DNA of 64,000 nucleotides, from assembly GCF_004959935.1 (NCBI RefSeq), contig NZ_SMYN01000001.1, positions 62,001 through 126,000 on the forward strand, in the 5' to 3' direction. Position 1 is the first letter of the stretch. Each line of letters opens with the position of its first letter. A model generated the notes under the pieces. That model did no database searches. It was not told where the DNA came from and saw only the letters and a program-made list of their open reading frames with translations. The position numbers and the translations under genes were made by a program. Of the stretch, positions 1-64,000 are shown in pieces. The DNA is from Falsirhodobacter xinxiangensis (lineage in GTDB: Bacteria > Pseudomonadota > Alphaproteobacteria > Rhodobacterales > Rhodobacteraceae).

Positions 1-573
1 CTCCAGATACAGCCCAGGCACGGTTTCGAGGTTGTGGTTGAACACGTCGGGCCGCGCAGCGACGACGGTTTCCAGCGCCGAGGGCGCGCATTTCAGGAAG
101 TCCGGCGTCAGAATCTCGATGGTGGTGCTGGGCGAACGGTGGCGGATCGCGCGGATGGTCTGGGCGAAATGCTCTGCCCCGCCATCGTCCAGATCGTCAC
201 GGTCCACCGAAGTCACGACCACATGGTTCAGGCCCAGCTTGGACACGGCATGCGCAACGCGCCCCGGCTCGAACGCATCGAGGTTTTGCGGCTTGCCCGT
301 CGCCACGTTGCAGAAGGTGCAGCCGCGGGTGCAGATCTCGCCCATGATCATCATGGTGGCGTGGCCCTGGCTCCAGCATTCGCCAACGTTGGGGCAGCCC
401 GCCTCCTCGCACACGGTCACAAGGCGGTTTTCCTTGATGATGTCGCGGGTCTGCTTATACCCCTCGGACGTCGGAGCCTTGACGCGAATCCAGTCTGGCT
501 TCTTCGGCTGCGCATTGTCGGCGCGGTGCGCCTTTTCGGGATGACGCTGGTCCGGTAGCTTGAGATCGCGCAC
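1..573 (-). CDS. lipA: Lipoyl synthase, 3' end cut by the window edge
   Basis: Radical-SAM enzyme that inserts two sulfur atoms into protein-bound octanoyl groups to make lipoate for 2-oxoacid dehydrogenases and the glycine cleavage system. The visible 191 codons carry both family signatures: the auxiliary cluster motif C-X4-C-X5-C (Cys55, Cys60, Cys66) and the radical-SAM cluster C-X3-C-X2-C (Cys81, Cys85, Cys88, in CTRGCTFC). The start is GTG, giving (V)[13 protein letters not shown]; no ATG lies upstream in frame that fits the family's length, and a purine-rich stretch precedes the GTG. The C-terminal third lies outside the window. Identification is secure; the exact start is slightly less so. 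Confidence 0.93.
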
Positions 574-641
574 GAAATTTCCCCCTCGCGGCCGATTTCC
601 TTCGAGATAGGCTCTTTGGACGCCCAAGGCAACCGATCCAC

Positions 642-670
642 TTGAGCCGGTTGCCCGCTTTGTCTAAAAC
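642..670 (+). promoter_or_regulatory. Possible sigma-70 promoter of the peroxiredoxin gene
   Basis: TTGAGC at 642-647 and TAAAAC at 665-670 are separated by 17 bases, and lie about 57 bases before the peroxiredoxin start codon. The match is by eye only and neither box is perfect. Confidence 0.3.
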
Positions 671-726
671 GCATGTCGGGGAGGAACAGGCGATCCGTTA
701 GGATCATAGTTCCGAAGGGATATATC

Positions 727-1275
727 ATGCAGACGGGCGTCAAACTGCCTTCCATCAACTTTCAGACGCGCGTGCGCGACGAATCCATCGGCGGGCCGAA
801 CCCGTTCCGCTGGGAGGTCAAGACCACCGCCGATTACTTCGCTGGCAAACGGGTCGTGCTGTTCTCGCTTCCGGGTGCGTTCACGCCCACCTGCTCGACC
901 TATCAGCTGCCGGGGTTCGAGAACGGCTTTGCCGACTTCCAGGCCCAGGGCATCGACGAAATCTACTGCATGTCGGTCAATGACGCCTTCGTGATGAACC
1001 AATGGGCCAAGGCGCAGGGGCTTCAGAACGTCAAGGTCATCCCGGACGGCTCGGGCGAATTCACCCGCCGCGTCGGCATGCTGGTGCGCAAGGACAACCT
1101 CGGCTTCGGTCTGCGCTCGTGGCGCTATGCCGCCATCGTGGACAACGGTGTGGTCGAAGCGTGGTTCGAAGAGCCGGGCATGTGCGACAACCACGGCGAA
1201 GACCCCTATGGCGTGTCGTCGCCGGAATCGGTGCTGGAATATCTGCGCGCCGCATCGGCCGAAAAGGCCGCGTGA
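727..1275 (+). CDS. Peroxiredoxin of the Prx5 (redoxin) group
   Basis: Thiol peroxidase of 182 residues that reduces hydrogen peroxide and organic peroxides in the cytoplasm. The peroxidatic cysteine is Cys56 in PGAFTPTC, the signature of the Prx5/AhpC-TSA group. A second cysteine sits near residue 159 (EEPGMCDNHGEDPYG) and could act in resolution, although many Prx5 enzymes use glutathione or glutaredoxin instead. I chose the ATG at 727 because a purine-rich GAAGGG precedes it and homologues begin near there; an upstream in-frame ATG at 673 gives an unlikely basic extension. A perfect hairpin terminator follows at once. The nearby oxyR and catalase genes fit a peroxide-defence cluster. Confidence 0.9.
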   Translation: MQTGVKLPSINFQTRVRDESIGGPNPFRWEVKTTADYFAGKRVVLFSLPGAFTPTCSTYQLPGFENGFADFQAQGIDEIYCMSVNDAFVMNQWAKAQGLQNVKVIPDGSGEFTRRVGMLVRKDNLGFGLRSWRYAAIVDNGVVEAWFEEPGMCDNHGEDPYGVSSPESVLEYLRAASAEKAA

Positions 1276-1280
1276 CCTTT

Positions 1281-1298
1281 GGGGGCCTTCGGGCCCCC
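1281..1298. terminator. Shared hairpin terminator between convergent genes
   Basis: GGGGGCC (1281-1287) pairs perfectly with GGCCCCC (1292-1298) around a TTCG tetraloop. T residues lie on the right side and A/T residues on the left, so it can serve both the peroxiredoxin gene (+) and the acetyltransferase gene (-), which converge here. Confidence 0.75.
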
Positions 1299-1730
1299 TT
1301 ATCTTTGATACCGGATGAAGGGCGTCACCCGCCCGATCCGGTCGTAAAGCTGGCGCGCGCCGGTGTTGAAATCCTGCGTCAGCCAGTAAACCGAAGGCGT
1401 GCCATTCGCATCCGCCGCGGCATAGACCGCCTCGATCAGCGCCCGCCCCGCGCCGCCGCCCCGAACCGCAGGGTCCACATATAAATCCTGAAGGTAGCAG
1501 ACATCCTCGATCCGCCAGTTATGCGGGTGAAAGATGTAATGCACCAGGCCGATCAGCCGCCCGTCCTGCTCTACCACCAGCGCCCATTGTGGACGGGCCG
1601 GGTCCAGAAACCGGGCGAAAGTGGTGGCCATCACATCCTCGGATACGCGGGTATCATAGAACTCGAGGTAGCCGGTCCAGAGCTTGCGCCATTGCGGCTG
1701 GTCTTCGGCGGTCAGAGGCCGGATGGTCAT
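1299..1730 (-). CDS. GNAT-family N-acetyltransferase
   Basis: A 143-residue single-domain acetyl-CoA-dependent acyltransferase. The acetyl-CoA binding loop is visible as VDPAVRGGGAGRALIEA in the second half (R-G-x-G-x-A/G pattern), after the typical YLQDLYVD strand, and the N-terminal part matches the fold ([17 protein letters not shown]). The start ATG at 1730 has AAAGGAAAG just upstream and overlaps the stop of oxyR by four bases, so the two genes are translationally coupled. The substrate cannot be read from sequence. Being second gene in an oxyR operon suggests expression together with the peroxide regulator, but no direct link to oxidative stress is shown. Confidence 0.85.
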   Translation of the reverse strand: MTIRPLTAEDQPQWRKLWTGYLEFYDTRVSEDVMATTFARFLDPARPQWALVVEQDGRLIGLVHYIFHPHNWRIEDVCYLQDLYVDPAVRGGGAGRALIEAVYAAADANGTPSVYWLTQDFNTGARQLYDRIGRVTPFIRYQR

Positions 1731-2599
1731 GCGCTTTCCTTTATCTGGGCGGCCAGGGTCGCGAACCATGGCTCGGCTGCGGTCGTTTCCCGCCCTACAA
1801 GCGCGACCGCGCGCGACGGTTGCGGTTCAGCAAAGCGGGCAAGGCGCATCGCGGGCTGCGCCGCGCTTTCCACCGCCATCGCGATTTCCGGGATGAAGGT
1901 CAGCCCATATCCCTGCCCGACCAGCCCCGCCAATGTCGACAGCGACGAAGCGCCCAGATCGACCCGCGTGGCGCGGCGGTCCAGCCCGCACACCTCCAGC
2001 GCCTGATCGGCAAGGCAATGCCCTTCGTCCAGCAACAGCAGGTGGTCCGGGTCGAGAGCAGACGGGCGCAGATGCTCGATCCCACTGGCCAGCGCATCGA
2101 GGCGCGGTGCGCTGCCCGCCAGCAGGAACCGGTCGATGAAAAGAGGATGCGACACCATTCCGGGCCGCGCCGGGCTGGCGATCACCACGGCATCCAGAGT
2201 GCCATCCTCCAGCCCGTCCAACAGCGCGTCGGTCTGCGCCTCGCGCAGGCGCAATTCGGTCGTGATGCGCGGAAGCAGTCGGGGAAGCAGATAGGGTGCA
2301 ACGGTCGGGATGATGCCGATGTTCACCCGACCGCCGAGCGATTGACGACGCGCCATTGCCTCGATCTCGGCCACGTCGGCAAGGATACGAGCGGCGCGCG
2401 CGGCCACCTCGCGCCCCGCCGGAGTCAGACGCAGATCACGCCCGCGTTCCAGAAGCGCCATACCAAGCCCCTCCTCCATCTCTCGTATCTGCATGGACAG
2501 GGCGGGTTGCGTCACATGCACCTTGGCGGCGGCCCGTCCAAAGTGACGTTCCTGCGTCAGGGCAAGGAAATAGGACAGTTGTTTGATCGTCAGCGCCAT
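1727..2599 (-). CDS. oxyR: LysR-family peroxide sensor OxyR
   Basis: A 290-residue LysR-type regulator. The N-terminal winged helix-turn-helix spans about residues 3-62 ([20 protein letters not shown]), followed by the two-lobed sensor domain. It is called OxyR rather than a generic LysR protein because the redox disulfide pair is present with exact spacing: Cys195 and Cys204 in [12 protein letters not shown], matching Cys199 and Cys208 of E. coli OxyR within the GHCL-DQA context. It faces the catalase gene across 97 bases holding an OxyR-like double site, and is followed by a GNAT gene with a 4-base overlap. The catalase is the likely target. Confidence 0.93.
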
Positions 2600-2602
2600 A
2601 CG

Positions 2603-2639
2603 ATCAGTTTATCTGATGCATCTGCCAAGTAAATCGGAT
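2603..2639. promoter_or_regulatory. Candidate OxyR tetramer binding site
   Basis: ATCAG-TTTAT-CTGAT (2603-2617) is a perfect inverted repeat of the LysR ATC-N9-GAT type. After a 7-base gap a second, weaker 15-base copy follows at 2625-2639, CCAAGTAAATCGGAT, sharing AGT at its left and ATC and GAT at its right. Two 15-base elements 22 bases apart is the layout of known OxyR sites. It lies in the oxyR-catalase divergent region, so it could serve both autoregulation and catalase induction. Binding is inferred. Confidence 0.6.
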
Positions 2640-2696
2640 TTCCCTTTATGCCGTCGGCCCTACATGGTTCACCCGACGCCACCGATGGAGGAAGCC

Positions 2697-4199
2697 ATGA
2701 GCGACAAGCCACGCCTGACAACGACAGCCGGCGCGCCGGTCCCGAGCAACAATACCACACATACGGCTGGCGAACGCGGCCCGGCACTGCTTCAGGACTA
2801 TCAGCTGATCGAAAAGCTGGCGCATCAGAACCGCGAGCGCATCCCCGAACGCGTCGTCCACGCCAAGGGTTGGGGCGCCTTCGGCACCTTCACGGTCACG
2901 AACGACATCACCCATATCTCGCGCGCCAAGGTGTTCGAAACCGTCGGCAAGAAGACCGAATTGCTGACCCGATTCTCCACCGTGGCAGGGGAACTGGGCG
3001 CTGCGGATGCCGAACGCGACGTGCGCGGCTTTTCGGTGAAGCTTTACACCGAGGAGGGCAACTGGGATCTGGTGGGCAACAACACCCCGATCTTCTTCAT
3101 CCGCGACGGGTTCAAGTTTCCGGACTTCATCCGCACCCAGAAACGTCACCCGAAAACCAACCTCCGCTCGCCCGAGGCGATGTTCGACTTCTGGTCGGCC
3201 CAGCCCGAATCGGTGCATCAGGTGACGATCCTGATGTCGGATCGCGGCATTCCGGTGAACCCGATGCACATGCACGGCTATGGCAGCCACACGTTCAGCA
3301 TGTGGAACGCGGACGGCGTGCGGCACTGGGTGAAGTTCCACTGGCGCTGCCAGCAGCCGATCCAGAACTACACCAACGCGCAGGCGGAAAAGCTGATCGG
3401 CAAGACGCGCGAAAGCTATCAGGAAGATCTTTACAACGCGATCGACGAGGGCCGTTTCCCGAAGTGGAAGCTGCATATTCAGGCCATGCCCGAGGAAGAC
3501 GCGCTGAAGACCCCTTACAACCCGTTCGATCTGACCAAGGTCTGGCCGCATGGTGACTATCCGTTGATCGAGGTCGGCGAGATGGAGTTGAACCGCAACC
3601 CGGAAAACTACTTCGTTTTCGTCGAGAATGCGGCCTATTCGCCGTCGAACGTCGTGCCGGGGATCGGCTTCTCGCCCGACAAGATGCTTCAGGCGCGGAT
3701 CTTCTCCTATGCCGACGCGCACCGTTACCGCCTTGGCACGCATTACGAGGCGCTGCCCGCCAATGCCGCCAAGAACGCCCCTGTGAACCATTATCACAAG
3801 GACGGCCCGATGCGTTTCTTCACCAACGATTTCGGCAACCCGGACGCGTATTACGAACCGAACCAATGGGGCGGTCCGGTGGCCGATCCGGGCGTGCAGG
3901 AACCGCCGCTGAAGATCTCGGGGGATGCGGATCGCTATGTGCAGCAGGAGGCGGATGCTGATTACGTTCAGCCCCGCGCGCTGTTCAACCTGCTGCCAGC
4001 GGACGAGAAGGAACGTCTTTACAGCAACATGGGCGCGGCGATGGGGCCGTGTTCGGACGGCGTGAAGGAACGCTGGCTGGCGGTGCTGAAAAAGGTTCAC
4101 CCCGACTACGAAGCCGGGGTGAGGAAAGCACTTCAGGTCGACAATGATGTGAACGCGATCTCGGTGACGGACGAAACCGAAACGACCGCAGCCGAGTGA
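2697..4199 (+). CDS. Monofunctional haem catalase (small-subunit clade)
   Basis: Dismutates hydrogen peroxide to water and oxygen. The 500-residue length fits the small-subunit catalases. The catalytic histidine is His55 in [12 protein letters not shown]. The distal asparagine region and the proximal haem-tyrosine motif [14 protein letters not shown] near residue 345 are all intact. The start at 2697 has GGAGG six bases upstream; the ATG twelve bases earlier lies in the ribosome-binding region. The gene is divergent from oxyR with an OxyR-like double site between them, so peroxide induction is expected. It ends at a perfect hairpin. No large-subunit C-terminal flavodoxin-like domain is present. 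Confidence 0.95.
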
Positions 4200-4205
4200 C
4201 TGGCT

Positions 4206-4233
4206 GGCCCGCTGGTCAACCGATCAGCGGGCC
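4206..4233. terminator. Hairpin terminator between catalase and DUF6456 genes
   Basis: GGCCCGCTG (4206-4214) and CAGCGGGCC (4225-4233) form a perfect nine-base stem with a ten-base loop, just after the catalase stop. It runs into the 3' end of the opposing gene. Only a short CTT follows, so intrinsic termination may be partial. Confidence 0.55.
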
Positions 4234-5271
4234 CTTGCCGCCATAGGCGCGCTGGTAATGCGCCCGAAGCCGCGCCAGCGCGATTCGCAGCACCACCTTG
4301 CCGGATCGGGCGGGCCAGTTCAGCGCCTTCTCTGTCGCCTCCACCCCTTCCAGATAGCAGCAGCAGCGCAGGACCATATCCCCAAGGCCGGGGCCCAGTT
4401 CGCGCAAGGCCAGCGCCACGCGGTCGCGGGCGGCACCCGGGCCGCGCCCTGCCGGATCGGCCTTCGGCCCCGGCGCGCCGCCATCCATGAACCTGTCCCA
4501 GTTCTGCGTCACGCGCGGTCCCATCTGCGCCAGTTCGAAATCTTCGCGCAACCGCTCGGCGGCGGCGACGAGTTCCGGCTCCAGCAGCGGCTTGCCATCC
4601 TTGTCGCGGCGGCGCCCCATTGCAGCGACGGGGCTTTCGCCCAAGCCGTAGCGCAGGCGCCGGGTATCCTCCTCCTCGCCCCAGCTGAAATTCGCCCCTG
4701 CCTCGGACATGCCGCGACGGCGGCCATCCTCCTCCTCGATCGCCTGACGCAGATAGGCGCGGCCTGCCGAGGTGATCTCGTAGGTGGTGATCCGCCCGGC
4801 CTTGCGCGGTGCGATCCAGTTCTTCAGCGCGAAGGCCTGCGCCACGGCGCGATCCACGACCGCGGTCTTGGCCGTCTGCCCATCGGGAAGCGTCCGCAGC
4901 ACCGCCGCCTTCTCCATATCGGCGGCGAAGCCTAGCACCGCGCCCGACTCGGCCATGCGGCGCAGGACACGGCGCGCCTCGGCAGCGATGCGCGCTTCGT
5001 CGTGGATGAAGTCCTGGCTGCGGGTGGCGATGGTCATGGGGTCTTCCTCATCGTTCGGCGCGCGGGCAAGCGCGGCAAGGGCAGCATCGATCAGCGGATC
5101 GTCGCGGCGGTTCTCGTATCGGCGCACCTGGCGCATGACGGTCGAAGCGTGACACCCCTCGCGTCGGGCAAGTTCCCGCAGCGAAAGGCCTTCCTCGGTA
5201 TGATCCAGATAAAGCCGCACCGCGTCGGGCAGCCAAGCGGGGAGTGTCTGAACAGGTCTTAGATTTGCCAT
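4216..5271 (-). CDS. Helix-turn-helix protein, DUF6456 type
   Basis: A 351-residue protein that I recognise only as a conserved alphaproteobacterial family. The N-terminal 50 residues contain a predicted helix-turn-helix (LSLRELARREGCHASTVMRQ, about 30-49), which suggests DNA binding. The middle is charged and holds a second winged-helix-like stretch near residues 145-175. The C-terminal third (about 245-345) is rich in leucine and arginine with two adjacent cysteines in LRCCCYLEGVEA and is the likely DUF6456 region. It is divergent from the DUF6477 gene, a pairing I associate with Rhodobacteraceae. The function is unknown; a transcriptional role is an inference from the helix-turn-helix alone. 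Confidence 0.7.
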   Translation of the reverse strand: MANLRPVQTLPAWLPDAVRLYLDHTEEGLSLRELARREGCHASTVMRQVRRYENRRDDPLIDAALAALARAPNDEEDPMTIATRSQDFIHDEARIAAEARRVLRRMAESGAVLGFAADMEKAAVLRTLPDGQTAKTAVVDRAVAQAFALKNWIAPRKAGRITTYEITSAGRAYLRQAIEEEDGRRRGMSEAGANFSWGEEEDTRRLRYGLGESPVAAMGRRRDKDGKPLLEPELVAAAERLREDFELAQMGPRVTQNWDRFMDGGAPGPKADPAGRGPGAARDRVALALRELGPGLGDMVLRCCCYLEGVEATEKALNWPARSGKVVLRIALARLRAHYQRAYGGKGPLIG

Positions 5272-5389
5272 GATCGCGTTCCGTGCGACGTGCCGGACAC
5301 CCGACCCGCCATTAAGACTTTTGCAACCATGGGTGGCATTGGTTACCTGCTGGTTAAAACAATCGACTTTTCCGATAATTGCTTCATTT

Positions 5390-5410
5390 CCCTAAACCAT
5401 TGGGTAAGGG
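5390..5410. promoter_or_regulatory. Inverted repeat in the DUF6456/DUF6477 divergent region
   Basis: CCCTAAACC (5390-5398) and GGGTAAGGG (5402-5410) form an imperfect palindrome, seven of nine positions matching, around a 3-base centre. It lies in a 219-base AT-richer divergent region and is a candidate operator for the helix-turn-helix protein encoded next to it. No binding data exist here. Confidence 0.35.
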
Positions 5411-5490
5411 TCCGCGCGGCGATTTCGACTGTTGCGCAACGCCCGGTTGACTTGAGGCATGGTCCGTCTTGCCACAAAGAGGACACATTG

Positions 5491-5766
5491 ATGACCGACT
5501 TCCGCGCCATTCTTGCCGAACTCCGCCGCCCGCGCCTGCTGATTAGGGCAGCCCGTCACGGCATGGGCGACTATCGCCGCGACCGCGATCTGCGCCGTCT
5601 GGTCGATGCCGCGGCCCCCGAAGTCGCCCTTCCTGAATTGATCCTGCAAGAGGAACGGCTGGAGACGATCCGCCGCGCGGGTGATGCCAGCTATTCCCTC
5701 ACCCGCCATGTCGAGGTGCTGATCGCGATGATGGCCGAGACGCGCCTGCTGCCGCGCACGGCGTGA
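5491..5766 (+). CDS. DUF6477-type small conserved protein
   Basis: A 91-residue soluble, strongly basic and acidic protein rich in arginine and leucine ([20 protein letters not shown]). It resembles a small family I know from Rhodobacteraceae as DUF6477; it has no signal peptide, membrane segment or recognisable catalytic motif. The start has AGAGGA upstream. guaA begins 40 bases later on the same strand, so the two may be co-transcribed. It is divergent from the DUF6456 helix-turn-helix gene, suggesting a functional link. Its role is unknown. Confidence 0.75.
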
Positions 5767-5806
5767 CCCCTTGCGAAACGGACCCTTTCGCCCTATTGCG
5801 CGAGGC

Positions 5807-7369
5807 ATGACCCAGCATGATCGCCTCCTCATCATCGACTTCGGTAGCCAAGTCACGCAGCTTATCGCGCGGCGCTTGCGCGAGCTGAACGTGTATTGCG
5901 AAATCCACCCGTTCAACAAGGTGGACGACGCCTTCCTGAAGGACTTCGCGCCCAAGGCGGTGATCTTCTCGGGCGGGCCGTCCTCCGTGTTCGCCGAAGG
6001 GGCCCCGATGCCCCCGGCGGGCGTGTTCGACATGGGCGTGCCGATCCTTGGCATCTGCTATGGCCAGCAGGTCATGATGCACTGCCTTGGTGGCAAGGTG
6101 GAACGCGGGCATGGCACTGCCGAATTCGGCCGCGCCTATGTCACGCCGTCCGAAGACCGGATCGATCTGCTGGAAGGCTGGTTCGGCGCGCTGGACGGGC
6201 GAGAGCAGGTGTGGATGAGCCATGGCGACCACGTATCGGCCATTGCGCCGGGCTTTCGGGTCTATGGCACCTCGCCCAATGCGCCCTTCGCCATCACTGC
6301 GGACACGTCGCGCAATTTCTTCGCCGTGCAATTCCACCCCGAGGTGCACCACACCCCGCAGGGCGCGAAACTGTATGAAAATTTCGTACGCCTGGCCGGG
6401 TTCACCGGCGACTGGACGATGGGCGCCTATCGCGAAGAAGCGATCCGCAAGATTCGCGAACAGGTGGGCGATCAGAAGGTCATCTGCGGCCTGTCGGGCG
6501 GCGTCGATTCTTCCGTCGCGGCGGTCCTGATCCACGAAGCGATCGGCGATCAGCTGACCTGCGTCTTCGTCGACCACGGCCTGCTGCGTCAGGGCGAGGC
6601 GGAACAGGTCGTCACCATGTTCCGCGACCATTACAACATGCCGCTGATTCATGCCGACGAATCCGAACTGTTCCTCGGCCAGCTTGAGGGCCAGTCGGAC
6701 CCGGAAACGAAGCGCAAGATCATCGGCAAGCTGTTCATCGACGTGTTCCAGAAACACGCGGCGGAAGTCGGCGGCGCGACCTTCCTTGCCCAAGGTACGC
6801 TTTATCCTGACGTGATCGAAAGCGTATCGTTCAGCGGCGGTCCTTCGGTCACGATCAAGTCGCACCACAATGTCGGCGGCCTGCCCGAGAAGATGGGCCT
6901 GCAACTGGTCGAGCCGCTGCGCGAGTTGTTCAAGGACGAGGTCCGCGCCCTTGGCCGCGAGCTTGGCCTGCCCGACAGCTTCATCGGCCGTCACCCCTTC
7001 CCCGGTCCCGGTCTGGCGATCCGCTGCCCCGGAGAGATCACCCGCGAGAAGCTGGAAATCCTGCGCAAGGCGGATGCGGTCTATATCGACCAGATCCGCA
7101 AGCACGGGCTTTACAATGAAATCTGGCAGGCCTTCGTCGCGATCCTTCCGGTCCGCACGGTCGGCGTAATGGGCGACGGGCGCACCTATGATTTCGCCTG
7201 CGCGCTCCGCGCCGTGACCTCGGTGGACGGGATGACGGCGGATTATTATCCCTTCACCCACGACTTCCTTGGTGAGACGGCGACCCGGATCATCAACGAG
7301 GTTCAGGGGATCAACCGCGTCACCTACGACATCACATCGAAGCCTCCGGGCACGATCGAATGGGAATAA
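5807..7369 (+). CDS. guaA: GMP synthase (glutamine-hydrolysing)
   Basis: Converts XMP to GMP with ATP and glutamine, the last step of guanine nucleotide synthesis, in the cytoplasm. The 520 residues show the class I glutamine amidotransferase domain (about 7-200) with nucleophile Cys84 in GICYGQQ and the His178/Glu180 pair in FHPEV. The ATP pyrophosphatase domain follows, with its P-loop SGGVDSS at 230-236, then the C-terminal dimerisation domain ending in the conserved KPPGTIEWE. Length and ends match the family. The chosen ATG starts [15 protein letters not shown]; an earlier in-frame start adds unneeded residues. A hairpin with a T-rich tail follows. Confidence 0.97.
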
Positions 7370-7411
7370 TGCTGGCACCGACGACACGGTTCCACGGAAT
7401 GTGAACGGATA

Positions 7412-7450
7412 ACGGGGTCGTGACATTGTTCGCGGCCCCGTTTCGTTTTA
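7412..7450 (+). terminator. Intrinsic terminator after guaA
   Basis: ACGGGGTCG (7412-7420) pairs with CGGCCCCGT (7433-7441), allowing one G-T pair, and is followed by the T-rich run TTCGTTTTA. It lies about 45 bases after the guaA stop. Confidence 0.75.
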
Positions 7451-7484
7451 TGGGGGAAAGGTCACCCCAACACGGATCACTCGA

Positions 7485-7730
7485 ATGATCGATTTCGTCC
7501 GCCGCAGCGCGCGCTGGCTTGGCACGGCTGAATATTCCTATGTTACCGGCATCGTCTGGCTCGGCGCCATGCCGATCCCGGTCTTCTGGCTCCGCGCGAA
7601 CGAGGCGTTGCGCGTCGCGGTTCTGCTAATGCTTTGGAGTGCGACGGCAGCCCTTACGGCAGTGAAGATCGCATATGGCCCCCTGCCCGCGCCGACGGCG
7701 GTTGCGCATTGGCTGACGGCGCTCATCTAA
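7485..7730 (+). CDS. Small membrane protein of unknown function
   Basis: An 81-residue protein with two hydrophobic segments (about 18-36 and 43-63) after a basic amphipathic start MIDFVRRSARWLG. No catalytic motif or family is recognised. It begins after the guaA terminator and has its own short upstream region, so it is probably transcribed alone. Coding is supported by codon choice and the membrane-protein composition rather than by a recognised homologue. Confidence 0.55.
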   Translation: MIDFVRRSARWLGTAEYSYVTGIVWLGAMPIPVFWLRANEALRVAVLLMLWSATAALTAVKIAYGPLPAPTAVAHWLTALI

Positions 7731-7841
7731 GGGCGCAACGGCAACAGGTTGGCGCAATCGTGGAATGACGCAGCGTCCTTGATTGACCGTTAACCCTTTA
7801 TCTCCATAGCGTTCTCAATCGGCAGGCGCTCGGGGGGTATA

Positions 7842-9038
7842 ATGAAGCGGATTGCAACAACCATTGGACTTGTCGCGCTTGGAACCGGCGCGGCCACGGC
7901 AGGCGGCATCGACCGCAGCGGTCAGAATATCAGCATCCTGTTCGAACAGGGGCGCTATGCGGAATTTTCATTCTCGCATTCGCGACCGGAAGTTTCCGGC
8001 ACAGATTCGCCCCTCGTTGCGCCGAACGGTGTCGTCGTCGCCCCGGGCGGCGGATCCTCGGGCGATGTCGCCAAGAATTTTTCCCAGTTCGGCTTCGCAT
8101 TTAAGAGCGACGTGAATGAACGGCTCTCCTATGCCGTCATCTATGACGAGCCGTTTGCCGCCGATATCGAATACGGTCCCGGCTCATTCAACCTCGCCAC
8201 GCCGGACAACGGCGGCACGGTCGCCAAGGCCCACGCCCATGCGCTGACCGCATTGCTGCGCTGGAAATTCGACGAGAATTTTTCTATCCACGGTGGCCTC
8301 CGCGCGCAGCAGGCGGACGGACACATCGCGCTACGCGGCGCGGCTTATCAGAACCCGTTCCTGCCGCCGGGCACGCCGGGGTCGGAGGGGTTCAATGGAT
8401 ACGACGTCGATCTAAAGCGGGACTGGGCTCCGGGCTATGTCGTCGGCGTCGCCTACGAGCGCCCCGAGATCGCCCTCCGCGTCGCGCTGACCTATCAATC
8501 ATCGATCAAGCACGAGTTCGACACCTACGAATCCGGCGCGGGCGTCGCGCCCGGCGAATCGGTGACTGAGGTGAAGACCCCGCAAAGCGTGAACCTCGAC
8601 TTCCAGACCGGCATCATGGCCGATACGCTTCTGTTCGGTCAGGTCCGCTGGGTGAAGTGGAGCGAGTTTCTGGTCGATCCGCAGAACTTCCTCAGCAACC
8701 CTCTGTCGAGCGGCGAAGGGCTGATCGGGCTGGACAACACGATCACCTATACCCTTGGTGTGGGGCGGAAATTCAACGACACGTGGTCCGGCGCGGCCTC
8801 TGTCAGCTATGAGCAGAAGGACAATCACCTGATCTCGCCGCTGGCACCGACCAACGGACGGCTGGGTCTGACACTGGCTGCGATCTATACGCAGGACAAC
8901 ATGAAGATCACCACCGGCGTCAACTACACCACCCTTGGCCGCGCGGCGCCCGAGACGGGAACCCCCGATACTGCCCGCGCCGACTTCCGCGACAACGACG
9001 CGCTCAGCGCCGGCGTGAAGGTCGGCTTCGCGTTCTGA
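7842..9038 (+). CDS. FadL/OmpP1-type outer-membrane transport protein
   Basis: A 398-residue outer-membrane beta-barrel of the long-chain fatty-acid transporter family. It has a signal peptide of about 20 residues ending in ATAGG, then the N-terminal hatch-like region and a regular alternation of hydrophobic and polar residues through to a terminal phenylalanine (VKVGFAF), as expected for barrel insertion. FadL-family proteins carry hydrophobic compounds such as fatty acids or aromatics across the outer membrane; the substrate here is not readable. It is followed by a perfect 12-base stem. No fatty-acid genes are next to it. Confidence 0.85.
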   Translation: MKRIATTIGLVALGTGAATAGGIDRSGQNISILFEQGRYAEFSFSHSRPEVSGTDSPLVAPNGVVVAPGGGSSGDVAKNFSQFGFAFKSDVNERLSYAVIYDEPFAADIEYGPGSFNLATPDNGGTVAKAHAHALTALLRWKFDENFSIHGGLRAQQADGHIALRGAAYQNPFLPPGTPGSEGFNGYDVDLKRDWAPGYVVGVAYERPEIALRVALTYQSSIKHEFDTYESGAGVAPGESVTEVKTPQSVNLDFQTGIMADTLLFGQVRWVKWSEFLVDPQNFLSNPLSSGEGLIGLDNTITYTLGVGRKFNDTWSGAASVSYEQKDNHLISPLAPTNGRLGLTLAAIYTQDNMKITTGVNYTTLGRAAPETGTPDTARADFRDNDALSAGVKVGFAF

Positions 9039-9043
9039 TCCAT

Positions 9044-9075
9044 CGCGGCCCGGATTGCGCATGATCCGGGCCGCG
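9044..9075 (+). terminator. Strong hairpin after the FadL-type gene
   Basis: CGCGGCCCGGAT (9044-9055) and ATCCGGGCCGCG (9064-9075) form a perfect 12-base stem with an eight-base loop directly after the stop codon. No long T run follows, so it may protect the 3' end of the message as much as terminate. Confidence 0.6.
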
Positions 9076-9095
9076 AGTTGTGACAGCGTCGCCAG

Positions 9096-10010
9096 ATGGA
9101 TTCGCAACGCAGCCTTTCGCTCCGCTCCTGGGCTGAGCTTTTTCTGATCGCCCTGTTCTGGGGCGGATCGTTCCTTGCAAATCGCCTTGCGCTCGACTCG
9201 GTGGGCGTTCATGCCGTCGTCGCGGCACGCTGCCTTGGCGCCTGTGCGATCCTTTGGGTGGTGGTGCTGGCGCGCGGATATGCGGTGCCGCGCAGCCCGC
9301 GCATCTGGGTCGGGTTCATGGTGCTGGGCATCCTGAACAACGTGCTGCCGTTTTCCTTGATCACATGGGCGCAGCTTTCGGTTCCCAGCGGGCTGGCGGC
9401 GATTTTGAACGCTTCGACCGCGATCTTCGGCGTTTTGGTCGCGGCGCTGGTCTTCGGCGATGAACGGCTCAGCCGCCGAAGGCTGGCTGGCGTGTTGACC
9501 GGATTCGTCGGCGTGGTGATCGTGATCGGACCGGACGTGCTGCACCGGCTGGACCTGACATCGCTGGCGCAGATCGCGCTTCTGGGCGCGGCGCTCAGCT
9601 ATGCCTTTGCCGGAGCGTTCGGGCGCATCGCGACGCGCGGGATCGCGCCTGTCGTGGCGGCGGCGGGGATGCTGACGTTTTCGGCCGCGATCTCGGTGCC
9701 GCTGATGCTTTGGACCGAAGGGCTGCCGGTCCTGCCCACTCCGACAGCCGCAGCGGCGCTTGCCTATCTTGCCGCCATCTCCACCGCAGCGGCGTATCTG
9801 CTGTATTATCGCCTGCTGTCCACGGCGGGTGCGGGCAATACCAGCCTCGTGACGCTTCTGGTTGCACCGATCGCGATCACCCTCGGCGCGCTGGTGTTGG
9901 ACGAAACGCTGCCGCTGCGGGCCTTTGCGGGGTTCGCGGCACTGGGCCTTGGGCTTCTGATCCTCGATGGGCGCATCTTTTCGCGTGTGCGTGCCCGCGC
10001 CGCACGCTAA
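9096..10010 (+). CDS. EamA-domain (DMT superfamily) transporter
   Basis: A 304-residue inner-membrane protein with about ten transmembrane segments arranged as two EamA repeats (about 12-145 and 158-292). Typical markers are FWGGSFLANRLAL at the start of the first repeat, PSGLAAILNASTAIFG in its middle and LLVAPIAITLGALVLDETL at the end of the second. Members export amino acids, metabolites or drugs; the substrate cannot be told from sequence. The gene begins about 20 bases after the hairpin that follows the FadL-type gene, so it is likely transcribed separately. Confidence 0.88.
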   Translation: MDSQRSLSLRSWAELFLIALFWGGSFLANRLALDSVGVHAVVAARCLGACAILWVVVLARGYAVPRSPRIWVGFMVLGILNNVLPFSLITWAQLSVPSGLAAILNASTAIFGVLVAALVFGDERLSRRRLAGVLTGFVGVVIVIGPDVLHRLDLTSLAQIALLGAALSYAFAGAFGRIATRGIAPVVAAAGMLTFSAAISVPLMLWTEGLPVLPTPTAAAALAYLAAISTAAAYLLYYRLLSTAGAGNTSLVTLLVAPIAITLGALVLDETLPLRAFAGFAALGLGLLILDGRIFSRVRARAAR

Positions 10011-10037
10011 GCAAGCGGGAAAACCCAAGGGGGCGCG

Positions 10038-10898
10038 ATGATCTACGGCTCGGCGAAGGATTGGATTGGGGCGAAACGCAAGCGCGTGCTGCTGTTCGGC
10101 ATGTCGGGTCTGGGCAAGACCCATGTGTCGAACCTGCTGCGGGACAGCGGGCAATGGTTCCATTACTCGGTCGATTACCGCATCGGCACGCGGTATATGG
10201 GCGAGCATATCGCCGACAACTTCAAGCGCGAAGCGATGAAGGTGCCGTTCCTGCGCGAATTGCTGATGACCGACTCGGTCTATATCGCGTCCAACATCAC
10301 CTTCGACAATCTTGCGCCGCTTTCGACCTATCTGGGCAAGCCGGGCGATCCGGCGCGGGGCGGGCTGGCCTTCGACGAATATCGCAAACGTCAGGACCAG
10401 CACCGCGAGGCGGAGATCGCCTCGCTGCTGGACACCACCCGTTTCGTCGCGCGCGCGGACGAGCTTTACGGCTACCCCAATTTCGTCTGCGATTCGGGCG
10501 GATCGATCTGCGAGGTGGTCGATCCCGAAGATCCCGCCGATCCGGTGATGACGGAACTGTCGAAGAACCTGCTGATGGTCTGGATCAGGGGGTCCGAGGC
10601 GCATACCGCGGAACTGGTCCGCCGTTTCGACCGCGCGCCGAAGCCGATGTATTACCAGCCGCAATTCCTGCTGGAGGCGTGGGACGCCTATCGCGCCGAA
10701 AAGGGCGAGACCGTGGACCCCGACGATTTCATCCGCTGGACCTATGCCCGCGCGTTGGCCCACCGCCAGCCGCGCTATGCCGCGATGGCCCGCTGGGGCG
10801 TCACCGTCACCGCCGAAGAGGTCGGCGGATTGCATGACGCGCAAGGCTTCACGGACCTGATCGCCCGCGCACTGGAAAACCGCGGTGCGGACGCATAA
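10038..10898 (+). CDS. Conserved P-loop ATPase of unknown function
   Basis: A 286-residue soluble protein with a Walker A motif at residues 21-28 (GMSGLGKT) after a short hydrophobic strand. A possible Walker-B-like or substrate segment lies in YPNFVCDSGGSICEVVDPED near residues 146-165. The fold is probably a nucleoside-kinase-like P-loop, but no named family was recognised with certainty. It lies 22 bases before metA on the same strand and may be co-transcribed with it. It could be a small-molecule kinase or a regulatory ATPase; I cannot choose between them. Confidence 0.75.
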   Translation: MIYGSAKDWIGAKRKRVLLFGMSGLGKTHVSNLLRDSGQWFHYSVDYRIGTRYMGEHIADNFKREAMKVPFLRELLMTDSVYIASNITFDNLAPLSTYLGKPGDPARGGLAFDEYRKRQDQHREAEIASLLDTTRFVARADELYGYPNFVCDSGGSICEVVDPEDPADPVMTELSKNLLMVWIRGSEAHTAELVRRFDRAPKPMYYQPQFLLEAWDAYRAEKGETVDPDDFIRWTYARALAHRQPRYAAMARWGVTVTAEEVGGLHDAQGFTDLIARALENRGADA

Positions 10899-10920
10899 CT
10901 AGACGAAAAAAGGTAACGTC

Positions 10921-11838
10921 ATGCCCATCACCCTGCCCGAATCCCTGCCTGCCTATGACATCCTCTCGACCGAGGGTGTGATGGTCATGTCGCCGGGCCG
11001 GGCAGCGATGCAGGACATCAGGCCGCTGCGGATCGGGCTGTTAAACCTGATGCCCAAGAAGATCCAGACCGAGAACCAATTCGCGCGCCTGATCGGAGCG
11101 ACCCCGCTTCAGATCGACTTCCAGTTGATCCGCATGACCGAGCATCAGACGAAGAACACCGCCGCGGAGCACATGGCCGAATTCTATCGCCCGTTCCAGG
11201 ATGTGAAGCACGAGAAGTTCGACGGCCTGATCATCACCGGCGCCCCGATCGAGCATCTGCCGTTCGAGCAGGTCACCTATTGGGACGAGTTGCGAGAGGT
11301 GTTCGACTGGACGCAGACCAACGTGCATTCCACCTTCGGCGTCTGCTGGGGCGGGATGGCGATGATCCACCATTTCCACGGCGTTGCGAAACATGCGCTG
11401 GACGCCAAGGCATTCGGCTGTTTCCGGCACCGCAACCTGAACCCGACCTCGCCCTATCTGCGCGGATTTTCAGACGATTTCGTGATCCCGGTCAGCCGCT
11501 GGACCGAGATGAGCGAGGGCGAGATCTGTTCCAAGCCGGGTCTGAAGACGCTGCTGGGCTCGGACGAGGTGGGGCCGTGTCTGGTCGAAGATGCAGGGCA
11601 CCGCGCGCTCTATATCTTCAACCATTTCGAATATGACAACGATACGCTGAAACAGGAATACGACCGCGATGTCGCAGCCGGCACGCCCATCAACGTGCCC
11701 TGCAACTACTATCCCGGCGATGACCCGTCGAAGCCGCCGCTGAACCGCTGGCGCAGCCACGCGCATCTTCTTTACGGCAACTGGATCAACGAGATTTACC
11801 AGACGACCTATTATGACATGGAGAAGATTGGCAGCTAG
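10921..11838 (+). CDS. metA: Homoserine O-acyltransferase of the MetA family, acetyl type
   Basis: First committed enzyme of methionine synthesis, activating the hydroxyl of homoserine. The 305 residues begin [15 protein letters not shown], and the catalytic cysteine is Cys142 in [10 protein letters not shown]. Residue 111 is glutamate ([12 protein letters not shown]). In this family Glu111 is associated with acetyl-CoA use and Gly111, as in E. coli, with succinyl-CoA. The protein is therefore predicted to be a homoserine O-acetyltransferase despite the MetA name. The gene has AAAAAAGG upstream and its last 26 bases overlap the next gene. No SAM riboswitch is visible before it. Confidence 0.92.
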
Positions 11839-12739
11839 CCTGCTGCTGCTGGCCGCTTGCGGTCCGCTGGCCGACAGCCGGGCCAAGCGGATCGAAGCGC
11901 GAAACCCGCCCGAGGGCCGGATGGTCCGCGTCGCGGAGGCCGTGATCCACGCCGAAGTGCAGGGGAGCGGCCCCGACCTGGTGCTGATCCACGGCGCCAG
12001 CGGCAACACCCGCGACATGGCGGCACTGGCCGATGCGCTTCAGGACCGCTATCGCGTCATCAGTTTCGACCGCCCCGGTCAGGGATATTCCAGCGATCTC
12101 GGCGCCAAGGGCAATAGCCCAATGGTGCAGGCCGATTATCTGCGCGCTGCGGCGCGTCAGCTTGGCGTGCATGATCCCATCGTGCTTGGCCATTCCTATG
12201 GCGGCGCGGTCGCAATGGCCTGGGCGCTGATCGAGCCGGATACGCATGGCGTGGTGCTGGTGTCGGGCGCAGTGCTGCCATGGGAGGGGGGGCTTGACGG
12301 TGTCTACGGCCTTGCGGCGACCCCGTTGGGCGAGGCGACTTTGGAGCCGCTGGCCTCGGCTTTCCTGCCCGATTGGGCGCTGGACCGGATCGTCCGCACG
12401 CTGTTCGCGCCGCAGGACCCGCCCGATGGTTACGCCGAAGCCATCGCCGCCGATCTTGCCCTGCGGCCCCTGCCCCTGCGCACCAACCTGCGGCAATTGA
12501 CCCGCCTGAAGCCGCATCTGGCGCTGATGGCGAAGCATTACCGCGCCCTGACCCTGCCGATCGAGATCGTCCACGGCAGCGCCGACCAGACCGTATCGCC
12601 GCGCATCCAGTCGCTGCCGATGACCCAACTTCCGAATGTGCATCTGACGCTGCTGCCCGGTGTCGGCCACATGGCGCATCACGTCGCCACGGCCGATGTC
12701 GTGGCCGCCATTGACCGCGCCTCTGCCCGAGGGCGATAA
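11813..12739 (+). CDS. Alpha/beta hydrolase, predicted lipoprotein
   Basis: A 308-residue serine hydrolase of the alpha/beta fold. The nucleophile is Ser128 in GHSYGG, the oxyanion region is [11 protein letters not shown], and the likely acid and base are in HGSADQTV and GVGHMAHH near the C-terminus. The N-terminus looks like a lipoprotein signal with lipobox LLAAC, giving Cys16 as the acylated residue, so the enzyme is probably membrane-anchored in the periplasm. The start overlaps the end of metA by 26 bases, and the ATG is kept because it gives a complete signal peptide. The substrate is unknown; a role in methionine synthesis is not implied. Confidence 0.85.
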
Positions 12740-12758
12740 AGGGCGAAAGGAGACGCTC

Positions 12759-13622
12759 ATGGACCTGCCTTTCAGCGGCGCTATCACGAAATACCTTGAG
12801 GGCGGGGCCCCGAAAGACATCCGCCGTGCGATCGAAAAAGCAGGCAAGGATGACATCCTCGATCCCAGCTATCCTTATGACGAGGAGATGAAGCGCAAGG
12901 ATTACGAGGCGCGGATGGACCTGCTGCAACGCCAGCTTGTCCGCATGATCGCGCAGCTTCGCGCATCGAAACAGCGACTGGTCGTGGTGTTCGAGGGGCG
13001 CGACGCCGCCGGCAAGGGCGGCACCATCGCCGCCATGCGCGAGAACCTGAACCCTCGCGCCGCCGGGGTCGTCGCGCTCTCCGCGCCTTCGGACCGCGAG
13101 GCGACGCAATGGTATTTCCAACGCTACGTCGATTGGCTGCCCGCGGGCGGCGAGATGGTGATGTTCGACCGCAGTTGGTATAACCGCGGCGTGGTCGAAA
13201 AGGTCTTCGGCTTCTGCACAGACACGCAGCGCGAACGCTTCTTCCGCCAGCTTCCGGAATTCGAACATCTGCTGGTGGACGAGGGCATCACGCTGGTAAA
13301 ACTGTGGCTGGACGTGGGCCGCGCCGAGCAGCTTCGCCGTTTCATCGCGCGCGAGAACGACCCGCTGAAACAGTGGAAGCTGAGCCAGGTCGATATCGAG
13401 GGGCTGCGCAAATGGGACGACTATACCGCTGCCATCGACGAGACGCTGGCCCGCAGCCACACCGCTTTCGCGCCGTGGACCGTCATCCGGTCGGATGACA
13501 AGAAGCGTGCGCGGCTGGCCGCGATCCAGACCGTGCTGCGCGCCGTCGATTTCGACAAGGACGAAGACGCCATCGGCACGCCCGATCCCCTGATCTGCGG
13601 CGGCCCTGAAATCCGTGCCTAG
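12759..13622 (+). CDS. ppk2: Polyphosphate kinase 2
   Basis: Transfers phosphate between polyphosphate and nucleotides (NDP to NTP or the reverse). The 287-residue single-domain length fits PPK2. The Walker A motif is [13 protein letters not shown] (about 80-92), and the lid and Walker B region follow as [19 protein letters not shown], a hallmark of the family. An AAAGGAG ribosome-binding site lies seven bases before the ATG. The gene overlaps the following TetR gene by eight bases, so they form an operon. Which nucleotide it prefers cannot be told from sequence. Confidence 0.95.
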
Positions 13623-14217
13623 ACAGGGATACCACCACGGCAATCTGCGGCAGGCACTGGTCGATGCCGCCCTTGGGCTGATCGCGGAAAAGGGGCCGCA
13701 GGGCTTCACCCTGTCCGAGGCCGCCAAGGCCGCCGAAGTCACGCCCGCCGCCGTCTATCGCCATTTCGCAGGCCGCGACGAATTGCTGGTCGAGGTGGCG
13801 CGGCAGGGCTACGACATCTTCGGCGCGCTGATGGAATATGTCTTCGACGATGGCAAGCCTTCGGCGCTGGCGGCATTCGAATCCGTCGGTCGCGCCTATC
13901 TGGCCTTTGCCCGAAAATATCCCGGCCATTACAAGGCAATGTTCGAGAGTGGCCTGCCCCATGCCGATGTCGCAATCGCGGCGCGGAAATGCAACGAAGT
14001 GCTGGAGAACGCCGCCGCCCGCCTGTCGGAACATATTCCGCCCGAGAAGCGTCCGCCCGCCGCGATGTTCTCGGCCCATATCTGGGCGATGAGCCATGGC
14101 GTGGTGGAGCTGTTCACCCGTGGCGGCGCGCGATCTCCCTTCCCGCCCGAGGATTTGCTGGAAGCCGGGATCGGGATATATTTGCGCGGTCTGGGCCTGT
14201 TGCCGCCCGACGCTTAG
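13615..14217 (+). CDS. TetR/AcrR-family regulator
   Basis: A 200-residue repressor-type protein. The N-terminal helix-turn-helix spans about residues 12-52 ([24 protein letters not shown] is typical of the family when read across its recognition helix). The C-terminal half resembles the WHG-type ligand-binding domain. The start is GTG at 13615, inside the end of ppk2, with an eight-base overlap. Its tail overlaps the end of the opposing ATPase gene by four bases. The ligand and targets are unknown; control of its own operon with ppk2 is possible but no operator was seen. Confidence 0.88.
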
Positions 14218-15323
14218 CGGAACAGGACCAGCGCGCCCGGGCTCCACGCGATGCGGGTGCGCGCACCACGGTCCAGCACGGGCCGCCCGAAGACGTTGCG
14301 CATCGACAGGCGCACCATCTTCTGCGTCCCGTCTATCTTCACGTCGTAATAGGTCATGTCGCCGTAATAGACGACCTCCTCGATCACGGCACCGACCTCG
14401 CGATCCGTCGCCTGCTGGCCTTCATGCAGGATGGTCAGCGTTTCGGGGCGGAAACCGATGCTGGCCGATTTCCCCGGCGCTTCGCTTGCCGCCTGTTTCG
14501 GATCGACATGGATGCGCCCGAAGCCCTGCGCCTCCACCTCGATCGAGCCTGCGGTTTCGGAAATAACCTCGGCGGGCAGGAAGTTCATCGTGCCGATGAA
14601 ATCCGCGACGCGGCGGCTGTTGGGGCGGCGATAAAGGGTTTCGGCATCCGAAAGCTGCGCGATTTCACCCTCGAACATCACGGCGATGCGGTCGGACATG
14701 ACCAGCGCCTCCTCCTGATCGTGGGTGACCAGAATGAACGTGATGCCGACCTGCCGTTGCAGCTTGATAAGCTCCACCTGCATCTGCTCGCGCATCTTCT
14801 TGTCCAGCGCCGAAAGCGGCTCGTCCAGCAGCAGCACCTTGGGCTTCAGGATCAGCGCGCGGGCCAGCGCAACCCGCTGCCGCTGCCCGCCCGAAAGGGC
14901 ATGGGCCGCACGGGCGCCGTATCCCTTCAGCCCGACCATCTCCAACGCCTCGGCCACGCGGGCATCAAGGTCGGCCTTCGCCAGCCGCTGCTTGCGCAAC
15001 CCGAAACCGACGTTCTGCGCCACGGTCAGGTGGGGAAAGATCGCATAGCTCTGAAACACCATGTTGGTCGGGCGCTTGTTCGGCGGGATGTCGGTCGCAT
15101 CCTTGCCGTCGATCAGCACCACCCCTTCGGATATCCCCTCAAACCCCGCGATGGTGCGCAGAAGGGTCGTCTTGCCGCAGCCCGACGGGCCCAGAAGCGA
15201 AAAGAACTCGCCCGCGCGGATGGTCGCGCTGATGCCGCGCAGCGCGTGGTAATCGCCATACCATTTATGGACATCCTTAAACTCGATCATCGTCTGACCG
15301 GAAGCGGCGGGTTTGGGGATCAC
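14214..15323 (-). CDS. Polyamine-type ABC transporter ATPase
   Basis: A 369-residue ATPase of the PotA type. It has Walker A GPSGCGKTT (about 45-53), Q-loop VFQSYAIFPHL, signature [15 protein letters not shown], Walker B VLLLDEPLSALD and the H-loop THD. A C-terminal TOBE domain (about 250-365) is typical of spermidine/putrescine and related importers. It is the last gene of a regulator-permease-permease-ATPase operon and overlaps the preceding permease by four bases. The substrate is uncertain: opines, other amines and iron use similar systems, and no periplasmic binding protein lies in the window. Confidence 0.9.
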   Translation of the reverse strand: MIPKPAASGQTMIEFKDVHKWYGDYHALRGISATIRAGEFFSLLGPSGCGKTTLLRTIAGFEGISEGVVLIDGKDATDIPPNKRPTNMVFQSYAIFPHLTVAQNVGFGLRKQRLAKADLDARVAEALEMVGLKGYGARAAHALSGGQRQRVALARALILKPKVLLLDEPLSALDKKMREQMQVELIKLQRQVGITFILVTHDQEEALVMSDRIAVMFEGEIAQLSDAETLYRRPNSRRVADFIGTMNFLPAEVISETAGSIEVEAQGFGRIHVDPKQAASEAPGKSASIGFRPETLTILHEGQQATDREVGAVIEEVVYYGDMTYYDVKIDGTQKMVRLSMRNVFGRPVLDRGARTRIAWSPGALVLFR

Positions 15324-16126
15324 AGGAAACCTCCGGTATCCTTGCCGCCGGATTTCGCGATGCCGCGACGGCGGAAGTATTCAGCGATGGACAAAAGCAG
15401 GATCGACAGCGCCACGAGGATCGTGCCCAGCGCCATGATGACCGGGACCGATTGCGGAAAGCGGAACTGCGAGAAGATGTAGACCGGCAGCGTGACCTGC
15501 GTGCCGCCAAGGAAGAAGGCGATGATGAACTCGTCCAGCGAAATGGTGAAGGAGATCAGCAGCGACGAGATGATCCCCGGCATCACCAGCGGCAGGATGA
15601 CAAGGCGGAAGGCCGAGACAGGCGTCTCGCCCAGGTCATAGGCGGCTTCCTCCAGTGACCGGTCGAGGCTCTGGAACGCCGAGCTCAGGATCGCGATCGT
15701 GAAGGGCGTCGTCATCAGCACGTGGCCAAGGATGACCGTGAAGATCGACAGCGGCACCCCGATTCCCAAAAGCACCACCAGCAGCGACACCGCCACGATG
15801 ATCTCTGGCAGGACCAGCGGCAGCATGATCAGCCCCATGATCCCGGCCTTGCCGGGGAATTTGTAGCGGGTCGAGGCGCGCGCCGCAAAGATGCCGAGCG
15901 CGGTCGCGATCACGGCGGTCGAGATGGCGATGATCATCGAATTCTTCAGCGCCGGCCAAAGCCCCGGTGCCACCCACATCTCCGAGAACCACTTGGTCGT
16001 GAACCCGTTCAGCGGGAAAGCGATGACCGTCGCGTCGTTGAAGGCGAACATCGGCAGCAGCACGATAGGCGCGTAAAGAAAGACCAGATAGGCCAGCGCA
16101 TAGAGCTTGAACCAGCCGCCCTTCAT
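15320..16126 (-). CDS. ABC transporter permease, PotC type
   Basis: A 268-residue inner-membrane permease with six predicted transmembrane segments. The cytoplasmic EAA loop that docks the ATPase reads EEAAYDLGETPVSAFRLVILPLV. The start ATG at 16126 gives MKGGWFKLYALAYLVFLYAP, with a first membrane segment at once, as in PotC proteins. It overlaps the upstream permease and the downstream ATPase gene by four bases each, so the three are coupled. Confidence 0.9.
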   Translation of the reverse strand: MKGGWFKLYALAYLVFLYAPIVLLPMFAFNDATVIAFPLNGFTTKWFSEMWVAPGLWPALKNSMIIAISTAVIATALGIFAARASTRYKFPGKAGIMGLIMLPLVLPEIIVAVSLLVVLLGIGVPLSIFTVILGHVLMTTPFTIAILSSAFQSLDRSLEEAAYDLGETPVSAFRLVILPLVMPGIISSLLISFTISLDEFIIAFFLGGTQVTLPVYIFSQFRFPQSVPVIMALGTILVALSILLLSIAEYFRRRGIAKSGGKDTGGFL

Positions 16127-17001
16127 TTCGGTGCCCTCAGGTAACGGCGGGTCAGGCCAAGGAAGATCAGGCTGATGATGGCGACGATGCCCATGGCCGA
16201 TACCGCGATGGCCGATCCCAGCGGATAATTGTCGAGCCGCAGATATTGCAGCTGGATCAGGTTGGCGACCATCCGCCCTTCCGGCCCGCCGACAAGCTGG
16301 GGCGTTACGTAATCGCCGATGGTCGGGATGAAGACGATCAGCACCGATGCGACGACGCCCGGCATCGCCAATGGCAGTGTCACGCGGCAAAAGGTGGCGA
16401 ATTTCGTCTCGCCCAGATCCTGCCCGGCTTCCAGAAGCGAGCGGTCGATCTTCTCCAGCGCGACGAAGATCGGCAGGATCGCAAAGGGCGCATAGGCATG
16501 TGCCAGCGTGATGACGACCGAATTCGTGTTGTAAAGCAGGAAGGTCAGCGGCTCGTCGATGATCCCAAGGCTGAGCAGCCCGGAATTGACCACGCCGTTA
16601 TAGCCGAGGATCACCTTCCACAGGAAGACGCGGATCAGATAGCTGGTCCAGAATGGGATGGTAATCAGGAACAGCCACAAGGATTTCCGCGACGGATCGA
16701 CGTGGAAGCTCACGAAATACGCGACCGGGAATGCCAGCAGCACCGTCGCCGCGGTCACCAGAACCGATACCAGAAGCGAGCGGAGCATCACGGTGCGGTA
16801 AAGCGGATTTACCCAAGTTTCCCAGTAGTTTGCGAGCGTGAACTCACGTATCACCTCAAGATAGCCATCAGTGAAGAAACTATAGAGGATGATGGTCGCG
16901 AGCGGTGCCGCCAACAGCACGAGCGCATAGATGGCCGGCGGGCTGACAAGAAGCAGGCCGCTTGACGCTTCGGTTCCGGCGCCGCGGGCGCTTCGCTTCA
17001 T
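16123..17001 (-). CDS. ABC transporter permease, PotB type
   Basis: A 292-residue permease with a basic N-terminal tail (MKRSARGAGTEASSG), a first membrane segment near residues 18-40, a long periplasmic loop and five further segments. The EAA loop is LLEAGQDLGETKFATFCRV. I chose the ATG at 17001; an upstream start would add a non-conserved stretch. The gene sits 87 bases after the MocR-type regulator on the same strand, so the regulator probably heads this operon. Confidence 0.88.
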   Translation of the reverse strand: MKRSARGAGTEASSGLLLVSPPAIYALVLLAAPLATIILYSFFTDGYLEVIREFTLANYWETWVNPLYRTVMLRSLLVSVLVTAATVLLAFPVAYFVSFHVDPSRKSLWLFLITIPFWTSYLIRVFLWKVILGYNGVVNSGLLSLGIIDEPLTFLLYNTNSVVITLAHAYAPFAILPIFVALEKIDRSLLEAGQDLGETKFATFCRVTLPLAMPGVVASVLIVFIPTIGDYVTPQLVGGPEGRMVANLIQLQYLRLDNYPLGSAIAVSAMGIVAIISLIFLGLTRRYLRAPK

Positions 17002-17088
17002 ACAGGTATTCCCGGTCAGACGTGTCGGCGGGATTCTGCATAGCGGCGGCAACCGCGACAAGAGTTTTTTCGCGATTTTTCCAGACTG

Positions 17089-18489
17089 TTACACGGCAAT
17101 CTCGGCGGGGGGCGACAGTAACAGGCGCCGGAGCCGCGCAAGGCCCGCATCGAAATGATCGCGCGGGATGCCGCCCGCGATCGCCAGACGCACCGCGTTG
17201 GGCGATCGGCCATGCACCAGCGCATACTCGTCCGCCGATCGGACCATCACGCCTTCCGCCTCGGCCATGCGGGTGAAGGTGGAGGCCCGCCACCCCGAGG
17301 GCAGCCGCAGCCACACGAACGGCAGACCCGGCTGCCAGACCAGATCCTGCCCCTCCAGCGCCGCGACGATCACCCCCAAGCGTTCTGCAAACTCGGCCTG
17401 CACCGACCGGCGAAGCTCCTCTGCCGCCCCCGAGGTCAGCAGATCGAGGCTCAACTCCGCCACCGGGCGCGCAAGAGCGAAACTGATATGCTGCGCCGTC
17501 AGCCGCCCCGCGTTCCCCATCCCCTGCGGGCAGATCACATAGCCGAACCGCAGCGCCGCCGAGACGGATTTCGACATGCTGCCGACATACCATGTCCGCT
17601 CCGGCGCATGGGCGCGGATGGCGGCATAGCTGCTTTCGGCAACGGAATAGCAGTCATCCTCGATCACCTGCAGGTCATAGGCCCGAGCGATCAGCGCAAT
17701 TTCGGACCGGCGGGATTCGGGCATCCGGGCGGCGGTCGGGTTCTGCGCTTCGGTCGTCGTGCACAGCACCTGCGGGCCGTGGCGGCGGCAGGCTGCCTCC
17801 AGCGCATCGGGACGCAGGCCGTGCTGGTCGAGCTCGACCCCCACCACCTCGGCCCGCGCCAGTCGCGCTGCGTGACGGAACCCCGGATAGGCCAGATCCT
17901 CGGCCAGAACCACCGGGCGTTCACCACGCAGGCAGCAGGACAGGATCAGGTTGATCGCCGCCTGCCCGCCATTCGTCAGCGTCACGTCATCCACCGACAC
18001 AGGCCCCAGCAGGCGGTCCGACACCCAGCCAAGGATTGCGGCACGCAACGGCTCCTCGGCCCTCTGGCTGGGGTAATCCACATAATCGTCGCCCACGGCA
18101 TCCGCCATCCGATGCATCGCCGCCTTGAGCACCGCCGCCTGCCCCACACGCGGAAGCGAGGGAGATCGCAGATCCACCACATTCGCCGATATGCCGCCGC
18201 TGTCCACATACAATGGCTGGGTCGGCCCGAATTGTGGCGATCGGGCCGTCACGAATGTGCCCCTGCCCACCGTTGCCGAAAGCAGCCCTTCCTGCGTTGC
18301 GATCTGATAGGCGCGTGACACGGTTCCCGGCGTGACCTGAAGCCTCCATGCCAATTCGCGCACTGTCGGCAGTTGCGCACCGGGCATCAAAACACCCTCG
18401 CGAACTGCATCCCTAAGCGCCCGGGACACGGCTTGATATTTCGGCCCGGCATATTGTGACAGGTCGGGCGTCCATATTGTATCAGTCAC
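17089..18489 (-). CDS. MocR-type regulator (GntR helix-turn-helix fused to an aminotransferase-like domain)
   Basis: A 466-residue fusion of an N-terminal winged helix (about 10-80, LPTVRELAWRLQVTPGTVSR) and a fold-type I PLP-binding domain (about 110-460). The PLP lysine lies in the SMSKS motif near residue 305, and the cofactor aspartate in IEDDCY. Such proteins usually sense an amine or amino acid through PLP. The start is taken as GTG at 18489, giving (V)TDTIWTPDLSQYAG, because no ATG fits. It precedes a polyamine-type ABC operon on the same strand and is divergent from a DUF1127 gene, with 9-base direct repeats between. Confidence 0.88.
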   Translation of the reverse strand: MTDTIWTPDLSQYAGPKYQAVSRALRDAVREGVLMPGAQLPTVRELAWRLQVTPGTVSRAYQIATQEGLLSATVGRGTFVTARSPQFGPTQPLYVDSGGISANVVDLRSPSLPRVGQAAVLKAAMHRMADAVGDDYVDYPSQRAEEPLRAAILGWVSDRLLGPVSVDDVTLTNGGQAAINLILSCCLRGERPVVLAEDLAYPGFRHAARLARAEVVGVELDQHGLRPDALEAACRRHGPQVLCTTTEAQNPTAARMPESRRSEIALIARAYDLQVIEDDCYSVAESSYAAIRAHAPERTWYVGSMSKSVSAALRFGYVICPQGMGNAGRLTAQHISFALARPVAELSLDLLTSGAAEELRRSVQAEFAERLGVIVAALEGQDLVWQPGLPFVWLRLPSGWRASTFTRMAEAEGVMVRSADEYALVHGRSPNAVRLAIAGGIPRDHFDAGLARLRRLLLSPPAEIAV

Positions 18490-18557
18490 AATGAATCTCT
18501 GGCTGGATGAAGCGGAACAATCTACATTGATCTTATCGAATAATGTGGATTGTATCA
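18476..18557. promoter_or_regulatory. Direct repeats ATTGTATCA, candidate MocR operator
   Basis: ATTGTATCA occurs at 18476-18484 and again at 18549-18557, 73 bases apart on the same strand. The first copy covers the first codons of the regulator and the second lies 18 bases before the DUF1127 start. Direct repeats in the divergent region are the usual operator layout of MocR/GabR-type proteins. The assignment is an inference. Confidence 0.45.
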
Positions 18558-18574
18558 ATACAGAAGGTTCTACC

Positions 18575-18784
18575 ATGATCGCCCTCACGCAGACCAAGAC
18601 CGTGCAGCCCTTGCCGCCGTTCGCGCGCGTGGCATTCGTCGTGGCTGAAACCGTTCTGTCCTGGGAAATCCGCAGGCACACGCGGCGCAAGCTCAAGCAT
18701 CTGGATGCGTATTTGCTTCGCGACATCGGGCTGAGCGCACATGACGCGCAGGTCGAGATCGACAAACCCTTCTGGCAAGGCTGA
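18575..18784 (+). CDS. DUF1127 (YjiS-like) small protein
   Basis: A 69-residue protein. Its C-terminal half carries the DUF1127 signature LKHLDAYLLRDIGLSAHDAQVEIDK in pieces: a basic region RRHTRRKLKHL, then RDIGLS. Family members are small arginine-rich proteins, some involved in RNA turnover and phosphate or carbon metabolism in Agrobacterium and relatives. It is transcribed away from the MocR gene and ends before a strong terminator. Its function here is unknown. Confidence 0.85.
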   Translation: MIALTQTKTVQPLPPFARVAFVVAETVLSWEIRRHTRRKLKHLDAYLLRDIGLSAHDAQVEIDKPFWQG

Positions 18785-18811
18785 GGCCGACGCCAAAACG
18801 CTCCCCCACTG

Positions 18812-18838
18812 GCCGGGCATCTGCCCGGTCTTTTTTTT
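18812..18838 (+). terminator. Intrinsic terminator of the DUF1127 gene
   Basis: CCGGGCA (18813-18819) and TGCCCGG (18822-18828) form a tight stem, followed by TCTTTTTTTT. It has all features of a Rho-independent terminator for the + strand. Confidence 0.9.
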
Positions 18839-18856
18839 GCCCAGACGAAGCGTAAT

Positions 18857-18890
18857 AAAAAAAGGCCCGCACGAAGCGGGCCCTTTTCCG
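18857..18890 (-). terminator. Intrinsic terminator of the rplM-rpsI operon
   Basis: Read on the minus strand, GGGCCCGC pairs with GCGGGCC around a short CTTCGT-type loop and is followed by an uninterrupted T run. It lies just downstream of the rpsI stop. Confidence 0.9.
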
Positions 18891-18905
18891 AAACTGCTCC
18901 GAAGA

Positions 18906-19388
18906 TCAGCGCTTCGAGAACTGGAAGCTGCGGCGAGCTTTCGCTTTACCGTATTTCTTACGTTCCACGACGCGGCTGTCGCGGGTCAGGAAGCCGGCGG
19001 CTTTCAGGGCACCACGAAGCGCGGGATCGTAGAGTTGCAGCGCCTTGGACACACCGTGCTTCACGGCACCGGCTTGACCCGACAGACCGCCGCCCGCAAC
19101 GGTGGCGACCACGTCGAACTGGCCTTCCACGTTGGCGATGGTGAACGGCTGGCGCAGGATCATCTGCAGAACCGGACGCGCGAAGTATTCCGTCATGGTC
19201 TTGCCGTTGACGGTGACCTTGCCCGAACCCGGCTTGATCCAGACGCGGGCGACCGCGTCCTTACGCTTGCCGGTGGCATAGGCGCGACCCTGTGCGTCGC
19301 GCACGGGTTCACGCTTCAGCGCGACTTCTTCGCCCGCGGGGGTCGAAACGGCCGATTTCAGATCGTCGAGGGATTTGATGTCAGCCAT
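18906..19388 (-). CDS. rpsI: Ribosomal protein S9
   Basis: Small-subunit protein of 160 residues. It has the N-terminal extension usual in alphaproteobacteria, the family motif [15 protein letters not shown] near residue 37, and the conserved tail RRSFQFSKR that contacts P-site tRNA. It follows rplM with a two-base gap in the standard L13-S9 order. Confidence 0.98.
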
Positions 19389-19390
19389 GA

Positions 19391-19855
19391 TCAGGCGCTC
19401 CGGGTGTTTTTCGGGTTCAGCGACGCGACGTCGAGAACGGTCGGCTGCTGAGCCTCGTGCGGGTGCTCGGCACCGGCATAGACGCGCAGGTTCGTCATCT
19501 GCTGACGGCCCAGCGAGTTGCGGGTGATCATGCGCTCGACCGCTTTGGTCACGACGCGCTCGGGGTGGGCGCCGTCAAGAACCTGCGCCGCAGTGCGGAA
19601 CTTGATCCCGCCCGGGTGGCCGGTGTGCCAGTAGTAGCGTTTGTCGGCGCGCTTGTTGCCCGTCATCTGCACCTTGTCGGCGTTGATGATGATCACGTTG
19701 TCGCCCATGTCCATGTGCGGCGTGAAGGTCGGCTTGTTCTTGCCGCGCAGGATGTTGGCGACGATCGTGGCGAGGCGGCCCAGAACGATGCCTTCGGCGT
19801 CGATCAGGATCCACTTCTTCTCGATATCCGCCGGAGTAGCGGTGAAGGTTTTCAT
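19391..19855 (-). CDS. rplM: Ribosomal protein L13
   Basis: Large-subunit protein of 154 residues. It begins [20 protein letters not shown] and carries the L13 signature near residues 105-125 ([17 protein letters not shown]). It is the first gene of the rplM-rpsI operon, with a promoter candidate about 56 bases upstream. A small GGGG-AAT-CCCC hairpin (about 19882-19892) lies in its leader and might relate to autogenous control, which is inferred only. Confidence 0.98.
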
Positions 19856-19910
19856 CTCTGAACCCTATGAGGTTAGTGGGCGGGGAATCCCCGCGAATTC
19901 GGATTGAGGG

Positions 19911-19939
19911 TGTATCGTTCAGATGACACGCGCCGTCAA
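19911..19939 (-). promoter_or_regulatory. Probable promoter of rplM-rpsI
   Basis: On the minus strand TTGACG (19939-19934) and GATACA (19916-19911) are separated by 17 bases, about 55 bases before the rplM start. Position and spacing fit a housekeeping promoter. Confidence 0.5.
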
Positions 19940-20004
19940 GCGCACGCACCCACATAAAGAAAAGCAAAAACAGTGCTTTACAAGAAAGGTATTTGAATAC
20001 CCCA

Positions 20005-20778
20005 CTACCGCAGCTTCGGCGGGGCGTCCGGATCGGCTCCGGGCGCCTTGATTTCGCGGATCACCGGCGCCGCAGGCTCCGGCAGGTCCAACCGCAGGCC
20101 GACCTTGGCGATCATCCGCGCGGCGGGGCCGTCGGGCAGGCAGACGACGTCCATCTCTCCCGCCTCGATCCCCGAGAATGTCAGCGCCTCGGCGGCGGAC
20201 CGGGCCAGTGCATCCTCGGCACCGTCCTTGGCGCCGATGAAAGCCAGCACATGTCCGCGCCGCCCGCCGACATAGGCGACCCCCGCCAGCAGCGCGTGCG
20301 ATGCAAGCCCCGCCGCCCCCGCCAGCTTGCCCCCCAGGGCCGACAGCAACCGCTGCGGCACCTGCGGCGCGTGGAAGCTTTCGGGCTGCGCCTCCATCTC
20401 CTCGGGCACATGTTCCAGCGTTCCCGCAAGCCAGTCCACCGCCTCGGGCGGCAGCAGCATCGCGCTGTCCGCCCCAAGGTTCACGCCAAGGCCCACGCCC
20501 TGCCCCGCAAGCTGCGCCGCAATCACCCGGCCCGGCAGCGCCGCATAGTCCGTGACCCCGCCCGAAAACGCCGACAGCTTCTCCTCGGAATCGAAGGCCA
20601 GCACGAAGGGGCCATCCTCCAGCGGGAACAGGCGCGGCGTGACGTTGCCGTCCTTCGCCTCGGCTTCGGTCAGCAGGACCAGCTCGTCATCGGCCAGCCT
20701 TGCGTAATAGCCAAGGCGCGCGGCGTCGTCCTCCGGGTCGGCGATCATCGCAGCATAGGCACGGTCAAGCGGGGTCAT
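20005..20778 (-). CDS. SseB-family protein
   Basis: A 257-residue soluble protein. The N-terminal region (about 3-120, with RLADDELVLLTEAEAKDG and GPFVLAFDSEEKLSAF) fits the SseB N-terminal domain, and the second half fits its C-terminal partner (GVAYVGGRRGHVLAFIGA). In E. coli SseB is linked to enhanced serine sensitivity, but its biochemical role is not settled. It stands alone between the ribosomal operon and polysaccharide locus A. Confidence 0.75.
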   Translation of the reverse strand: MTPLDRAYAAMIADPEDDAARLGYYARLADDELVLLTEAEAKDGNVTPRLFPLEDGPFVLAFDSEEKLSAFSGGVTDYAALPGRVIAAQLAGQGVGLGVNLGADSAMLLPPEAVDWLAGTLEHVPEEMEAQPESFHAPQVPQRLLSALGGKLAGAAGLASHALLAGVAYVGGRRGHVLAFIGAKDGAEDALARSAAEALTFSGIEAGEMDVVCLPDGPAARMIAKVGLRLDLPEPAAPVIREIKAPGADPDAPPKLR

Positions 20779-20939
20779 CTGGGCACTCCTTCAGGCGGTG
20801 TCGTTATGCCACAAATGCTTCGGCACAAGCAAACAGCCGCCGTTCTGATTTGCCAGCAACCTTTGGTTGTCCTAGTCTCGATCTGCTGACGGAGCCTTAA
20901 CCTGTCATCCGCTAAGGATACATCGGACGGGAGTGACGG

Positions 20940-21599
20940 ATGATAGAGTTCGAAAATGTCAGCAAGTCTTTCTGGACCGGAAAGCAGCGCAAGGTGATCC
21001 TCGATCGCGCCTCGTTCCGGGTCGAGATCGGCAATTCCCTTGGCATCCTTGCACCCAATGGCACAGGCAAGACCACGATCATCAACATGATGGCCGGACT
21101 GGAGAAACCGGACGAAGGAACCGTGCGCCGCACATCGCGCATCTCCTTTCCGCTGGGCTTCATGGGCGGGATCGTCAACCGCCACACGGCCAAGGAAAAC
21201 TCGCGCTACATCGCGCGGCTTTACGGCCTCGACCCCGACTATATCGAGGCGTTCTGCCGCTGGCTGACCTCCATCGACGAATATTTCGACATGCCGGTCG
21301 GCACCTACTCCGCCGGCATGCGATCGCGCTTCAGCTTTTCGCTGATGCTGGCGCTGGAATTCGACATCTATCTCATCGACGAAGGGATGCCCGCGACGAC
21401 GGACCCCGAGTTCAATCGCAAGGCGGGCTCCATCCTGCGCGACCGGCTGCAGAATTCGACGCTGGTCATCGTCTCGCATCAGGCAAGCACGCTGGAAAAA
21501 TTCTGCCGCTCGGCAGCGGTGCTGCGCAACGGGCAGCTTTACATGTTCGACACCCTTGAGGAGGCGAAGCGCCTTTATGACTATGAAGCTCACAGCTAA
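20940..21599 (+). CDS. Capsule/polysaccharide export ATPase, KpsT type
   Basis: A 219-residue ATPase of the ABC-2 polysaccharide exporter group. Walker A is APNGTGKTT (about 38-46), and the signature region is YSAGMRSRFSFSLMLALE, the variant typical of KpsT/Wzt proteins in place of LSGGQ. Walker B reads IYLIDEG. It couples ATP hydrolysis to moving a lipid-linked polysaccharide across the inner membrane. Its end overlaps the KpsE-like gene by 23 bases. The membrane partner KpsM is not in the window, so the exporter is incomplete here. Confidence 0.88.
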   Translation: MIEFENVSKSFWTGKQRKVILDRASFRVEIGNSLGILAPNGTGKTTIINMMAGLEKPDEGTVRRTSRISFPLGFMGGIVNRHTAKENSRYIARLYGLDPDYIEAFCRWLTSIDEYFDMPVGTYSAGMRSRFSFSLMLALEFDIYLIDEGMPATTDPEFNRKAGSILRDRLQNSTLVIVSHQASTLEKFCRSAAVLRNGQLYMFDTLEEAKRLYDYEAHS

Positions 21600-23127
21600 G
21601 CGCTTCAACATCCGCAAACAGGACCGTCAGCCGCCCGAGGGCCCGGAATCGCTGTTCGACACGCCCGAGGACGGACTGGATTTCGCCGCGACGAAACCGA
21701 CGGGCGGCGTCACGCCCGAGGAGCTGGCCGCCGTCACCGCCGAAGGGCTGACGGACCGCCAGCTTCGCATGGCGCGGCGCATGGCTTCGAAACAAGGCAT
21801 CCAGGCCAGTTCGGATCTGGAGGCGGTGATCCTTTTGCGCCGCACGGGGATCGACCCGTTCCAGCGCAACAGCGTCGTAGGTCTGGTGCAAAAGCCCGAG
21901 GAGCCAGAGAAGAAGGCGCAGCTGCCCCAGACGATCAAGCCGCTGCGGGTGCCGTCCACGCAGGTCCGGGCCGAGACCAGCCACCTGACCGACCTGATCC
22001 GCATTCAGCGCGACATCGCCCGCCGCCGCCGCCGCGCGCTTTTGATGCTGGCCGCGCGACTGGCCTTCTTCGTGCTGCTGCCGACGATCGTGGCGGGCTG
22101 GTATTTCTATCGCGTGGCGACCCCGCTTTATTCGTCGAAATCCGAATTCGTCATCCAGCAGGCCGAGAACCCCGTGGTCGGCGGCCTTGGTGGAATGCTG
22201 CGCGGAACGGCGATGGCGACATCGCAGGATTCGATGTCGGTGCAGGGGTATCTTCAATCGCGCGACGCGATGGAGCGGCTGGACCGCGACCTCGGCTTCC
22301 GAGCGCATTTCAGCGACGCGCATATCGACGATCTGCAACGCCTCGCACCCGACGCCACGTTCGAGACGGCCTACAAGACCTACAAGCGCAACGTGAACAT
22401 CTCCTACGATCCGACCGAAGGGATCGTGAAGATGGAGGTGAAGGCCACCGACCCCACAACCGCCGTCGCCTTTTCGGATTCGCTCATCTCCTATGCCGAG
22501 GAGCAGGTGGACGAACTGACCCAGCGGATGCGCGAGGATCAGATGGCCGGGGCGCAGGAAGGCTACAACCTGGCCGAACAGAAGATGCTGGAGGCGCAGG
22601 AGCGCGTCGTCCAACTGCAAGAGCAGTATCGCGTCCTGTCATCCGAGGTGGAGGTGACGCTCATCACCACCCAGATCAGCACGCTCGAGACTGAACTCCT
22701 GCAGGACCGCCTTTCGCTTCAGCAGATGGAGGCGAACCCCACCCCGAACATCGCCCGGATGGAGCCGCTGAAGGCCCGCATCTCGCGCCTGAACGAGGAG
22801 ATTGCAAGCCTGCGCGCAAGGCTGACCCAAAGCACCGAAGACAACATGTCGCTGGCGCAGGTGCAAAGCCGGCTGCTGATGGCGCAGGGCGATGTGGAAA
22901 CGCGGCAGATGATGCTGGCCGAATCGCTCCAGTCGATGGAGACGGCGCGGATGGAGGTCAGCCGCCAGACGCGCTATCTGTCGCTGTCGGTCCGCCCGCT
23001 TGCCGCGGACGAACCGGCCTATCCCCGCGCGTTCGAGAATACGCTGGTCGCCATGCTGATCTTTGCAGGCATCTACCTGATGATCTCGATGACGGTTGCG
23101 ATCCTGCGCGAACAGGTCTCGTCCTAG
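21577..23127 (+). CDS. Capsule export inner-membrane/periplasmic protein, KpsE type
   Basis: A 516-residue PCP-family protein. A long cytoplasmic N-terminus of about 150 charged residues precedes a membrane segment near 155-178 (LAFFVLLPTIVAGWYFY). A large periplasmic region with heptad-like coiled coil (about 300-460) follows, then a second membrane segment near 487-510. Such proteins bridge the KpsMT exporter to the outer-membrane channel. The ATG at 21577 is favoured by GAGGAGG upstream. It overlaps the KpsT-like gene by 23 bases and its tail meets the opposing ATP-grasp-like gene by 4 bases. Confidence 0.85.
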   Translation: MTMKLTAKRFNIRKQDRQPPEGPESLFDTPEDGLDFAATKPTGGVTPEELAAVTAEGLTDRQLRMARRMASKQGIQASSDLEAVILLRRTGIDPFQRNSVVGLVQKPEEPEKKAQLPQTIKPLRVPSTQVRAETSHLTDLIRIQRDIARRRRRALLMLAARLAFFVLLPTIVAGWYFYRVATPLYSSKSEFVIQQAENPVVGGLGGMLRGTAMATSQDSMSVQGYLQSRDAMERLDRDLGFRAHFSDAHIDDLQRLAPDATFETAYKTYKRNVNISYDPTEGIVKMEVKATDPTTAVAFSDSLISYAEEQVDELTQRMREDQMAGAQEGYNLAEQKMLEAQERVVQLQEQYRVLSSEVEVTLITTQISTLETELLQDRLSLQQMEANPTPNIARMEPLKARISRLNEEIASLRARLTQSTEDNMSLAQVQSRLLMAQGDVETRQMMLAESLQSMETARMEVSRQTRYLSLSVRPLAADEPAYPRAFENTLVAMLIFAGIYLMISMTVAILREQVSS

Positions 23128-24179
23128 CGCATGATGCCGATGGTCCGCAGACGGCGCATCACCGCCGTCTCGCGGTGCAGCCTGCCGGTCACGGCCAGCA
23201 CCTTGCGGACGGCACGGCGCACATGGTGGCCGGTCATCGTCGGCGCGGCGATGCTGGCACCCCCGACCGCGATCCAGCGCGCCTCCTCGCCCGGCCATGC
23301 GGGCGAAAATTCGGCCAGCGCATCCAGCCAGCGCGTCAGCACCGTCTCGGAATAGTCGCGCTCGCCCTTCGGCATCGCCTCGGGGCGTTCGATCATCGGG
23401 TTGGTATTGATCTCGAACAACTGCGGGCGGCCTTCGACCACGGCATAATCGGCACGGCCATAGGTTATCCCCGCCGCATCGAAGGCGTGGAGCATGATGT
23501 CGTGATCCTCGTTCCCGGCAAGAAACTGCATCTCGCGCTCGTGGGTATCCACCTTGTTGGTGTCGTCCACATTGCCCTTGCAGATCCAGTTGCTGCTGGC
23601 GTCCAGCGCCGAGGGGAACAGCCGGTCGCCGATGCGGAAATAGGACCGCTTCTCGTGCCAGCCATCCTTGTTGCGGGCGTTGACATATTCCGTCACCGCC
23701 AGCGCCTCGCGCGGGATGCCGCGTTTCAGCAGCGCGGCGATCGCCTCCTCCATTGCGGCGGCGGTGGGCAGCAGCGCAGTCATCGGCCCTTCGTGATCGT
23801 CCAGCCGCCGCAGGAAGACCGGGAAGCTCAGATCATGCGGAAGGTTGGTCGCGGCCAGCACGCGGAAACGGTTGATCTCCGGCTGGTAAAGACGGCGCAT
23901 CACCTCCAGCCGGCCAAGGCAGGGGCTTGGCGGGTTCAGCACCCGCATCCCCGGCATCGCATCGCGCAGCAGCTTCAGCCGCGCTTGGGCCGCCGCAAGC
24001 ACGTCGCGCCCCTGCCGCTCCAGATCGACGAAGACGTAATCTGACACGGGCAGCTTCGGCATCCGCAGGAATTCCTGGAACGTCAGGATGATGATACCGC
24101 CGTGGCGCGCGTGGCTTCGCGTCTCAAGCACGGTGGTGATGGTGTAATGATGGTCGCCCGACATCACAAAGGTAATCAT
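23124..24179 (-). CDS. ATP-grasp-like protein in polysaccharide locus A
   Basis: A 351-residue soluble protein with no named family that I recognise. The C-terminal half shows the metal-binding end of an ATP-grasp fold: YGRADYAVVEGRPQLFEINT followed by NPMIE near residues 264-288, where Asp, Glu and Asn bind magnesium-ATP. A central lysine-rich segment (EKRSYFRIGDRLFPSAL) could supply nucleotide contacts. ATP-grasp enzymes join a carboxylate to an amine or thiol, so it may modify a sugar or add an amino acid to the polymer; that is inference. Its start shares one base with the stop of the flippase gene (TGATG), so they are coupled. Confidence 0.65.
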   Translation of the reverse strand: MITFVMSGDHHYTITTVLETRSHARHGGIIILTFQEFLRMPKLPVSDYVFVDLERQGRDVLAAAQARLKLLRDAMPGMRVLNPPSPCLGRLEVMRRLYQPEINRFRVLAATNLPHDLSFPVFLRRLDDHEGPMTALLPTAAAMEEAIAALLKRGIPREALAVTEYVNARNKDGWHEKRSYFRIGDRLFPSALDASSNWICKGNVDDTNKVDTHEREMQFLAGNEDHDIMLHAFDAAGITYGRADYAVVEGRPQLFEINTNPMIERPEAMPKGERDYSETVLTRWLDALAEFSPAWPGEEARWIAVGGASIAAPTMTGHHVRRAVRKVLAVTGRLHRETAVMRRLRTIGIMR

Positions 24180-25621
24180 CAGCTTCTTCCCCCGGAAAAC
24201 ATCGCAATACGCAGCCGGTCGAAACAATCCCGGCAAAAGGCCAGAAGCAGCAGCGGATACAGCAGCATCCCCGTTGCGATCATGGCAAGCAGCAGCTCGA
24301 TGCCGCCTTGGGGGTTCTCCCCCAGAAAGATCCAGTGCAGACCCGACGCCATCAGCACCGTCGCGGCCCAGATCCGAAGCATGCGGATCATGGCATCGCC
24401 CGCGGCGTGACGGGCCAGCGGCAGCAAAAGCACCACCGCCAAGGCGGCCGAAACACCCTCGGCTACCAAAAGCGAGGTCGCAACCGCGCCGGGCGCACCC
24501 GCTGCCGCCCCGAACTCGATCCACAGCACCATCGCGGCCAGCCCCAAAAGGCTGCCCCACAGCCCGTATTCAGGCCGCCCGAGTGCCGAATATCCCGAAT
24601 AGAAATACCGGAACGGCACCGACACCGCCGCCATCAGGCACAGAATACGCGCCATCGGCACAGCCTCGTCCCAGCCCGATCCGACCAGCAACGGCAGAAG
24701 GATCGGCGCGCAGACGGCAAGGCCAAGGAATGCCGGAACCGAAAAGGCCGCGACATTCACGACCACACCCGCCGTCGCCGCGCCCAGCTTTGCCGGATCG
24801 CCCTGCATCCGCATCAGCATCGCAAAGGCAATATTGTGCCCCACGCTGCCGATGGCCGCACGCAGCGGATCGACCATCCGCATCGCGATGTTCAGCTGCC
24901 CCAATACGGCAGTCCCGAAATGCGCATTCACAAGGAAGGTCAGCACCGCAGGCGTGGCATAATCCACGCCGACATCGGCAAGGTTTATCCATGAAAAGCG
25001 GAAAAGCTCGTCCAGCCGTGCGCGATTCCAACGCGGGCGGACCAGCACCTGCCGCCGGTGCCACGCCGCCAGCGCCATCGCCAGCAGCGGGAACAACACG
25101 ATCGGCAGCATACGTTGCAGGATCAGCGCAAGGATGCCCTGCCCCTGAACCGCGAACCAGACCGCCACCACGCATCCGACGACCGTGCTGACCGATTGGC
25201 AGATCGCAAGATCCACGAACCGTTCATGCCGCCGCGCCAATGCGCGCGCGATGGTTCCCGGCCCCTGCCCCACAAGGAACAGCGTCGCCACCGGCAGCCA
25301 GAAGGCCACGGCGCCGATCCCGGCCAGATAGGCCAGCAGCGGGCCGCTGGCAAAGGCGATGCCCACCGCCCCGACCGCCAGGAGCAGCGAGACGAAAAGC
25401 GTCGTTTCAAGATGCGCGGTCGAAAGGCGGCGGCGCTGGGCCAGCGCCTCCTCGAACGGCAGGCCCACAAGGGCGCCGATCACCCCCACCACGCTCAGCA
25501 CGAGGATGGCGAGCCCGAAATCCTCGGGCGAAAGAAGCCGCGCGATGATCACCGTGCTGCCCATCTGCGCGGCAAGACGCAGGGCAACATCGATGGCGGA
25601 CGCGCCGATCGACAGTCTCAT
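24179..25621 (-). CDS. Polysaccharide flippase (locus A)
   Basis: A 480-residue integral membrane protein with about 12-14 predicted segments, of the oligosaccharide flippase/MOP group (Wzx-like). Markers are IIARLLSPEDFGLAILVLSV near the N-terminus and GLPFEEALAQRRRLS in the first loop. It would flip lipid-linked repeat units to the periplasm. It is plainly homologous along its whole length to the flippase at 54220-55674 (for example LILQRMLP and FGTAVLGQL are shared). Its stop overlaps the start of the ATP-grasp-like gene. Confidence 0.88.
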   Translation of the reverse strand: MRLSIGASAIDVALRLAAQMGSTVIIARLLSPEDFGLAILVLSVVGVIGALVGLPFEEALAQRRRLSTAHLETTLFVSLLLAVGAVGIAFASGPLLAYLAGIGAVAFWLPVATLFLVGQGPGTIARALARRHERFVDLAICQSVSTVVGCVVAVWFAVQGQGILALILQRMLPIVLFPLLAMALAAWHRRQVLVRPRWNRARLDELFRFSWINLADVGVDYATPAVLTFLVNAHFGTAVLGQLNIAMRMVDPLRAAIGSVGHNIAFAMLMRMQGDPAKLGAATAGVVVNVAAFSVPAFLGLAVCAPILLPLLVGSGWDEAVPMARILCLMAAVSVPFRYFYSGYSALGRPEYGLWGSLLGLAAMVLWIEFGAAAGAPGAVATSLLVAEGVSAALAVVLLLPLARHAAGDAMIRMLRIWAATVLMASGLHWIFLGENPQGGIELLLAMIATGMLLYPLLLLAFCRDCFDRLRIAMFSGGRS

Positions 25622-25960
25622 GTCCAGAAGACCCGCATGTGCGGAAGGCGGACATAATCCGCCCGGTGCAGGGAACCCATTACAAAACTCCGGCGACAGC
25701 CTGAAAAACTAAATACACGAACCTACGCGCCGATTCGTAACCCAGCCGCGACGCATCTTCAAGGATTTGAAAGCGGCTTGGTGAGGTGATTCTTGCAAGT
25801 GCATGTCAGGCTTTGAACAACATTCGTCCAAATACGGCATCGGCCGCGCATGCGTTCCACATCGCCGCCACAGAAGGGAACGGCATTTCGCCCCGCCCGC
25901 TTGCACAAATTCCGGGCAGGGTGAATAACCGGGCCAGACACCATGCGCATGGAGATTGCC
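25622..25960. other. Gene-free divergent region between flippase and metQ
   Basis: This 339-base stretch has no convincing reading frame. It is somewhat richer in A+T around 25690-25740 and 25780-25840, and must hold the promoters of both flanking genes. I looked for SAM-binding riboswitch cores before metQ and found no convincing match. Confidence 0.6.
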
Positions 25961-26755
25961 ATGAAAACCAGCCTCTTCCGCCGCGCCTCGCTGGGGCTTG
26001 CACTGGCGGCCACCATCGCAGCCCCCCTCTGGGCGCAGGACACCACCGTTCGCGTCGGCATCATGGGCGGCGAGGACGAGACCGTCTGGGAAGCCGTCAA
26101 GGCCGAGGGCAAGACCCGCGGGCTCGACATCCAGACCACGCTGTTCAACGACTACACCCAGCCGAACGAGGCGCTGGCGAATAACGACATCGACGCCAAC
26201 GCCTTCCAGCACCAGCCCTATCTGGACGCGCAGGTCCAGCAGCAGGGATACGAGATCGAGAACATCGCCGACACCGCGATCTTCCCGATCGGCGTCTATT
26301 CCAAGAAGCACGCCTCGCTGGAAGATCTGCCCGAAGGCGCGATCATCGGCGTTCCGAACGATCCGTCGAACGGCGGACGCGCGCTGAAGGTGCTGGAGCA
26401 GCTTGGCCTGATCAAGCTGGACCCGGATGCAGGCATCCTTGCCACCGTCATCGACGTGACCGAGAACCCCAAAGGGTATGACCTGCGCGAATTGGACGCA
26501 GGTGTCGTGGGCCGCGCCATCGACGACCTGGACGCCGCCGTGGTCAACACCGATTGGGCGTTCAAAGCCGATCTTGCCGATCATCGCATCGCGCAGGAAT
26601 CGGGCGAGAACAACCCCTACATGAACCTGATCGCCATCCGCACCGCCGACAAGGACGCGCCCTGGGTGACCGCACTGGTCGAATCCTTCCACACCGACGC
26701 CGTGAAGGAAGCCTATGAGGCCGCCTACAAGGGTGCGGCTGTTCCCGGCTGGTAA
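25961..26755 (+). CDS. metQ: Methionine ABC transporter binding protein
   Basis: Periplasmic protein of 264 residues of the NlpA/MetQ family that captures D- or L-methionine for MetNI. The signal peptide covers about residues 1-23 (SLGLALAATIAAPLWAQ), with no lipobox cysteine, so it is predicted to be soluble rather than a lipoprotein. The family motif YTQPNEALANNDIDANAFQH is present, as is the ligand-site stretch around VPNDPSNGGRAL. I chose the ATG at 25961 for its GGAGA ribosome-binding site. metN follows after a strong hairpin. Confidence 0.94.
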   Translation: MKTSLFRRASLGLALAATIAAPLWAQDTTVRVGIMGGEDETVWEAVKAEGKTRGLDIQTTLFNDYTQPNEALANNDIDANAFQHQPYLDAQVQQQGYEIENIADTAIFPIGVYSKKHASLEDLPEGAIIGVPNDPSNGGRALKVLEQLGLIKLDPDAGILATVIDVTENPKGYDLRELDAGVVGRAIDDLDAAVVNTDWAFKADLADHRIAQESGENNPYMNLIAIRTADKDAPWVTALVESFHTDAVKEAYEAAYKGAAVPGW

Positions 26756-26779
26756 TAAGGTCTATAGAGCGAGATCACA

Positions 26780-26815
26780 GGGGCGCGGGCCACCACCCGC
26801 GCCCCCATGCTTTTT
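26780..26815 (+). terminator. Hairpin between metQ and metN
   Basis: GGGGCGCGGG (26780-26789) and CCCGCGCCCC (26796-26805) form a perfect ten-base stem with a six-base loop, followed by five T residues. It can act as a partial terminator that gives more metQ than metNI product, or as a stop followed by a separate start. Confidence 0.7.
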
Positions 26816-26828
26816 CCACGAGGAGCCA

Positions 26829-27866
26829 ATGACAGAGCATCCGGTCGTCCTTCTCGACCATGTCACCCGCCGTTTCACCGACATGCCCGCGCTGGACGAC
26901 ATCACCCTGTCGATCGCCAAGGGCGAGATCGTCGGCCTGATCGGGCGCAGCGGGGCGGGCAAGTCCACGCTGATCCGCTGCCTGAACGGGCTGGACAAGC
27001 CGCAGGAAGGCCGTGTCGTGATCGACGGGCTGGACATCACACCGCTGTCGGAGCAGGCGCTGCAACCCGTGCGGCGGCGGATCGGGATGATCTTCCAGCA
27101 CTTCAACCTGCTGTCGGCCAAGACCGTCGCGGACAACGTCGCTTTGCCGCTGAAGATCGCTGGCATGGGCGCTGCCGCACGGCGCAAACGGGTGATGGAG
27201 CTTCTGGATCTTGTGGGCCTCGCCGACAAGGCCGACACATGGCCCGCGCGCCTGTCGGGCGGGCAGAAACAGCGCGTCGGCATCGCCCGCGCGCTGGCCT
27301 CGGACCCGCTGCTGCTGCTGTCGGACGAGGCGACCTCGGCGCTGGACCCGGAGACGACGCAAGGGGTGCTGGACCTGCTGGCCCGCGTGAACCGCGACCT
27401 TGGCGTGACGGTGCTGATGATCACGCATGAGATCGAGGTGGTCCGCCAGATCGCGAACCGCGTGATAGTTCTGGACCGCGGACGCATCGTCGAGGAAGGG
27501 CCGGTTGCCCGCGTCATGGCCTCGCCGCAGGCCGACACGACCAAAAGCCTGCTGCGTGGCCTGTCCCCGATCCTGCCGCGCGACTTGGCAGACCGCGTCG
27601 CGCCCCAAGGCGATCAGGCGCTGATCCGCATCGACGTCTATGGGCCCGATGCCCGCCGCCCGCTGCTGGACGACATCGCCCGCATCACGGGCCGCCCCGC
27701 GCGATTGGTGCATGGCGGATTGAACGACGTGCAGGGCGAACCCTACGGGCGCATGTTCATCGCGCTGGGCACCAACGATCCGGACAGCGTCCGCCGGGTC
27801 GTCGCCGCCCTTTCCCCGAAAACCACTGCCATCGAGGTGCTCGGCCATGTCCCAGGCGATGTTTGA
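26829..27866 (+). CDS. metN: Methionine ABC transporter ATPase
   Basis: A 345-residue ATPase. It shows Walker A GRSGAGKST (about 38-46), Q-loop IFQHFNLL, signature LSGGQKQRVGIARAL, Walker B LLLLSDEATSALD and the THE H-loop. The C-terminal 75 residues (about 265-340) form the NIL domain that binds methionine and inhibits transport in MetN. The ATG at 26829 has GAGGAG upstream. The end overlaps metI by 20 bases. Confidence 0.95.
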   Translation: MTEHPVVLLDHVTRRFTDMPALDDITLSIAKGEIVGLIGRSGAGKSTLIRCLNGLDKPQEGRVVIDGLDITPLSEQALQPVRRRIGMIFQHFNLLSAKTVADNVALPLKIAGMGAAARRKRVMELLDLVGLADKADTWPARLSGGQKQRVGIARALASDPLLLLSDEATSALDPETTQGVLDLLARVNRDLGVTVLMITHEIEVVRQIANRVIVLDRGRIVEEGPVARVMASPQADTTKSLLRGLSPILPRDLADRVAPQGDQALIRIDVYGPDARRPLLDDIARITGRPARLVHGGLNDVQGEPYGRMFIALGTNDPDSVRRVVAALSPKTTAIEVLGHVPGDV

Positions 27867-28500
27867 CCTGCTGCTGCGCGGCCTGAACGAAACGCTGATC
27901 ATGACCGGTGTTTCCGGCGCGCTGTCCTTTCTGATCGGGCTGCCGCTTGCGCTGATCCTCGTGACCACCGACCGCGGTGGGATATTCGAGGCGGTGGCCG
28001 TGAACCGCATCCTTGGCGGCATCGTGAACGCGCTGCGCTCGGTGCCGTTCATCATTCTGCTGGTCGCGGTGATTCCGCTGACCCGGCTTCTGGTCGGATC
28101 GGCCATCGGCATCTGGGCGGCCATCGTGCCGCTGACCATCGCCGCCGCCCCCTATTTCGCGCGCGTGGCCGAAGTGTCCTTGCGCGAGGTCGAACGCCCG
28201 CTGATCGACGCAGCGCGGTCCATGGGCGCGACCCGCTGGACCATCCTGCGCGAGGTGCTGATCCCGGAATCGCTGCCGGGCATCGTTTCGGGCTTCACCG
28301 TCACGCTGGTCACGCTGATCGGTGCATCCGCAATGGCGGGCGCGGTCGGCGCAGGGGGGCTGGGCGACATTGCGATCCGCTATGGCTACCAACGGTTCCA
28401 GACCGAGGTGATGGTCTGCGTCGTCGTGATCCTGATCGTGCTGGTCAGCGGAATGCAATGGATCGGCGACTGGCTGGCGCGGCGGATCGATCACCGCTAA
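27847..28500 (+). CDS. metI: Methionine ABC transporter permease
   Basis: A 217-residue permease with five predicted membrane segments. The EAA docking loop reads [22 protein letters not shown], and the MetI-specific stretch [20 protein letters not shown] is present. It overlaps metN by 20 bases and completes the MetNIQ importer, which is encoded here in the order Q-N-I. Confidence 0.95.
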
Positions 28501-28523
28501 CCTCCCGTTCAGGAGGACCCCCG

Positions 28524-29723
28524 ATGAAAGCCAAGGACGCCCCTGACCTGAACCGTTTCGACTGGGAAGACCCTTTCCGGCTGGAGGATCAACTGTCCGA
28601 GGAGGAGCGGATGCTGCGGGATGCAGCCCGCTCCTATGCCCAAGGCAAGCTGCAACCCCGCGTGATCCGCGCCTATGCCACCGAGGAAACCGACCCGGAA
28701 ATCTTCCGCGAGATGGGCGCGATGGGCCTTCTGGGCGTCACCATCCCCGAGGAATATGGCGGGCTTGGCGCCAGCTATGTCGCCTATGGCCTGATCGCCC
28801 GCGAGGTGGAGCGGGTGGACAGCGGCTATCGGTCCATGATGTCGGTGCAGTCCAGTCTGGTGATGTATCCGATCTATGCCTACGGGTCGGAGGCGCAGCG
28901 GCGGAAGTATCTGCCGAAGCTGGCATCGGGCGAATGGATCGGCTGTTTCGGCCTGACGGAACCCGATGCCGGATCGGACCCGGCGGGGATGAAGACCACG
29001 GCGAAGAAGACCGCGAACGGCTATGTCCTGAACGGCGCGAAGACTTGGATTTCCAACGCCCCCATCGCGGATGTCTTCGTCATCTGGGCCAAGTCCGAGG
29101 CGCATGGCGGCAAGATCCGCGGCTTCGTTCTGGACAAGGGGATGCCCGGCCTGTCGGCGCCCAAGATAGGCGGCAAACTCTCGCTCCGCGCCTCGATCAC
29201 CGGCGAGGTGGTGATGCAGGATGTCGAGGTGCCCGAGGATGCGATGCTGGACATCGAAGGGTTGAAAGGCCCGTTCGGCTGTCTGAACCGTGCACGCTAT
29301 GGCATCTCGTGGGGGGTGATGGGCGCGGCGGAGTTCTGCCTTCACGCCGCGCGCCAATACGGGCTGGACCGCAAGCAATTCGGCAAGCCGCTGGCCCAGA
29401 CGCAGCTTCACCAGTTGAAACTGGCCAATATGCTGACCGAGATTTCGCTGGGCCTTCAAGCGTCGCTGCGCACGGGCCGTCTGATGGACGAGGCGCAGGC
29501 CGCGCCCGAAATGATCTCGATCATCAAACGCAACAACTGCGGCAAGGCGCTGGAGATCGCGCGCATGGCCCGTGACATGCATGGCGGCAACGGCATCTCC
29601 GAGGAGTTCCAGGTCATGCGCCACATGGTCAATCTGGAAACCGTGAACACCTATGAAGGTACGCATGACGTCCACGCGCTGATCCTTGGGCGGGCGATCA
29701 CGGGATTGCAGGCGTTCTTCTGA
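28524..29723 (+). CDS. gcdH: Glutaryl-CoA dehydrogenase
   Basis: FAD enzyme of 399 residues that oxidises and decarboxylates glutaryl-CoA to crotonyl-CoA in lysine and tryptophan breakdown. The C-terminal active-site stretch [20 protein letters not shown] matches the glutaryl-CoA dehydrogenase signature, with the catalytic glutamate in YEGTHD, and the ending is close to that of mitochondrial [16 protein letters not shown] is the acyl-CoA dehydrogenase FAD-domain motif. AGGAGG precedes the start. The stop shares one base with the start of the CoA-transferase gene. Confidence 0.94.
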
Positions 29724-30814
29724 TGACACCTCTGCATGGGCTGAAGGTGGTGGAACTGGCCCGCATCCTTGCGGGCCCGTGGATCGGGCAGACGCTGGCC
29801 GATCTGGGTGCCGACGTGGTGAAGATCGAGTCCCCCGAGGGCGACGACACCCGCACATGGGGACCGCCCTTCATCGAAGGGTCCGCCGCTTATTTCCATG
29901 CGGCAAACCGCGGCAAGCGCAGCATCGCCTGCGATTTCAACGACCCGGCGCAGTTGGCGCAGGTGGTCGATCTGATCCGCACCGCCGATGTGGTGGTAGA
30001 GAATTTCCGCCCCGGCGGCCTTGCGAAATACGGGTTGGATTACGAAACGCTCTCGGCGATCAACCCGCGCCTGGTTTACGCCTCGATCACCGGGTTCGGG
30101 CAGGATGGACCGTATGCCAGTCGTCCGGGTTACGATTTCCTGATCCAGGGCATGTGCGGCATCATGGACCTGACCGGCGATCCGGGGGGCGAACCGCAGA
30201 AGATCGGCGTCGCGTGGATCGACATTCTGACCGGGCTTTACGGCGTCATCGGAATACAAGCTGCGCTGGCGGAACGCGAACGCTCGGGGCTTGGGCAGCA
30301 GGTGGACCTTGCGCTGCTGGATTGCGGCGTGGCGGCTTTGGCAAATCAGGCGATGAACCATCTGGCGGGCAGGACGCCGACGCGGATGGGCAACGCACAT
30401 CCCAATATCGTGCCCTATCAGGTCTTCCCCGCCGCCGATGGCCACCTGATCGTCGCCTGCGGCAATGACCGACAATTCGCCGCCCTGTGCCGGGTGCTGG
30501 ACATGACTCCCGATCCTCGCTGGGCGACCAATCCCGGCCGGGTCGAAGATCGCGAGGCGCTGACCGCCCTTCTGGCCGCCCGAACAGCCCAGCGCCCCAA
30601 GGCCGACCTGATCGCCGCGATGGAAAGCGCAGGCATTCCCGCCGGCCCGATCAACACGGTGGCCGATGCGCTGGCGGACCCTCAGGTCATCGCGCGTGGG
30701 CTCCAGATCGCACCGGAGGGCATTCCCGGTCTGCGCACGCCTCTCAAATTCTCGCGCAGTCAGCTTTCGCTGGAACGTGCCGCCCCGTCGAAGCAGAACA
30801 TCGGCGAGGGGTAG
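29723..30814 (+). CDS. CaiB/BaiF-family (class III) CoA-transferase
   Basis: A 363-residue enzyme of the family III CoA-transferases. It has the N-terminal LKVVELARILAGPW motif, the nucleophilic aspartate region in YDFLIQGMCGIMDLTG, and the GIPAGPINTVADAL segment in the second half. Directly coupled to gcdH, it probably supplies glutaryl-CoA by moving CoA onto glutarate. The C-terminus (RAAPSKQNIGEG) is short and unlike usual family ends, and it abuts urease-gene debris on the other strand, so its last residues may derive from a deletion junction. Confidence 0.85.
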   Translation: MTPLHGLKVVELARILAGPWIGQTLADLGADVVKIESPEGDDTRTWGPPFIEGSAAYFHAANRGKRSIACDFNDPAQLAQVVDLIRTADVVVENFRPGGLAKYGLDYETLSAINPRLVYASITGFGQDGPYASRPGYDFLIQGMCGIMDLTGDPGGEPQKIGVAWIDILTGLYGVIGIQAALAERERSGLGQQVDLALLDCGVAALANQAMNHLAGRTPTRMGNAHPNIVPYQVFPAADGHLIVACGNDRQFAALCRVLDMTPDPRWATNPGRVEDREALTALLAARTAQRPKADLIAAMESAGIPAGPINTVADALADPQVIARGLQIAPEGIPGLRTPLKFSRSQLSLERAAPSKQNIGEG

Positions 30815-31069
30815 ATCGGCCATCGTCTCGCAAGTCCCGCGCAGCTCGTAAACTTCGGGGTTCGCAGCGGGAGTCATTCAGGACGATGTCCACCTTGCCG
30901 ATGCCACGTCGCCTTGTGGACCAACCCGTCTCACGAAGCAAAAGAGGTCCAAACAGCCCACGCCGCCGCAGACCTCCACCGCTTGCCCACAGGTGGCCGG
31001 GTCGCGCTCATCAGGTCGCTATCGACAAAGCGGATGCGGTCGGGCTGAACATGGCGGCATAGCTGGCAT
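30815..31069 (-). pseudogene. ureC: Remnant of ureC (urease alpha subunit), ends only
   Basis: Two fragments of ureC remain on the minus strand. At the 5' end ASYAAMFSPT (to about 31038) matches the start of UreC, then after a frame change RIRFVDSDLM (31038-31009) matches the next block; about ten bases equivalent to the TGD codons are missing. At the 3' end GKVDIVLND (about 30904-30872) matches the C-terminal VGKADMVLND block, then after another frame change NPEVYELRGTCETMADLPLA matches the family's final block up to LPMA. The roughly 1.5 kb between, including the nickel ligands, is gone. It cannot encode urease. Confidence 0.8.
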
Positions 31070-31088
31070 AGTAAATGCTAGCCCTCGG

Positions 31089-31364
31089 CTATCTCTTGAG
31101 GGCGGCCTTGGTCAGGCGCGCGGCATTGGCGCGGGTCTTGGCGCGCACCGGCTTCAGCGCGGCGGCATAGGGAGAGCGTCCGGTCATCATCGCTAGCCAC
31201 GCTGCCTGCTGCGCGGCCATCGCGGCGGCGAATTTCTCGGTCACCATGCGGGTGTTCTCGGTCGGTGCGGGGCGGCAGATGCCCGCCATGCCCATCATGC
31301 GCAGGGCGATGACCTGCTGGGCTTCCACCATCATCATCGCCGTCTGGAACCACGGATTCATCAT
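31089..31364 (-). CDS. Small conserved protein from the urease operon
   Basis: A 91-residue alanine- and methionine-rich protein (MMNPWFQTAMMMVEAQQVIALR), helical and without signal peptide. Similar proteins are often labelled antifreeze-like or hypothetical in Rhodobacteraceae. GGGAG lies before the start, which overlaps the stop of the ureB remnant. It is intact although the genes on both sides are broken. The position between ureB and ureC suggests it was part of the urease operon, but its role is unknown; the helical pattern with QQ and MM pairs recalls phasin-like proteins only loosely. Confidence 0.7.
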   Translation of the reverse strand: MMNPWFQTAMMMVEAQQVIALRMMGMAGICRPAPTENTRMVTEKFAAAMAAQQAAWLAMMTGRSPYAAALKPVRAKTRANAARLTKAALKR

Positions 31365-31450
31365 AGCGCTCCCATAACCTTGCCGTTGAAACCCCATAGC
31401 TGCCGGGTGCCGCGATGGGTCACCAGCGTCACTTCTCGCGAAATCCCATC
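31361..31450 (-). pseudogene. ureB: 3' remnant of ureB (urease beta subunit)
   Basis: The last 29 codons and stop of a ureB gene: REVTLV, then HRGTRQLWGF, then NGKVMGAL, which align with the UreB C-terminal pattern RxVxLV-x2-GGxRxVxGFxxxVMGxL. Nothing upstream in frame matches the rest of UreB securely, and no ureA precedes it. The stop TGA overlaps the ATG of the small conserved gene, as expected if the original operon order is preserved. Confidence 0.75.
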
Positions 31451-31528
31451 GCCTCGGGGTGGCTCAGCCTGACACCGCAAGGCCATCGCTGCAACGAAAA
31501 CCGGCACCTGTCCCTTTCGCCCAGCGGC

Positions 31529-32338
31529 TCATATCTGCCAGACGCGCGGCAGCGACCTGCCCCGCATCGCGTTCAGCACCTTCGCCACCTGACGGCGCAA
31601 CGGCCAGCCATCATGCGAAAGCATCCGCACCACCAGCGTGCCGTCGAACGCCGAGGCGGTCGCCTCCACCCCAAGGATGTCCAGCGCACCGCGTGCCACG
31701 GCAAGCGTCTCCTCCGCGCCCGGCCCGACCATGGCCAGCGTCGCAAAGGCGCGCGCGCCGCCCGGAACCGCCGCGCTCGCCTCGTCGCCGAAAGACAGCG
31801 GATCGGTCAGAACCGGCACACCGTCGCGCAGCACGCTTCGGCGGTCGGTGAAGGCCAGCCGTCCCACCGTTTCGCCCATGGCGGCGCGGCCCAGCACGAC
31901 CATCTCCAGCAAGAGGCACCCTGCGCGGCCTGTCAGCGCGATCTCGGTGCTGCGCGTGACGGACGATCCGTCGTAAAGGATCGTTTCCTGTGGCAGCCAA
32001 TCCAGCCAGCCACCCTGCCCGACGCTGTGGCGAATGGTGACGACGGCTTCGGAACCGCCGGAGTCATAGGCGCGCTCGGCCGTCTGGGTCGTGGCGACCG
32101 CTTGGCAGCCGTCGTCCAGAGCCAGCGAAAGATCCAGCCTGTCACCGCCGGTCAAACCGCCCGAGGTATTCAGAAAGACGACCTCGGGCGTGCCGACGCC
32201 GCGGGGAAGGATGGCCTTGGCCGATCCCTGCTGGCACAGATCGGCCAGCCGGGTCGTGCCGGATTGAAGTTTCATGCGGACATGCGCCTCGCCACGGCTG
32301 CGCTCCAGCCGGCGAAGGGACGATGGGGGGAAATTCAT
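31529..32338 (-). CDS. ureD: Urease accessory protein UreD, now without its operon
   Basis: A 269-residue protein of the UreD/UreH family, the scaffold that binds apo-urease and UreF-UreG during nickel insertion. Family blocks are clear: LNTSGGLTGGDRLDL near residue 56, TTQTAERAYDS, WLPQETILYDGS and DPLSFGD. Length and both ends look normal and no frame break is seen. But the genes it should serve are absent or broken immediately downstream, so it is probably functionless here unless a second urease operon exists elsewhere. It is divergent from the TetR gene of the efflux operon. Confidence 0.92.
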   Translation of the reverse strand: MNFPPSSLRRLERSRGEAHVRMKLQSGTTRLADLCQQGSAKAILPRGVGTPEVVFLNTSGGLTGGDRLDLSLALDDGCQAVATTQTAERAYDSGGSEAVVTIRHSVGQGGWLDWLPQETILYDGSSVTRSTEIALTGRAGCLLLEMVVLGRAAMGETVGRLAFTDRRSVLRDGVPVLTDPLSFGDEASAAVPGGARAFATLAMVGPGAEETLAVARGALDILGVEATASAFDGTLVVRMLSHDGWPLRRQVAKVLNAMRGRSLPRVWQI

Positions 32339-32462
32339 ACGGGAAATCCATCACAATACAAAACGGAACAAAAATCGAGAGTGTCTAAAAAGCAGTTGGT
32401 TTTGCCGGTCCAATGGGCAGGTGGGAAACTTGACGATAAAAGCGATTCTCAGCATCCTCACT

Positions 32463-32478
32463 GAATGAACGTTCATTC
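32463..32478. promoter_or_regulatory. Perfect 16-bp palindrome over the TetR start codon
   Basis: GAATGAACGTTCATTC is a perfect palindrome of a type often bound by TetR proteins that control RND pumps. The ATG of the TetR gene (32465-32467) lies inside it. Repressor bound here would block both the promoter and the start region of its own operon. The binding assignment is inferred. Confidence 0.65.
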
Positions 32479-33070
32479 TCAATCCGATTGCAACTGCCCC
32501 ACCGATCTTCGCGTCCCGGAAATCCTTCGCGCCATCCGCCACATCTTCATCGAAAAAGGCTTCGACGGCGCGTCCATGCAGGATCTTGCGCGCGGGTCTG
32601 GGATGAGCGCAGGCAATTTCTATCGTTATTTTCGATCCAAAAATGCCATTATCGAGGCGATGGTCGCGCATGATCTGGGCGAATTCCGCGACGATTTTGC
32701 CCGGATCATGACCGCGGACGACCCGATGGCGGAACTGCGCACCACGATCGCGCGGCACCTGACCGCGCAGGATCAGGGCGCCCTTTGGGCCGAGATCAAC
32801 GCAGCCGCCCTGCGAAAGCCCGAGATCGCGGCGCTCTGCACCGGGATGGAGGCTTGGATCACCGACCGGTTGATCGAGATCTTCGCCCATGTCGCGCATC
32901 TTTCCGAAGATGCCGCGCGGGCGCGCTTTACTGCGCATGCGGGTGTCGTGGTCATGTCGGTCAAGGCCACCGCCATCAGCCGCGCGGCCGCCACGCGCGC
33001 CGATGTGGATGCCTTGATGCTGCGAATGATCGAAGGACTTCTGGACGAGGTGAGCCACCATGCGGATTGA
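32465..33070 (+). CDS. TetR-family regulator of the adjacent RND pump
   Basis: A 201-residue repressor. The N-terminal helix-turn-helix is clear (DLARGSGMSAGNFYRYFRSK, about 40-59) and the C-terminal half forms the ligand-binding core. The start ATG lies inside a perfect palindrome; almost no leader or ribosome-binding site is visible, so the message may be leaderless or the start may differ slightly. It overlaps the membrane-fusion gene by 11 bases. Control of the efflux operon is the natural reading. Confidence 0.88.
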   Translation: MNVHSQSDCNCPTDLRVPEILRAIRHIFIEKGFDGASMQDLARGSGMSAGNFYRYFRSKNAIIEAMVAHDLGEFRDDFARIMTADDPMAELRTTIARHLTAQDQGALWAEINAAALRKPEIAALCTGMEAWITDRLIEIFAHVAHLSEDAARARFTAHAGVVVMSVKATAISRAAATRADVDALMLRMIEGLLDEVSHHAD

Positions 33071-34184
33071 AACGCTGCTGCTGGCGGTTTCCGTCGCGCT
33101 TGCCCCCGCGGCCCGTGCGGCAGATACCGCGCCACCCGCCATTTCTGTGGTTGCCGTGACGCAGACCGTTCTGCGCGACCGCGTCATCGCCTCCGGCCTG
33201 ATCGCCCCGGTCGAACAGGTGCAGGTCCAACCCCTGATCGAAGGCCAGCCGATCGAGTCGTTGGAGGCCGAGGTGGGCGACACGGTCGCGGCGGGCCAGA
33301 CGCTTGCGCGCCTTTCGACCGCGACGCTGGATCTTCAACGGGGCGAGCTTTCCGCCTCGCGCGCCGCATCCGTCGCAGCGGTCGCCCAAGGGGAGGCGCA
33401 GATCGCCGAAGCCCGCGCCACCGCGGCCGAGGCGCGGCGGGTCGCCGATCGCACCGCCGCCCTGCGCAGCCAAGGCGCATCGTCGCAGGCCGGGGCCGAG
33501 ACCGCCGAAGCGAACGCCGCCTCTGCCGAGGCGCGCCTGAATGCCGCCGTCCAAGCGGTCGAGGCTGCCCGCGCGCAGGTGGCATTGGCCGATGCGCAAC
33601 TGGCGAACCTTGATCTGCAACTGGCGCGCACGCAGGTCATCGCCCCCGTCGCCGGAGAGGTTGTGGAGCGGAACGCGCTTGTCGGGGCCATCGCCTCGGC
33701 ACAGGCGGCGCCGATGTTCACCCTGATCCGCGACGGCGCGCTGGAGCTTCGCGCCGACGTGACCGAGGGCGACCTGCTGCGGATCGTGCCGGGCCTGACA
33801 GTGCGCCTGATGCCCGTTGCGGGCGATCCGTTCGACGGCACCGTGCGGCTGGTGGAGCCGCGCATCGACGAGACGACGCGGCTTGGCCGGGTTCGCATCT
33901 CGGTCGATGTGCCGGGTCTGCGCGCAGGCATGTTCGTTCGGGCAGAGATTCTGATCGCGGAAACCGAAGCGCCCGCCGTGCCCCTGACCGCCTTGGCGCG
34001 GGATGCCGATGGCAGCTATCTGCTGCGCGTGGAGGGCGGCACCGTGCGCCGCATCGCCGTCACCCCCGGCATCCGCGACGGCGCGATGGTGCAGGTTTTG
34101 GGCGCGGATGCCGGGGCAGAGGTCGTGGCCAAGGCCGGTGCCTTCGTGCGCGAAGGCGACCGCGTAACCCCGGTGCGTCAATGA
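33060..34184 (+). CDS. RND efflux periplasmic adaptor (membrane-fusion protein)
   Basis: A 374-residue HlyD/AcrA-type adaptor. A signal peptide of about 20 residues (LLLAVSVALAPAARA) precedes the biotinyl-lipoyl half (QPLIEGQPIESLEAEVGDTV). An alanine-rich coiled-coil hairpin follows at about 90-190, then the second lipoyl half (ARTQVIAPVAGEVVERNALV) and the beta-barrel domain. No lipobox cysteine is evident, so it is not a clear lipoprotein. It overlaps the TetR gene by 11 bases and the pump gene by 4 bases. Confidence 0.92.
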   Translation: MRIETLLLAVSVALAPAARAADTAPPAISVVAVTQTVLRDRVIASGLIAPVEQVQVQPLIEGQPIESLEAEVGDTVAAGQTLARLSTATLDLQRGELSASRAASVAAVAQGEAQIAEARATAAEARRVADRTAALRSQGASSQAGAETAEANAASAEARLNAAVQAVEAARAQVALADAQLANLDLQLARTQVIAPVAGEVVERNALVGAIASAQAAPMFTLIRDGALELRADVTEGDLLRIVPGLTVRLMPVAGDPFDGTVRLVEPRIDETTRLGRVRISVDVPGLRAGMFVRAEILIAETEAPAVPLTALARDADGSYLLRVEGGTVRRIAVTPGIRDGAMVQVLGADAGAEVVAKAGAFVREGDRVTPVRQ

Positions 34185-37100
34185 ATTTTTCAGCCTGGTC
34201 GATCCGCAATCCCGTCGCGCCGATCCTGTGCTTCGTGCTGCTGACGGTCCTTGGCTGGCAGAGCTTCCAATCGCTTCCGATCACCCGCTTTCCCAATATC
34301 GACGTGCCGCTGGTCGCCGTCACGGTTGCCCAGCCCGGCGCCTCACCCTCGGAACTGGAAGCGCAGGTGACGCGGGAAATCGAGGATGCCGTCGCGGGCA
34401 TCGCCGGGGTCAAGAACGTCACGTCCACCATCGCGGACGGGCAAAGCCAGACGCTGGTCGAGTTCCGGATGGAGGTGCCGACCGATCAGGCCGTGCAGGA
34501 CACCAAGGACAAGGTGGACCAGATCCTTGCCGATCTGCCGCAGGACATCGAAAGCCCAATCGTCACCCGCGTCGATGTCGAGGGGCAGGCGATCCTGACC
34601 TATGCCGTGTCGAACCCCGGCATGACGCTGGAGGAGCTGTCGTGGTTCGTGGACGACACGGTGATCCGCGCGCTTCAGGGCCGCCCCGGCATCGGCAAGG
34701 TCGAACGGCAGGGCGGCGCCGACCGCGAGGTGCGGGTGGAGCTTGACCCCGCGCGACTGGACAGTCACGGCATCACGGCGGCGCAGGTCAGCCAGCAGGT
34801 CCGCGCGACCAACGTGAACCTTGGCGGCGGGCGGGCGGAACTTGGCCCGGCGGAACAGGCGATCCGCACCTTGGGCGGCGCGCCGACGGTCGAGGCGCTG
34901 GCAGGCACCACCATCGCCCTGCCGAACGGCCAACGTGTGCGCCTGTCCGACCTTGGCACCGTGATCGACGGATACGAGGAGCCACGCAGCTTCGTGCGGA
35001 TGAACGACCGGCAGGTCGTGACCTTCGCCGTCTTCCGGGCCAAGGGCGCATCCGAAGTGTCAGTCGAAACCGTGGTCGAGGAGGTGCTGGCGGGGCTTCC
35101 CACCGAGGCCGCCATCACGCAGGTCGATACGCAGGTCGAATACACGCGCGGCAACTACGACACCGCCCTGCACACGCTGATCGAAGGCGCGGCGCTGGCG
35201 GTTCTGGTGGTGCTGGCTTTCCTGCGGAACTGGCGCGCGACGCTGATCGCCGCCGTGGCCCTGCCGCTCTCGGCCATCCCGACCTTCTGGGTGATGGACC
35301 TCTTGGGCTTCTCGCTCAACCTCGTCAGCTTTCTGGCAATCACGCTGGCGACGGGCATCCTCGTCGATGATGCCATCGTCGAGGTCGAGAACATCGCCCG
35401 CCATATCCGCATGGGCAAGACCCCCTACCGCGCCGCCATCGACGCGGCGGACGAGATCGGGCTGGCGGTGATCGCCACGACCTTCACCATCATCGCCGTC
35501 TTCGTGCCGGTGTCGTTCATGCCGGGCATTCCGGGCCAGTATTTCAGCCAGTTCGGGCTGACGGTCGCAATCTCGGTCGGCTTCTCGCTTCTGGTGGCGC
35601 GGCTTATCACGCCGATGATGGCGGCGTATCTGATGCGCCCCGGCGATGCCGCGCACGATGCGAAGGACGGGCCAGTGATGCGCGCCTATCTGCGGCTGGT
35701 GCGCGTGACGCTGCGGTGGAAATACGCGACGCTGCTGGCGGCCATCGGCGTGCTGGCTGTGTCGGTCCATTTCATGCTGCAAATCCCGGGCAGCTTCCTT
35801 CCAGCCGAAGATGTGGGCCGCATCCCTGTGAATGTGGAACTGCCCCCCGGCGCGACGCTGGCCGATACCGATACCGCGACGCAGGCGATGGCGGCGGCGA
35901 TCCGCGACATTCCGGGCGTGCGCGACATCGTGGTGACGGGTGGCAAGTCCCCCACCGGCGATCTGGATGTGCGCCGCGCGTCCTTCACCGTGCTGCTCGA
36001 TCCGCTGGACACGTCCTTCGCCTCGCTCTGGCACCAGAGCCGCCCGTCTCAATCGACCATCGAGGCGCAGATGTTCGAGCGTCTTGCCGCCATCCCCGAC
36101 ATCCGCGCCTTCAAGCTGAACGACCGGGGCGAGCGGGACATCTCGTTCTCGATCCTATCGGACAATCAGGCCGATCTGAACCGCGCCGTCGCCGATCTGG
36201 AGGCCGCGCTGCGGGGCGATCCGCTGCTGGCGCATGTCGCATCGGAAGGTGCCCTGCCCCGGCCCGAATTGCAGATCACCCCGCGTGCCGAGGAAGCCGC
36301 CCGCCTTGGCGTCACGACCGAAGCCATAGCCCAGACCGTGCGCGTCGCCACCATCGGCGATCTGGACGCCGCGCTGGCCAAGATCACGCTGGACGACCGG
36401 CAGATCCCGGTGCGCGTGCAGCTTGCGACCGATGCCCGCGCCGACCTTGCCACCCTTGCGGCGCTGCGCGTGCCGACGGCGCAGGGAACGGTGCCACTGT
36501 CTTCGGTGGCCGATATCACCATCGCGGACGGCCCCAGCCTGATCGAGCGGCTGAACCGAGAGCGGCGCGCCACCATCGGCGCGAACCTGCCCCCCGGCGT
36601 CGCGCTCGGCTCGGCCACGGCGCGGTTCAACGAAATCGCGGCGGGGGTCGAACTCCCCGCCTCGGTCCGCATCCAGACCTCGGGCGATGCCGAGGTTCAG
36701 GCCGAAATGACCGCCAGTTTCGGCAACGCGATGATCATGGGCCTGATGCTGGTGCTGACCGTGCTGATCCTGCTGTTCAAATCGGTGATCCAGCCCTTCA
36801 CCATCCTTCTGTCGCTGCCCCTTGCCATCGGGGGCGTCGCCGCCGCGCTGATCCTGACCGGAGAACCGCTGTCGATGCCGGTGCTGATCGGCATCCTGAT
36901 GCTCATGGGCATCGTGACCAAGAACGCGATCCTGCTGATCGACTTCGCGATCGAGATGAAGGCGCAGGGGATGGAGCGGTTGGAGGCGGTGATGGAGGCC
37001 GGGCACAAACGGGCGCAGCCCATCGTCATGACCTCCATCGCGATGTCGGCGGGGATGCTGCCTTCGGCGCTGGGCATCGGCGCGGGCGGCGCGTTCCGCG

Positions 37101-37327
37101 CGCCGATGGCGAATGCGGTGATCGGGGGGATCATTGTCTCGACCATCCTCAGCCTCGTGATCGTGCCGTCGTTCTTTCTGATCATGGACGATCTGTCGCA
37201 GGTTCTGACCCGGTTCCTTGGCCGCTTCATCGGCCCGAAAGAGGACGAACCGCCCAGTCCCGCGCCCGAAGAACTGGCGGCCGAGATCGCGGACATCCGA
37301 TCCCGCCTGCGCGTCGCGGCGGAGTGA
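34181..37327 (+). CDS. RND multidrug efflux pump, inner-membrane subunit (HAE-1 type)
   Basis: A 1048-residue proton-driven pump with 12 predicted membrane segments and two large periplasmic loops. TM1 begins WSIRNPVAPILCFVLLTVLG. The proton-relay aspartate pair is present in GILVDDAIVEVENI of TM4, and the second repeat has GILMLMGIVTKNAILLIDFA. Length fits the AcrB group rather than metal-ion CzcA pumps, which usually show other TM4 residues. No outer-membrane channel gene follows, so it presumably shares a TolC-type protein from elsewhere. The substrate is unknown. Confidence 0.93.
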   Translation: MNFSAWSIRNPVAPILCFVLLTVLGWQSFQSLPITRFPNIDVPLVAVTVAQPGASPSELEAQVTREIEDAVAGIAGVKNVTSTIADGQSQTLVEFRMEVPTDQAVQDTKDKVDQILADLPQDIESPIVTRVDVEGQAILTYAVSNPGMTLEELSWFVDDTVIRALQGRPGIGKVERQGGADREVRVELDPARLDSHGITAAQVSQQVRATNVNLGGGRAELGPAEQAIRTLGGAPTVEALAGTTIALPNGQRVRLSDLGTVIDGYEEPRSFVRMNDRQVVTFAVFRAKGASEVSVETVVEEVLAGLPTEAAITQVDTQVEYTRGNYDTALHTLIEGAALAVLVVLAFLRNWRATLIAAVALPLSAIPTFWVMDLLGFSLNLVSFLAITLATGILVDDAIVEVENIARHIRMGKTPYRAAIDAADEIGLAVIATTFTIIAVFVPVSFMPGIPGQYFSQFGLTVAISVGFSLLVARLITPMMAAYLMRPGDAAHDAKDGPVMRAYLRLVRVTLRWKYATLLAAIGVLAVSVHFMLQIPGSFLPAEDVGRIPVNVELPPGATLADTDTATQAMAAAIRDIPGVRDIVVTGGKSPTGDLDVRRASFTVLLDPLDTSFASLWHQSRPSQSTIEAQMFERLAAIPDIRAFKLNDRGERDISFSILSDNQADLNRAVADLEAALRGDPLLAHVASEGALPRPELQITPRAEEAARLGVTTEAIAQTVRVATIGDLDAALAKITLDDRQIPVRVQLATDARADLATLAALRVPTAQGTVPLSSVADITIADGPSLIERLNRERRATIGANLPPGVALGSATARFNEIAAGVELPASVRIQTSGDAEVQAEMTASFGNAMIMGLMLVLTVLILLFKSVIQPFTILLSLPLAIGGVAAALILTGEPLSMPVLIGILMLMGIVTKNAILLIDFAIEMKAQGMERLEAVMEAGHKRAQPIVMTSIAMSAGMLPSALGIGAGGAFRAPMANAVIGGIIVSTILSLVIVPSFFLIMDDLSQVLTRFLGRFIGPKEDEPPSPAPEELAAEIADIRSRLRVAAE

Positions 37328-37744
37328 TCAGAGCTGGTCCAGCCAGCCCCTCACCCGCGCCTTTTCGGCCCCCGGCAGGCGCGAAAGATACCGCGCGCGG
37401 GCATAGACGACCACGTTCGTCCCACCATTTTCGGGCACCAGCCGCACAGAGGTGAAGGTGGGCAGGCCCAGCGGCGACAGGGTGATCCATGTGCGGTGAA
37501 ACCCCTCGCCCGCGAAATGCGAGGTGCGGGGCGTGGCCAGCGCCAGCGATTCCAGCCGCGCCGCCGCCTGATCCGGGGGCAGTGCGACATGTTTCGTCAC
37601 CAACAGGTTGTTCGGGCGGCGCGACTTGCGCACCGTGACCGGGTCCACATGCCAATCCTGCGAATCCGAGGGGGTGTAACGAAGAAAGGCCCAACCGATT
37701 GCCATCGCGACAAGCAAAAGGATCAACAGGTCGGGAAAGCTCAT
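37328..37744 (-). CDS. DUF1499-family protein with one membrane anchor
   Basis: A 138-residue protein with a single N-terminal membrane segment (LLILLLVAMAIGWAFL, about 6-21) and a soluble domain of the DUF1499 type (FTSVRLVPENGGTNVVVYARARY). It converges on the efflux operon with no gap. The function of the family is unknown. Confidence 0.75.
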   Translation of the reverse strand: MSFPDLLILLLVAMAIGWAFLRYTPSDSQDWHVDPVTVRKSRRPNNLLVTKHVALPPDQAAARLESLALATPRTSHFAGEGFHRTWITLSPLGLPTFTSVRLVPENGGTNVVVYARARYLSRLPGAEKARVRGWLDQL

Positions 37745-37814
37745 TCTTCGGGTCCATCCGTGTCATCAGGGGCGTGCCGATGGAACTTGGGGGTTCGGCG
37801 CACAAAGCGCAACT

Positions 37815-38171
37815 TCAATAGGCGAAACGCCCCGGTCCCTGCGCGGCCAGCACCAGAAGGCCGCCCGCGATGGCCCAGTTCTTCACGAAGATCGTCATCT
37901 GCCACGGATCTGTCGGGATCAGGTGGAACCAGCTTGTCACCATGCAGTAAACGGCCAGCACCAGCGCCCAGACCTGAACATGCGGCCCCGTAACCAGCAT
38001 CACCCCCGCAGCCGCGTTGAACGCGGCCAGCGCCCAGACCAATCCGCCCGGCAATCCCACGGAGGAAAGCATCGCCTGCACCGGAGCGGGCGCATTCAAT
38101 TTCTGCCACGCGCCGCCCAGGAACAGCCCCGCGATCAGCACCCGGCCAAGAAGGTTCAGAATATCGGCCAT
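37815..38171 (-). CDS. DoxX-family membrane protein
   Basis: A 118-residue protein with four predicted membrane segments. The DoxX signature is visible in LLGRVLIAGLFLGGAWQKL at the N-terminus and in the terminal segment NWAIAGGLLVLAAQGPGRF. Members have been tied to thiosulfate or redox stress in some bacteria, but that cannot be assumed here. It is divergent from btuB across the riboswitch region. Confidence 0.82.
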   Translation of the reverse strand: MADILNLLGRVLIAGLFLGGAWQKLNAPAPVQAMLSSVGLPGGLVWALAAFNAAAGVMLVTGPHVQVWALVLAVYCMVTSWFHLIPTDPWQMTIFVKNWAIAGGLLVLAAQGPGRFAY

Positions 38172-38244
38172 TCCCCCCAGATGGCGCGGGTATCGCACGC
38201 GACAAGCCTTGACTTGCAACTGCGTCGGGATCATCAGCGAAGAC

Positions 38245-38405
38245 GCTTCGGTGCCGGGGAGACCCGGTGAAAAGGGAATGCGGTGATACCGCAGCTGCTC
38301 CCGCAACTGTCGGCGGAGAGCGCGGGCCACAAGACGCCACTGGGCATCCGCCCGGGAAGGCTGGCCCAGCGCACCGACCCGCCCAGCCAGGAAACCTGCC
38401 GGCGC
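38245..38405 (+). ncRNA. Cobalamin (adenosylcobalamin) riboswitch
   Basis: The region before btuB contains the conserved core of the cobalamin riboswitch. In order there are GGTGCCGGGGAGACCCGGTG, then AAAAGGGAATGCGGTG, then CCGCAGCTGCTCCCGCAACTG, GCCACTGGG and GGGAAGG blocks, ending in the B12 box AGCCAGGAAACCTGCC (38385-38400). It should repress btuBCD when B12 is plentiful, probably by closing the ribosome-binding region, since about 85 bases separate it from the start codon. Confidence 0.93.
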
Positions 38406-38488
38406 GATCACCCTTTCCCGGTGCGGGGCGCGCCGAGGATGCGGCCCGTCCGCGAGTGGTGACACCCATCCACGCGGAGAGACCGACC

Positions 38489-40336
38489 ATGAAGACATCC
38501 CTGACCGCCATCCTTGCCGCGCTGGCCGCCCCCGCCGCCGCACAGGACATCCTTCTGCCCCCCATCGTCGTCAGCGCCGGGCTGGAGCCGGTCGCAAGGG
38601 ATCGCACCGGCGCGGACGTGACCGTCATCACCGGGCCAGAGATCGAGCGCAGCGGTGACACGCGCCTGATCGACGTGCTGGGCCGCGCGGCGGGCATCTC
38701 GATCCGCAGCACCGGCCCGATGGGCACCACTGCGGGCCTGACGCTGCGCGGGGTGCCGCAGACCGGCGTCGCCGTTCGGATCGACGGGATCGACGTGGCG
38801 GACCCCTCGAACACGCAGGTCGCCTTCGACTTCGGTGCGCTGACCACGCCCGGCATCGGACGGGTGGAGATCCTGCGGGGCGCGCAATCGGCGCTCTATG
38901 GCTCGGAAGCCGTGGGCGGCGTCATAGACATCCGCACCCACCGCAGGGCCGAAGACGGGATCGAACAGCGGGCAGCGGTGGAATATGGCAGCTTCGCCAC
39001 CGCAAAGCTCAGCTATGGCTTCGCGGCGAAATCCGGGCCGTCCGACCTCGCGATGACGCTGTCGCACATCCGCAGCGACGGCTATTCCGCTGCCGACGAC
39101 ACCCCCGCCACCCCAAACCCCGAGGATGACGGGTTCGAAGCAACGCGCCTGTTCTTCGCGGGCGGGCATGAGGTTGGGGCGGGAAGGCTGGAAGTGTCGG
39201 GCTTCGTCGAACGCTCGCGTTCAGAACTGGACGAATTCGGCCCCACCGACGGCACCCCGGACGAACGAGGCCATGCCACTACCCGCGGTATGAGACTGGC
39301 CTATTCGTTCTCGATCGGCGTGGTGGACAATACGCTCGAATATGCGTTCTTCGACAACGATCGTCAGCTGCGGGGAACATATGATTACGAAGGAGTGCAA
39401 TATCCTTCGAATCAGGATTATGTCGGTCGCCGCAACAAAATAGGTTACCTTGGCGGCGTCGATCTGAGCACGGGGCGATTGACGTTCGGGGCTGATCGGA
39501 CCAAGGAGTCCTATTTCGTCGACAGCGGAACACCAGACGGTCACGACGACGCGACGAACGGCGTTTATGCCGAATACAGTATCCCATTAACCCCGGGTTT
39601 TGACTTTTCTCTGTCGGTGCGGCGCGATCACCATTCTCGTTTTGGCGCATATAAAACCGGCCGCATTTCCGCGATATGGCGTCCGACCGAAAATACCATC
39701 ATTCGCGCCAATGCCGGAAGCGGCTTCCGCGCGCCATCGGGTTACGAGCTATATGCTCCCGCTTACGACCCCATCTCTCCCGCGCCGGGAAATCCTGACC
39801 TTGGACCGGAGAAAAGCCGCACCTACGATCTTGGCATTGAACACCGCGTCGGCGCTGCGACCCTTGGGGCCACCCTGTTCCGCGCCGACATCCAAGACAT
39901 GATCGACTATTCCTTCGCCACCTCCACCTACATCCAGCGCGCTGGCGATGCCCGGCGTCAGGGGATCGAGCTTTCTGCCACTTATGATGTGAGCAAAGCA
40001 GTGGTGACGGGCAACTACACCTATTCCGACGCGCGGTCGGATTCGCAGCTGGACAGTTCCGCATGGCAGGCGACGACGCCGCGCCACATGCTGAACCTTA
40101 TCCTCGCCGGCGATCTCGCGCAGGGCTGGTCGGGCGAGGTCGCGCTGCAACATGCGGCGGACCGCGAGGGGCTGGACGATTTCACAGTGGCGGACGCGAC
40201 GCTGACCCGCGATTTCGGCAACGGAACCGAAGCCTATCTGCGGGTCGAAAACCTTTTCGACGAGGATTACCAGCTGGTGCGCGGATACGGCACTGCCGAA
40301 CGCTCGGCCTATCTGGGCGTCCGTCGCACGTGGTAA
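38489..40336 (+). CDS. btuB: TonB-dependent vitamin B12 receptor
   Basis: A 615-residue outer-membrane receptor that takes up cobalamin using TonB energy. It has a signal peptide of about 18 residues (AALAAPAAAQ), a TonB-box-like IVVSAG just after, a plug domain (about 25-150, with GRVEILRGAQSALYGSEAVG) and a barrel ending in the conserved YLGVRRTW. The cobalamin riboswitch before it identifies the substrate. Part of the barrel-coding sequence near 39350-39720 is visibly lower in G+C than its surroundings. It overlaps the permease gene by seven bases. Confidence 0.93.
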   Translation: MKTSLTAILAALAAPAAAQDILLPPIVVSAGLEPVARDRTGADVTVITGPEIERSGDTRLIDVLGRAAGISIRSTGPMGTTAGLTLRGVPQTGVAVRIDGIDVADPSNTQVAFDFGALTTPGIGRVEILRGAQSALYGSEAVGGVIDIRTHRRAEDGIEQRAAVEYGSFATAKLSYGFAAKSGPSDLAMTLSHIRSDGYSAADDTPATPNPEDDGFEATRLFFAGGHEVGAGRLEVSGFVERSRSELDEFGPTDGTPDERGHATTRGMRLAYSFSIGVVDNTLEYAFFDNDRQLRGTYDYEGVQYPSNQDYVGRRNKIGYLGGVDLSTGRLTFGADRTKESYFVDSGTPDGHDDATNGVYAEYSIPLTPGFDFSLSVRRDHHSRFGAYKTGRISAIWRPTENTIIRANAGSGFRAPSGYELYAPAYDPISPAPGNPDLGPEKSRTYDLGIEHRVGAATLGATLFRADIQDMIDYSFATSTYIQRAGDARRQGIELSATYDVSKAVVTGNYTYSDARSDSQLDSSAWQATTPRHMLNLILAGDLAQGWSGEVALQHAADREGLDDFTVADATLTRDFGNGTEAYLRVENLFDEDYQLVRGYGTAERSAYLGVRRTW

Positions 40337-41304
40337 GATCGCTGATCCCCGTCGTTGCGGTGCTGTTTCTGGCATCGCTGCTGATCGGCCCGGCGGGGAT
40401 CGGGCTGCGCGAGGCTCTGCTTGCGCTTGGGTCGGGGCAAGGCGGGGATATTGCGCTGATCATGCGGGAGATCCGGCTGCCGCGGGCTCTTCTGGGCGTG
40501 ATGGTCGGCGGATCGCTTGGCTTGGCGGGGGCGGCGATGCAGGGTTGGCTGCGCAACCCGCTGGCGGAGCCGGGGCTGATCGGGGCGTCGTCCTCGGCGG
40601 CGTTGGGCGCGGTGGTGGCGCTGCAATCGGGGCTGGCGGCGGCTTTTGCGCTGGCTTTGCCGCTGATGGCGCTGGGCGGGGCGCTTGGCTCGGTCCTGCT
40701 GATCGCGGCGTTGGCGGGGCCGCGGGGTTCGGCGGTCGTGCTGATTTTGGCGGGGGTTGCGGTGTCGGCCATCGGGGCGGCGCTGACCTCGCTGCTGCTC
40801 AGCCTGTCGCCAAACCCATATGCCGTGGCCGAGATCGTGTTCTGGATGATGGGATCGCTGGCGGATCGTTCGATGGTCCATGTCTGGCTGGCACTGCCGG
40901 TGATGGCCTTTGGCGCGGCGCTGCTGGCGACGACCGGGCGGGGGCTCGATGCGCTGACGCTGGGCGAGGATGCCGCCGCCACGATGGGCATTCCGATGCG
41001 GCGGTTGCGGGTCTGCCTGATCCTTGGGACGGCATCGGTCGTGGGGGCGGCGACGGCGGTGGCGGGCGCGGTCGGCTTCGTCGGGCTGGTGGTGCCGCAT
41101 CTGCTGCGGCACTGGGTGCAGGGGGTGCCGTCGCGGCTGCTTCCGGCCTCGGCGCTGGGCGGGGCGGCGATGGTGTTGGCCGCCGACATCGCGGTGCGGC
41201 TGATCGCGCCCGACCGCGATCTGAAGCTGGGAGTGCTGACGGCGCTGGTCGGGGCGCCGCTGTTTCTGCACCTGATCTGGAAGATGCGGAGGGGCGAGGC
41301 ATGA
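40330..41304 (+). CDS. btuC: Vitamin B12 ABC transporter permease (FecCD family)
   Basis: A 324-residue permease with about ten predicted membrane segments of the FecCD/BtuC type. Family blocks include GGSLGLAGAAMQGWLRNPLA near residue 60 and GFVGLVVPHLLRHW, which carries the docking helix. The start is GTG at 40330, inside the end of btuB. It is a cobalamin permease by context, as it follows btuB under the same riboswitch. Its end overlaps the ATPase gene by four bases. Confidence 0.9.
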   Translation: MVRSLIPVVAVLFLASLLIGPAGIGLREALLALGSGQGGDIALIMREIRLPRALLGVMVGGSLGLAGAAMQGWLRNPLAEPGLIGASSSAALGAVVALQSGLAAAFALALPLMALGGALGSVLLIAALAGPRGSAVVLILAGVAVSAIGAALTSLLLSLSPNPYAVAEIVFWMMGSLADRSMVHVWLALPVMAFGAALLATTGRGLDALTLGEDAAATMGIPMRRLRVCLILGTASVVGAATAVAGAVGFVGLVVPHLLRHWVQGVPSRLLPASALGGAAMVLAADIAVRLIAPDRDLKLGVLTALVGAPLFLHLIWKMRRGEA

Positions 41305-41975
41305 TGTCCATCGACCTTTCCGTGCCGGACCGCCTTCAGGCCACGCTGACCGTCGCGCAGGGCGAATTCGTCGGCCTCGTCGGGCCGAACGGCGCAGGCA
41401 AGACGACGCTTCTGCGCGCATCGCTTGGGCTTTTGCCTGCCACGGGGCGGCGCGATCTGGCGAAGGCCGCTTTCCTGCCGCAGATGCGCGAGATCGCCTG
41501 GCCGATGCCGGTGGAGCGGATCGTCGGACTTGGCGGCGCGGGTCCGGCGGCGGTGGACCGCGCCATCGCGCGGATGGAGCTTCAGCCCCTGCGTCATCGC
41601 CGCGCCGATGCGCTGTCGGGTGGCGAGCAGGCCCGCGTGCTGATCGCCCGCGCCTTGGCGCAGGAGGTGCCGCTGCTGCTGGCGGACGAGCCTATCGCCG
41701 GCCTCGACCCTGCCGCCCAGATCGCCGCGATGGAGGTTTTCACCGCCAAAGCGCAGGCGGGCGCGGTCGTCGCCTCGATCCACGATCTGGGGCTGGCGGC
41801 GCGGTTCTGCACACGGCTGGTGGTGCTTTGCGGCGGGCGGATCGTGGCGGACGGGCCGCCTTCGGTGCTGACGCCCGATCTGCTGGCAGGCGTCTTCGGT
41901 ATTCGCGCATGGTTCCGCGACACCGAGGAAGGCCCGGTCTTCCAACCTCTTTCCCGCGTGGCTACTCTGCCCTGA
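41301..41975 (+). CDS. btuD: Vitamin B12 ABC transporter ATPase
   Basis: A 224-residue ATPase, short for the family. Walker A is GPNGAGKTT (about 28-36), the signature is LSGGEQARVLIARAL and Walker B is LLLADEPIAGLD. The H-loop histidine is in SIHDLG. It starts at one of two adjacent ATGs (41301 or 41304). Together with btuB and btuC it makes the importer, but the periplasmic binding protein BtuF is not in the window. Confidence 0.9.
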   Translation: MMSIDLSVPDRLQATLTVAQGEFVGLVGPNGAGKTTLLRASLGLLPATGRRDLAKAAFLPQMREIAWPMPVERIVGLGGAGPAAVDRAIARMELQPLRHRRADALSGGEQARVLIARALAQEVPLLLADEPIAGLDPAAQIAAMEVFTAKAQAGAVVASIHDLGLAARFCTRLVVLCGGRIVADGPPSVLTPDLLAGVFGIRAWFRDTEEGPVFQPLSRVATLP

Positions 41976-41989
41976 AACGGGAGGGGCGG

Positions 41990-43207
41990 ATGGACGAACG
42001 GGCATTTCTGGAACGGGTCTTCAGGGCGGGGATCGCGGCGGCGGACCCGGCGCAGGTGCTGGTACGGCATCTGCCCGAACGTCCCAAGGACCGGGTGGTC
42101 GTGGTCGGTGCGGGCAAGGCCGCCGCGTCGATGGCCCGCGCGGTGGAGGCGGCATGGCCCGATGCCACCGGCGTGGTCGTCACCCGCGACGGACATTCCT
42201 GCGAAACGTCGGGGATCGAGGTGCTGGAAGCCTCGCATCCCGTTCCCGATGAACGATCCGAAGCGGCAGCGCGGCGGATGCTGGATGCCGTGCGGGGGCT
42301 TGGGCCGGACGATCTGGTGCTGGTGCTGATCTCGGGCGGGGGGTCGTCGTTGATGGCGCTGCCTGCCGAGGGGCTGACGCTGGCCGAGAAACAGGCGGTG
42401 AATCGGCAGCTTCTGGCCTCGGGGCTGGGGATCGGCGACATGAACCGGGTGCGGCGCAGATTGTCGGGGATCAAGGGCGGCAAGCTGGCGCTGGCCGCCG
42501 CGCCGGCGCGGGTGGTGACGCTGGCGATTTCCGACGTGCCGGGGGACGATCCGCGGGCCATCGCCTCGGGCCCGACCGTGTTCGATCCAGAGGCTTCGGC
42601 GGACCTGTCGGCGCTGGTGGACCGCCTGCCGGATCTGCCCGAAGCGGCGCGCCGCCTGTTGCTGGCGACGCCTGCGCCCGTGCAACCGTTCGAGGCCGAT
42701 TACCGCATGATCGCAACGCCCATGATGGCGCTGGAGGCCGCCGCGCAGGTCGCGCGGGAGGCAGGTGTCACGCCCCTGATCCTCGGCGACGCGCTGGAGG
42801 GCGAATCCGCCGCGCTGGGCCAGATGATGGCGGGCGTCGCGCGGTCGGTTCTGGATCACGGCCATCCCCTGCCCCGTCCCGCCTTGATCCTGTCGGGGGG
42901 CGAGACGACCGTGACCATCGGCGCTGGCAAGCCGGGGCGCGGCGGGCGGAATACCGAGTTCCTGCTTTCGCTGGCGCTGGCGAGGCTGCCGATCTTTGCG
43001 CTGGCGGGCGATACGGATGGCATCGACGGGACCGAGGATGCGGCGGGCGCGATCGTGACGCCGGACACCCTGACACGCGCGCCGGATGCCGCGCGCGCGC
43101 TGGCGGCGCATGACAGCTATAGCCTGTTCGCGCGGCTGGGCGATCTGGTCATCACGGGGCCAACCCTGACGAATGTGAACGATTTGCGCGCGATATTGGT
43201 CACATAA
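41990..43207 (+). CDS. Glycerate 2-kinase (MOFRL/GckA family)
   Basis: A 405-residue enzyme that phosphorylates D-glycerate, linking glyoxylate, serine or tartrate metabolism to glycolysis. Family blocks are VVVGAGKAAASMA near residue 36, LISGGGSSLMALP near 117 and the C-terminal MOFRL motif region GRNTEFLLSLAL. Older annotations call such proteins hydroxypyruvate reductase (TtuD). GGGAGGGG lies before the ATG. It is 14 bases after btuD and may be part of that transcript, though its function is unrelated to B12. Confidence 0.9.
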   Translation: MDERAFLERVFRAGIAAADPAQVLVRHLPERPKDRVVVVGAGKAAASMARAVEAAWPDATGVVVTRDGHSCETSGIEVLEASHPVPDERSEAAARRMLDAVRGLGPDDLVLVLISGGGSSLMALPAEGLTLAEKQAVNRQLLASGLGIGDMNRVRRRLSGIKGGKLALAAAPARVVTLAISDVPGDDPRAIASGPTVFDPEASADLSALVDRLPDLPEAARRLLLATPAPVQPFEADYRMIATPMMALEAAAQVAREAGVTPLILGDALEGESAALGQMMAGVARSVLDHGHPLPRPALILSGGETTVTIGAGKPGRGGRNTEFLLSLALARLPIFALAGDTDGIDGTEDAAGAIVTPDTLTRAPDAARALAAHDSYSLFARLGDLVITGPTLTNVNDLRAILVT

Positions 43208-43280
43208 ACGATACGAAACCTTCAACTGCGCGACATGAGGGGTCGGTAACGCGTCGGTCAACCACTCCAGAGGGACTGAC

Positions 43281-44582
43281 ATGAAAACCACGGCCTCCAT
43301 CGCGCTTCTGGCGCTCGGCTTCTCCTCGGTCACGGCGACCGCGCAATCGACCGGCATCACCTGGTGGCACGGCATGGGCGGCGCCAACGCCGAGGTCATC
43401 AACCAGCTTTCGACCAAGTTCAACGAATCCCAGTCGGAATGCGCGATCACCCCGGTGTCGAAAGGCACCTATGAGGAGGCGCTGGCCTCTGGCATCGCGG
43501 CGTTCCGTTCGGGCGAACAGCCGAACATCCTGCAAGTGTTCGATGCAGGCGCTGCCACGATCATCAACGCCCCCGGCGCCGTCATCCCGGCCGAGGATCT
43601 GATCGTCGGCGCGGGCCACGAGTTCAACCGCGATGCCTTCATCGAAGGCGTGCGCTATTTCTATGCCGACAGCGAAGGCAAGTTCGTGGGGATGCCGTTC
43701 AACTCCTCGGCGCCGATCATGTATATCAATACCGAAGCGTTCGAGAAGGCCGGCGTCGCCGCGCCGAAGACGTGGGAAGAATTCGAAGCCGCCGCCCCCG
43801 CGCTGAAAGAGGCGGGCTATATCCCGATGACCGCCAGCCAGCTGACCTGGCAGTTCACCGAGAACTTCTTCTCGCGTCACAACATCCAGTTCGCGACGAA
43901 CAACAATGGGTATGACTCGGTCGAGGGGACCGAGATGAACCTGACCGATCCGAACCTGATCCACATGTTCGAAAAGCTGGCCGAATGGAAAGACGCGGGC
44001 CTGTTCGCCTATTACGGCGCGGGCTGGGCGGACAACCAGACCCCGTTCGAACAGGGCAAGGTGGCAATGTGGATCGGATCGTCGGGGTCGTTCGGCGGGT
44101 TGCAGAAGACGGCGACGATGCCCTTCTCGGCCACCTTCCTGCCCTACTGGGCCTCGGTCGAAGGTGCTGGCACCAACACCTTCATCGGCGGCGCGGCCCT
44201 GTTCGCCATGTCGGGCAAGTCGGATGCGGAAAACGCCTGCACGGCCTCGTTCTTCCAGTTCCTGACCTCGCCCGAGATCCAGAAGTTCTATCACCAGGCT
44301 ACCGGCTATGTCGCCATCACCGAAGCCGCCTACGAGCTGGCGAAATCGGAAGGCTACTATGAAGAACAGCCGGTTGCCGAGGTTGGCATCCAGCAGCTGA
44401 TGCTGCCGTCGGGCGACTGGTCGAAAGGCTACCGTCTGGGCTTCTATCCGCAGATCCGTTCGATCATGGAACGCGAATACAACCGTATCTTCGCGGGTGA
44501 GACGACCGTTCAGGAAGCGTTCGAGACGATCAAGACCGAAGGCGACGCGCTGCTGGCACGTTTCGCACAGACCGCAGGCTGA
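43281..44582 (+). CDS. ugpB: Glycerol-3-phosphate ABC transporter binding protein
   Basis: Periplasmic binding protein of 433 residues, the first gene of a ugpBAEC operon. It has a signal peptide of about 21 residues ending ATAQS, then ITWWHGMGG, the usual start of mature UgpB. The stretch VGMPFNSSAPIMYINTEAFE and the C-terminal GSSGSFGGLQ are family blocks. It feeds glycerol-3-phosphate or glycerophosphodiesters to UgpAE. A hairpin with no T run separates it from ugpA. Confidence 0.93.
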   Translation: MKTTASIALLALGFSSVTATAQSTGITWWHGMGGANAEVINQLSTKFNESQSECAITPVSKGTYEEALASGIAAFRSGEQPNILQVFDAGAATIINAPGAVIPAEDLIVGAGHEFNRDAFIEGVRYFYADSEGKFVGMPFNSSAPIMYINTEAFEKAGVAAPKTWEEFEAAAPALKEAGYIPMTASQLTWQFTENFFSRHNIQFATNNNGYDSVEGTEMNLTDPNLIHMFEKLAEWKDAGLFAYYGAGWADNQTPFEQGKVAMWIGSSGSFGGLQKTATMPFSATFLPYWASVEGAGTNTFIGGAALFAMSGKSDAENACTASFFQFLTSPEIQKFYHQATGYVAITEAAYELAKSEGYYEEQPVAEVGIQQLMLPSGDWSKGYRLGFYPQIRSIMEREYNRIFAGETTVQEAFETIKTEGDALLARFAQTAG

Positions 44583-44602
44583 TCCTTTTAAGGCACTGAC
44601 TT

Positions 44603-44626
44603 CGGGCCCTCCCTCGCGGGGGCCCG
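44603..44626 (+). terminator. Hairpin between ugpB and ugpA
   Basis: CGGGCCC (44603-44609) and GGGCCCG (44620-44626) form a perfect seven-base stem with a ten-base loop and no T run. It probably stabilises the upstream ugpB message, giving excess binding protein, as in other solute importers. Confidence 0.55.
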
Positions 44627-44647
44627 TCCCTATTGATGGAGGGATCG

Positions 44648-45571
44648 TTGACCGCAATTTCCGCAAAACCGAAGGTGCAGGCAGAGCCGGCCAAACGGGT
44701 GCAGTTCGACAATGCGCTGCTGCCGTGGCTGTTCCTGCTGCCGCAGCTGGCGGTGATCGTCGTCTTCTTCTATTGGCCGTCGGTGCAGGCGGTTCAATCG
44801 TCCTTCTTCATCGAAGACCCGTTCGGCTTCGGATCGACATTCGTGGGCATGGCGAATTATGCCGACGCATTGGCCAGCCGCGAATACCGCCGCATCGCAA
44901 GCTTCACCGCGGTGTTCACCGTTCTGGTCACGTTCCTTTCGCTGGCGATCGGCCTGCTGCTTGCCGTCAAGGCCGATGCGGTGATCCGGGGGGCCAGCGC
45001 CTACAAGACGCTGCTGATCTCGGTCTATGCCATCGCGCCGCCGGTGGCGGGGTTGATCGGGATGATGTTCTTCGACATGCATATCGGCCCCTTCGTGCAG
45101 ATGGCCGCGTGGTTCGGCTGGAACATGCAGGTGGGGCTGAACTATTTCGACACCGCCTTCGCGATGGTCTTCGTGTCGGTGTGGAAGCAGATCCCGTATA
45201 ACTTCATCTTCTTTTTGTCCGGCCTTCAAGCCGTGCCGGTTTCGGTGCGCGAGGCGGCCTTCATCGACTGCAAGAACGGCTGGCGCAGGTTCCGCACCGT
45301 GACGCTGCCGCTGCTGATGCCGACGGCGTTCTTTCTGCTGATCATCAACATCACCTACGCCCTGTTCGATACGTTCGGGATCATCGACGTGATGGTGAAG
45401 GACAAGCCCGCGAACAACCCGATCACGCTGGTCTACAAGGTCTATAACGACGGGTTCCGCGGCAACGATCTGGGCGGATCGTCGGCGCAGTCGGTGATCT
45501 TGATGGTCGTCGTCTTCGCGCTGACCATCGTGCAATTCCGCTTCCTTGAAAAACGCATCCATTACGGTTGA
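44648..45571 (+). CDS. ugpA: Glycerol-3-phosphate ABC transporter permease UgpA
   Basis: A 307-residue permease with six predicted membrane segments. The EAA loop region reads REAAFIDCKNGWRRFRTVTL. I place the start at TTG 44648 because GGAGGG lies six bases upstream. The ATG at 44636 is in frame and would add four residues, but it would put that ribosome-binding site inside the gene. Both choices give a working protein. Confidence 0.9.
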   Translation: MTAISAKPKVQAEPAKRVQFDNALLPWLFLLPQLAVIVVFFYWPSVQAVQSSFFIEDPFGFGSTFVGMANYADALASREYRRIASFTAVFTVLVTFLSLAIGLLLAVKADAVIRGASAYKTLLISVYAIAPPVAGLIGMMFFDMHIGPFVQMAAWFGWNMQVGLNYFDTAFAMVFVSVWKQIPYNFIFFLSGLQAVPVSVREAAFIDCKNGWRRFRTVTLPLLMPTAFFLLIINITYALFDTFGIIDVMVKDKPANNPITLVYKVYNDGFRGNDLGGSSAQSVILMVVVFALTIVQFRFLEKRIHYG

Positions 45572-45575
45572 GGCC

Positions 45576-46418
45576 ATGCATCGCACCCGACCCTTCGACC
45601 ACCTGATCCTGATCATCGGCGCGGCGCTTCTGGTGCTGCCGGTGGTCGTGGCCTTCATGACCTCCACCTATACCGCCGCGCAGATTCACACGGGCGGGCT
45701 TCAGATCCTTCCGGGCGGCAACTTCACCGAGACTTACTCCAAGGTGCTGACCCAGAAGGGCGGCTTCACGGGGCAGATCACCGGTGCGCGAATGCTCATG
45801 AACTCGATGATCCTTGGCATCGGTTTCGCGCTGGGCAAGATCGTGCTGTCGATGATGGCGGCCTATGCCATCGTCTATTTCCGCTTCCGCTTCGCCACGA
45901 TCATGTTCTGGGTGATCTTCACCACCCTGCTGCTGCCGCTGGAGGTTCGGATCATGCCGTCCTATGGCGTGATGTCGCAACTGGGGCTTTTGAACAGTTA
46001 TACCGGGCTGATTGTGCCGCTTCTGGCCTCGGCCACGGGCACCTTCTATTTCCGGCAGTTCTTCAAATCCATTCCCGACGAGCTGCTGGAGGCCGCGCGG
46101 ATCGACGGCGCGGGACCGTTCAAGTTCCTCATCGACGTGATCGTGCCGCTGTCGAAGACGATGATCGCCGCGATCTTCATCATCATGTTCGTCTATGGCT
46201 GGAACCAGTATCTGTGGCCGATGCTGATGACGACGGACGAGTCGTTCTTCACCCTGATGCGCGGCATCAAGTCGATCCTGCAGGTCTGGATCGGATCGCA
46301 AATCCCCGACTACAACGAGGCCTTCGCTTTGGCCGTGCTGGCGATCATCCCCCCCGTCGCGGTGGTGGTGATCTTCCAGCGCTGGTTCATCAAGGGCCTG
46401 ACAGAAAGCGACAAGTGA
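45576..46418 (+). CDS. ugpE: Glycerol-3-phosphate ABC transporter permease UgpE
   Basis: A 280-residue permease with six predicted membrane segments. The EAA loop is [20 protein letters not shown]. It begins four bases after ugpA and ends two bases before ugpC. The family-typical [20 protein letters not shown] precedes the fourth segment. Confidence 0.93.
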
Positions 46419-46419
46419 C

Positions 46420-47484
46420 ATGGCATCCATTGCAATCGAAAACGTGGTGAAAACCTATGCCGGTGGCAACACCGCCGTGCACGGGGTCAGCATCGACATT
46501 AAGGATGGCGAGTTCATCGTGTTGGTTGGCCCCTCGGGTTGCGGGAAATCCACGCTGCTTCGCATGGTCGCGGGGCTGGAGTCGATCTCGGGCGGGGATG
46601 TGCGGATCGGGGATCGCAAGGTGAACGATCTGGACCCCGCCGACCGCGACATCGCGATGGTGTTCCAGAACTACGCCTTGTATCCGCACATGACGGTTCG
46701 CGAAAACCTCGCTTACGGCCTGAAGAACCGCAAGACGCCGAAGGCCGAGATCGAGGCGCGGGTGGCCGAGGCCGCCCGGATGCTGGAGATCGGGCAGTAT
46801 CTGGACCGCAAGCCTCGCGCGTTGTCGGGCGGACAGCGGCAGCGCGTCGCGATGGGCCGCGCCATCGTCCGCAAGCCCGCCGCATTCCTGTTCGACGAGC
46901 CGCTGTCGAACCTCGACGCCAAGCTGCGGGTGACGATGCGGGCCGAGATCCGCAAGCTTCAGAAGCGGCTTGGCACCACGTCGATCTATGTCACCCACGA
47001 CCAGTTGGAGGCGATGACGCTGGCGGACCGTCTGGTGGTTCTGAACGCGGGGCGGATCGAGCAGATCGGCGCACCGCTGGAGATTTATCACAAGCCCGCA
47101 TCGACCTTCGTTGCCAGCTTCATCGGGTCCCCGGCGATGAACCTTGTCGATGCGCGGGTCGAAGGTGGGATGCTCTGGTTCGGCGGGGTTTCGGTGCCGC
47201 TGGCAGGCGCGCAGGGTCCGGTCACGCTTGGTCTTCGGGCCGAGGATCTGCGCCTCGCCGCCCCGGGCGAAGCCGCCGTGCAACTGCGGATCGAGCATGT
47301 GGAGGAGTTGGGCGCCCAGCGGCTGGTGCATGGCATGGTCGAAGATCAGTCCCTGACCATCGCACTGTCGCCCGACATCCCGCTGACCGATACGCTGCCT
47401 ATCGCCCTGCCCCGCGAAAGGCTGCATCTGTTCGACGCAGTCAGCGGCAAGCGGATCGAGACCCGCGTGCCGGCCTTCGCCTAG
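46420..47484 (+). CDS. ugpC: Glycerol-3-phosphate ABC transporter ATPase
   Basis: A 354-residue ATPase of the MalK/UgpC type. Walker A is GPSGCGKST (about 37-45), the signature is [15 protein letters not shown], Walker B is [11 protein letters not shown] and the H-loop is THDQLEAMT. The C-terminal TOBE domain (about 235-350) is present. Its stop overlaps the opposing c-di-GMP gene by four bases. The phosphodiesterase gene ugpQ is not adjacent. Confidence 0.95.
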
Positions 47485-49913
47485 GCCACCTTGCCGGGGC
47501 TGAAAAGCTCCGGCAGCAGTTCCGGCGCGGTGGGGCGGCCAAGCAGGAAGCCCTGCGCCTCGTCGCAGCCTTCGCTTTGCAACAGGGCAAGCTGGGCCAT
47601 CGTCTCGACCCCCTCGGCCAGAACCGGCACTTCGAGGCTGCGGCCAAGGGCGAGGATCGCGCGGATGATGGCCTTCGCCTGCTTGCTCGTCTCGACCTCG
47701 CGCATGAAGGATCGGTCCAGCTTGATCTTGTCGAAGGGGAAGGCGCGAAGCGTATCCAGCGAAGAATATCCCGTGCCGAAATCGTCGATGGCGATGGTCA
47801 CGCCCAGATCCTTGATCTGGCGCAGCGCATGCAGGGCGCGGGCCTTGTCGGCGATGATCGCGCTCTCGGTCACTTCCAGCTCCAGCCGCCAAGGGGCAAG
47901 CCCGGTTTCGGCCAGCACATCGCGCAACATTTCGACCAGCGCGCCATTGCCAAGCTGCACGGGCGACAGGTTCACCGCGATGCGGAAATCGGCGGGCCAG
48001 CTCGCGGCCTCGCGGCAGGCGGTGCGCAGCACCCATTCGCCGATGGGAAGGATCGCGCCGCATTCCTCGGCCAGCGGGATGAACTCTGCCGGAGAGACGG
48101 GCCCGCGCTGCGGATGGTTCCAGCGCAACAGCACCTCGTATCCCGTGGTGGTTCCCGTGCTGACGGATTTCTGGATCTGGTAATGCAGGTGCAGTTCGTT
48201 GCGGTCGATGGCCTGCCACAGATCGCGCGCCAGCGTTCGACGCTCGCGCGCCACCTCGTCCATCTCGGCCTCGTAGAAGCAAGTGTTCTCGGACAGCGAG
48301 CCCTTGGCGCGATACATTGCCATGTCGGCATTCGCGATCAGCTTTTCTGCGCTGCCCGCATCACCCGGAAAGATGGCGACGCCGATGCTTGCCCCGACCG
48401 ACACGTCGTTCCCCTCGATCAGCATTCGGGCCGAGATCGCCTGATCCAACCGTTTGATGAAGCCGTGCAGGTCGGCATCGTGGCGGAATTCGATGAAGGC
48501 CGCGAATTCGTCTCCGCCGAAACGCGCGACGAACTCGCCCGATTGAAGCGCCCCGGCCATGCGTTCTGCCGCCAGCCGCAGCACGGCATCGCCCACCGAA
48601 TGACCAAGGTGATCGTTGATCTCCTTGAAGCGGTCGAGGTCGATGCCCAGCACCGCCACCCGGTTCCCTTCGGCCGTCGCCGTATCGAGCGCCCATGCGA
48701 TGTTGTCCGAGAAGCTGGCCCGGTTGGGCAGCCCCGTCAGCGTATCGTGCCGCGCCATATGGACGATCTGCTCCTCGGACCGGCGGCGTTCCGAGATGTC
48801 TTCATAGGTGGACACCCAGCCCCCATCCGGCACCGGGCGATGGACCACGCGGATCGTGCGGCCGTCGCGCATGTCCTGCACGATCTCGGCCTCGTGGCGC
48901 AGGGACCACAGGTTGCGATGCGCCGTCAGAAAATCCTCGATGCCGTCGCCGCCCAGATCGGCGCGATGGGCCATCTCTCGGGCGACATCCTCTTGCGTCG
49001 GATGGGGCGCGGACAGGCCCACGATCTCTCGCAGCCGGTCGTTCGCGATCAGCAGCCTGCCCCCGGCATCGAACAGTGCGAGGCCCTGGCTCATATTGCC
49101 CAGCGCCAGTTCGAGGTTGCGGCGCAATGCCGCGAGCCGTTCGGCATCCTCGCGCTTGCGGGTGTCGTCATGGGTGATCTTGGCAAATCCCAGATGGGCG
49201 CCGTCATCGCCATGGATCGGCTCCACCAGCACCGAGGCCCAGAATCGACTGCCATCCTTGCGATACCGCCAGCCTTCGGCCTGAAACTTGCCCTGCCGCA
49301 GCGCGGTTTCCAGCGCCCGTTCGGGCAGGCGCGCCAGCCGATCCTCGGCCGAGAAGAAGCGCGAGAAATTCTCGCCGACGATCTCCTCGGCGGTGTATCC
49401 CTTGTTGCGCTCCGCCCCGGCGTTCCAGTTGGCGACGTTGCCCGACGGATCGAGCATGTAGATGGCATAGTCCGTCACGCTTTGGATCAGCAGGCGCAGG
49501 CGGCGTTCCCCTTCGACCGCGTGGCGCAGCGACAGCTCTGCCGCAAGCATATTGGCCGGATCGCGCAGGATCAGCACCTCGGTCCGCCAACCCGCAGGGC
49601 GCAGCGCCGCATCCACCGGGCGCGGGCCGACATCGGGGCGTTCCAGCTCCAGCCGGACCACCTGCCCCTGCGCCGCGCGCAGCCGTGCCATCATGCCGGG
49701 GTTCAAATCGCGCCAGCGCCGCCCTGCAAGATCGTGAAAGACCCGGTTGCCCGCAACGGTGCGCCCCATGACGACAAGCGCAAGCCCCTCGGTCGACAGG
49801 TCGGCCATCCGCGCCTTGCGCCATGCCCCCAAGGCGACCGTTCCGGTCGCGAACATGGCGGCAAGCGCGCCGAATGCTTCTGGATTTTGTGCGATGGACA
49901 AAAGAGCAGGCAT
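47481..49913 (-). CDS. PAS-PAS-GGDEF-EAL c-di-GMP protein
   Basis: An 810-residue signalling protein. It has an N-terminal hydrophobic segment (about 12-32), then two PAS domains (about 135-255 and 270-385), a GGDEF domain (about 395-555) and an EAL domain (about 565-805). The cyclase motif is intact as RFGGDEF, with no clear RxxD inhibition site seen. The EAL domain has EVL in GYEVLLRW in place of EAL, but keeps the key acidic stretch [10 protein letters not shown], the lysine in KLDRSF and AEGVET. It could make and break c-di-GMP in response to a PAS signal. It lies next to polysaccharide locus B. Confidence 0.92.
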
Positions 49914-50011
49914 GATGTTCCCGGTTGCGCGTTCAGCCGCGACATTCGGGATCAGGTGATGAAGGAGCTGTTTATTCCCTCATCACCCCATGCCTGAAAA
50001 TATCTAAACTT

Positions 50012-50716
50012 TTATTTGCCCGTGGCGTTCACGACCGAAAAGCCGGTCAGGAAAATCAGGCGCAGGTCCAGCGCGAAGGTCATCTCGCGCTCGTATCGCA
50101 CGTCAAGCTGCACGCGGTCGTCATAAGACAGCGCATTGCGCCCGGTGGCCTGCCACAACCCGGTCACGCCCGGACGCACGCATTTATAGGACGCCGCGTG
50201 CTTGCCATAGCGCAGAAGCTCGTCCGGGACGACCGGACGCGGGCCGACGATGCTCATCTCGCCCCGGAAGACGTTCCAAAGCTGGGGCAATTCGTCCAAG
50301 CTGGATTTGCGCAGGAAACGGCCCAGCGGCGTGATGCGCGGATCGTTGTCCAGCTTCTGATGTTCGGCCCATTCGGCGGCGGCGGCCTCATCCTCGCGCA
50401 GCAGCTTCTGCAGCCGCGCTTCGGCATCCATCACCATCGACCGGATCTTGACGCAGCGGAATATCCGCCCGTCGCGCCCGACCCGCTGCTGAAGGAAGAA
50501 CGGGTTGCCCCCGTCCAACGCGACCATCGCCGCAAACAGCGCCACCACCGGCGCGATCAACGGCAGAAGCAGCAGGCAAAGAGCAAGATCGAAGATGCGC
50601 TTGCCGATTTCACGATAGGAAAATTTCCGTACCGATCCGGGCAAAAGGGCCTCGGTGGTGTCCACACGCGACACTTCTTGCGCGGACGTAACGGATGGCT
50701 CGTCAAGGACGGTCAT
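50012..50716 (-). CDS. Initiating sugar transferase, ExoY/WcaJ type
   Basis: A 234-residue polyisoprenyl-phosphate hexose-1-phosphate transferase that starts repeat-unit assembly on undecaprenyl phosphate. It has an N-terminal membrane segment ([20 protein letters not shown], about 44-63). Catalytic blocks are [30 protein letters not shown] and GPRP, and the conserved C-terminal RPGVTGLWQ. It is the natural first enzyme of polysaccharide locus B. The sugar (galactose or glucose) cannot be decided from sequence. Confidence 0.93.
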
Positions 50717-50845
50717 TCGGACACCCTGAAAACTGGTAAATACACTTTAACTTTTCTTAGACACAGGCCGCACAAAGTCAACTAGGGCCAAACAATTATT
50801 CGCAGGTGCAGCGATTAATCGCGCGATGCCAAATCCATTCAAATC

Positions 50846-50864
50846 GGAGATTGGCATAATCTCC
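50846..50864 (-). terminator. Hairpin between two minus-strand polysaccharide genes
   Basis: GGAGATT (50846-50852) and AATCTCC (50858-50864) form a perfect seven-base stem with a five-base loop. It lies just after the stop of the glycosyltransferase gene at 50877. No T run follows, so termination is uncertain. Confidence 0.4.
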
Positions 50865-50876
50865 TGATATCAATGG

Positions 50877-52004
50877 CTAAGCACAGTCGCGTATATTCAT
50901 TCGTTCTTGCAAAATGGGAAGATCCCTGCCCGTCATTTCGATATAAAGTTGAAGGATCTGGGAATTCATTCGCGCTGCGGTATATCTGTCGTGGAATCGC
51001 AGCGTTCCCTTTTGCCCCATCGCCGTCAGCGCCTCGCGCGTGGTGCTGCGGATCGCGGCGGCGATGGCCTCGGCATCGCCCGGCGTGAACAGACGCCCCG
51101 TTTCACCCTCGCGCACGATGTCCTGCAAACCGCCCACCCGGCTGGCGAAGACTGCGGTCCCCGCCTGCATCGCTTCGATCGCGACAAGGCCGAACCCCTC
51201 CCACCGCGACGGCACGAGGAGCACATCCGCCTCGCGATAAAGATCGAAAACGCGCTCGCGCGGCTGCCAGCCCAGAACCTCCACATTCGGGGGGATGCTG
51301 ACCTGATCCGCGGCGACGATGGCCCGCCCGATGGCGATTCCCCGCGCGGCATCCCCAAGGCGCCGCATCACCTCGCAATAGGTGTCGAAACCCTTTTGCC
51401 GGTCGAACCGGCCTGCAAAGGCGATCTTGAGCGGACCTTCGCGCCGGATCGGTGCGGCGGCGGGGCGCGGGGTCACGCCATTGTCGATCACCACCAGCTT
51501 GCGGGCGGGCAGACCGGCAGCCAGCGCCTCCTCGCGCTCGTGCTCGGAAATGCAGATGATGCGGTCGCAGCCCAGCGACAGCACCCGTTCGGCCAGCGCC
51601 AGCGCACGGTTCAGCGCGGGTTTCCCCTCGCGCAGGAAAGACCAGCCATGCGGGCAATAGACGATGCGCGTGCGGCGCGGGATCAACGGTCGGCAAAGGC
51701 GGACCATCGCGCCGGCGAAGGTGGAATGGACGTGCAGCACCTCGGGCCGGATCGCCCGTGCCTCGCGCACGGTCAGCCGCGCAAGGCGCAGAAGCCCCAT
51801 GACCGAGCCGCGTTCATGCGCAAACGGCACAAGGCGCAGCCGCGTGCCCTTTGCGCGGTCCAGCGCCGGCAGGTTGATTTCAGGCGTGACGAGCGTGACC
51901 TCCTCCAGCGGGCTGTCGCCCTGCGCGGCCAGAACCTCCTCCAGATACGCAACGACGCCGCCAAGCGGAGCTTCGGTCACATGCAGGACGCGGCGCAGGG
52001 TCAT
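50877..52004 (-). CDS. Glycosyltransferase family 4
   Basis: A 375-residue GT-B glycosyltransferase. The C-terminal nucleotide-sugar motif is EGFGLVAIEAMQAG (E-x7-E type, near residue 285), and the N-terminal domain begins RRVLHVTEAPLGGVVAYL. It adds a sugar to the lipid-linked oligosaccharide. The start ATG at 52004 overlaps the end of the following family-2 gene by four bases. Donor and acceptor are unknown. Confidence 0.9.
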   Translation of the reverse strand: MTLRRVLHVTEAPLGGVVAYLEEVLAAQGDSPLEEVTLVTPEINLPALDRAKGTRLRLVPFAHERGSVMGLLRLARLTVREARAIRPEVLHVHSTFAGAMVRLCRPLIPRRTRIVYCPHGWSFLREGKPALNRALALAERVLSLGCDRIICISEHEREEALAAGLPARKLVVIDNGVTPRPAAAPIRREGPLKIAFAGRFDRQKGFDTYCEVMRRLGDAARGIAIGRAIVAADQVSIPPNVEVLGWQPRERVFDLYREADVLLVPSRWEGFGLVAIEAMQAGTAVFASRVGGLQDIVREGETGRLFTPGDAEAIAAAIRSTTREALTAMGQKGTLRFHDRYTAARMNSQILQLYIEMTGRDLPILQERMNIRDCA

Positions 52005-52939
52005 GCCGACGCCCTCCGCCGCACCACCCCGTCGCGCAGGCGGCCATAGGCGCCCGGCGCAATCCCGCGCAGCAGCAGCGTTCCCGCGCGCGGCGCCGAA
52101 AGCCCGCCCGTCGCAACGGCACGGCACAGCATTCCGACCGCCCGCAGCGGGCTTTTGCGCATCAGCCCCGGCGCGGCATGGCGGGCCAGAAACCCCGCCT
52201 GCGCCCTGCGCGACATCAGCCCCCGTGCATCCCGCGCCCAGCGCAGCACATGATCCGGCGTCACGGTATAGCTGAGCCGCCCGACCGGCGTATCGTCATA
52301 CCAGACGACCTGCGCCCCCGGCACCATGCGGAACCTGCCGCCAGCCGCTTCCAGCCGCAGGCAAAGATCCAGATCCTCCAGCGTGCGCAGTGCGGGGTCG
52401 AAGCCGACCTTCAGGAACAGATCCCGCGGAATCACCAGCGTCGAAGTCTGCATCAGGCCGTCGGAGGCGAACAGGTAGTCGCCGACACGCTCGCCTTCGG
52501 CAATCGGGCGCTCCGGCTTCAGAAGGCGGTTCCCGTCACCCCGGTGGAACCAGAGCGGCGAATACCAGCAGACCTCCGACCCGGTAACGCCGATCGCCGC
52601 GTGGAAAGCGGACAGTTTGCCCGGCAGAAATTCATCATCGGAATCGAGGAAGGCGATATAGCGCCCCCGCGCCTCGGCCCCTCCACGGTTGCGCGCGGCA
52701 GAGGCACCCGCATTGTCCTGCCGGATGTAACGGATGCGAGGATCGCCGAAAGCCAGCACGGCGCCCCGGGTATCGTCGGTCGATCCATCATCGACGATGA
52801 CGATTTCGAAATCCTGAAAATCCTGGGCCAGGCACGAACGGATCGTGCGACCGACAAGTGATTGCCGATTCCACGCCGGAATGACGACCGAGAAAAACGG
52901 GGCACCCGTCACGGCGGTGCTGTCCATATCAAAAACCAC
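52001..52939 (-). CDS. Glycosyltransferase family 2
   Basis: A 312-residue GT-A enzyme. It opens with FFSVVIPAWNRQSLVGRTI, has the nucleotide-binding IVIVDDGSTDDT and the DXD-like FLDSDDEF near residue 97. The start may be Met1 or the internal Met at residue 5 (MDSTAV). It overlaps the family-4 gene by four bases. It faces the second family-2 gene across a 220-base divergent region. Confidence 0.9.
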   Translation of the reverse strand: MVFDMDSTAVTGAPFFSVVIPAWNRQSLVGRTIRSCLAQDFQDFEIVIVDDGSTDDTRGAVLAFGDPRIRYIRQDNAGASAARNRGGAEARGRYIAFLDSDDEFLPGKLSAFHAAIGVTGSEVCWYSPLWFHRGDGNRLLKPERPIAEGERVGDYLFASDGLMQTSTLVIPRDLFLKVGFDPALRTLEDLDLCLRLEAAGGRFRMVPGAQVVWYDDTPVGRLSYTVTPDHVLRWARDARGLMSRRAQAGFLARHAAPGLMRKSPLRAVGMLCRAVATGGLSAPRAGTLLLRGIAPGAYGRLRDGVVRRRASA

Positions 52940-53159
52940 TTTAAATTGCGGCTCTTACTGCCGCGTCACCAACCAACAGAGATCATCACGACCCCGGGCG
53001 AAGCAGAACACCCGAATCGAGTTTTTTTCAACCCTGCTCTTGCCTTTGGGCGATGGCGGTCCTTGTGCCGTCGCCGTGATCGCTTTACCTTGGGCGGGGC
53101 AGCTTCATGCCAAGTGTTTACCAGTTCCGCCTCCTCCTGTTTTGCCCGAGGTCCGTATT

Positions 53160-54218
53160 TTGCGAGTTTCAGAACCTGCCGCCCCCCTTCTTTCCGTCGT
53201 CATTCCAAGCCGTAACCGTTCGCGGCGGCTGTTGACCGCGATCCGATCCGTCCAGCGCCAATGCGGCAGTGCTGCGGAAATCATCGTCGTCGACGATTTT
53301 TCCTCGATCGACATGACGGCGACCTATGCGCTGCTGGAAAGCCTTGGCGTGCGCGTGTTGCGCCTGCCGGAAAAGCGCAGCGGGTCCTTCGCCCGCAACG
53401 TCGGGGTCGAGGCTGCGCGGGCATCGCATGTCAGCTTCCTTGATTCGGACGATGTCTGGCTGCCGGGGCTGTTCGACCGCATCCGCACCTTTGCGGGCGG
53501 GCCGGGAAACCGGATCATGTGCGCGGGCATCATGCTCAAGACCGGCGACGGGCTGGCGGCGTTCCATCAGCCCGAATGGCCGGGAAACGGATCGCCGGTC
53601 GATTTCATCTATCGCGATGGCGGGCGCATCCAGACGAGCATGCTGACGCTGCCGACCGCGCTGGCGCGCCGATATCCTTTCCGCCCCGAACTTCCCGTCA
53701 ATCAGGACAGCGATTTCGCCATCCGCCTGTGGCGCGCAGGCGTCGGCTTCCGCATCGACCCGGTGCCCGGCATCGTGAAGGACGAATCGGATGCCGTGGA
53801 CCGTCTGACGTTGAATCCCGACCTCGTGGACCGTTCGATGGACTGGTTCGAGGCGGTGCGCGCCGATTGGTCGCCCGAGGCCGTCCGCGGCTATTACCTG
53901 CGCGACCGGGTCTGGCGTCTGGCCAATTCCGGCCGCCGCCCCGAGGCGTTCCGCGCGCTGGCGATCGGCAGCCTCCCGCCCGTCGCACTGCACGAGAGCA
54001 TCCGGCTGGGGGTGAACCTGATCCTTGGCCATGACGGGTATGCCCGCCTGCGCCGCGCCGTGCGATCCGTTCGGCCCGACCGCAAGCTGCTTGGTGCGGA
54101 CCCCGCAAGCGATTGGCTGCGCTCGCTGGACGAGGAAGTGCGCGAGATGCTGGGCATCGCCCCCGCCCGCCCCGACCCCCGCCGCGCGCCGCTGGGCGAC
54201 ATGCGTATGGAAGGCTGA
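53160..54218 (+). CDS. Glycosyltransferase family 2
   Basis: A 352-residue GT-A enzyme with LLSVVIPSRNRSRRLLTAI at the start, IIVVDDFSSID as nucleotide-binding loop and FLDSDDVW as the DXD-like motif. The start is uncertain. TTG at 53160 has GAGG about eight bases upstream and gives a typical short lead before SVVIPS, while GTG at 53076 and TTG at 53142 are also in frame. The flippase gene begins two bases after the stop. It is the first gene of the five-gene + strand part of locus B. Confidence 0.8.
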   Translation: MRVSEPAAPLLSVVIPSRNRSRRLLTAIRSVQRQCGSAAEIIVVDDFSSIDMTATYALLESLGVRVLRLPEKRSGSFARNVGVEAARASHVSFLDSDDVWLPGLFDRIRTFAGGPGNRIMCAGIMLKTGDGLAAFHQPEWPGNGSPVDFIYRDGGRIQTSMLTLPTALARRYPFRPELPVNQDSDFAIRLWRAGVGFRIDPVPGIVKDESDAVDRLTLNPDLVDRSMDWFEAVRADWSPEAVRGYYLRDRVWRLANSGRRPEAFRALAIGSLPPVALHESIRLGVNLILGHDGYARLRRAVRSVRPDRKLLGADPASDWLRSLDEEVREMLGIAPARPDPRRAPLGDMRMEG

Positions 54219-54219
54219 A

Positions 54220-55674
54220 GTGGCGCGAATCGGCAAGTGGATCGGCCTTTCGGCAGCCGATGCCGGGATACGGCTGGCGGCGCAGCTTGCCAGCACGGCG
54301 ATCCTTGCCCGCATCCTCATCCCCGAGGATTTCGGCACGGCGCTGATGGCACTGACGGTCGTGACGATGCTGGGCACCTTCGTCAGCACCCCCTTCGAGG
54401 AGGCGCTGACCCAGCGTGGGCGCCTTGCGACGGGGCATCTTCGCAGTGCGCTGCTGGTCTCGCTTCTGGCCAGCGTCGCGATCATCGCCGTTCTGGCGAT
54501 TGCGGGGCCGCTGATCGCCCGCGCGTCGGGAGTGCCATCGCTTGCGATCTGGATGCCGGTCGCGGCGCTGTTCCTGATTGCCCAAGGTCCGGGCAGCATC
54601 GCGCGCGCCATCTGCCGCCGTCAGGGACGATTCGACAGCATTGCGGTCTGTCAGGCGGCCAGTGCGGTGATCGGCTGCGCCGCGGCCATCGTCGCAGCGC
54701 TGGCGGGGATGGGTGTCTTCGCGCTGATCCTGCAACGCATGCTGCCGATCGCGCTTTATCCGGCGCTGTCGATGATCGGGTTTTGGCTGCGCGGGCGGCA
54801 GGCATGGCTGGTTCCCAGCTGGGATGGAAGCCGTTTCCGCGAGATCTTCCGCTTCTCGGGCCTGCGCCTGACGGACGAGGTCATCCGCGCGATGATGCCG
54901 ACCACGCTGACCTTCATCGTCAACGCTTGGTTCGGCACCGCCGTGCTTGGTCAGCTGAGCATCGCGATGCGCCTGGTCGAACCGCTGCGGTCGGCCATCG
55001 TCAGCGTGGGGCACAACCTCGTCTTCTCGATCCTCGCGCCGCTTCAGAACGACCCGCAGCGCCTTGGCGCGACCGCCGCGCGCACCGTCGCCAATGTCGC
55101 GTCGGTCGGCGTTCCGGTCTTCCTCGGCATCGCGATCTGCGCGCCGCTGCTTCTGCCGCTGGTCGTCGGACCGGGATGGGAGGGCGCGGCGGATCTGTCG
55201 CGCGCACTTTGCGTGGCGGCGGCGATCTCGGTCCCCTTCCGATACCTCTATACCGGGTTCGGCGCTCTGGGCCGGCCTGAATACAACATCATCGGCAGCA
55301 CGCTTGGCCTGATCGTCACCATCGTCGGCATCTGGACGGCCGCGCGGATGGGCACCGTGCTGGGCGTCAGCTTCGCCCTGATCCTGACCGAGCTTTCGAT
55401 GGCGGTCCTTGCCGTGTTCCTGATGCAGCCGATCGCGAAAAAGGGCCTGTGGCCTGCGCTGCTTCTGGTGCTGCGAATCTGGGTTGCCGCCACGCTCATG
55501 GTCTTCGCGTTGGAGGCGTTCTGGCTGCGCAGCGGTCTGTTCTCGGGAGCGCCGATTCTGCTGGTTCCGATCGTCGTGACCGGCATGGTTCTCTATGCAC
55601 CGCTGCTTTGGGCCCTGTGCAACCCGTGTTTTCAGGTCCTTCAGTCAACTTTCCTTCGCCGTGGCAGATCGTGA
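54220..55674 (+). CDS. Polysaccharide flippase (locus B)
   Basis: A 484-residue membrane protein of the oligosaccharide flippase (MOP/Wzx-like) group with about 12-14 segments. The start is GTG at 54220, with GGAAGG upstream. It is homologous throughout to the flippase at 24179-25621: ILARILIPEDFGTALMAL, STPFEEALTQRGRL and ALILQRMLPIAL are close to the other protein's equivalents. It probably moves the repeat unit built by the surrounding glycosyltransferases. Confidence 0.9.
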   Translation: MARIGKWIGLSAADAGIRLAAQLASTAILARILIPEDFGTALMALTVVTMLGTFVSTPFEEALTQRGRLATGHLRSALLVSLLASVAIIAVLAIAGPLIARASGVPSLAIWMPVAALFLIAQGPGSIARAICRRQGRFDSIAVCQAASAVIGCAAAIVAALAGMGVFALILQRMLPIALYPALSMIGFWLRGRQAWLVPSWDGSRFREIFRFSGLRLTDEVIRAMMPTTLTFIVNAWFGTAVLGQLSIAMRLVEPLRSAIVSVGHNLVFSILAPLQNDPQRLGATAARTVANVASVGVPVFLGIAICAPLLLPLVVGPGWEGAADLSRALCVAAAISVPFRYLYTGFGALGRPEYNIIGSTLGLIVTIVGIWTAARMGTVLGVSFALILTELSMAVLAVFLMQPIAKKGLWPALLLVLRIWVAATLMVFALEAFWLRSGLFSGAPILLVPIVVTGMVLYAPLLWALCNPCFQVLQSTFLRRGRS

Positions 55675-55769
55675 CGCTTTGCGGCGGCGCAGAAATCTGC
55701 CATATTCCTGCCCGTAACCAGTTCCCCGCGCCGCACGGCGTCGGTTTTGCCAAGTAAACGGATTTCGAC

Positions 55770-56810
55770 ATGCAGCATACGCGTCGCGGAGCGGAGGAGA
55801 TTTTTGCGCAGCCGGTCGCTGCCCCTCCGCAACAGCCCTTCACCGCCCTTGACCTTCTTGCCTCTGCTGGCCGCCACTGGTGGCTGATCGCGCTTTTGGC
55901 GGGCGGCCTGGGCTATGGCGGGTTCCACGTCGCCTCCAAGATGCCGGAGCGATTCCGCGCCGAAGCGGTGCTGGTGTCCGACGCACGCCGTTCGGGCATC
56001 GTCGAACTGGATGGCGAGCCGATCACCGGGCTGGAAGACGGCGCGGCCACCGGCACGATCGTGGAAACCATCAGCTCCAACATCGTGATCCGCCGGGCGA
56101 TGGCAACCCTGCCGCCCGAAACGATGACGAAGCTGCGCGATCTTTCCGGCCTCGTGAAGCGCGAGGCAGAGGGGCTGCCCCCCGTCGCGGACGAAGCCGC
56201 GCATATCGCTCGCTTCATCGGCCGCAGCCTGGAAGTGGAAAACTCGGGCCGGTCCTATGTCGTGAACGTGCGCGTCACCTCGACCGATCCGGTCGTTTCG
56301 ACCGAATTGTCGAACGCCATCGCCCGCGCCTATGTCGATTATCGCAGCCAGATCCGGCGCGAGACTTACGAACGGATGCTGTCCAACACCTCGGGCGAGG
56401 CGGAGGTGCTGCGCGAAAAACTGCGGGCCGCGGAACACCGCGCCCAGACCGCGCGGGAACAGGTGCAGCTTCTGACGCTGAACTCGCGCGGGATGACCCG
56501 CGACGCGCAGAACCGCGCGATCGAGGAAAGCGCCGCCCTTTTCGCCACGCAGCGCGAGGCGGAACGCGATGCCGCCGCGCAGGCCGTCGTCTATGAACGC
56601 CTGCTGCTGAACCAGAGCGAGCTGCAAAGCCAGATGCAGACGCCCGAGTTGAACGTCCAGCTTTTCGCCGATGCGACCGTGCCGCTGGCGCCGTCGGGGA
56701 TGAATCCCAAGCCGGTGCTGCTGGCGCTGGGCGTGCTGGGCGGCGGGATGCTGGCGCTGTCCTTGGGGCTGATCCGTGACGGGCTGCGCCGCCGCAAGGT
56801 GCGCGCATGA
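55770..56810 (+). CDS. Polysaccharide chain-length (PCP/Wzz-type) protein
   Basis: A 346-residue inner-membrane protein with two membrane segments, near residues 37-54 (WWLIALLAGGLGYGGFHV) and 314-335 (LLALGVLGGGMLALSLGL), around a periplasmic region with coiled coil (about 200-275). The proline-containing stretch SGMNPKP before the second segment is typical. No tyrosine-kinase domain is fused, unlike Wzc proteins, and none is adjacent. It would set polymer length. Its end overlaps the next gene by four bases. Confidence 0.85.
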   Translation: MQHTRRGAEEIFAQPVAAPPQQPFTALDLLASAGRHWWLIALLAGGLGYGGFHVASKMPERFRAEAVLVSDARRSGIVELDGEPITGLEDGAATGTIVETISSNIVIRRAMATLPPETMTKLRDLSGLVKREAEGLPPVADEAAHIARFIGRSLEVENSGRSYVVNVRVTSTDPVVSTELSNAIARAYVDYRSQIRRETYERMLSNTSGEAEVLREKLRAAEHRAQTAREQVQLLTLNSRGMTRDAQNRAIEESAALFATQREAERDAAAQAVVYERLLLNQSELQSQMQTPELNVQLFADATVPLAPSGMNPKPVLLALGVLGGGMLALSLGLIRDGLRRRKVRA

Positions 56811-57598
56811 CCGCCCGCGTTTGCGTCCTGATCCCCGTCTGGAAGGACCAACCCGGCCTCGACCGCACGCTGGCCACGCTGGCAAAGGAAACGCTGCCGC
56901 TGGATATCGTCGTGGTGGATGACGGATCGCCGACCGCGATCGCCGCCGCGCCACTGGCCGGACCGCATCGCGTGACGCTGCTGCGCCTGCCGCAGAACCG
57001 GGGCATCGAACATGCGCTGAACGCCGGGCTGGAGCGTATTCTGGCGCAGGACTATGCCTATGTCGCGCGGCTCGATTGCGGCGACGTGCCGCTTCCGGGT
57101 CGGCTGGATCGGCAGGTGGCGCTGATGGACGCCGAATCCGATGTCGGCATGGTCGGCACCTGGGCGCGCTGCGTGGATGATGACGGCAAATACCTGTTCA
57201 CCCTGCGCTTTCCCACCGATCATGCGGCGATGGTGCGCAAGCAGCGTTATGTCCCCGCCCTGCTGCATCCGACCATCATGATCCGCACGGCGGCGCTGCG
57301 CCAGATCGGCCTCTACTCCGACCGCTACAAAACGGCCGAGGATTACGACCTGTTCGTCCGCATGGGCCGCAAATGGCGGTTGGCGAACATCCCCGAGGCG
57401 CTGACCGAATATATCGTCAGCGACCAGGGCACGACGCAGGCGAAACGCAAGCGCAACCTGATCGCGCGGCTCCGGGTGCAGAAGGACAACTTCTCGGCCT
57501 TCGATCCGCATGCTTGGCTGGGCGTGGCGCGGACGATGCTGTTCATGGTCATCCCCTTCGGTTGGATGATCCGCGCGAAAGCGGTGCTGTGGAAGTAG
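56807..57598 (+). CDS. Glycosyltransferase family 2
   Basis: A 263-residue GT-A enzyme. It starts TARVCVLIPVWKDQPGLDRT, with IVVVDDGSPTAI as nucleotide loop. The expected DXD position reads RLDCGDVPLPGR, which lacks a clean DXD but keeps the spacing of this subgroup. It overlaps the chain-length gene by four bases, and the polymerase/ligase gene starts one base after its stop. Donor sugar unknown. Confidence 0.88.
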   Translation: MTARVCVLIPVWKDQPGLDRTLATLAKETLPLDIVVVDDGSPTAIAAAPLAGPHRVTLLRLPQNRGIEHALNAGLERILAQDYAYVARLDCGDVPLPGRLDRQVALMDAESDVGMVGTWARCVDDDGKYLFTLRFPTDHAAMVRKQRYVPALLHPTIMIRTAALRQIGLYSDRYKTAEDYDLFVRMGRKWRLANIPEALTEYIVSDQGTTQAKRKRNLIARLRVQKDNFSAFDPHAWLGVARTMLFMVIPFGWMIRAKAVLWK

Positions 57599-57599
57599 C

Positions 57600-58988
57600 A
57601 TGATCGCGCTTTCGGCACCCCAGACCCTGCCCGACCTGCGCAGCCGGACGCTTGCCGGCTTCCTTGTCGCGCTTTGCGTGGTGATGACCGCGTTCAACGA
57701 CATCCCCGCCATGCTTCCGGCGGGCGAGCTGTCGTCGGACGCCTTCGTCTATGTCTTTCCGCTGCTGACCCTGTGCCTTCTGTGGCATCCGGGCCGGGTG
57801 GAGGTGCCGACCTTCTTCACCATATTCGCCATCGCGCTGGTGGGCACGATCCTTGCCGGGATCTGGGCGAATATCGACACCATCGCCACCGCCGATTTCA
57901 AAGGGCGCAGCGGCAAGGGGCGGGTCATCACCCAGTCCATGTCGGTCGGCTTCGGTCTGATGGTGATGCTGGTCTTCTACAACGCAATCATCCGAGGATA
58001 TGTGGGCGCGCTGACCAAGGGCGCATTCATCGCCGTGCTGGTGATGGCGGGCTTCGGCGTGCTGGAGATGTCATACTGGTATGGCATTCCCGGGCTCGCG
58101 CAGGTGCACGAGGCACTGTCGGGCTTCTTCCACGCCACATCGGGACTTTTTTATACCCAACGCCTGCGCGCCACCGCGTTCGAAGTGTCGTGGACGGCGG
58201 TGATGCTGACCTTCCTGTTCCCCTTCGCGATTGCGGGCACAAAGCGGACGCGCGGGACGGTGCTGATCCTCGGGATCGTGGTGGTGATGACGGTGCTGGC
58301 CTCGTCGCGGACGGCGATGCTGGTGGTGGGGCTTCAGATGATGATGCTGGCCTTCGTCATGCTGCGCCGCAGGCTGGACCTGATCGTGCATATGGTGACG
58401 GCGGGCTGCATCGCGCTTATGGTGCTGTTCATCATCCCCGGCGTGGGCGAAAAGCTGGGCAGCGACATCGCCAACCTGATCGAATACGGCAGCGCGGACG
58501 GCAACATCGACGGCGGCGGCACGGATCGCGAAAACACGTCGAACATCACGCGGCTCGCCTCGATCCGGGTGGGGGTGAAGCTGTTCCACGAACACCCGAT
58601 CCTCGGCATCGGGCTGGGGCAATATGGCTTCTACTATCCCAGCTATATCGACGCTGCCGACCTGCGCAGTTACGAGGTCAGCCAGTTTCTCATCATCGAC
58701 CCCGAGGATCTGTGGCCCCCCACCTATTCGATGCATGTGCGGCTTCTGGCCGAAACCGGCATCGTCGGCTACGCGATCTGGCTGGGAACGATCCTGATCT
58801 TGCTGCTGCGTGCGCTGCGCCGCGCCTCGGCCAGCACGCTGATCGGGCGCATCTATCTTGCATCCGCGATGACGCTTCTGGGCTGGCTGCTGCTGGGCGT
58901 CAGCATCGACAGCTTCCGCTTCTTCGGCGGCTGGATCGCGATCGCGGTGGTGCTGGCACTGCCGCGCATCGAGGGGCGCCTTCGATAG
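57600..58988 (+). CDS. O-antigen ligase/polymerase-type (Wzy/WaaL) protein
   Basis: A 462-residue membrane protein with about 11-12 segments. The large periplasmic loop near residues 290-395 contains HPILGIGLGQYGFYYPSY, the Wzy_C motif, and R/H residues expected at the active site. In a gene set with flippase, chain-length protein and initiating transferase, it most likely polymerises repeat units. Ligase activity cannot be excluded. Confidence 0.88.
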   Translation: MIALSAPQTLPDLRSRTLAGFLVALCVVMTAFNDIPAMLPAGELSSDAFVYVFPLLTLCLLWHPGRVEVPTFFTIFAIALVGTILAGIWANIDTIATADFKGRSGKGRVITQSMSVGFGLMVMLVFYNAIIRGYVGALTKGAFIAVLVMAGFGVLEMSYWYGIPGLAQVHEALSGFFHATSGLFYTQRLRATAFEVSWTAVMLTFLFPFAIAGTKRTRGTVLILGIVVVMTVLASSRTAMLVVGLQMMMLAFVMLRRRLDLIVHMVTAGCIALMVLFIIPGVGEKLGSDIANLIEYGSADGNIDGGGTDRENTSNITRLASIRVGVKLFHEHPILGIGLGQYGFYYPSYIDAADLRSYEVSQFLIIDPEDLWPPTYSMHVRLLAETGIVGYAIWLGTILILLLRALRRASASTLIGRIYLASAMTLLGWLLLGVSIDSFRFFGGWIAIAVVLALPRIEGRLR

Positions 58989-59074
58989 AATAATATTCTC
59001 CTGACCTGCCGAACTTTGGCAACCTTTATCACGACTAACCTGATAGGGTTTTAGGGTAACCAGAGGAGAATGAC

Positions 59075-59656
59075 ATGTCCAAGACACTCATCATTCCCGG
59101 CCTTGACGGCTCGCCCGCGCCGCATTGGCAGCATTGGTGGGCGATGACCGACCCGACCGCCCGCATGGTGGATCAGGCCGATTGGTCCAAACCCCAGCCC
59201 GAGGCGTGGGAGGCCGAGATCGCAGGCGCCGTGCTGCAACATCCCGGCGCGATCCTTGTCGGTCACAGCATCGGCGCAATCGCGATCACGCGGCTTCTGG
59301 CCCGTTGGCCGCAGTTGGATGTCGGCGGCGTGCTGCTTGTCGCCCCCGCCGAGCCGGTCCATGACGACCGCCTTGCACGTTTCGCACCTATCCCTGAACG
59401 CCCGCTGCGGGTTCCGGCGACCGTCGTCGCCAGCCGCAACGATCCGTGGATGACCTTCACCCGCGCATCGAAACTGGCAAAGGCCTGGGGTGCCGAACTG
59501 GTTGATCTGGGATTTGCAGGGCATATCAACGTCGATAGCGGCTTTGGCCCGTGGCAGCGCGGTCTTGCCCTGCGCGACTCGCTTCGCGAACGCCGCAGCT
59601 TCGTGCCGACCCCCGCGACCGAACCGCTTTATCAACGTCGCGGGTGGGCGTTCTGA
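59075..59656 (+). CDS. RBBP9/YdeN-family serine hydrolase
   Basis: A 193-residue alpha/beta hydrolase. The nucleophile is Ser65 in VGHSIGA, the acid is in SRNDPWMTF and the base histidine in GFAGHINVDSG, a signature of the RBBP9 family. The N-terminal TLIIPGLDGSPAPHWQHWW is also typical. It begins after its own leader and is coupled to a tiny membrane protein by a TGATG overlap. The substrate is unknown. Confidence 0.9.
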   Translation: MSKTLIIPGLDGSPAPHWQHWWAMTDPTARMVDQADWSKPQPEAWEAEIAGAVLQHPGAILVGHSIGAIAITRLLARWPQLDVGGVLLVAPAEPVHDDRLARFAPIPERPLRVPATVVASRNDPWMTFTRASKLAKAWGAELVDLGFAGHINVDSGFGPWQRGLALRDSLRERRSFVPTPATEPLYQRRGWAF

Positions 59657-59781
59657 TGCGCGTCACGCTTTCCCCGCTTGTCGCATTCCTTCTGGGCTAT
59701 GCCGTGCTTCTGGGCGTGATCGTCTCGCCCGGCTCGTTCGGCACCGCCAGTTCCGCCATGCATTCCATTGTCGAGGATTGA
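59656..59781 (+). CDS. Tiny single-pass membrane protein (41 residues)
   Basis: MRVTLSPLVAFLLGYAVLLG begins a protein with one hydrophobic segment (about 7-24) followed by a short polar tail. Its start shares one base with the stop of the hydrolase gene, and the next small gene follows after three bases. No family is recognised. Tight coupling and the membrane-protein pattern support it as real. Confidence 0.6.
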   Translation: MRVTLSPLVAFLLGYAVLLGVIVSPGSFGTASSAMHSIVED

Positions 59782-59784
59782 TCA

Positions 59785-59928
59785 ATGATGTTCGTCCCCT
59801 ACGATCCGGGCACTGCCCTTCTTCTGTCGCACGACCATGACGAGGAACCCCCGCTCGCCTTTTCCGCCGGGATACTGGGCTTTGCGGTCACGCTGCTTCT
59901 ACTGTTGGGAACGGGCATCATCGGCTGA
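59785..59928 (+). CDS. Tiny single-pass membrane protein with HDHDEE motif (47 residues)
   Basis: A 47-residue protein: an N-terminal soluble part ending in SHDHDEEPP, which could bind a metal ion, then one membrane segment (AGILGFAVTLLLLLGTGIIG). It starts three bases after the previous small gene and lies 97 bases before metH. No family is recognised. Its existence is inferred from the coupling and composition. Confidence 0.55.
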   Translation: MMFVPYDPGTALLLSHDHDEEPPLAFSAGILGFAVTLLLLLGTGIIG

Positions 59929-60025
59929 ATTGTCGCGCTGCGCATCTTGAACATGAAAAGCATGAACTTTCCCTCGCGGCCGTATCCGCTATAAGGAACA
60001 GCCCCGGCCGCGAGGAGATCAGCCC

Positions 60026-63760
<3,735 letters not shown>

Positions 63761-63765
63761 TAAAC

Positions 63766-63774
63766 TTATCCACA
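63766..63774 (+). promoter_or_regulatory. Perfect DnaA box downstream of metH
   Basis: TTATCCACA is a perfect match to the 9-base DnaA box, six bases after the metH stop. It lies about 42 bases before a strong promoter. Whether DnaA binds is unknown; a single box can act as a regulatory site. Confidence 0.5.
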
Positions 63775-63815
63775 CATCGCCCACAGAAAATCGGCCCTTC
63801 CCTGCTTTTCTGGCG

Positions 63816-63846
63816 TTGACAGACTCGCCCCCTCGGGCGCTATATA
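63816..63846 (+). promoter_or_regulatory. Strong sigma-70-type promoter at the window edge
   Basis: A consensus TTGACA (63816-63821) is followed 17-19 bases later by an A/T-only stretch TATATATA (63841-63848), which contains the -10 box. Spacing is a little long if the box is TATATA. It drives a leader that leaves the window. Confidence 0.65.
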
Positions 63847-63852
63847 TAGCCC

Positions 63853-64000
63853 CGAGGACGCGACAACCCGCTAGAGGTTGAGGCATCGGAGAGGCAACAA
63901 ACCCAATTTTCATTGGGCCAAGCCTTTTCGAGGCTGGCATGGAACACCATATCTTGCGGTATGGATCATGCCTGCCACAAACGATCCTCGCGGATGATGT
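63853..64000 (+). ncRNA. Hairpin-rich 5' leader or small RNA, runs off the window
   Basis: Beginning near the promoter, five small stems follow one another with little coding character: CAACC/GGTTG (about 63863-63880), CCCAA/TTGGG (63902-63917), AGCC/GGCT (63920-63935), CCATA/TATGG (63947-63964) and ATCC/GGAT (63984-63995). The gene beyond the edge is unknown. It could be a regulated leader, for example of an RNA-processing or translation gene, or a separate small RNA. No known riboswitch core was recognised. Confidence 0.45.

What the first reader, a model, noticed from the sequence alone, without database searches (positions are those of the whole stretch)
30803..32338. A urease operon collapsed by internal deletions
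Reading the minus strand, ureD is complete, then come only the last 29 codons of ureB, an intact small gene, and frameshifted scraps of both ends of ureC. ureA, most of ureB, about 1.5 kb of ureC and any ureE, ureF and ureG are absent. The order ureD-(ureA)-ureB-small gene-ureC is the order seen in related bacteria, so this looks like decay in place rather than insertion of stray pieces. It indicates recent loss of urease in this lineage.
Basis: partly seen in the sequence, partly recalled or inferred. Interest (0 to 1): 0.75.

Follow-up and report, generated by a model that had tools for sequence, protein, structure and literature searches.

The report
Wreck of a redundant urease operon
One of this bacterium's two sets of urea-splitting enzyme genes has fallen apart, but a complete set remains elsewhere in the genome, so it seems to have swapped ureases rather than lost the enzyme.

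Summary
The degenerate operon is real. The nearest genome held (Falsirhodobacter flavus, same genus) has complete ureD-ureA-ureB-small gene-ureC at the same site, so this is decay in place by two large and several small deletions. The conclusion "loss of urease" is wrong at gene level: the same genome carries a complete urea-transporter, ureDABC and ureEFG cluster on another contig. That cluster is closer to a more distant congener (84%) than its transporter is to F. flavus (80%), although this genome and F. flavus are 86-90% alike around the window: probably a horizontally acquired replacement. Its ureC, however, groups firmly with F. flavus ureC, so it is a mosaic. ureD and the small gene at the wreck still look constrained, while the ureA/B/C scraps have drifted for a good part of the time since the split, so the decay is not very recent. 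Replacement of one operon by another is an ordinary process. The mildly unusual part is the retention of ureD and the small gene, perhaps serving the surviving enzyme in trans (untested).

The parts
31529..32338 (-). ureD, intact (269 aa)
   Evidence: Pfam PF01774 156.2 bits; 91.4% aa identity to G001 UreD, dN/dS 0.125
31446..31527 (-). remnant of the 5' part of ureA, with small indels
   Evidence: collinear DNA alignment with G001 ureA; protein score alone not above shuffles
31364..31447 (-). last 28 codons of ureB
   Evidence: tblastn 51.6 bits, E 1.3e-14, shuffle maximum 26.2
31089..31364 (-). intact small gene (91 aa, weakly phasin-like) between the ureB and ureC remnants
   Evidence: open frame; 96.7% aa identity to the G001 gene over 90 residues; dN/dS 0.070; NCBIfam NF045536 24.2 bits, cut-off 100
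30962..31085 (-). 5' remnant of ureC with two 10-base deletions
   Evidence: alignment with G001, C67 and other ureC
30803..30908 (-). 3' remnant of ureC, in broken frame, running into the 3' end of the convergent CoA-transferase gene
   Evidence: tblastn 30.0 and 27.7 bits v shuffle maximum 25.8; alignment
29723..30814 (+). flank: CaiB-type CoA-transferase gene, marker of the orthologous site
   Evidence: Pfam PF02515 411.3 bits; 93.7% aa identity to G001
32465..33070 (+). flank: TetR-type regulator gene, marker of the orthologous site
   Evidence: Pfam TetR_N 56.1 bits; 92.5% aa identity to G001

Best explanation
The window holds the wreck of the lineage's original urease operon (ureD-ureA-ureB-small gene-ureC). 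The lineage acquired a second cluster (urea-type transporter, ureDABC and convergent ureEFG, now on contig C67), probably by horizontal transfer and shared with the lineage of a congener. The original became redundant and lost ureA, ureB and ureC through two large and several small deletions. Recombination left the C67 cluster and the F. flavus operon with ureC genes of one type. Urease genes were therefore kept. Shown: the remnants, the intact operon at the same site in F. flavus, the intact C67 cluster, the conflicting ureD and ureC trees. Inferred: horizontal origin, redundancy as the cause, and expression and activity of the C67 enzyme.
For: Remnants and intact ortholog at the same site. 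On C67: UreC with a 568-codon open frame and the catalytic motif strings, UreB, UreD, UreE, UreF, UreG and five transporter genes. G001's only UreB match is the one at the orthologous site, its only UreC match likewise. C67 is 84-85% identical to G005 over the cluster, but only 80% to G001 over the transporter and 78% over ureEFG, while this genome and G001 are 86-90% alike in the two flanking alignments and 89% over a further 19 kb, where the three longest G005 matches are 69-72%. ureD tree: C67 with G005 and G004, the window copy with G001, both 100/100; forcing C67 with the window copy and G001 rejected (AU p 2.9e-5). ureC tree: C67 with G001, 100/100; forcing C67 with G004 and G005 rejected (AU p 0.0007). 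Two-against-two sites: ureD 11 for G001 against 48 for G005 or G004, ureC 67 against 33.
Against: Order of events is not dated: the second cluster could have arrived after the first began to decay. Direction of the ureC exchange is unresolved: where C67 and G001 differ, the window ureC scraps agree with G001 7 times and C67 3 times in the 5' piece, but 6 and 10 times in the 3' piece. Within ureC a few windows favour G004, so the tract is not clean. Not all of this genome is far from its congeners: G004 matches about 4 kb of window 40000-59000 at 82-83%, so a raised identity to one congener is not unique to C67. The AU groups were named after the identities were seen. G002 was left out of the ureD tree (only a 282-base piece was found). 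The draft assembly (80 contigs) could hide a chimera at C67.
Confidence: 0.65

Rival explanations
1. Reciprocal loss: the common ancestor of this genome and F. flavus already had both operons and exchanged ureC between them; F. flavus then lost the transporter-linked ureDABC and this lineage lost the other.
For: ureC divergence between C67 and G001 (dS 0.389) equals that of the orthologous ureD pair (dS 0.391), as expected if ureC was shared before the split. G001 keeps transporter genes next to the ureEFG match at C11:1055798-1063402, with no ureDABC match between them.
Against: The transporter genes of this genome are closer to G005 than to G001 (84% v 80%), which shared vertical descent does not predict.
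Confidence: 0.28
2. Loss of urease from the lineage by recent decay.
For: ureA, ureB and ureC at this site are destroyed.
Against: Complete urease genes on C67.
Confidence: 0.04
3. Assembly or sequencing artefact: the operon is intact and the draft sequence is wrong here.
For: The genome is a draft in 80 contigs.
Against: The site lies inside a 414 kb contig that is collinear with G001 on both sides; besides the gaps the scraps differ from G001 at 38 of 260 codon position 1+2 sites, more than sequencing errors would give. The UreB family has one match in this genome. The UreC family has one strong match, plus one of 22.7 bits on C16 (23.1 with its neighbours, cut-off 23) that was not followed up.
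Confidence: 0.03

Closest known systems
Falsirhodobacter flavus (basonym Cereibacter flavus) SYSU M79828 urease operon
   Same: same site, same gene order, same flanking TetR and CoA-transferase genes
   Different: complete there, and its UreB and UreC are the only matches in that genome
Brucella ure-1 and ure-2 (PMC2492869; passages read)
   Same: two urease clusters in one alphaproteobacterial genome, one of which its authors think possibly came by horizontal transfer
   Different: the passages name ureB2 and ureC2 genes in the second cluster; here one cluster is reduced to ureD, a small gene and scraps
Plasmid-borne urea transporter of Falsirhodobacter algicola, NZ_CP047291.1
   Same: five urt genes, 82.5% identical to the C67 ones over the matched 49% of the query
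   Different: in F. algicola (G004) ureDABC and ureEFG matches lie apart from the transporter; no plasmid among 69 with a match covers 80% of the C67 cluster in one place

Membership tests
Degenerate (pseudogene) urease operon | collinear remnants of the structural genes | tested here: met
Degenerate (pseudogene) urease operon | intact counterpart at the orthologous site of a relative | tested here: met
   G001
Degenerate (pseudogene) urease operon | all genes of the operon freed from selection | tested here: not met
   ureD and the small gene keep dN/dS 0.125 and 0.070 against G001; so only the ureABC part is called degenerate
UreD accessory protein | Pfam PF01774 above cut-off | tested here: met
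   156.2 bits, cut-off 27; no NCBIfam model matched at E 0.001
UreD accessory protein | helps nickel insertion into urease | not testable with these tools
   needs an assay
Phasin PhaP6 (NF045536), for the small gene | score above curated cut-off | tested here: not met
   24.2 bits, cut-off 100; no Pfam family
Horizontally acquired replacement cluster (C67) | gene trees and identities at odds with genome relatedness | tested here: met
   transporter, ureEFG and ureD; but ureC follows the genome relatedness, and ureA is ambiguous (8 sites against 5 and 4)
Horizontally acquired replacement cluster (C67) | mobile-element borders or a plasmid replicon | not tested
   the borders (L065 7190-7441 and 18006-18141) were not examined

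The most novel reading that the evidence does not exclude
The cell runs a hybrid urease drawn from two operons: the surviving cluster's UreC is of the original operon's type, and the orphan UreD and small protein in the wreck are kept by selection because they still serve that UreC in trans.
Probability: 0.22. Interest if true: 0.5.

Novelty: new member of a known kind. Interest (0 to 1): 0.3.

Why it matters
It looks like one metabolic operon being replaced by another, caught with the old copy still legible, the new copy recombined in its catalytic gene, and two genes of the old copy still under constraint. It also warns against calling a metabolic loss from one degenerate locus without looking at the rest of the genome.

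Tried and rejected
Rejected: loss of urease from the genome. Rejected: chance similarity of the ureB and ureC 3' scraps (200 shuffles); the ureA scrap and the ureC 5' pieces do not pass that test singly. Inconclusive: using the window ureC scraps to tell the direction of the ureC exchange. Weak: comparing the CoA-transferase across the genus to find an empty site; of 7 genomes only G001 has a close match besides the own one (94%; next best 50% in G002), so the other five say nothing about this site. Literature: the listings of searches (titles and starts of abstracts) showed no paper on this locus or on urease gene exchange in Falsirhodobacter; only the passages were read. A Fisher test used 12 gap blocks, some of them end gaps; counted by eye on the alignments the internal ones are 9 (ureA 4, ureB 0, ureC 5' 2, ureC 3' 3), retested.

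Simplifications: the simulation uses one neutral rate (0.195 per site, half of the ureD dS) and one transition bias. Absence of stops alone is weak (probability 0.14 if ureD were neutral for 0.6 of the branch); the count of amino-acid changes carries the argument. The figure 0.6 is my own rough arithmetic from the excess at codon positions 1+2, not a tool result, and the four scraps differ among themselves (0.107 to 0.210). The names urtABCDE come from the annotation of the matching F. algicola plasmid.

Full report
Observation. On the minus strand of 30803-32338 the window holds a complete ureD (Pfam UreD), an 82-base scrap of ureA, the last 28 codons of ureB, an intact small gene, and both ends of ureC. 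The ureB and ureC 3' scraps beat all 200 shuffles (51.6 v 26.2 bits; 30.0 and 27.7 v 25.8 bits); the ureA scrap (22.3 v 24.6) and the ureC 5' pieces (at most 23.1) do not singly, and rest on collinear DNA alignment.

Relative. The nearest of the genomes searched, G001, is collinear with the window (86.1% and 89.6% over the two flanking alignments; 89% over a further 19 kb). Its contig of 1158270 bases matches the record of Cereibacter flavus SYSU M79828, which PMC11092380 (passages read) moves to Falsirhodobacter as F. flavus. At the same place it has complete ureD, ureA, ureB, small gene and ureC, between the same TetR and CoA-transferase genes. Against it the window lacks about 0.43 kb from within ureA to within ureB and about 1.4 kb of ureC, with smaller gaps besides. 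The 126-base space between TetR and ureD has kept its length (78.2% identity).

Gene order. The search with the window UreD kept the best 80 of 108 loci (G001's is one of them). 79 of 80 have ureD, ureA, ureB and ureC in that order (the other, L148, shows no ureC in the stretch held) and 18 of 80 have the small gene between ureB and ureC. It is weakly phasin-like, far under the curated cut-off, and no Pfam family matched it. In 61 genomes it has matches in 17; within the genus only in this genome and G001 (2 of 7), once each. G002, G004 and G005, which have UreB and UreC, lack a match to it, so urease in the genus does not in general go with it.

The rest of the genome. The same genome has a UreC with a 568-codon open frame, UreB, UreD, UreE, UreF, a UreG-type GTPase and five transporter genes on contig C67; the transporter is of the urea type by its match to annotated urtABCDE. 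So urease is not lost at gene level. A second match to the UreC family on C16 (22.7 bits, 23.1 with its neighbours, cut-off 23) was not followed up. In the genus, 5 of 7 genomes match UreB and 5 of 7 match UreC.

Origin of the C67 cluster. It is 84-85% identical to G005 throughout; over the transporter 81% to G004 and 80% to G001 and G003; over ureEFG 82% to G004 and 78% to G001. In window 40000-59000 G001 is 89% and the three longest G005 matches are 69-72%; G004 matches there range from 71% to 82-83%, the latter over about 4 kb, so high identity to a congener occurs elsewhere too. Acquisition shared with the G005 lineage is the simplest reading. The ureD tree (16 rows; G002 left out, only a 282-base piece found) puts C67 with G005 and G004 and the window copy with G001, each at 100/100; the ureC tree (16 rows) puts C67 with G001 at 100/100; the alternatives tested were rejected by the AU test (p 2.9e-5 for ureD; 0.0007 and 3e-43 for ureC; groups named after the identities were seen). 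Two-against-two sites agree: ureD 11 for G001 against 26 for G005 and 22 for G004; ureA 8 against 5 and 4; ureB 4 against 7 and 3; ureC 67 against 17 and 16, with a few ureC windows nearer to G004. So the C67 cluster is a mosaic. Which operon gave its ureC to which is open.

Constraint. Against G001, dN/dS is 0.125 for the window ureD and 0.070 for the small gene, beside 0.054-0.139 for five flanking genes. Codon positions 1+2 differ at 38 of 260 sites in the scraps and 27 of 538 in ureD (Fisher p 1.1e-5; without the ureA piece 32 of 208, p 1.2e-5). Internal gap blocks: 9 in 390 aligned bases of scrap, 1 (15 bases, in frame) in 1077 of ureD plus small gene (p 4.7e-5). By parsimony with seven outgroups the window ureD has 11 amino-acid changes and G001 2 (p 0.022), with 24 and 22 silent ones and 28 ambiguous: some relaxation, but simulated neutral drift for 0.6 of the branch gives a median of 58 changes and none of 1000 runs under 39. 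So ureD was kept while ureABC drifted; alternatively it has been free only for a short last part of the branch.

Mechanism. Most likely: a second, horizontally acquired cluster made the first redundant; the structural genes of the first decayed; ureD and the small gene stayed. Whether they serve the surviving enzyme in trans is untested, and the small gene's absence in other urease-bearing congeners speaks against its being needed for urease. UreD is an accessory protein of nickel insertion (established knowledge; PMC10121161 and PMC3792862 seen in a search listing only).

Verdict. Interest is modest.

Noticed in passing
L065 13201-16342 (G000:C67): The intact urease cluster of the same genome is a mosaic: ureD groups with G005/G004, ureB leans that way, ureC groups with G001.
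   Followed up: yes
L058 about 11830-12388, and the corresponding gap in L059: G005 and G004 have an extra stretch of about 0.55 kb between ureA and ureB; in G005 its translation looks HupE/UreJ-like (recalled; a HupE/UreJ gene is annotated in a plasmid urease cluster, NZ_CP067141.1). C67 and G001 lack it.
   Followed up: partly
window 31089-31364: Small gene between ureB and ureC in 18 of 80 related loci, without a Pfam family; a single copy in this genome, kept after the operon died.
   Followed up: partly
L057 10346-10378: In F. flavus the convergent ureC and CoA-transferase genes overlap by 33 bases at their 3' ends.
   Followed up: no
G000:C16:26329-26445: Weak match (22.7 bits, 23.1 with neighbours, cut-off 23) to the urease alpha N-terminal family with a TGA inside; perhaps another amidohydrolase.
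   Followed up: no
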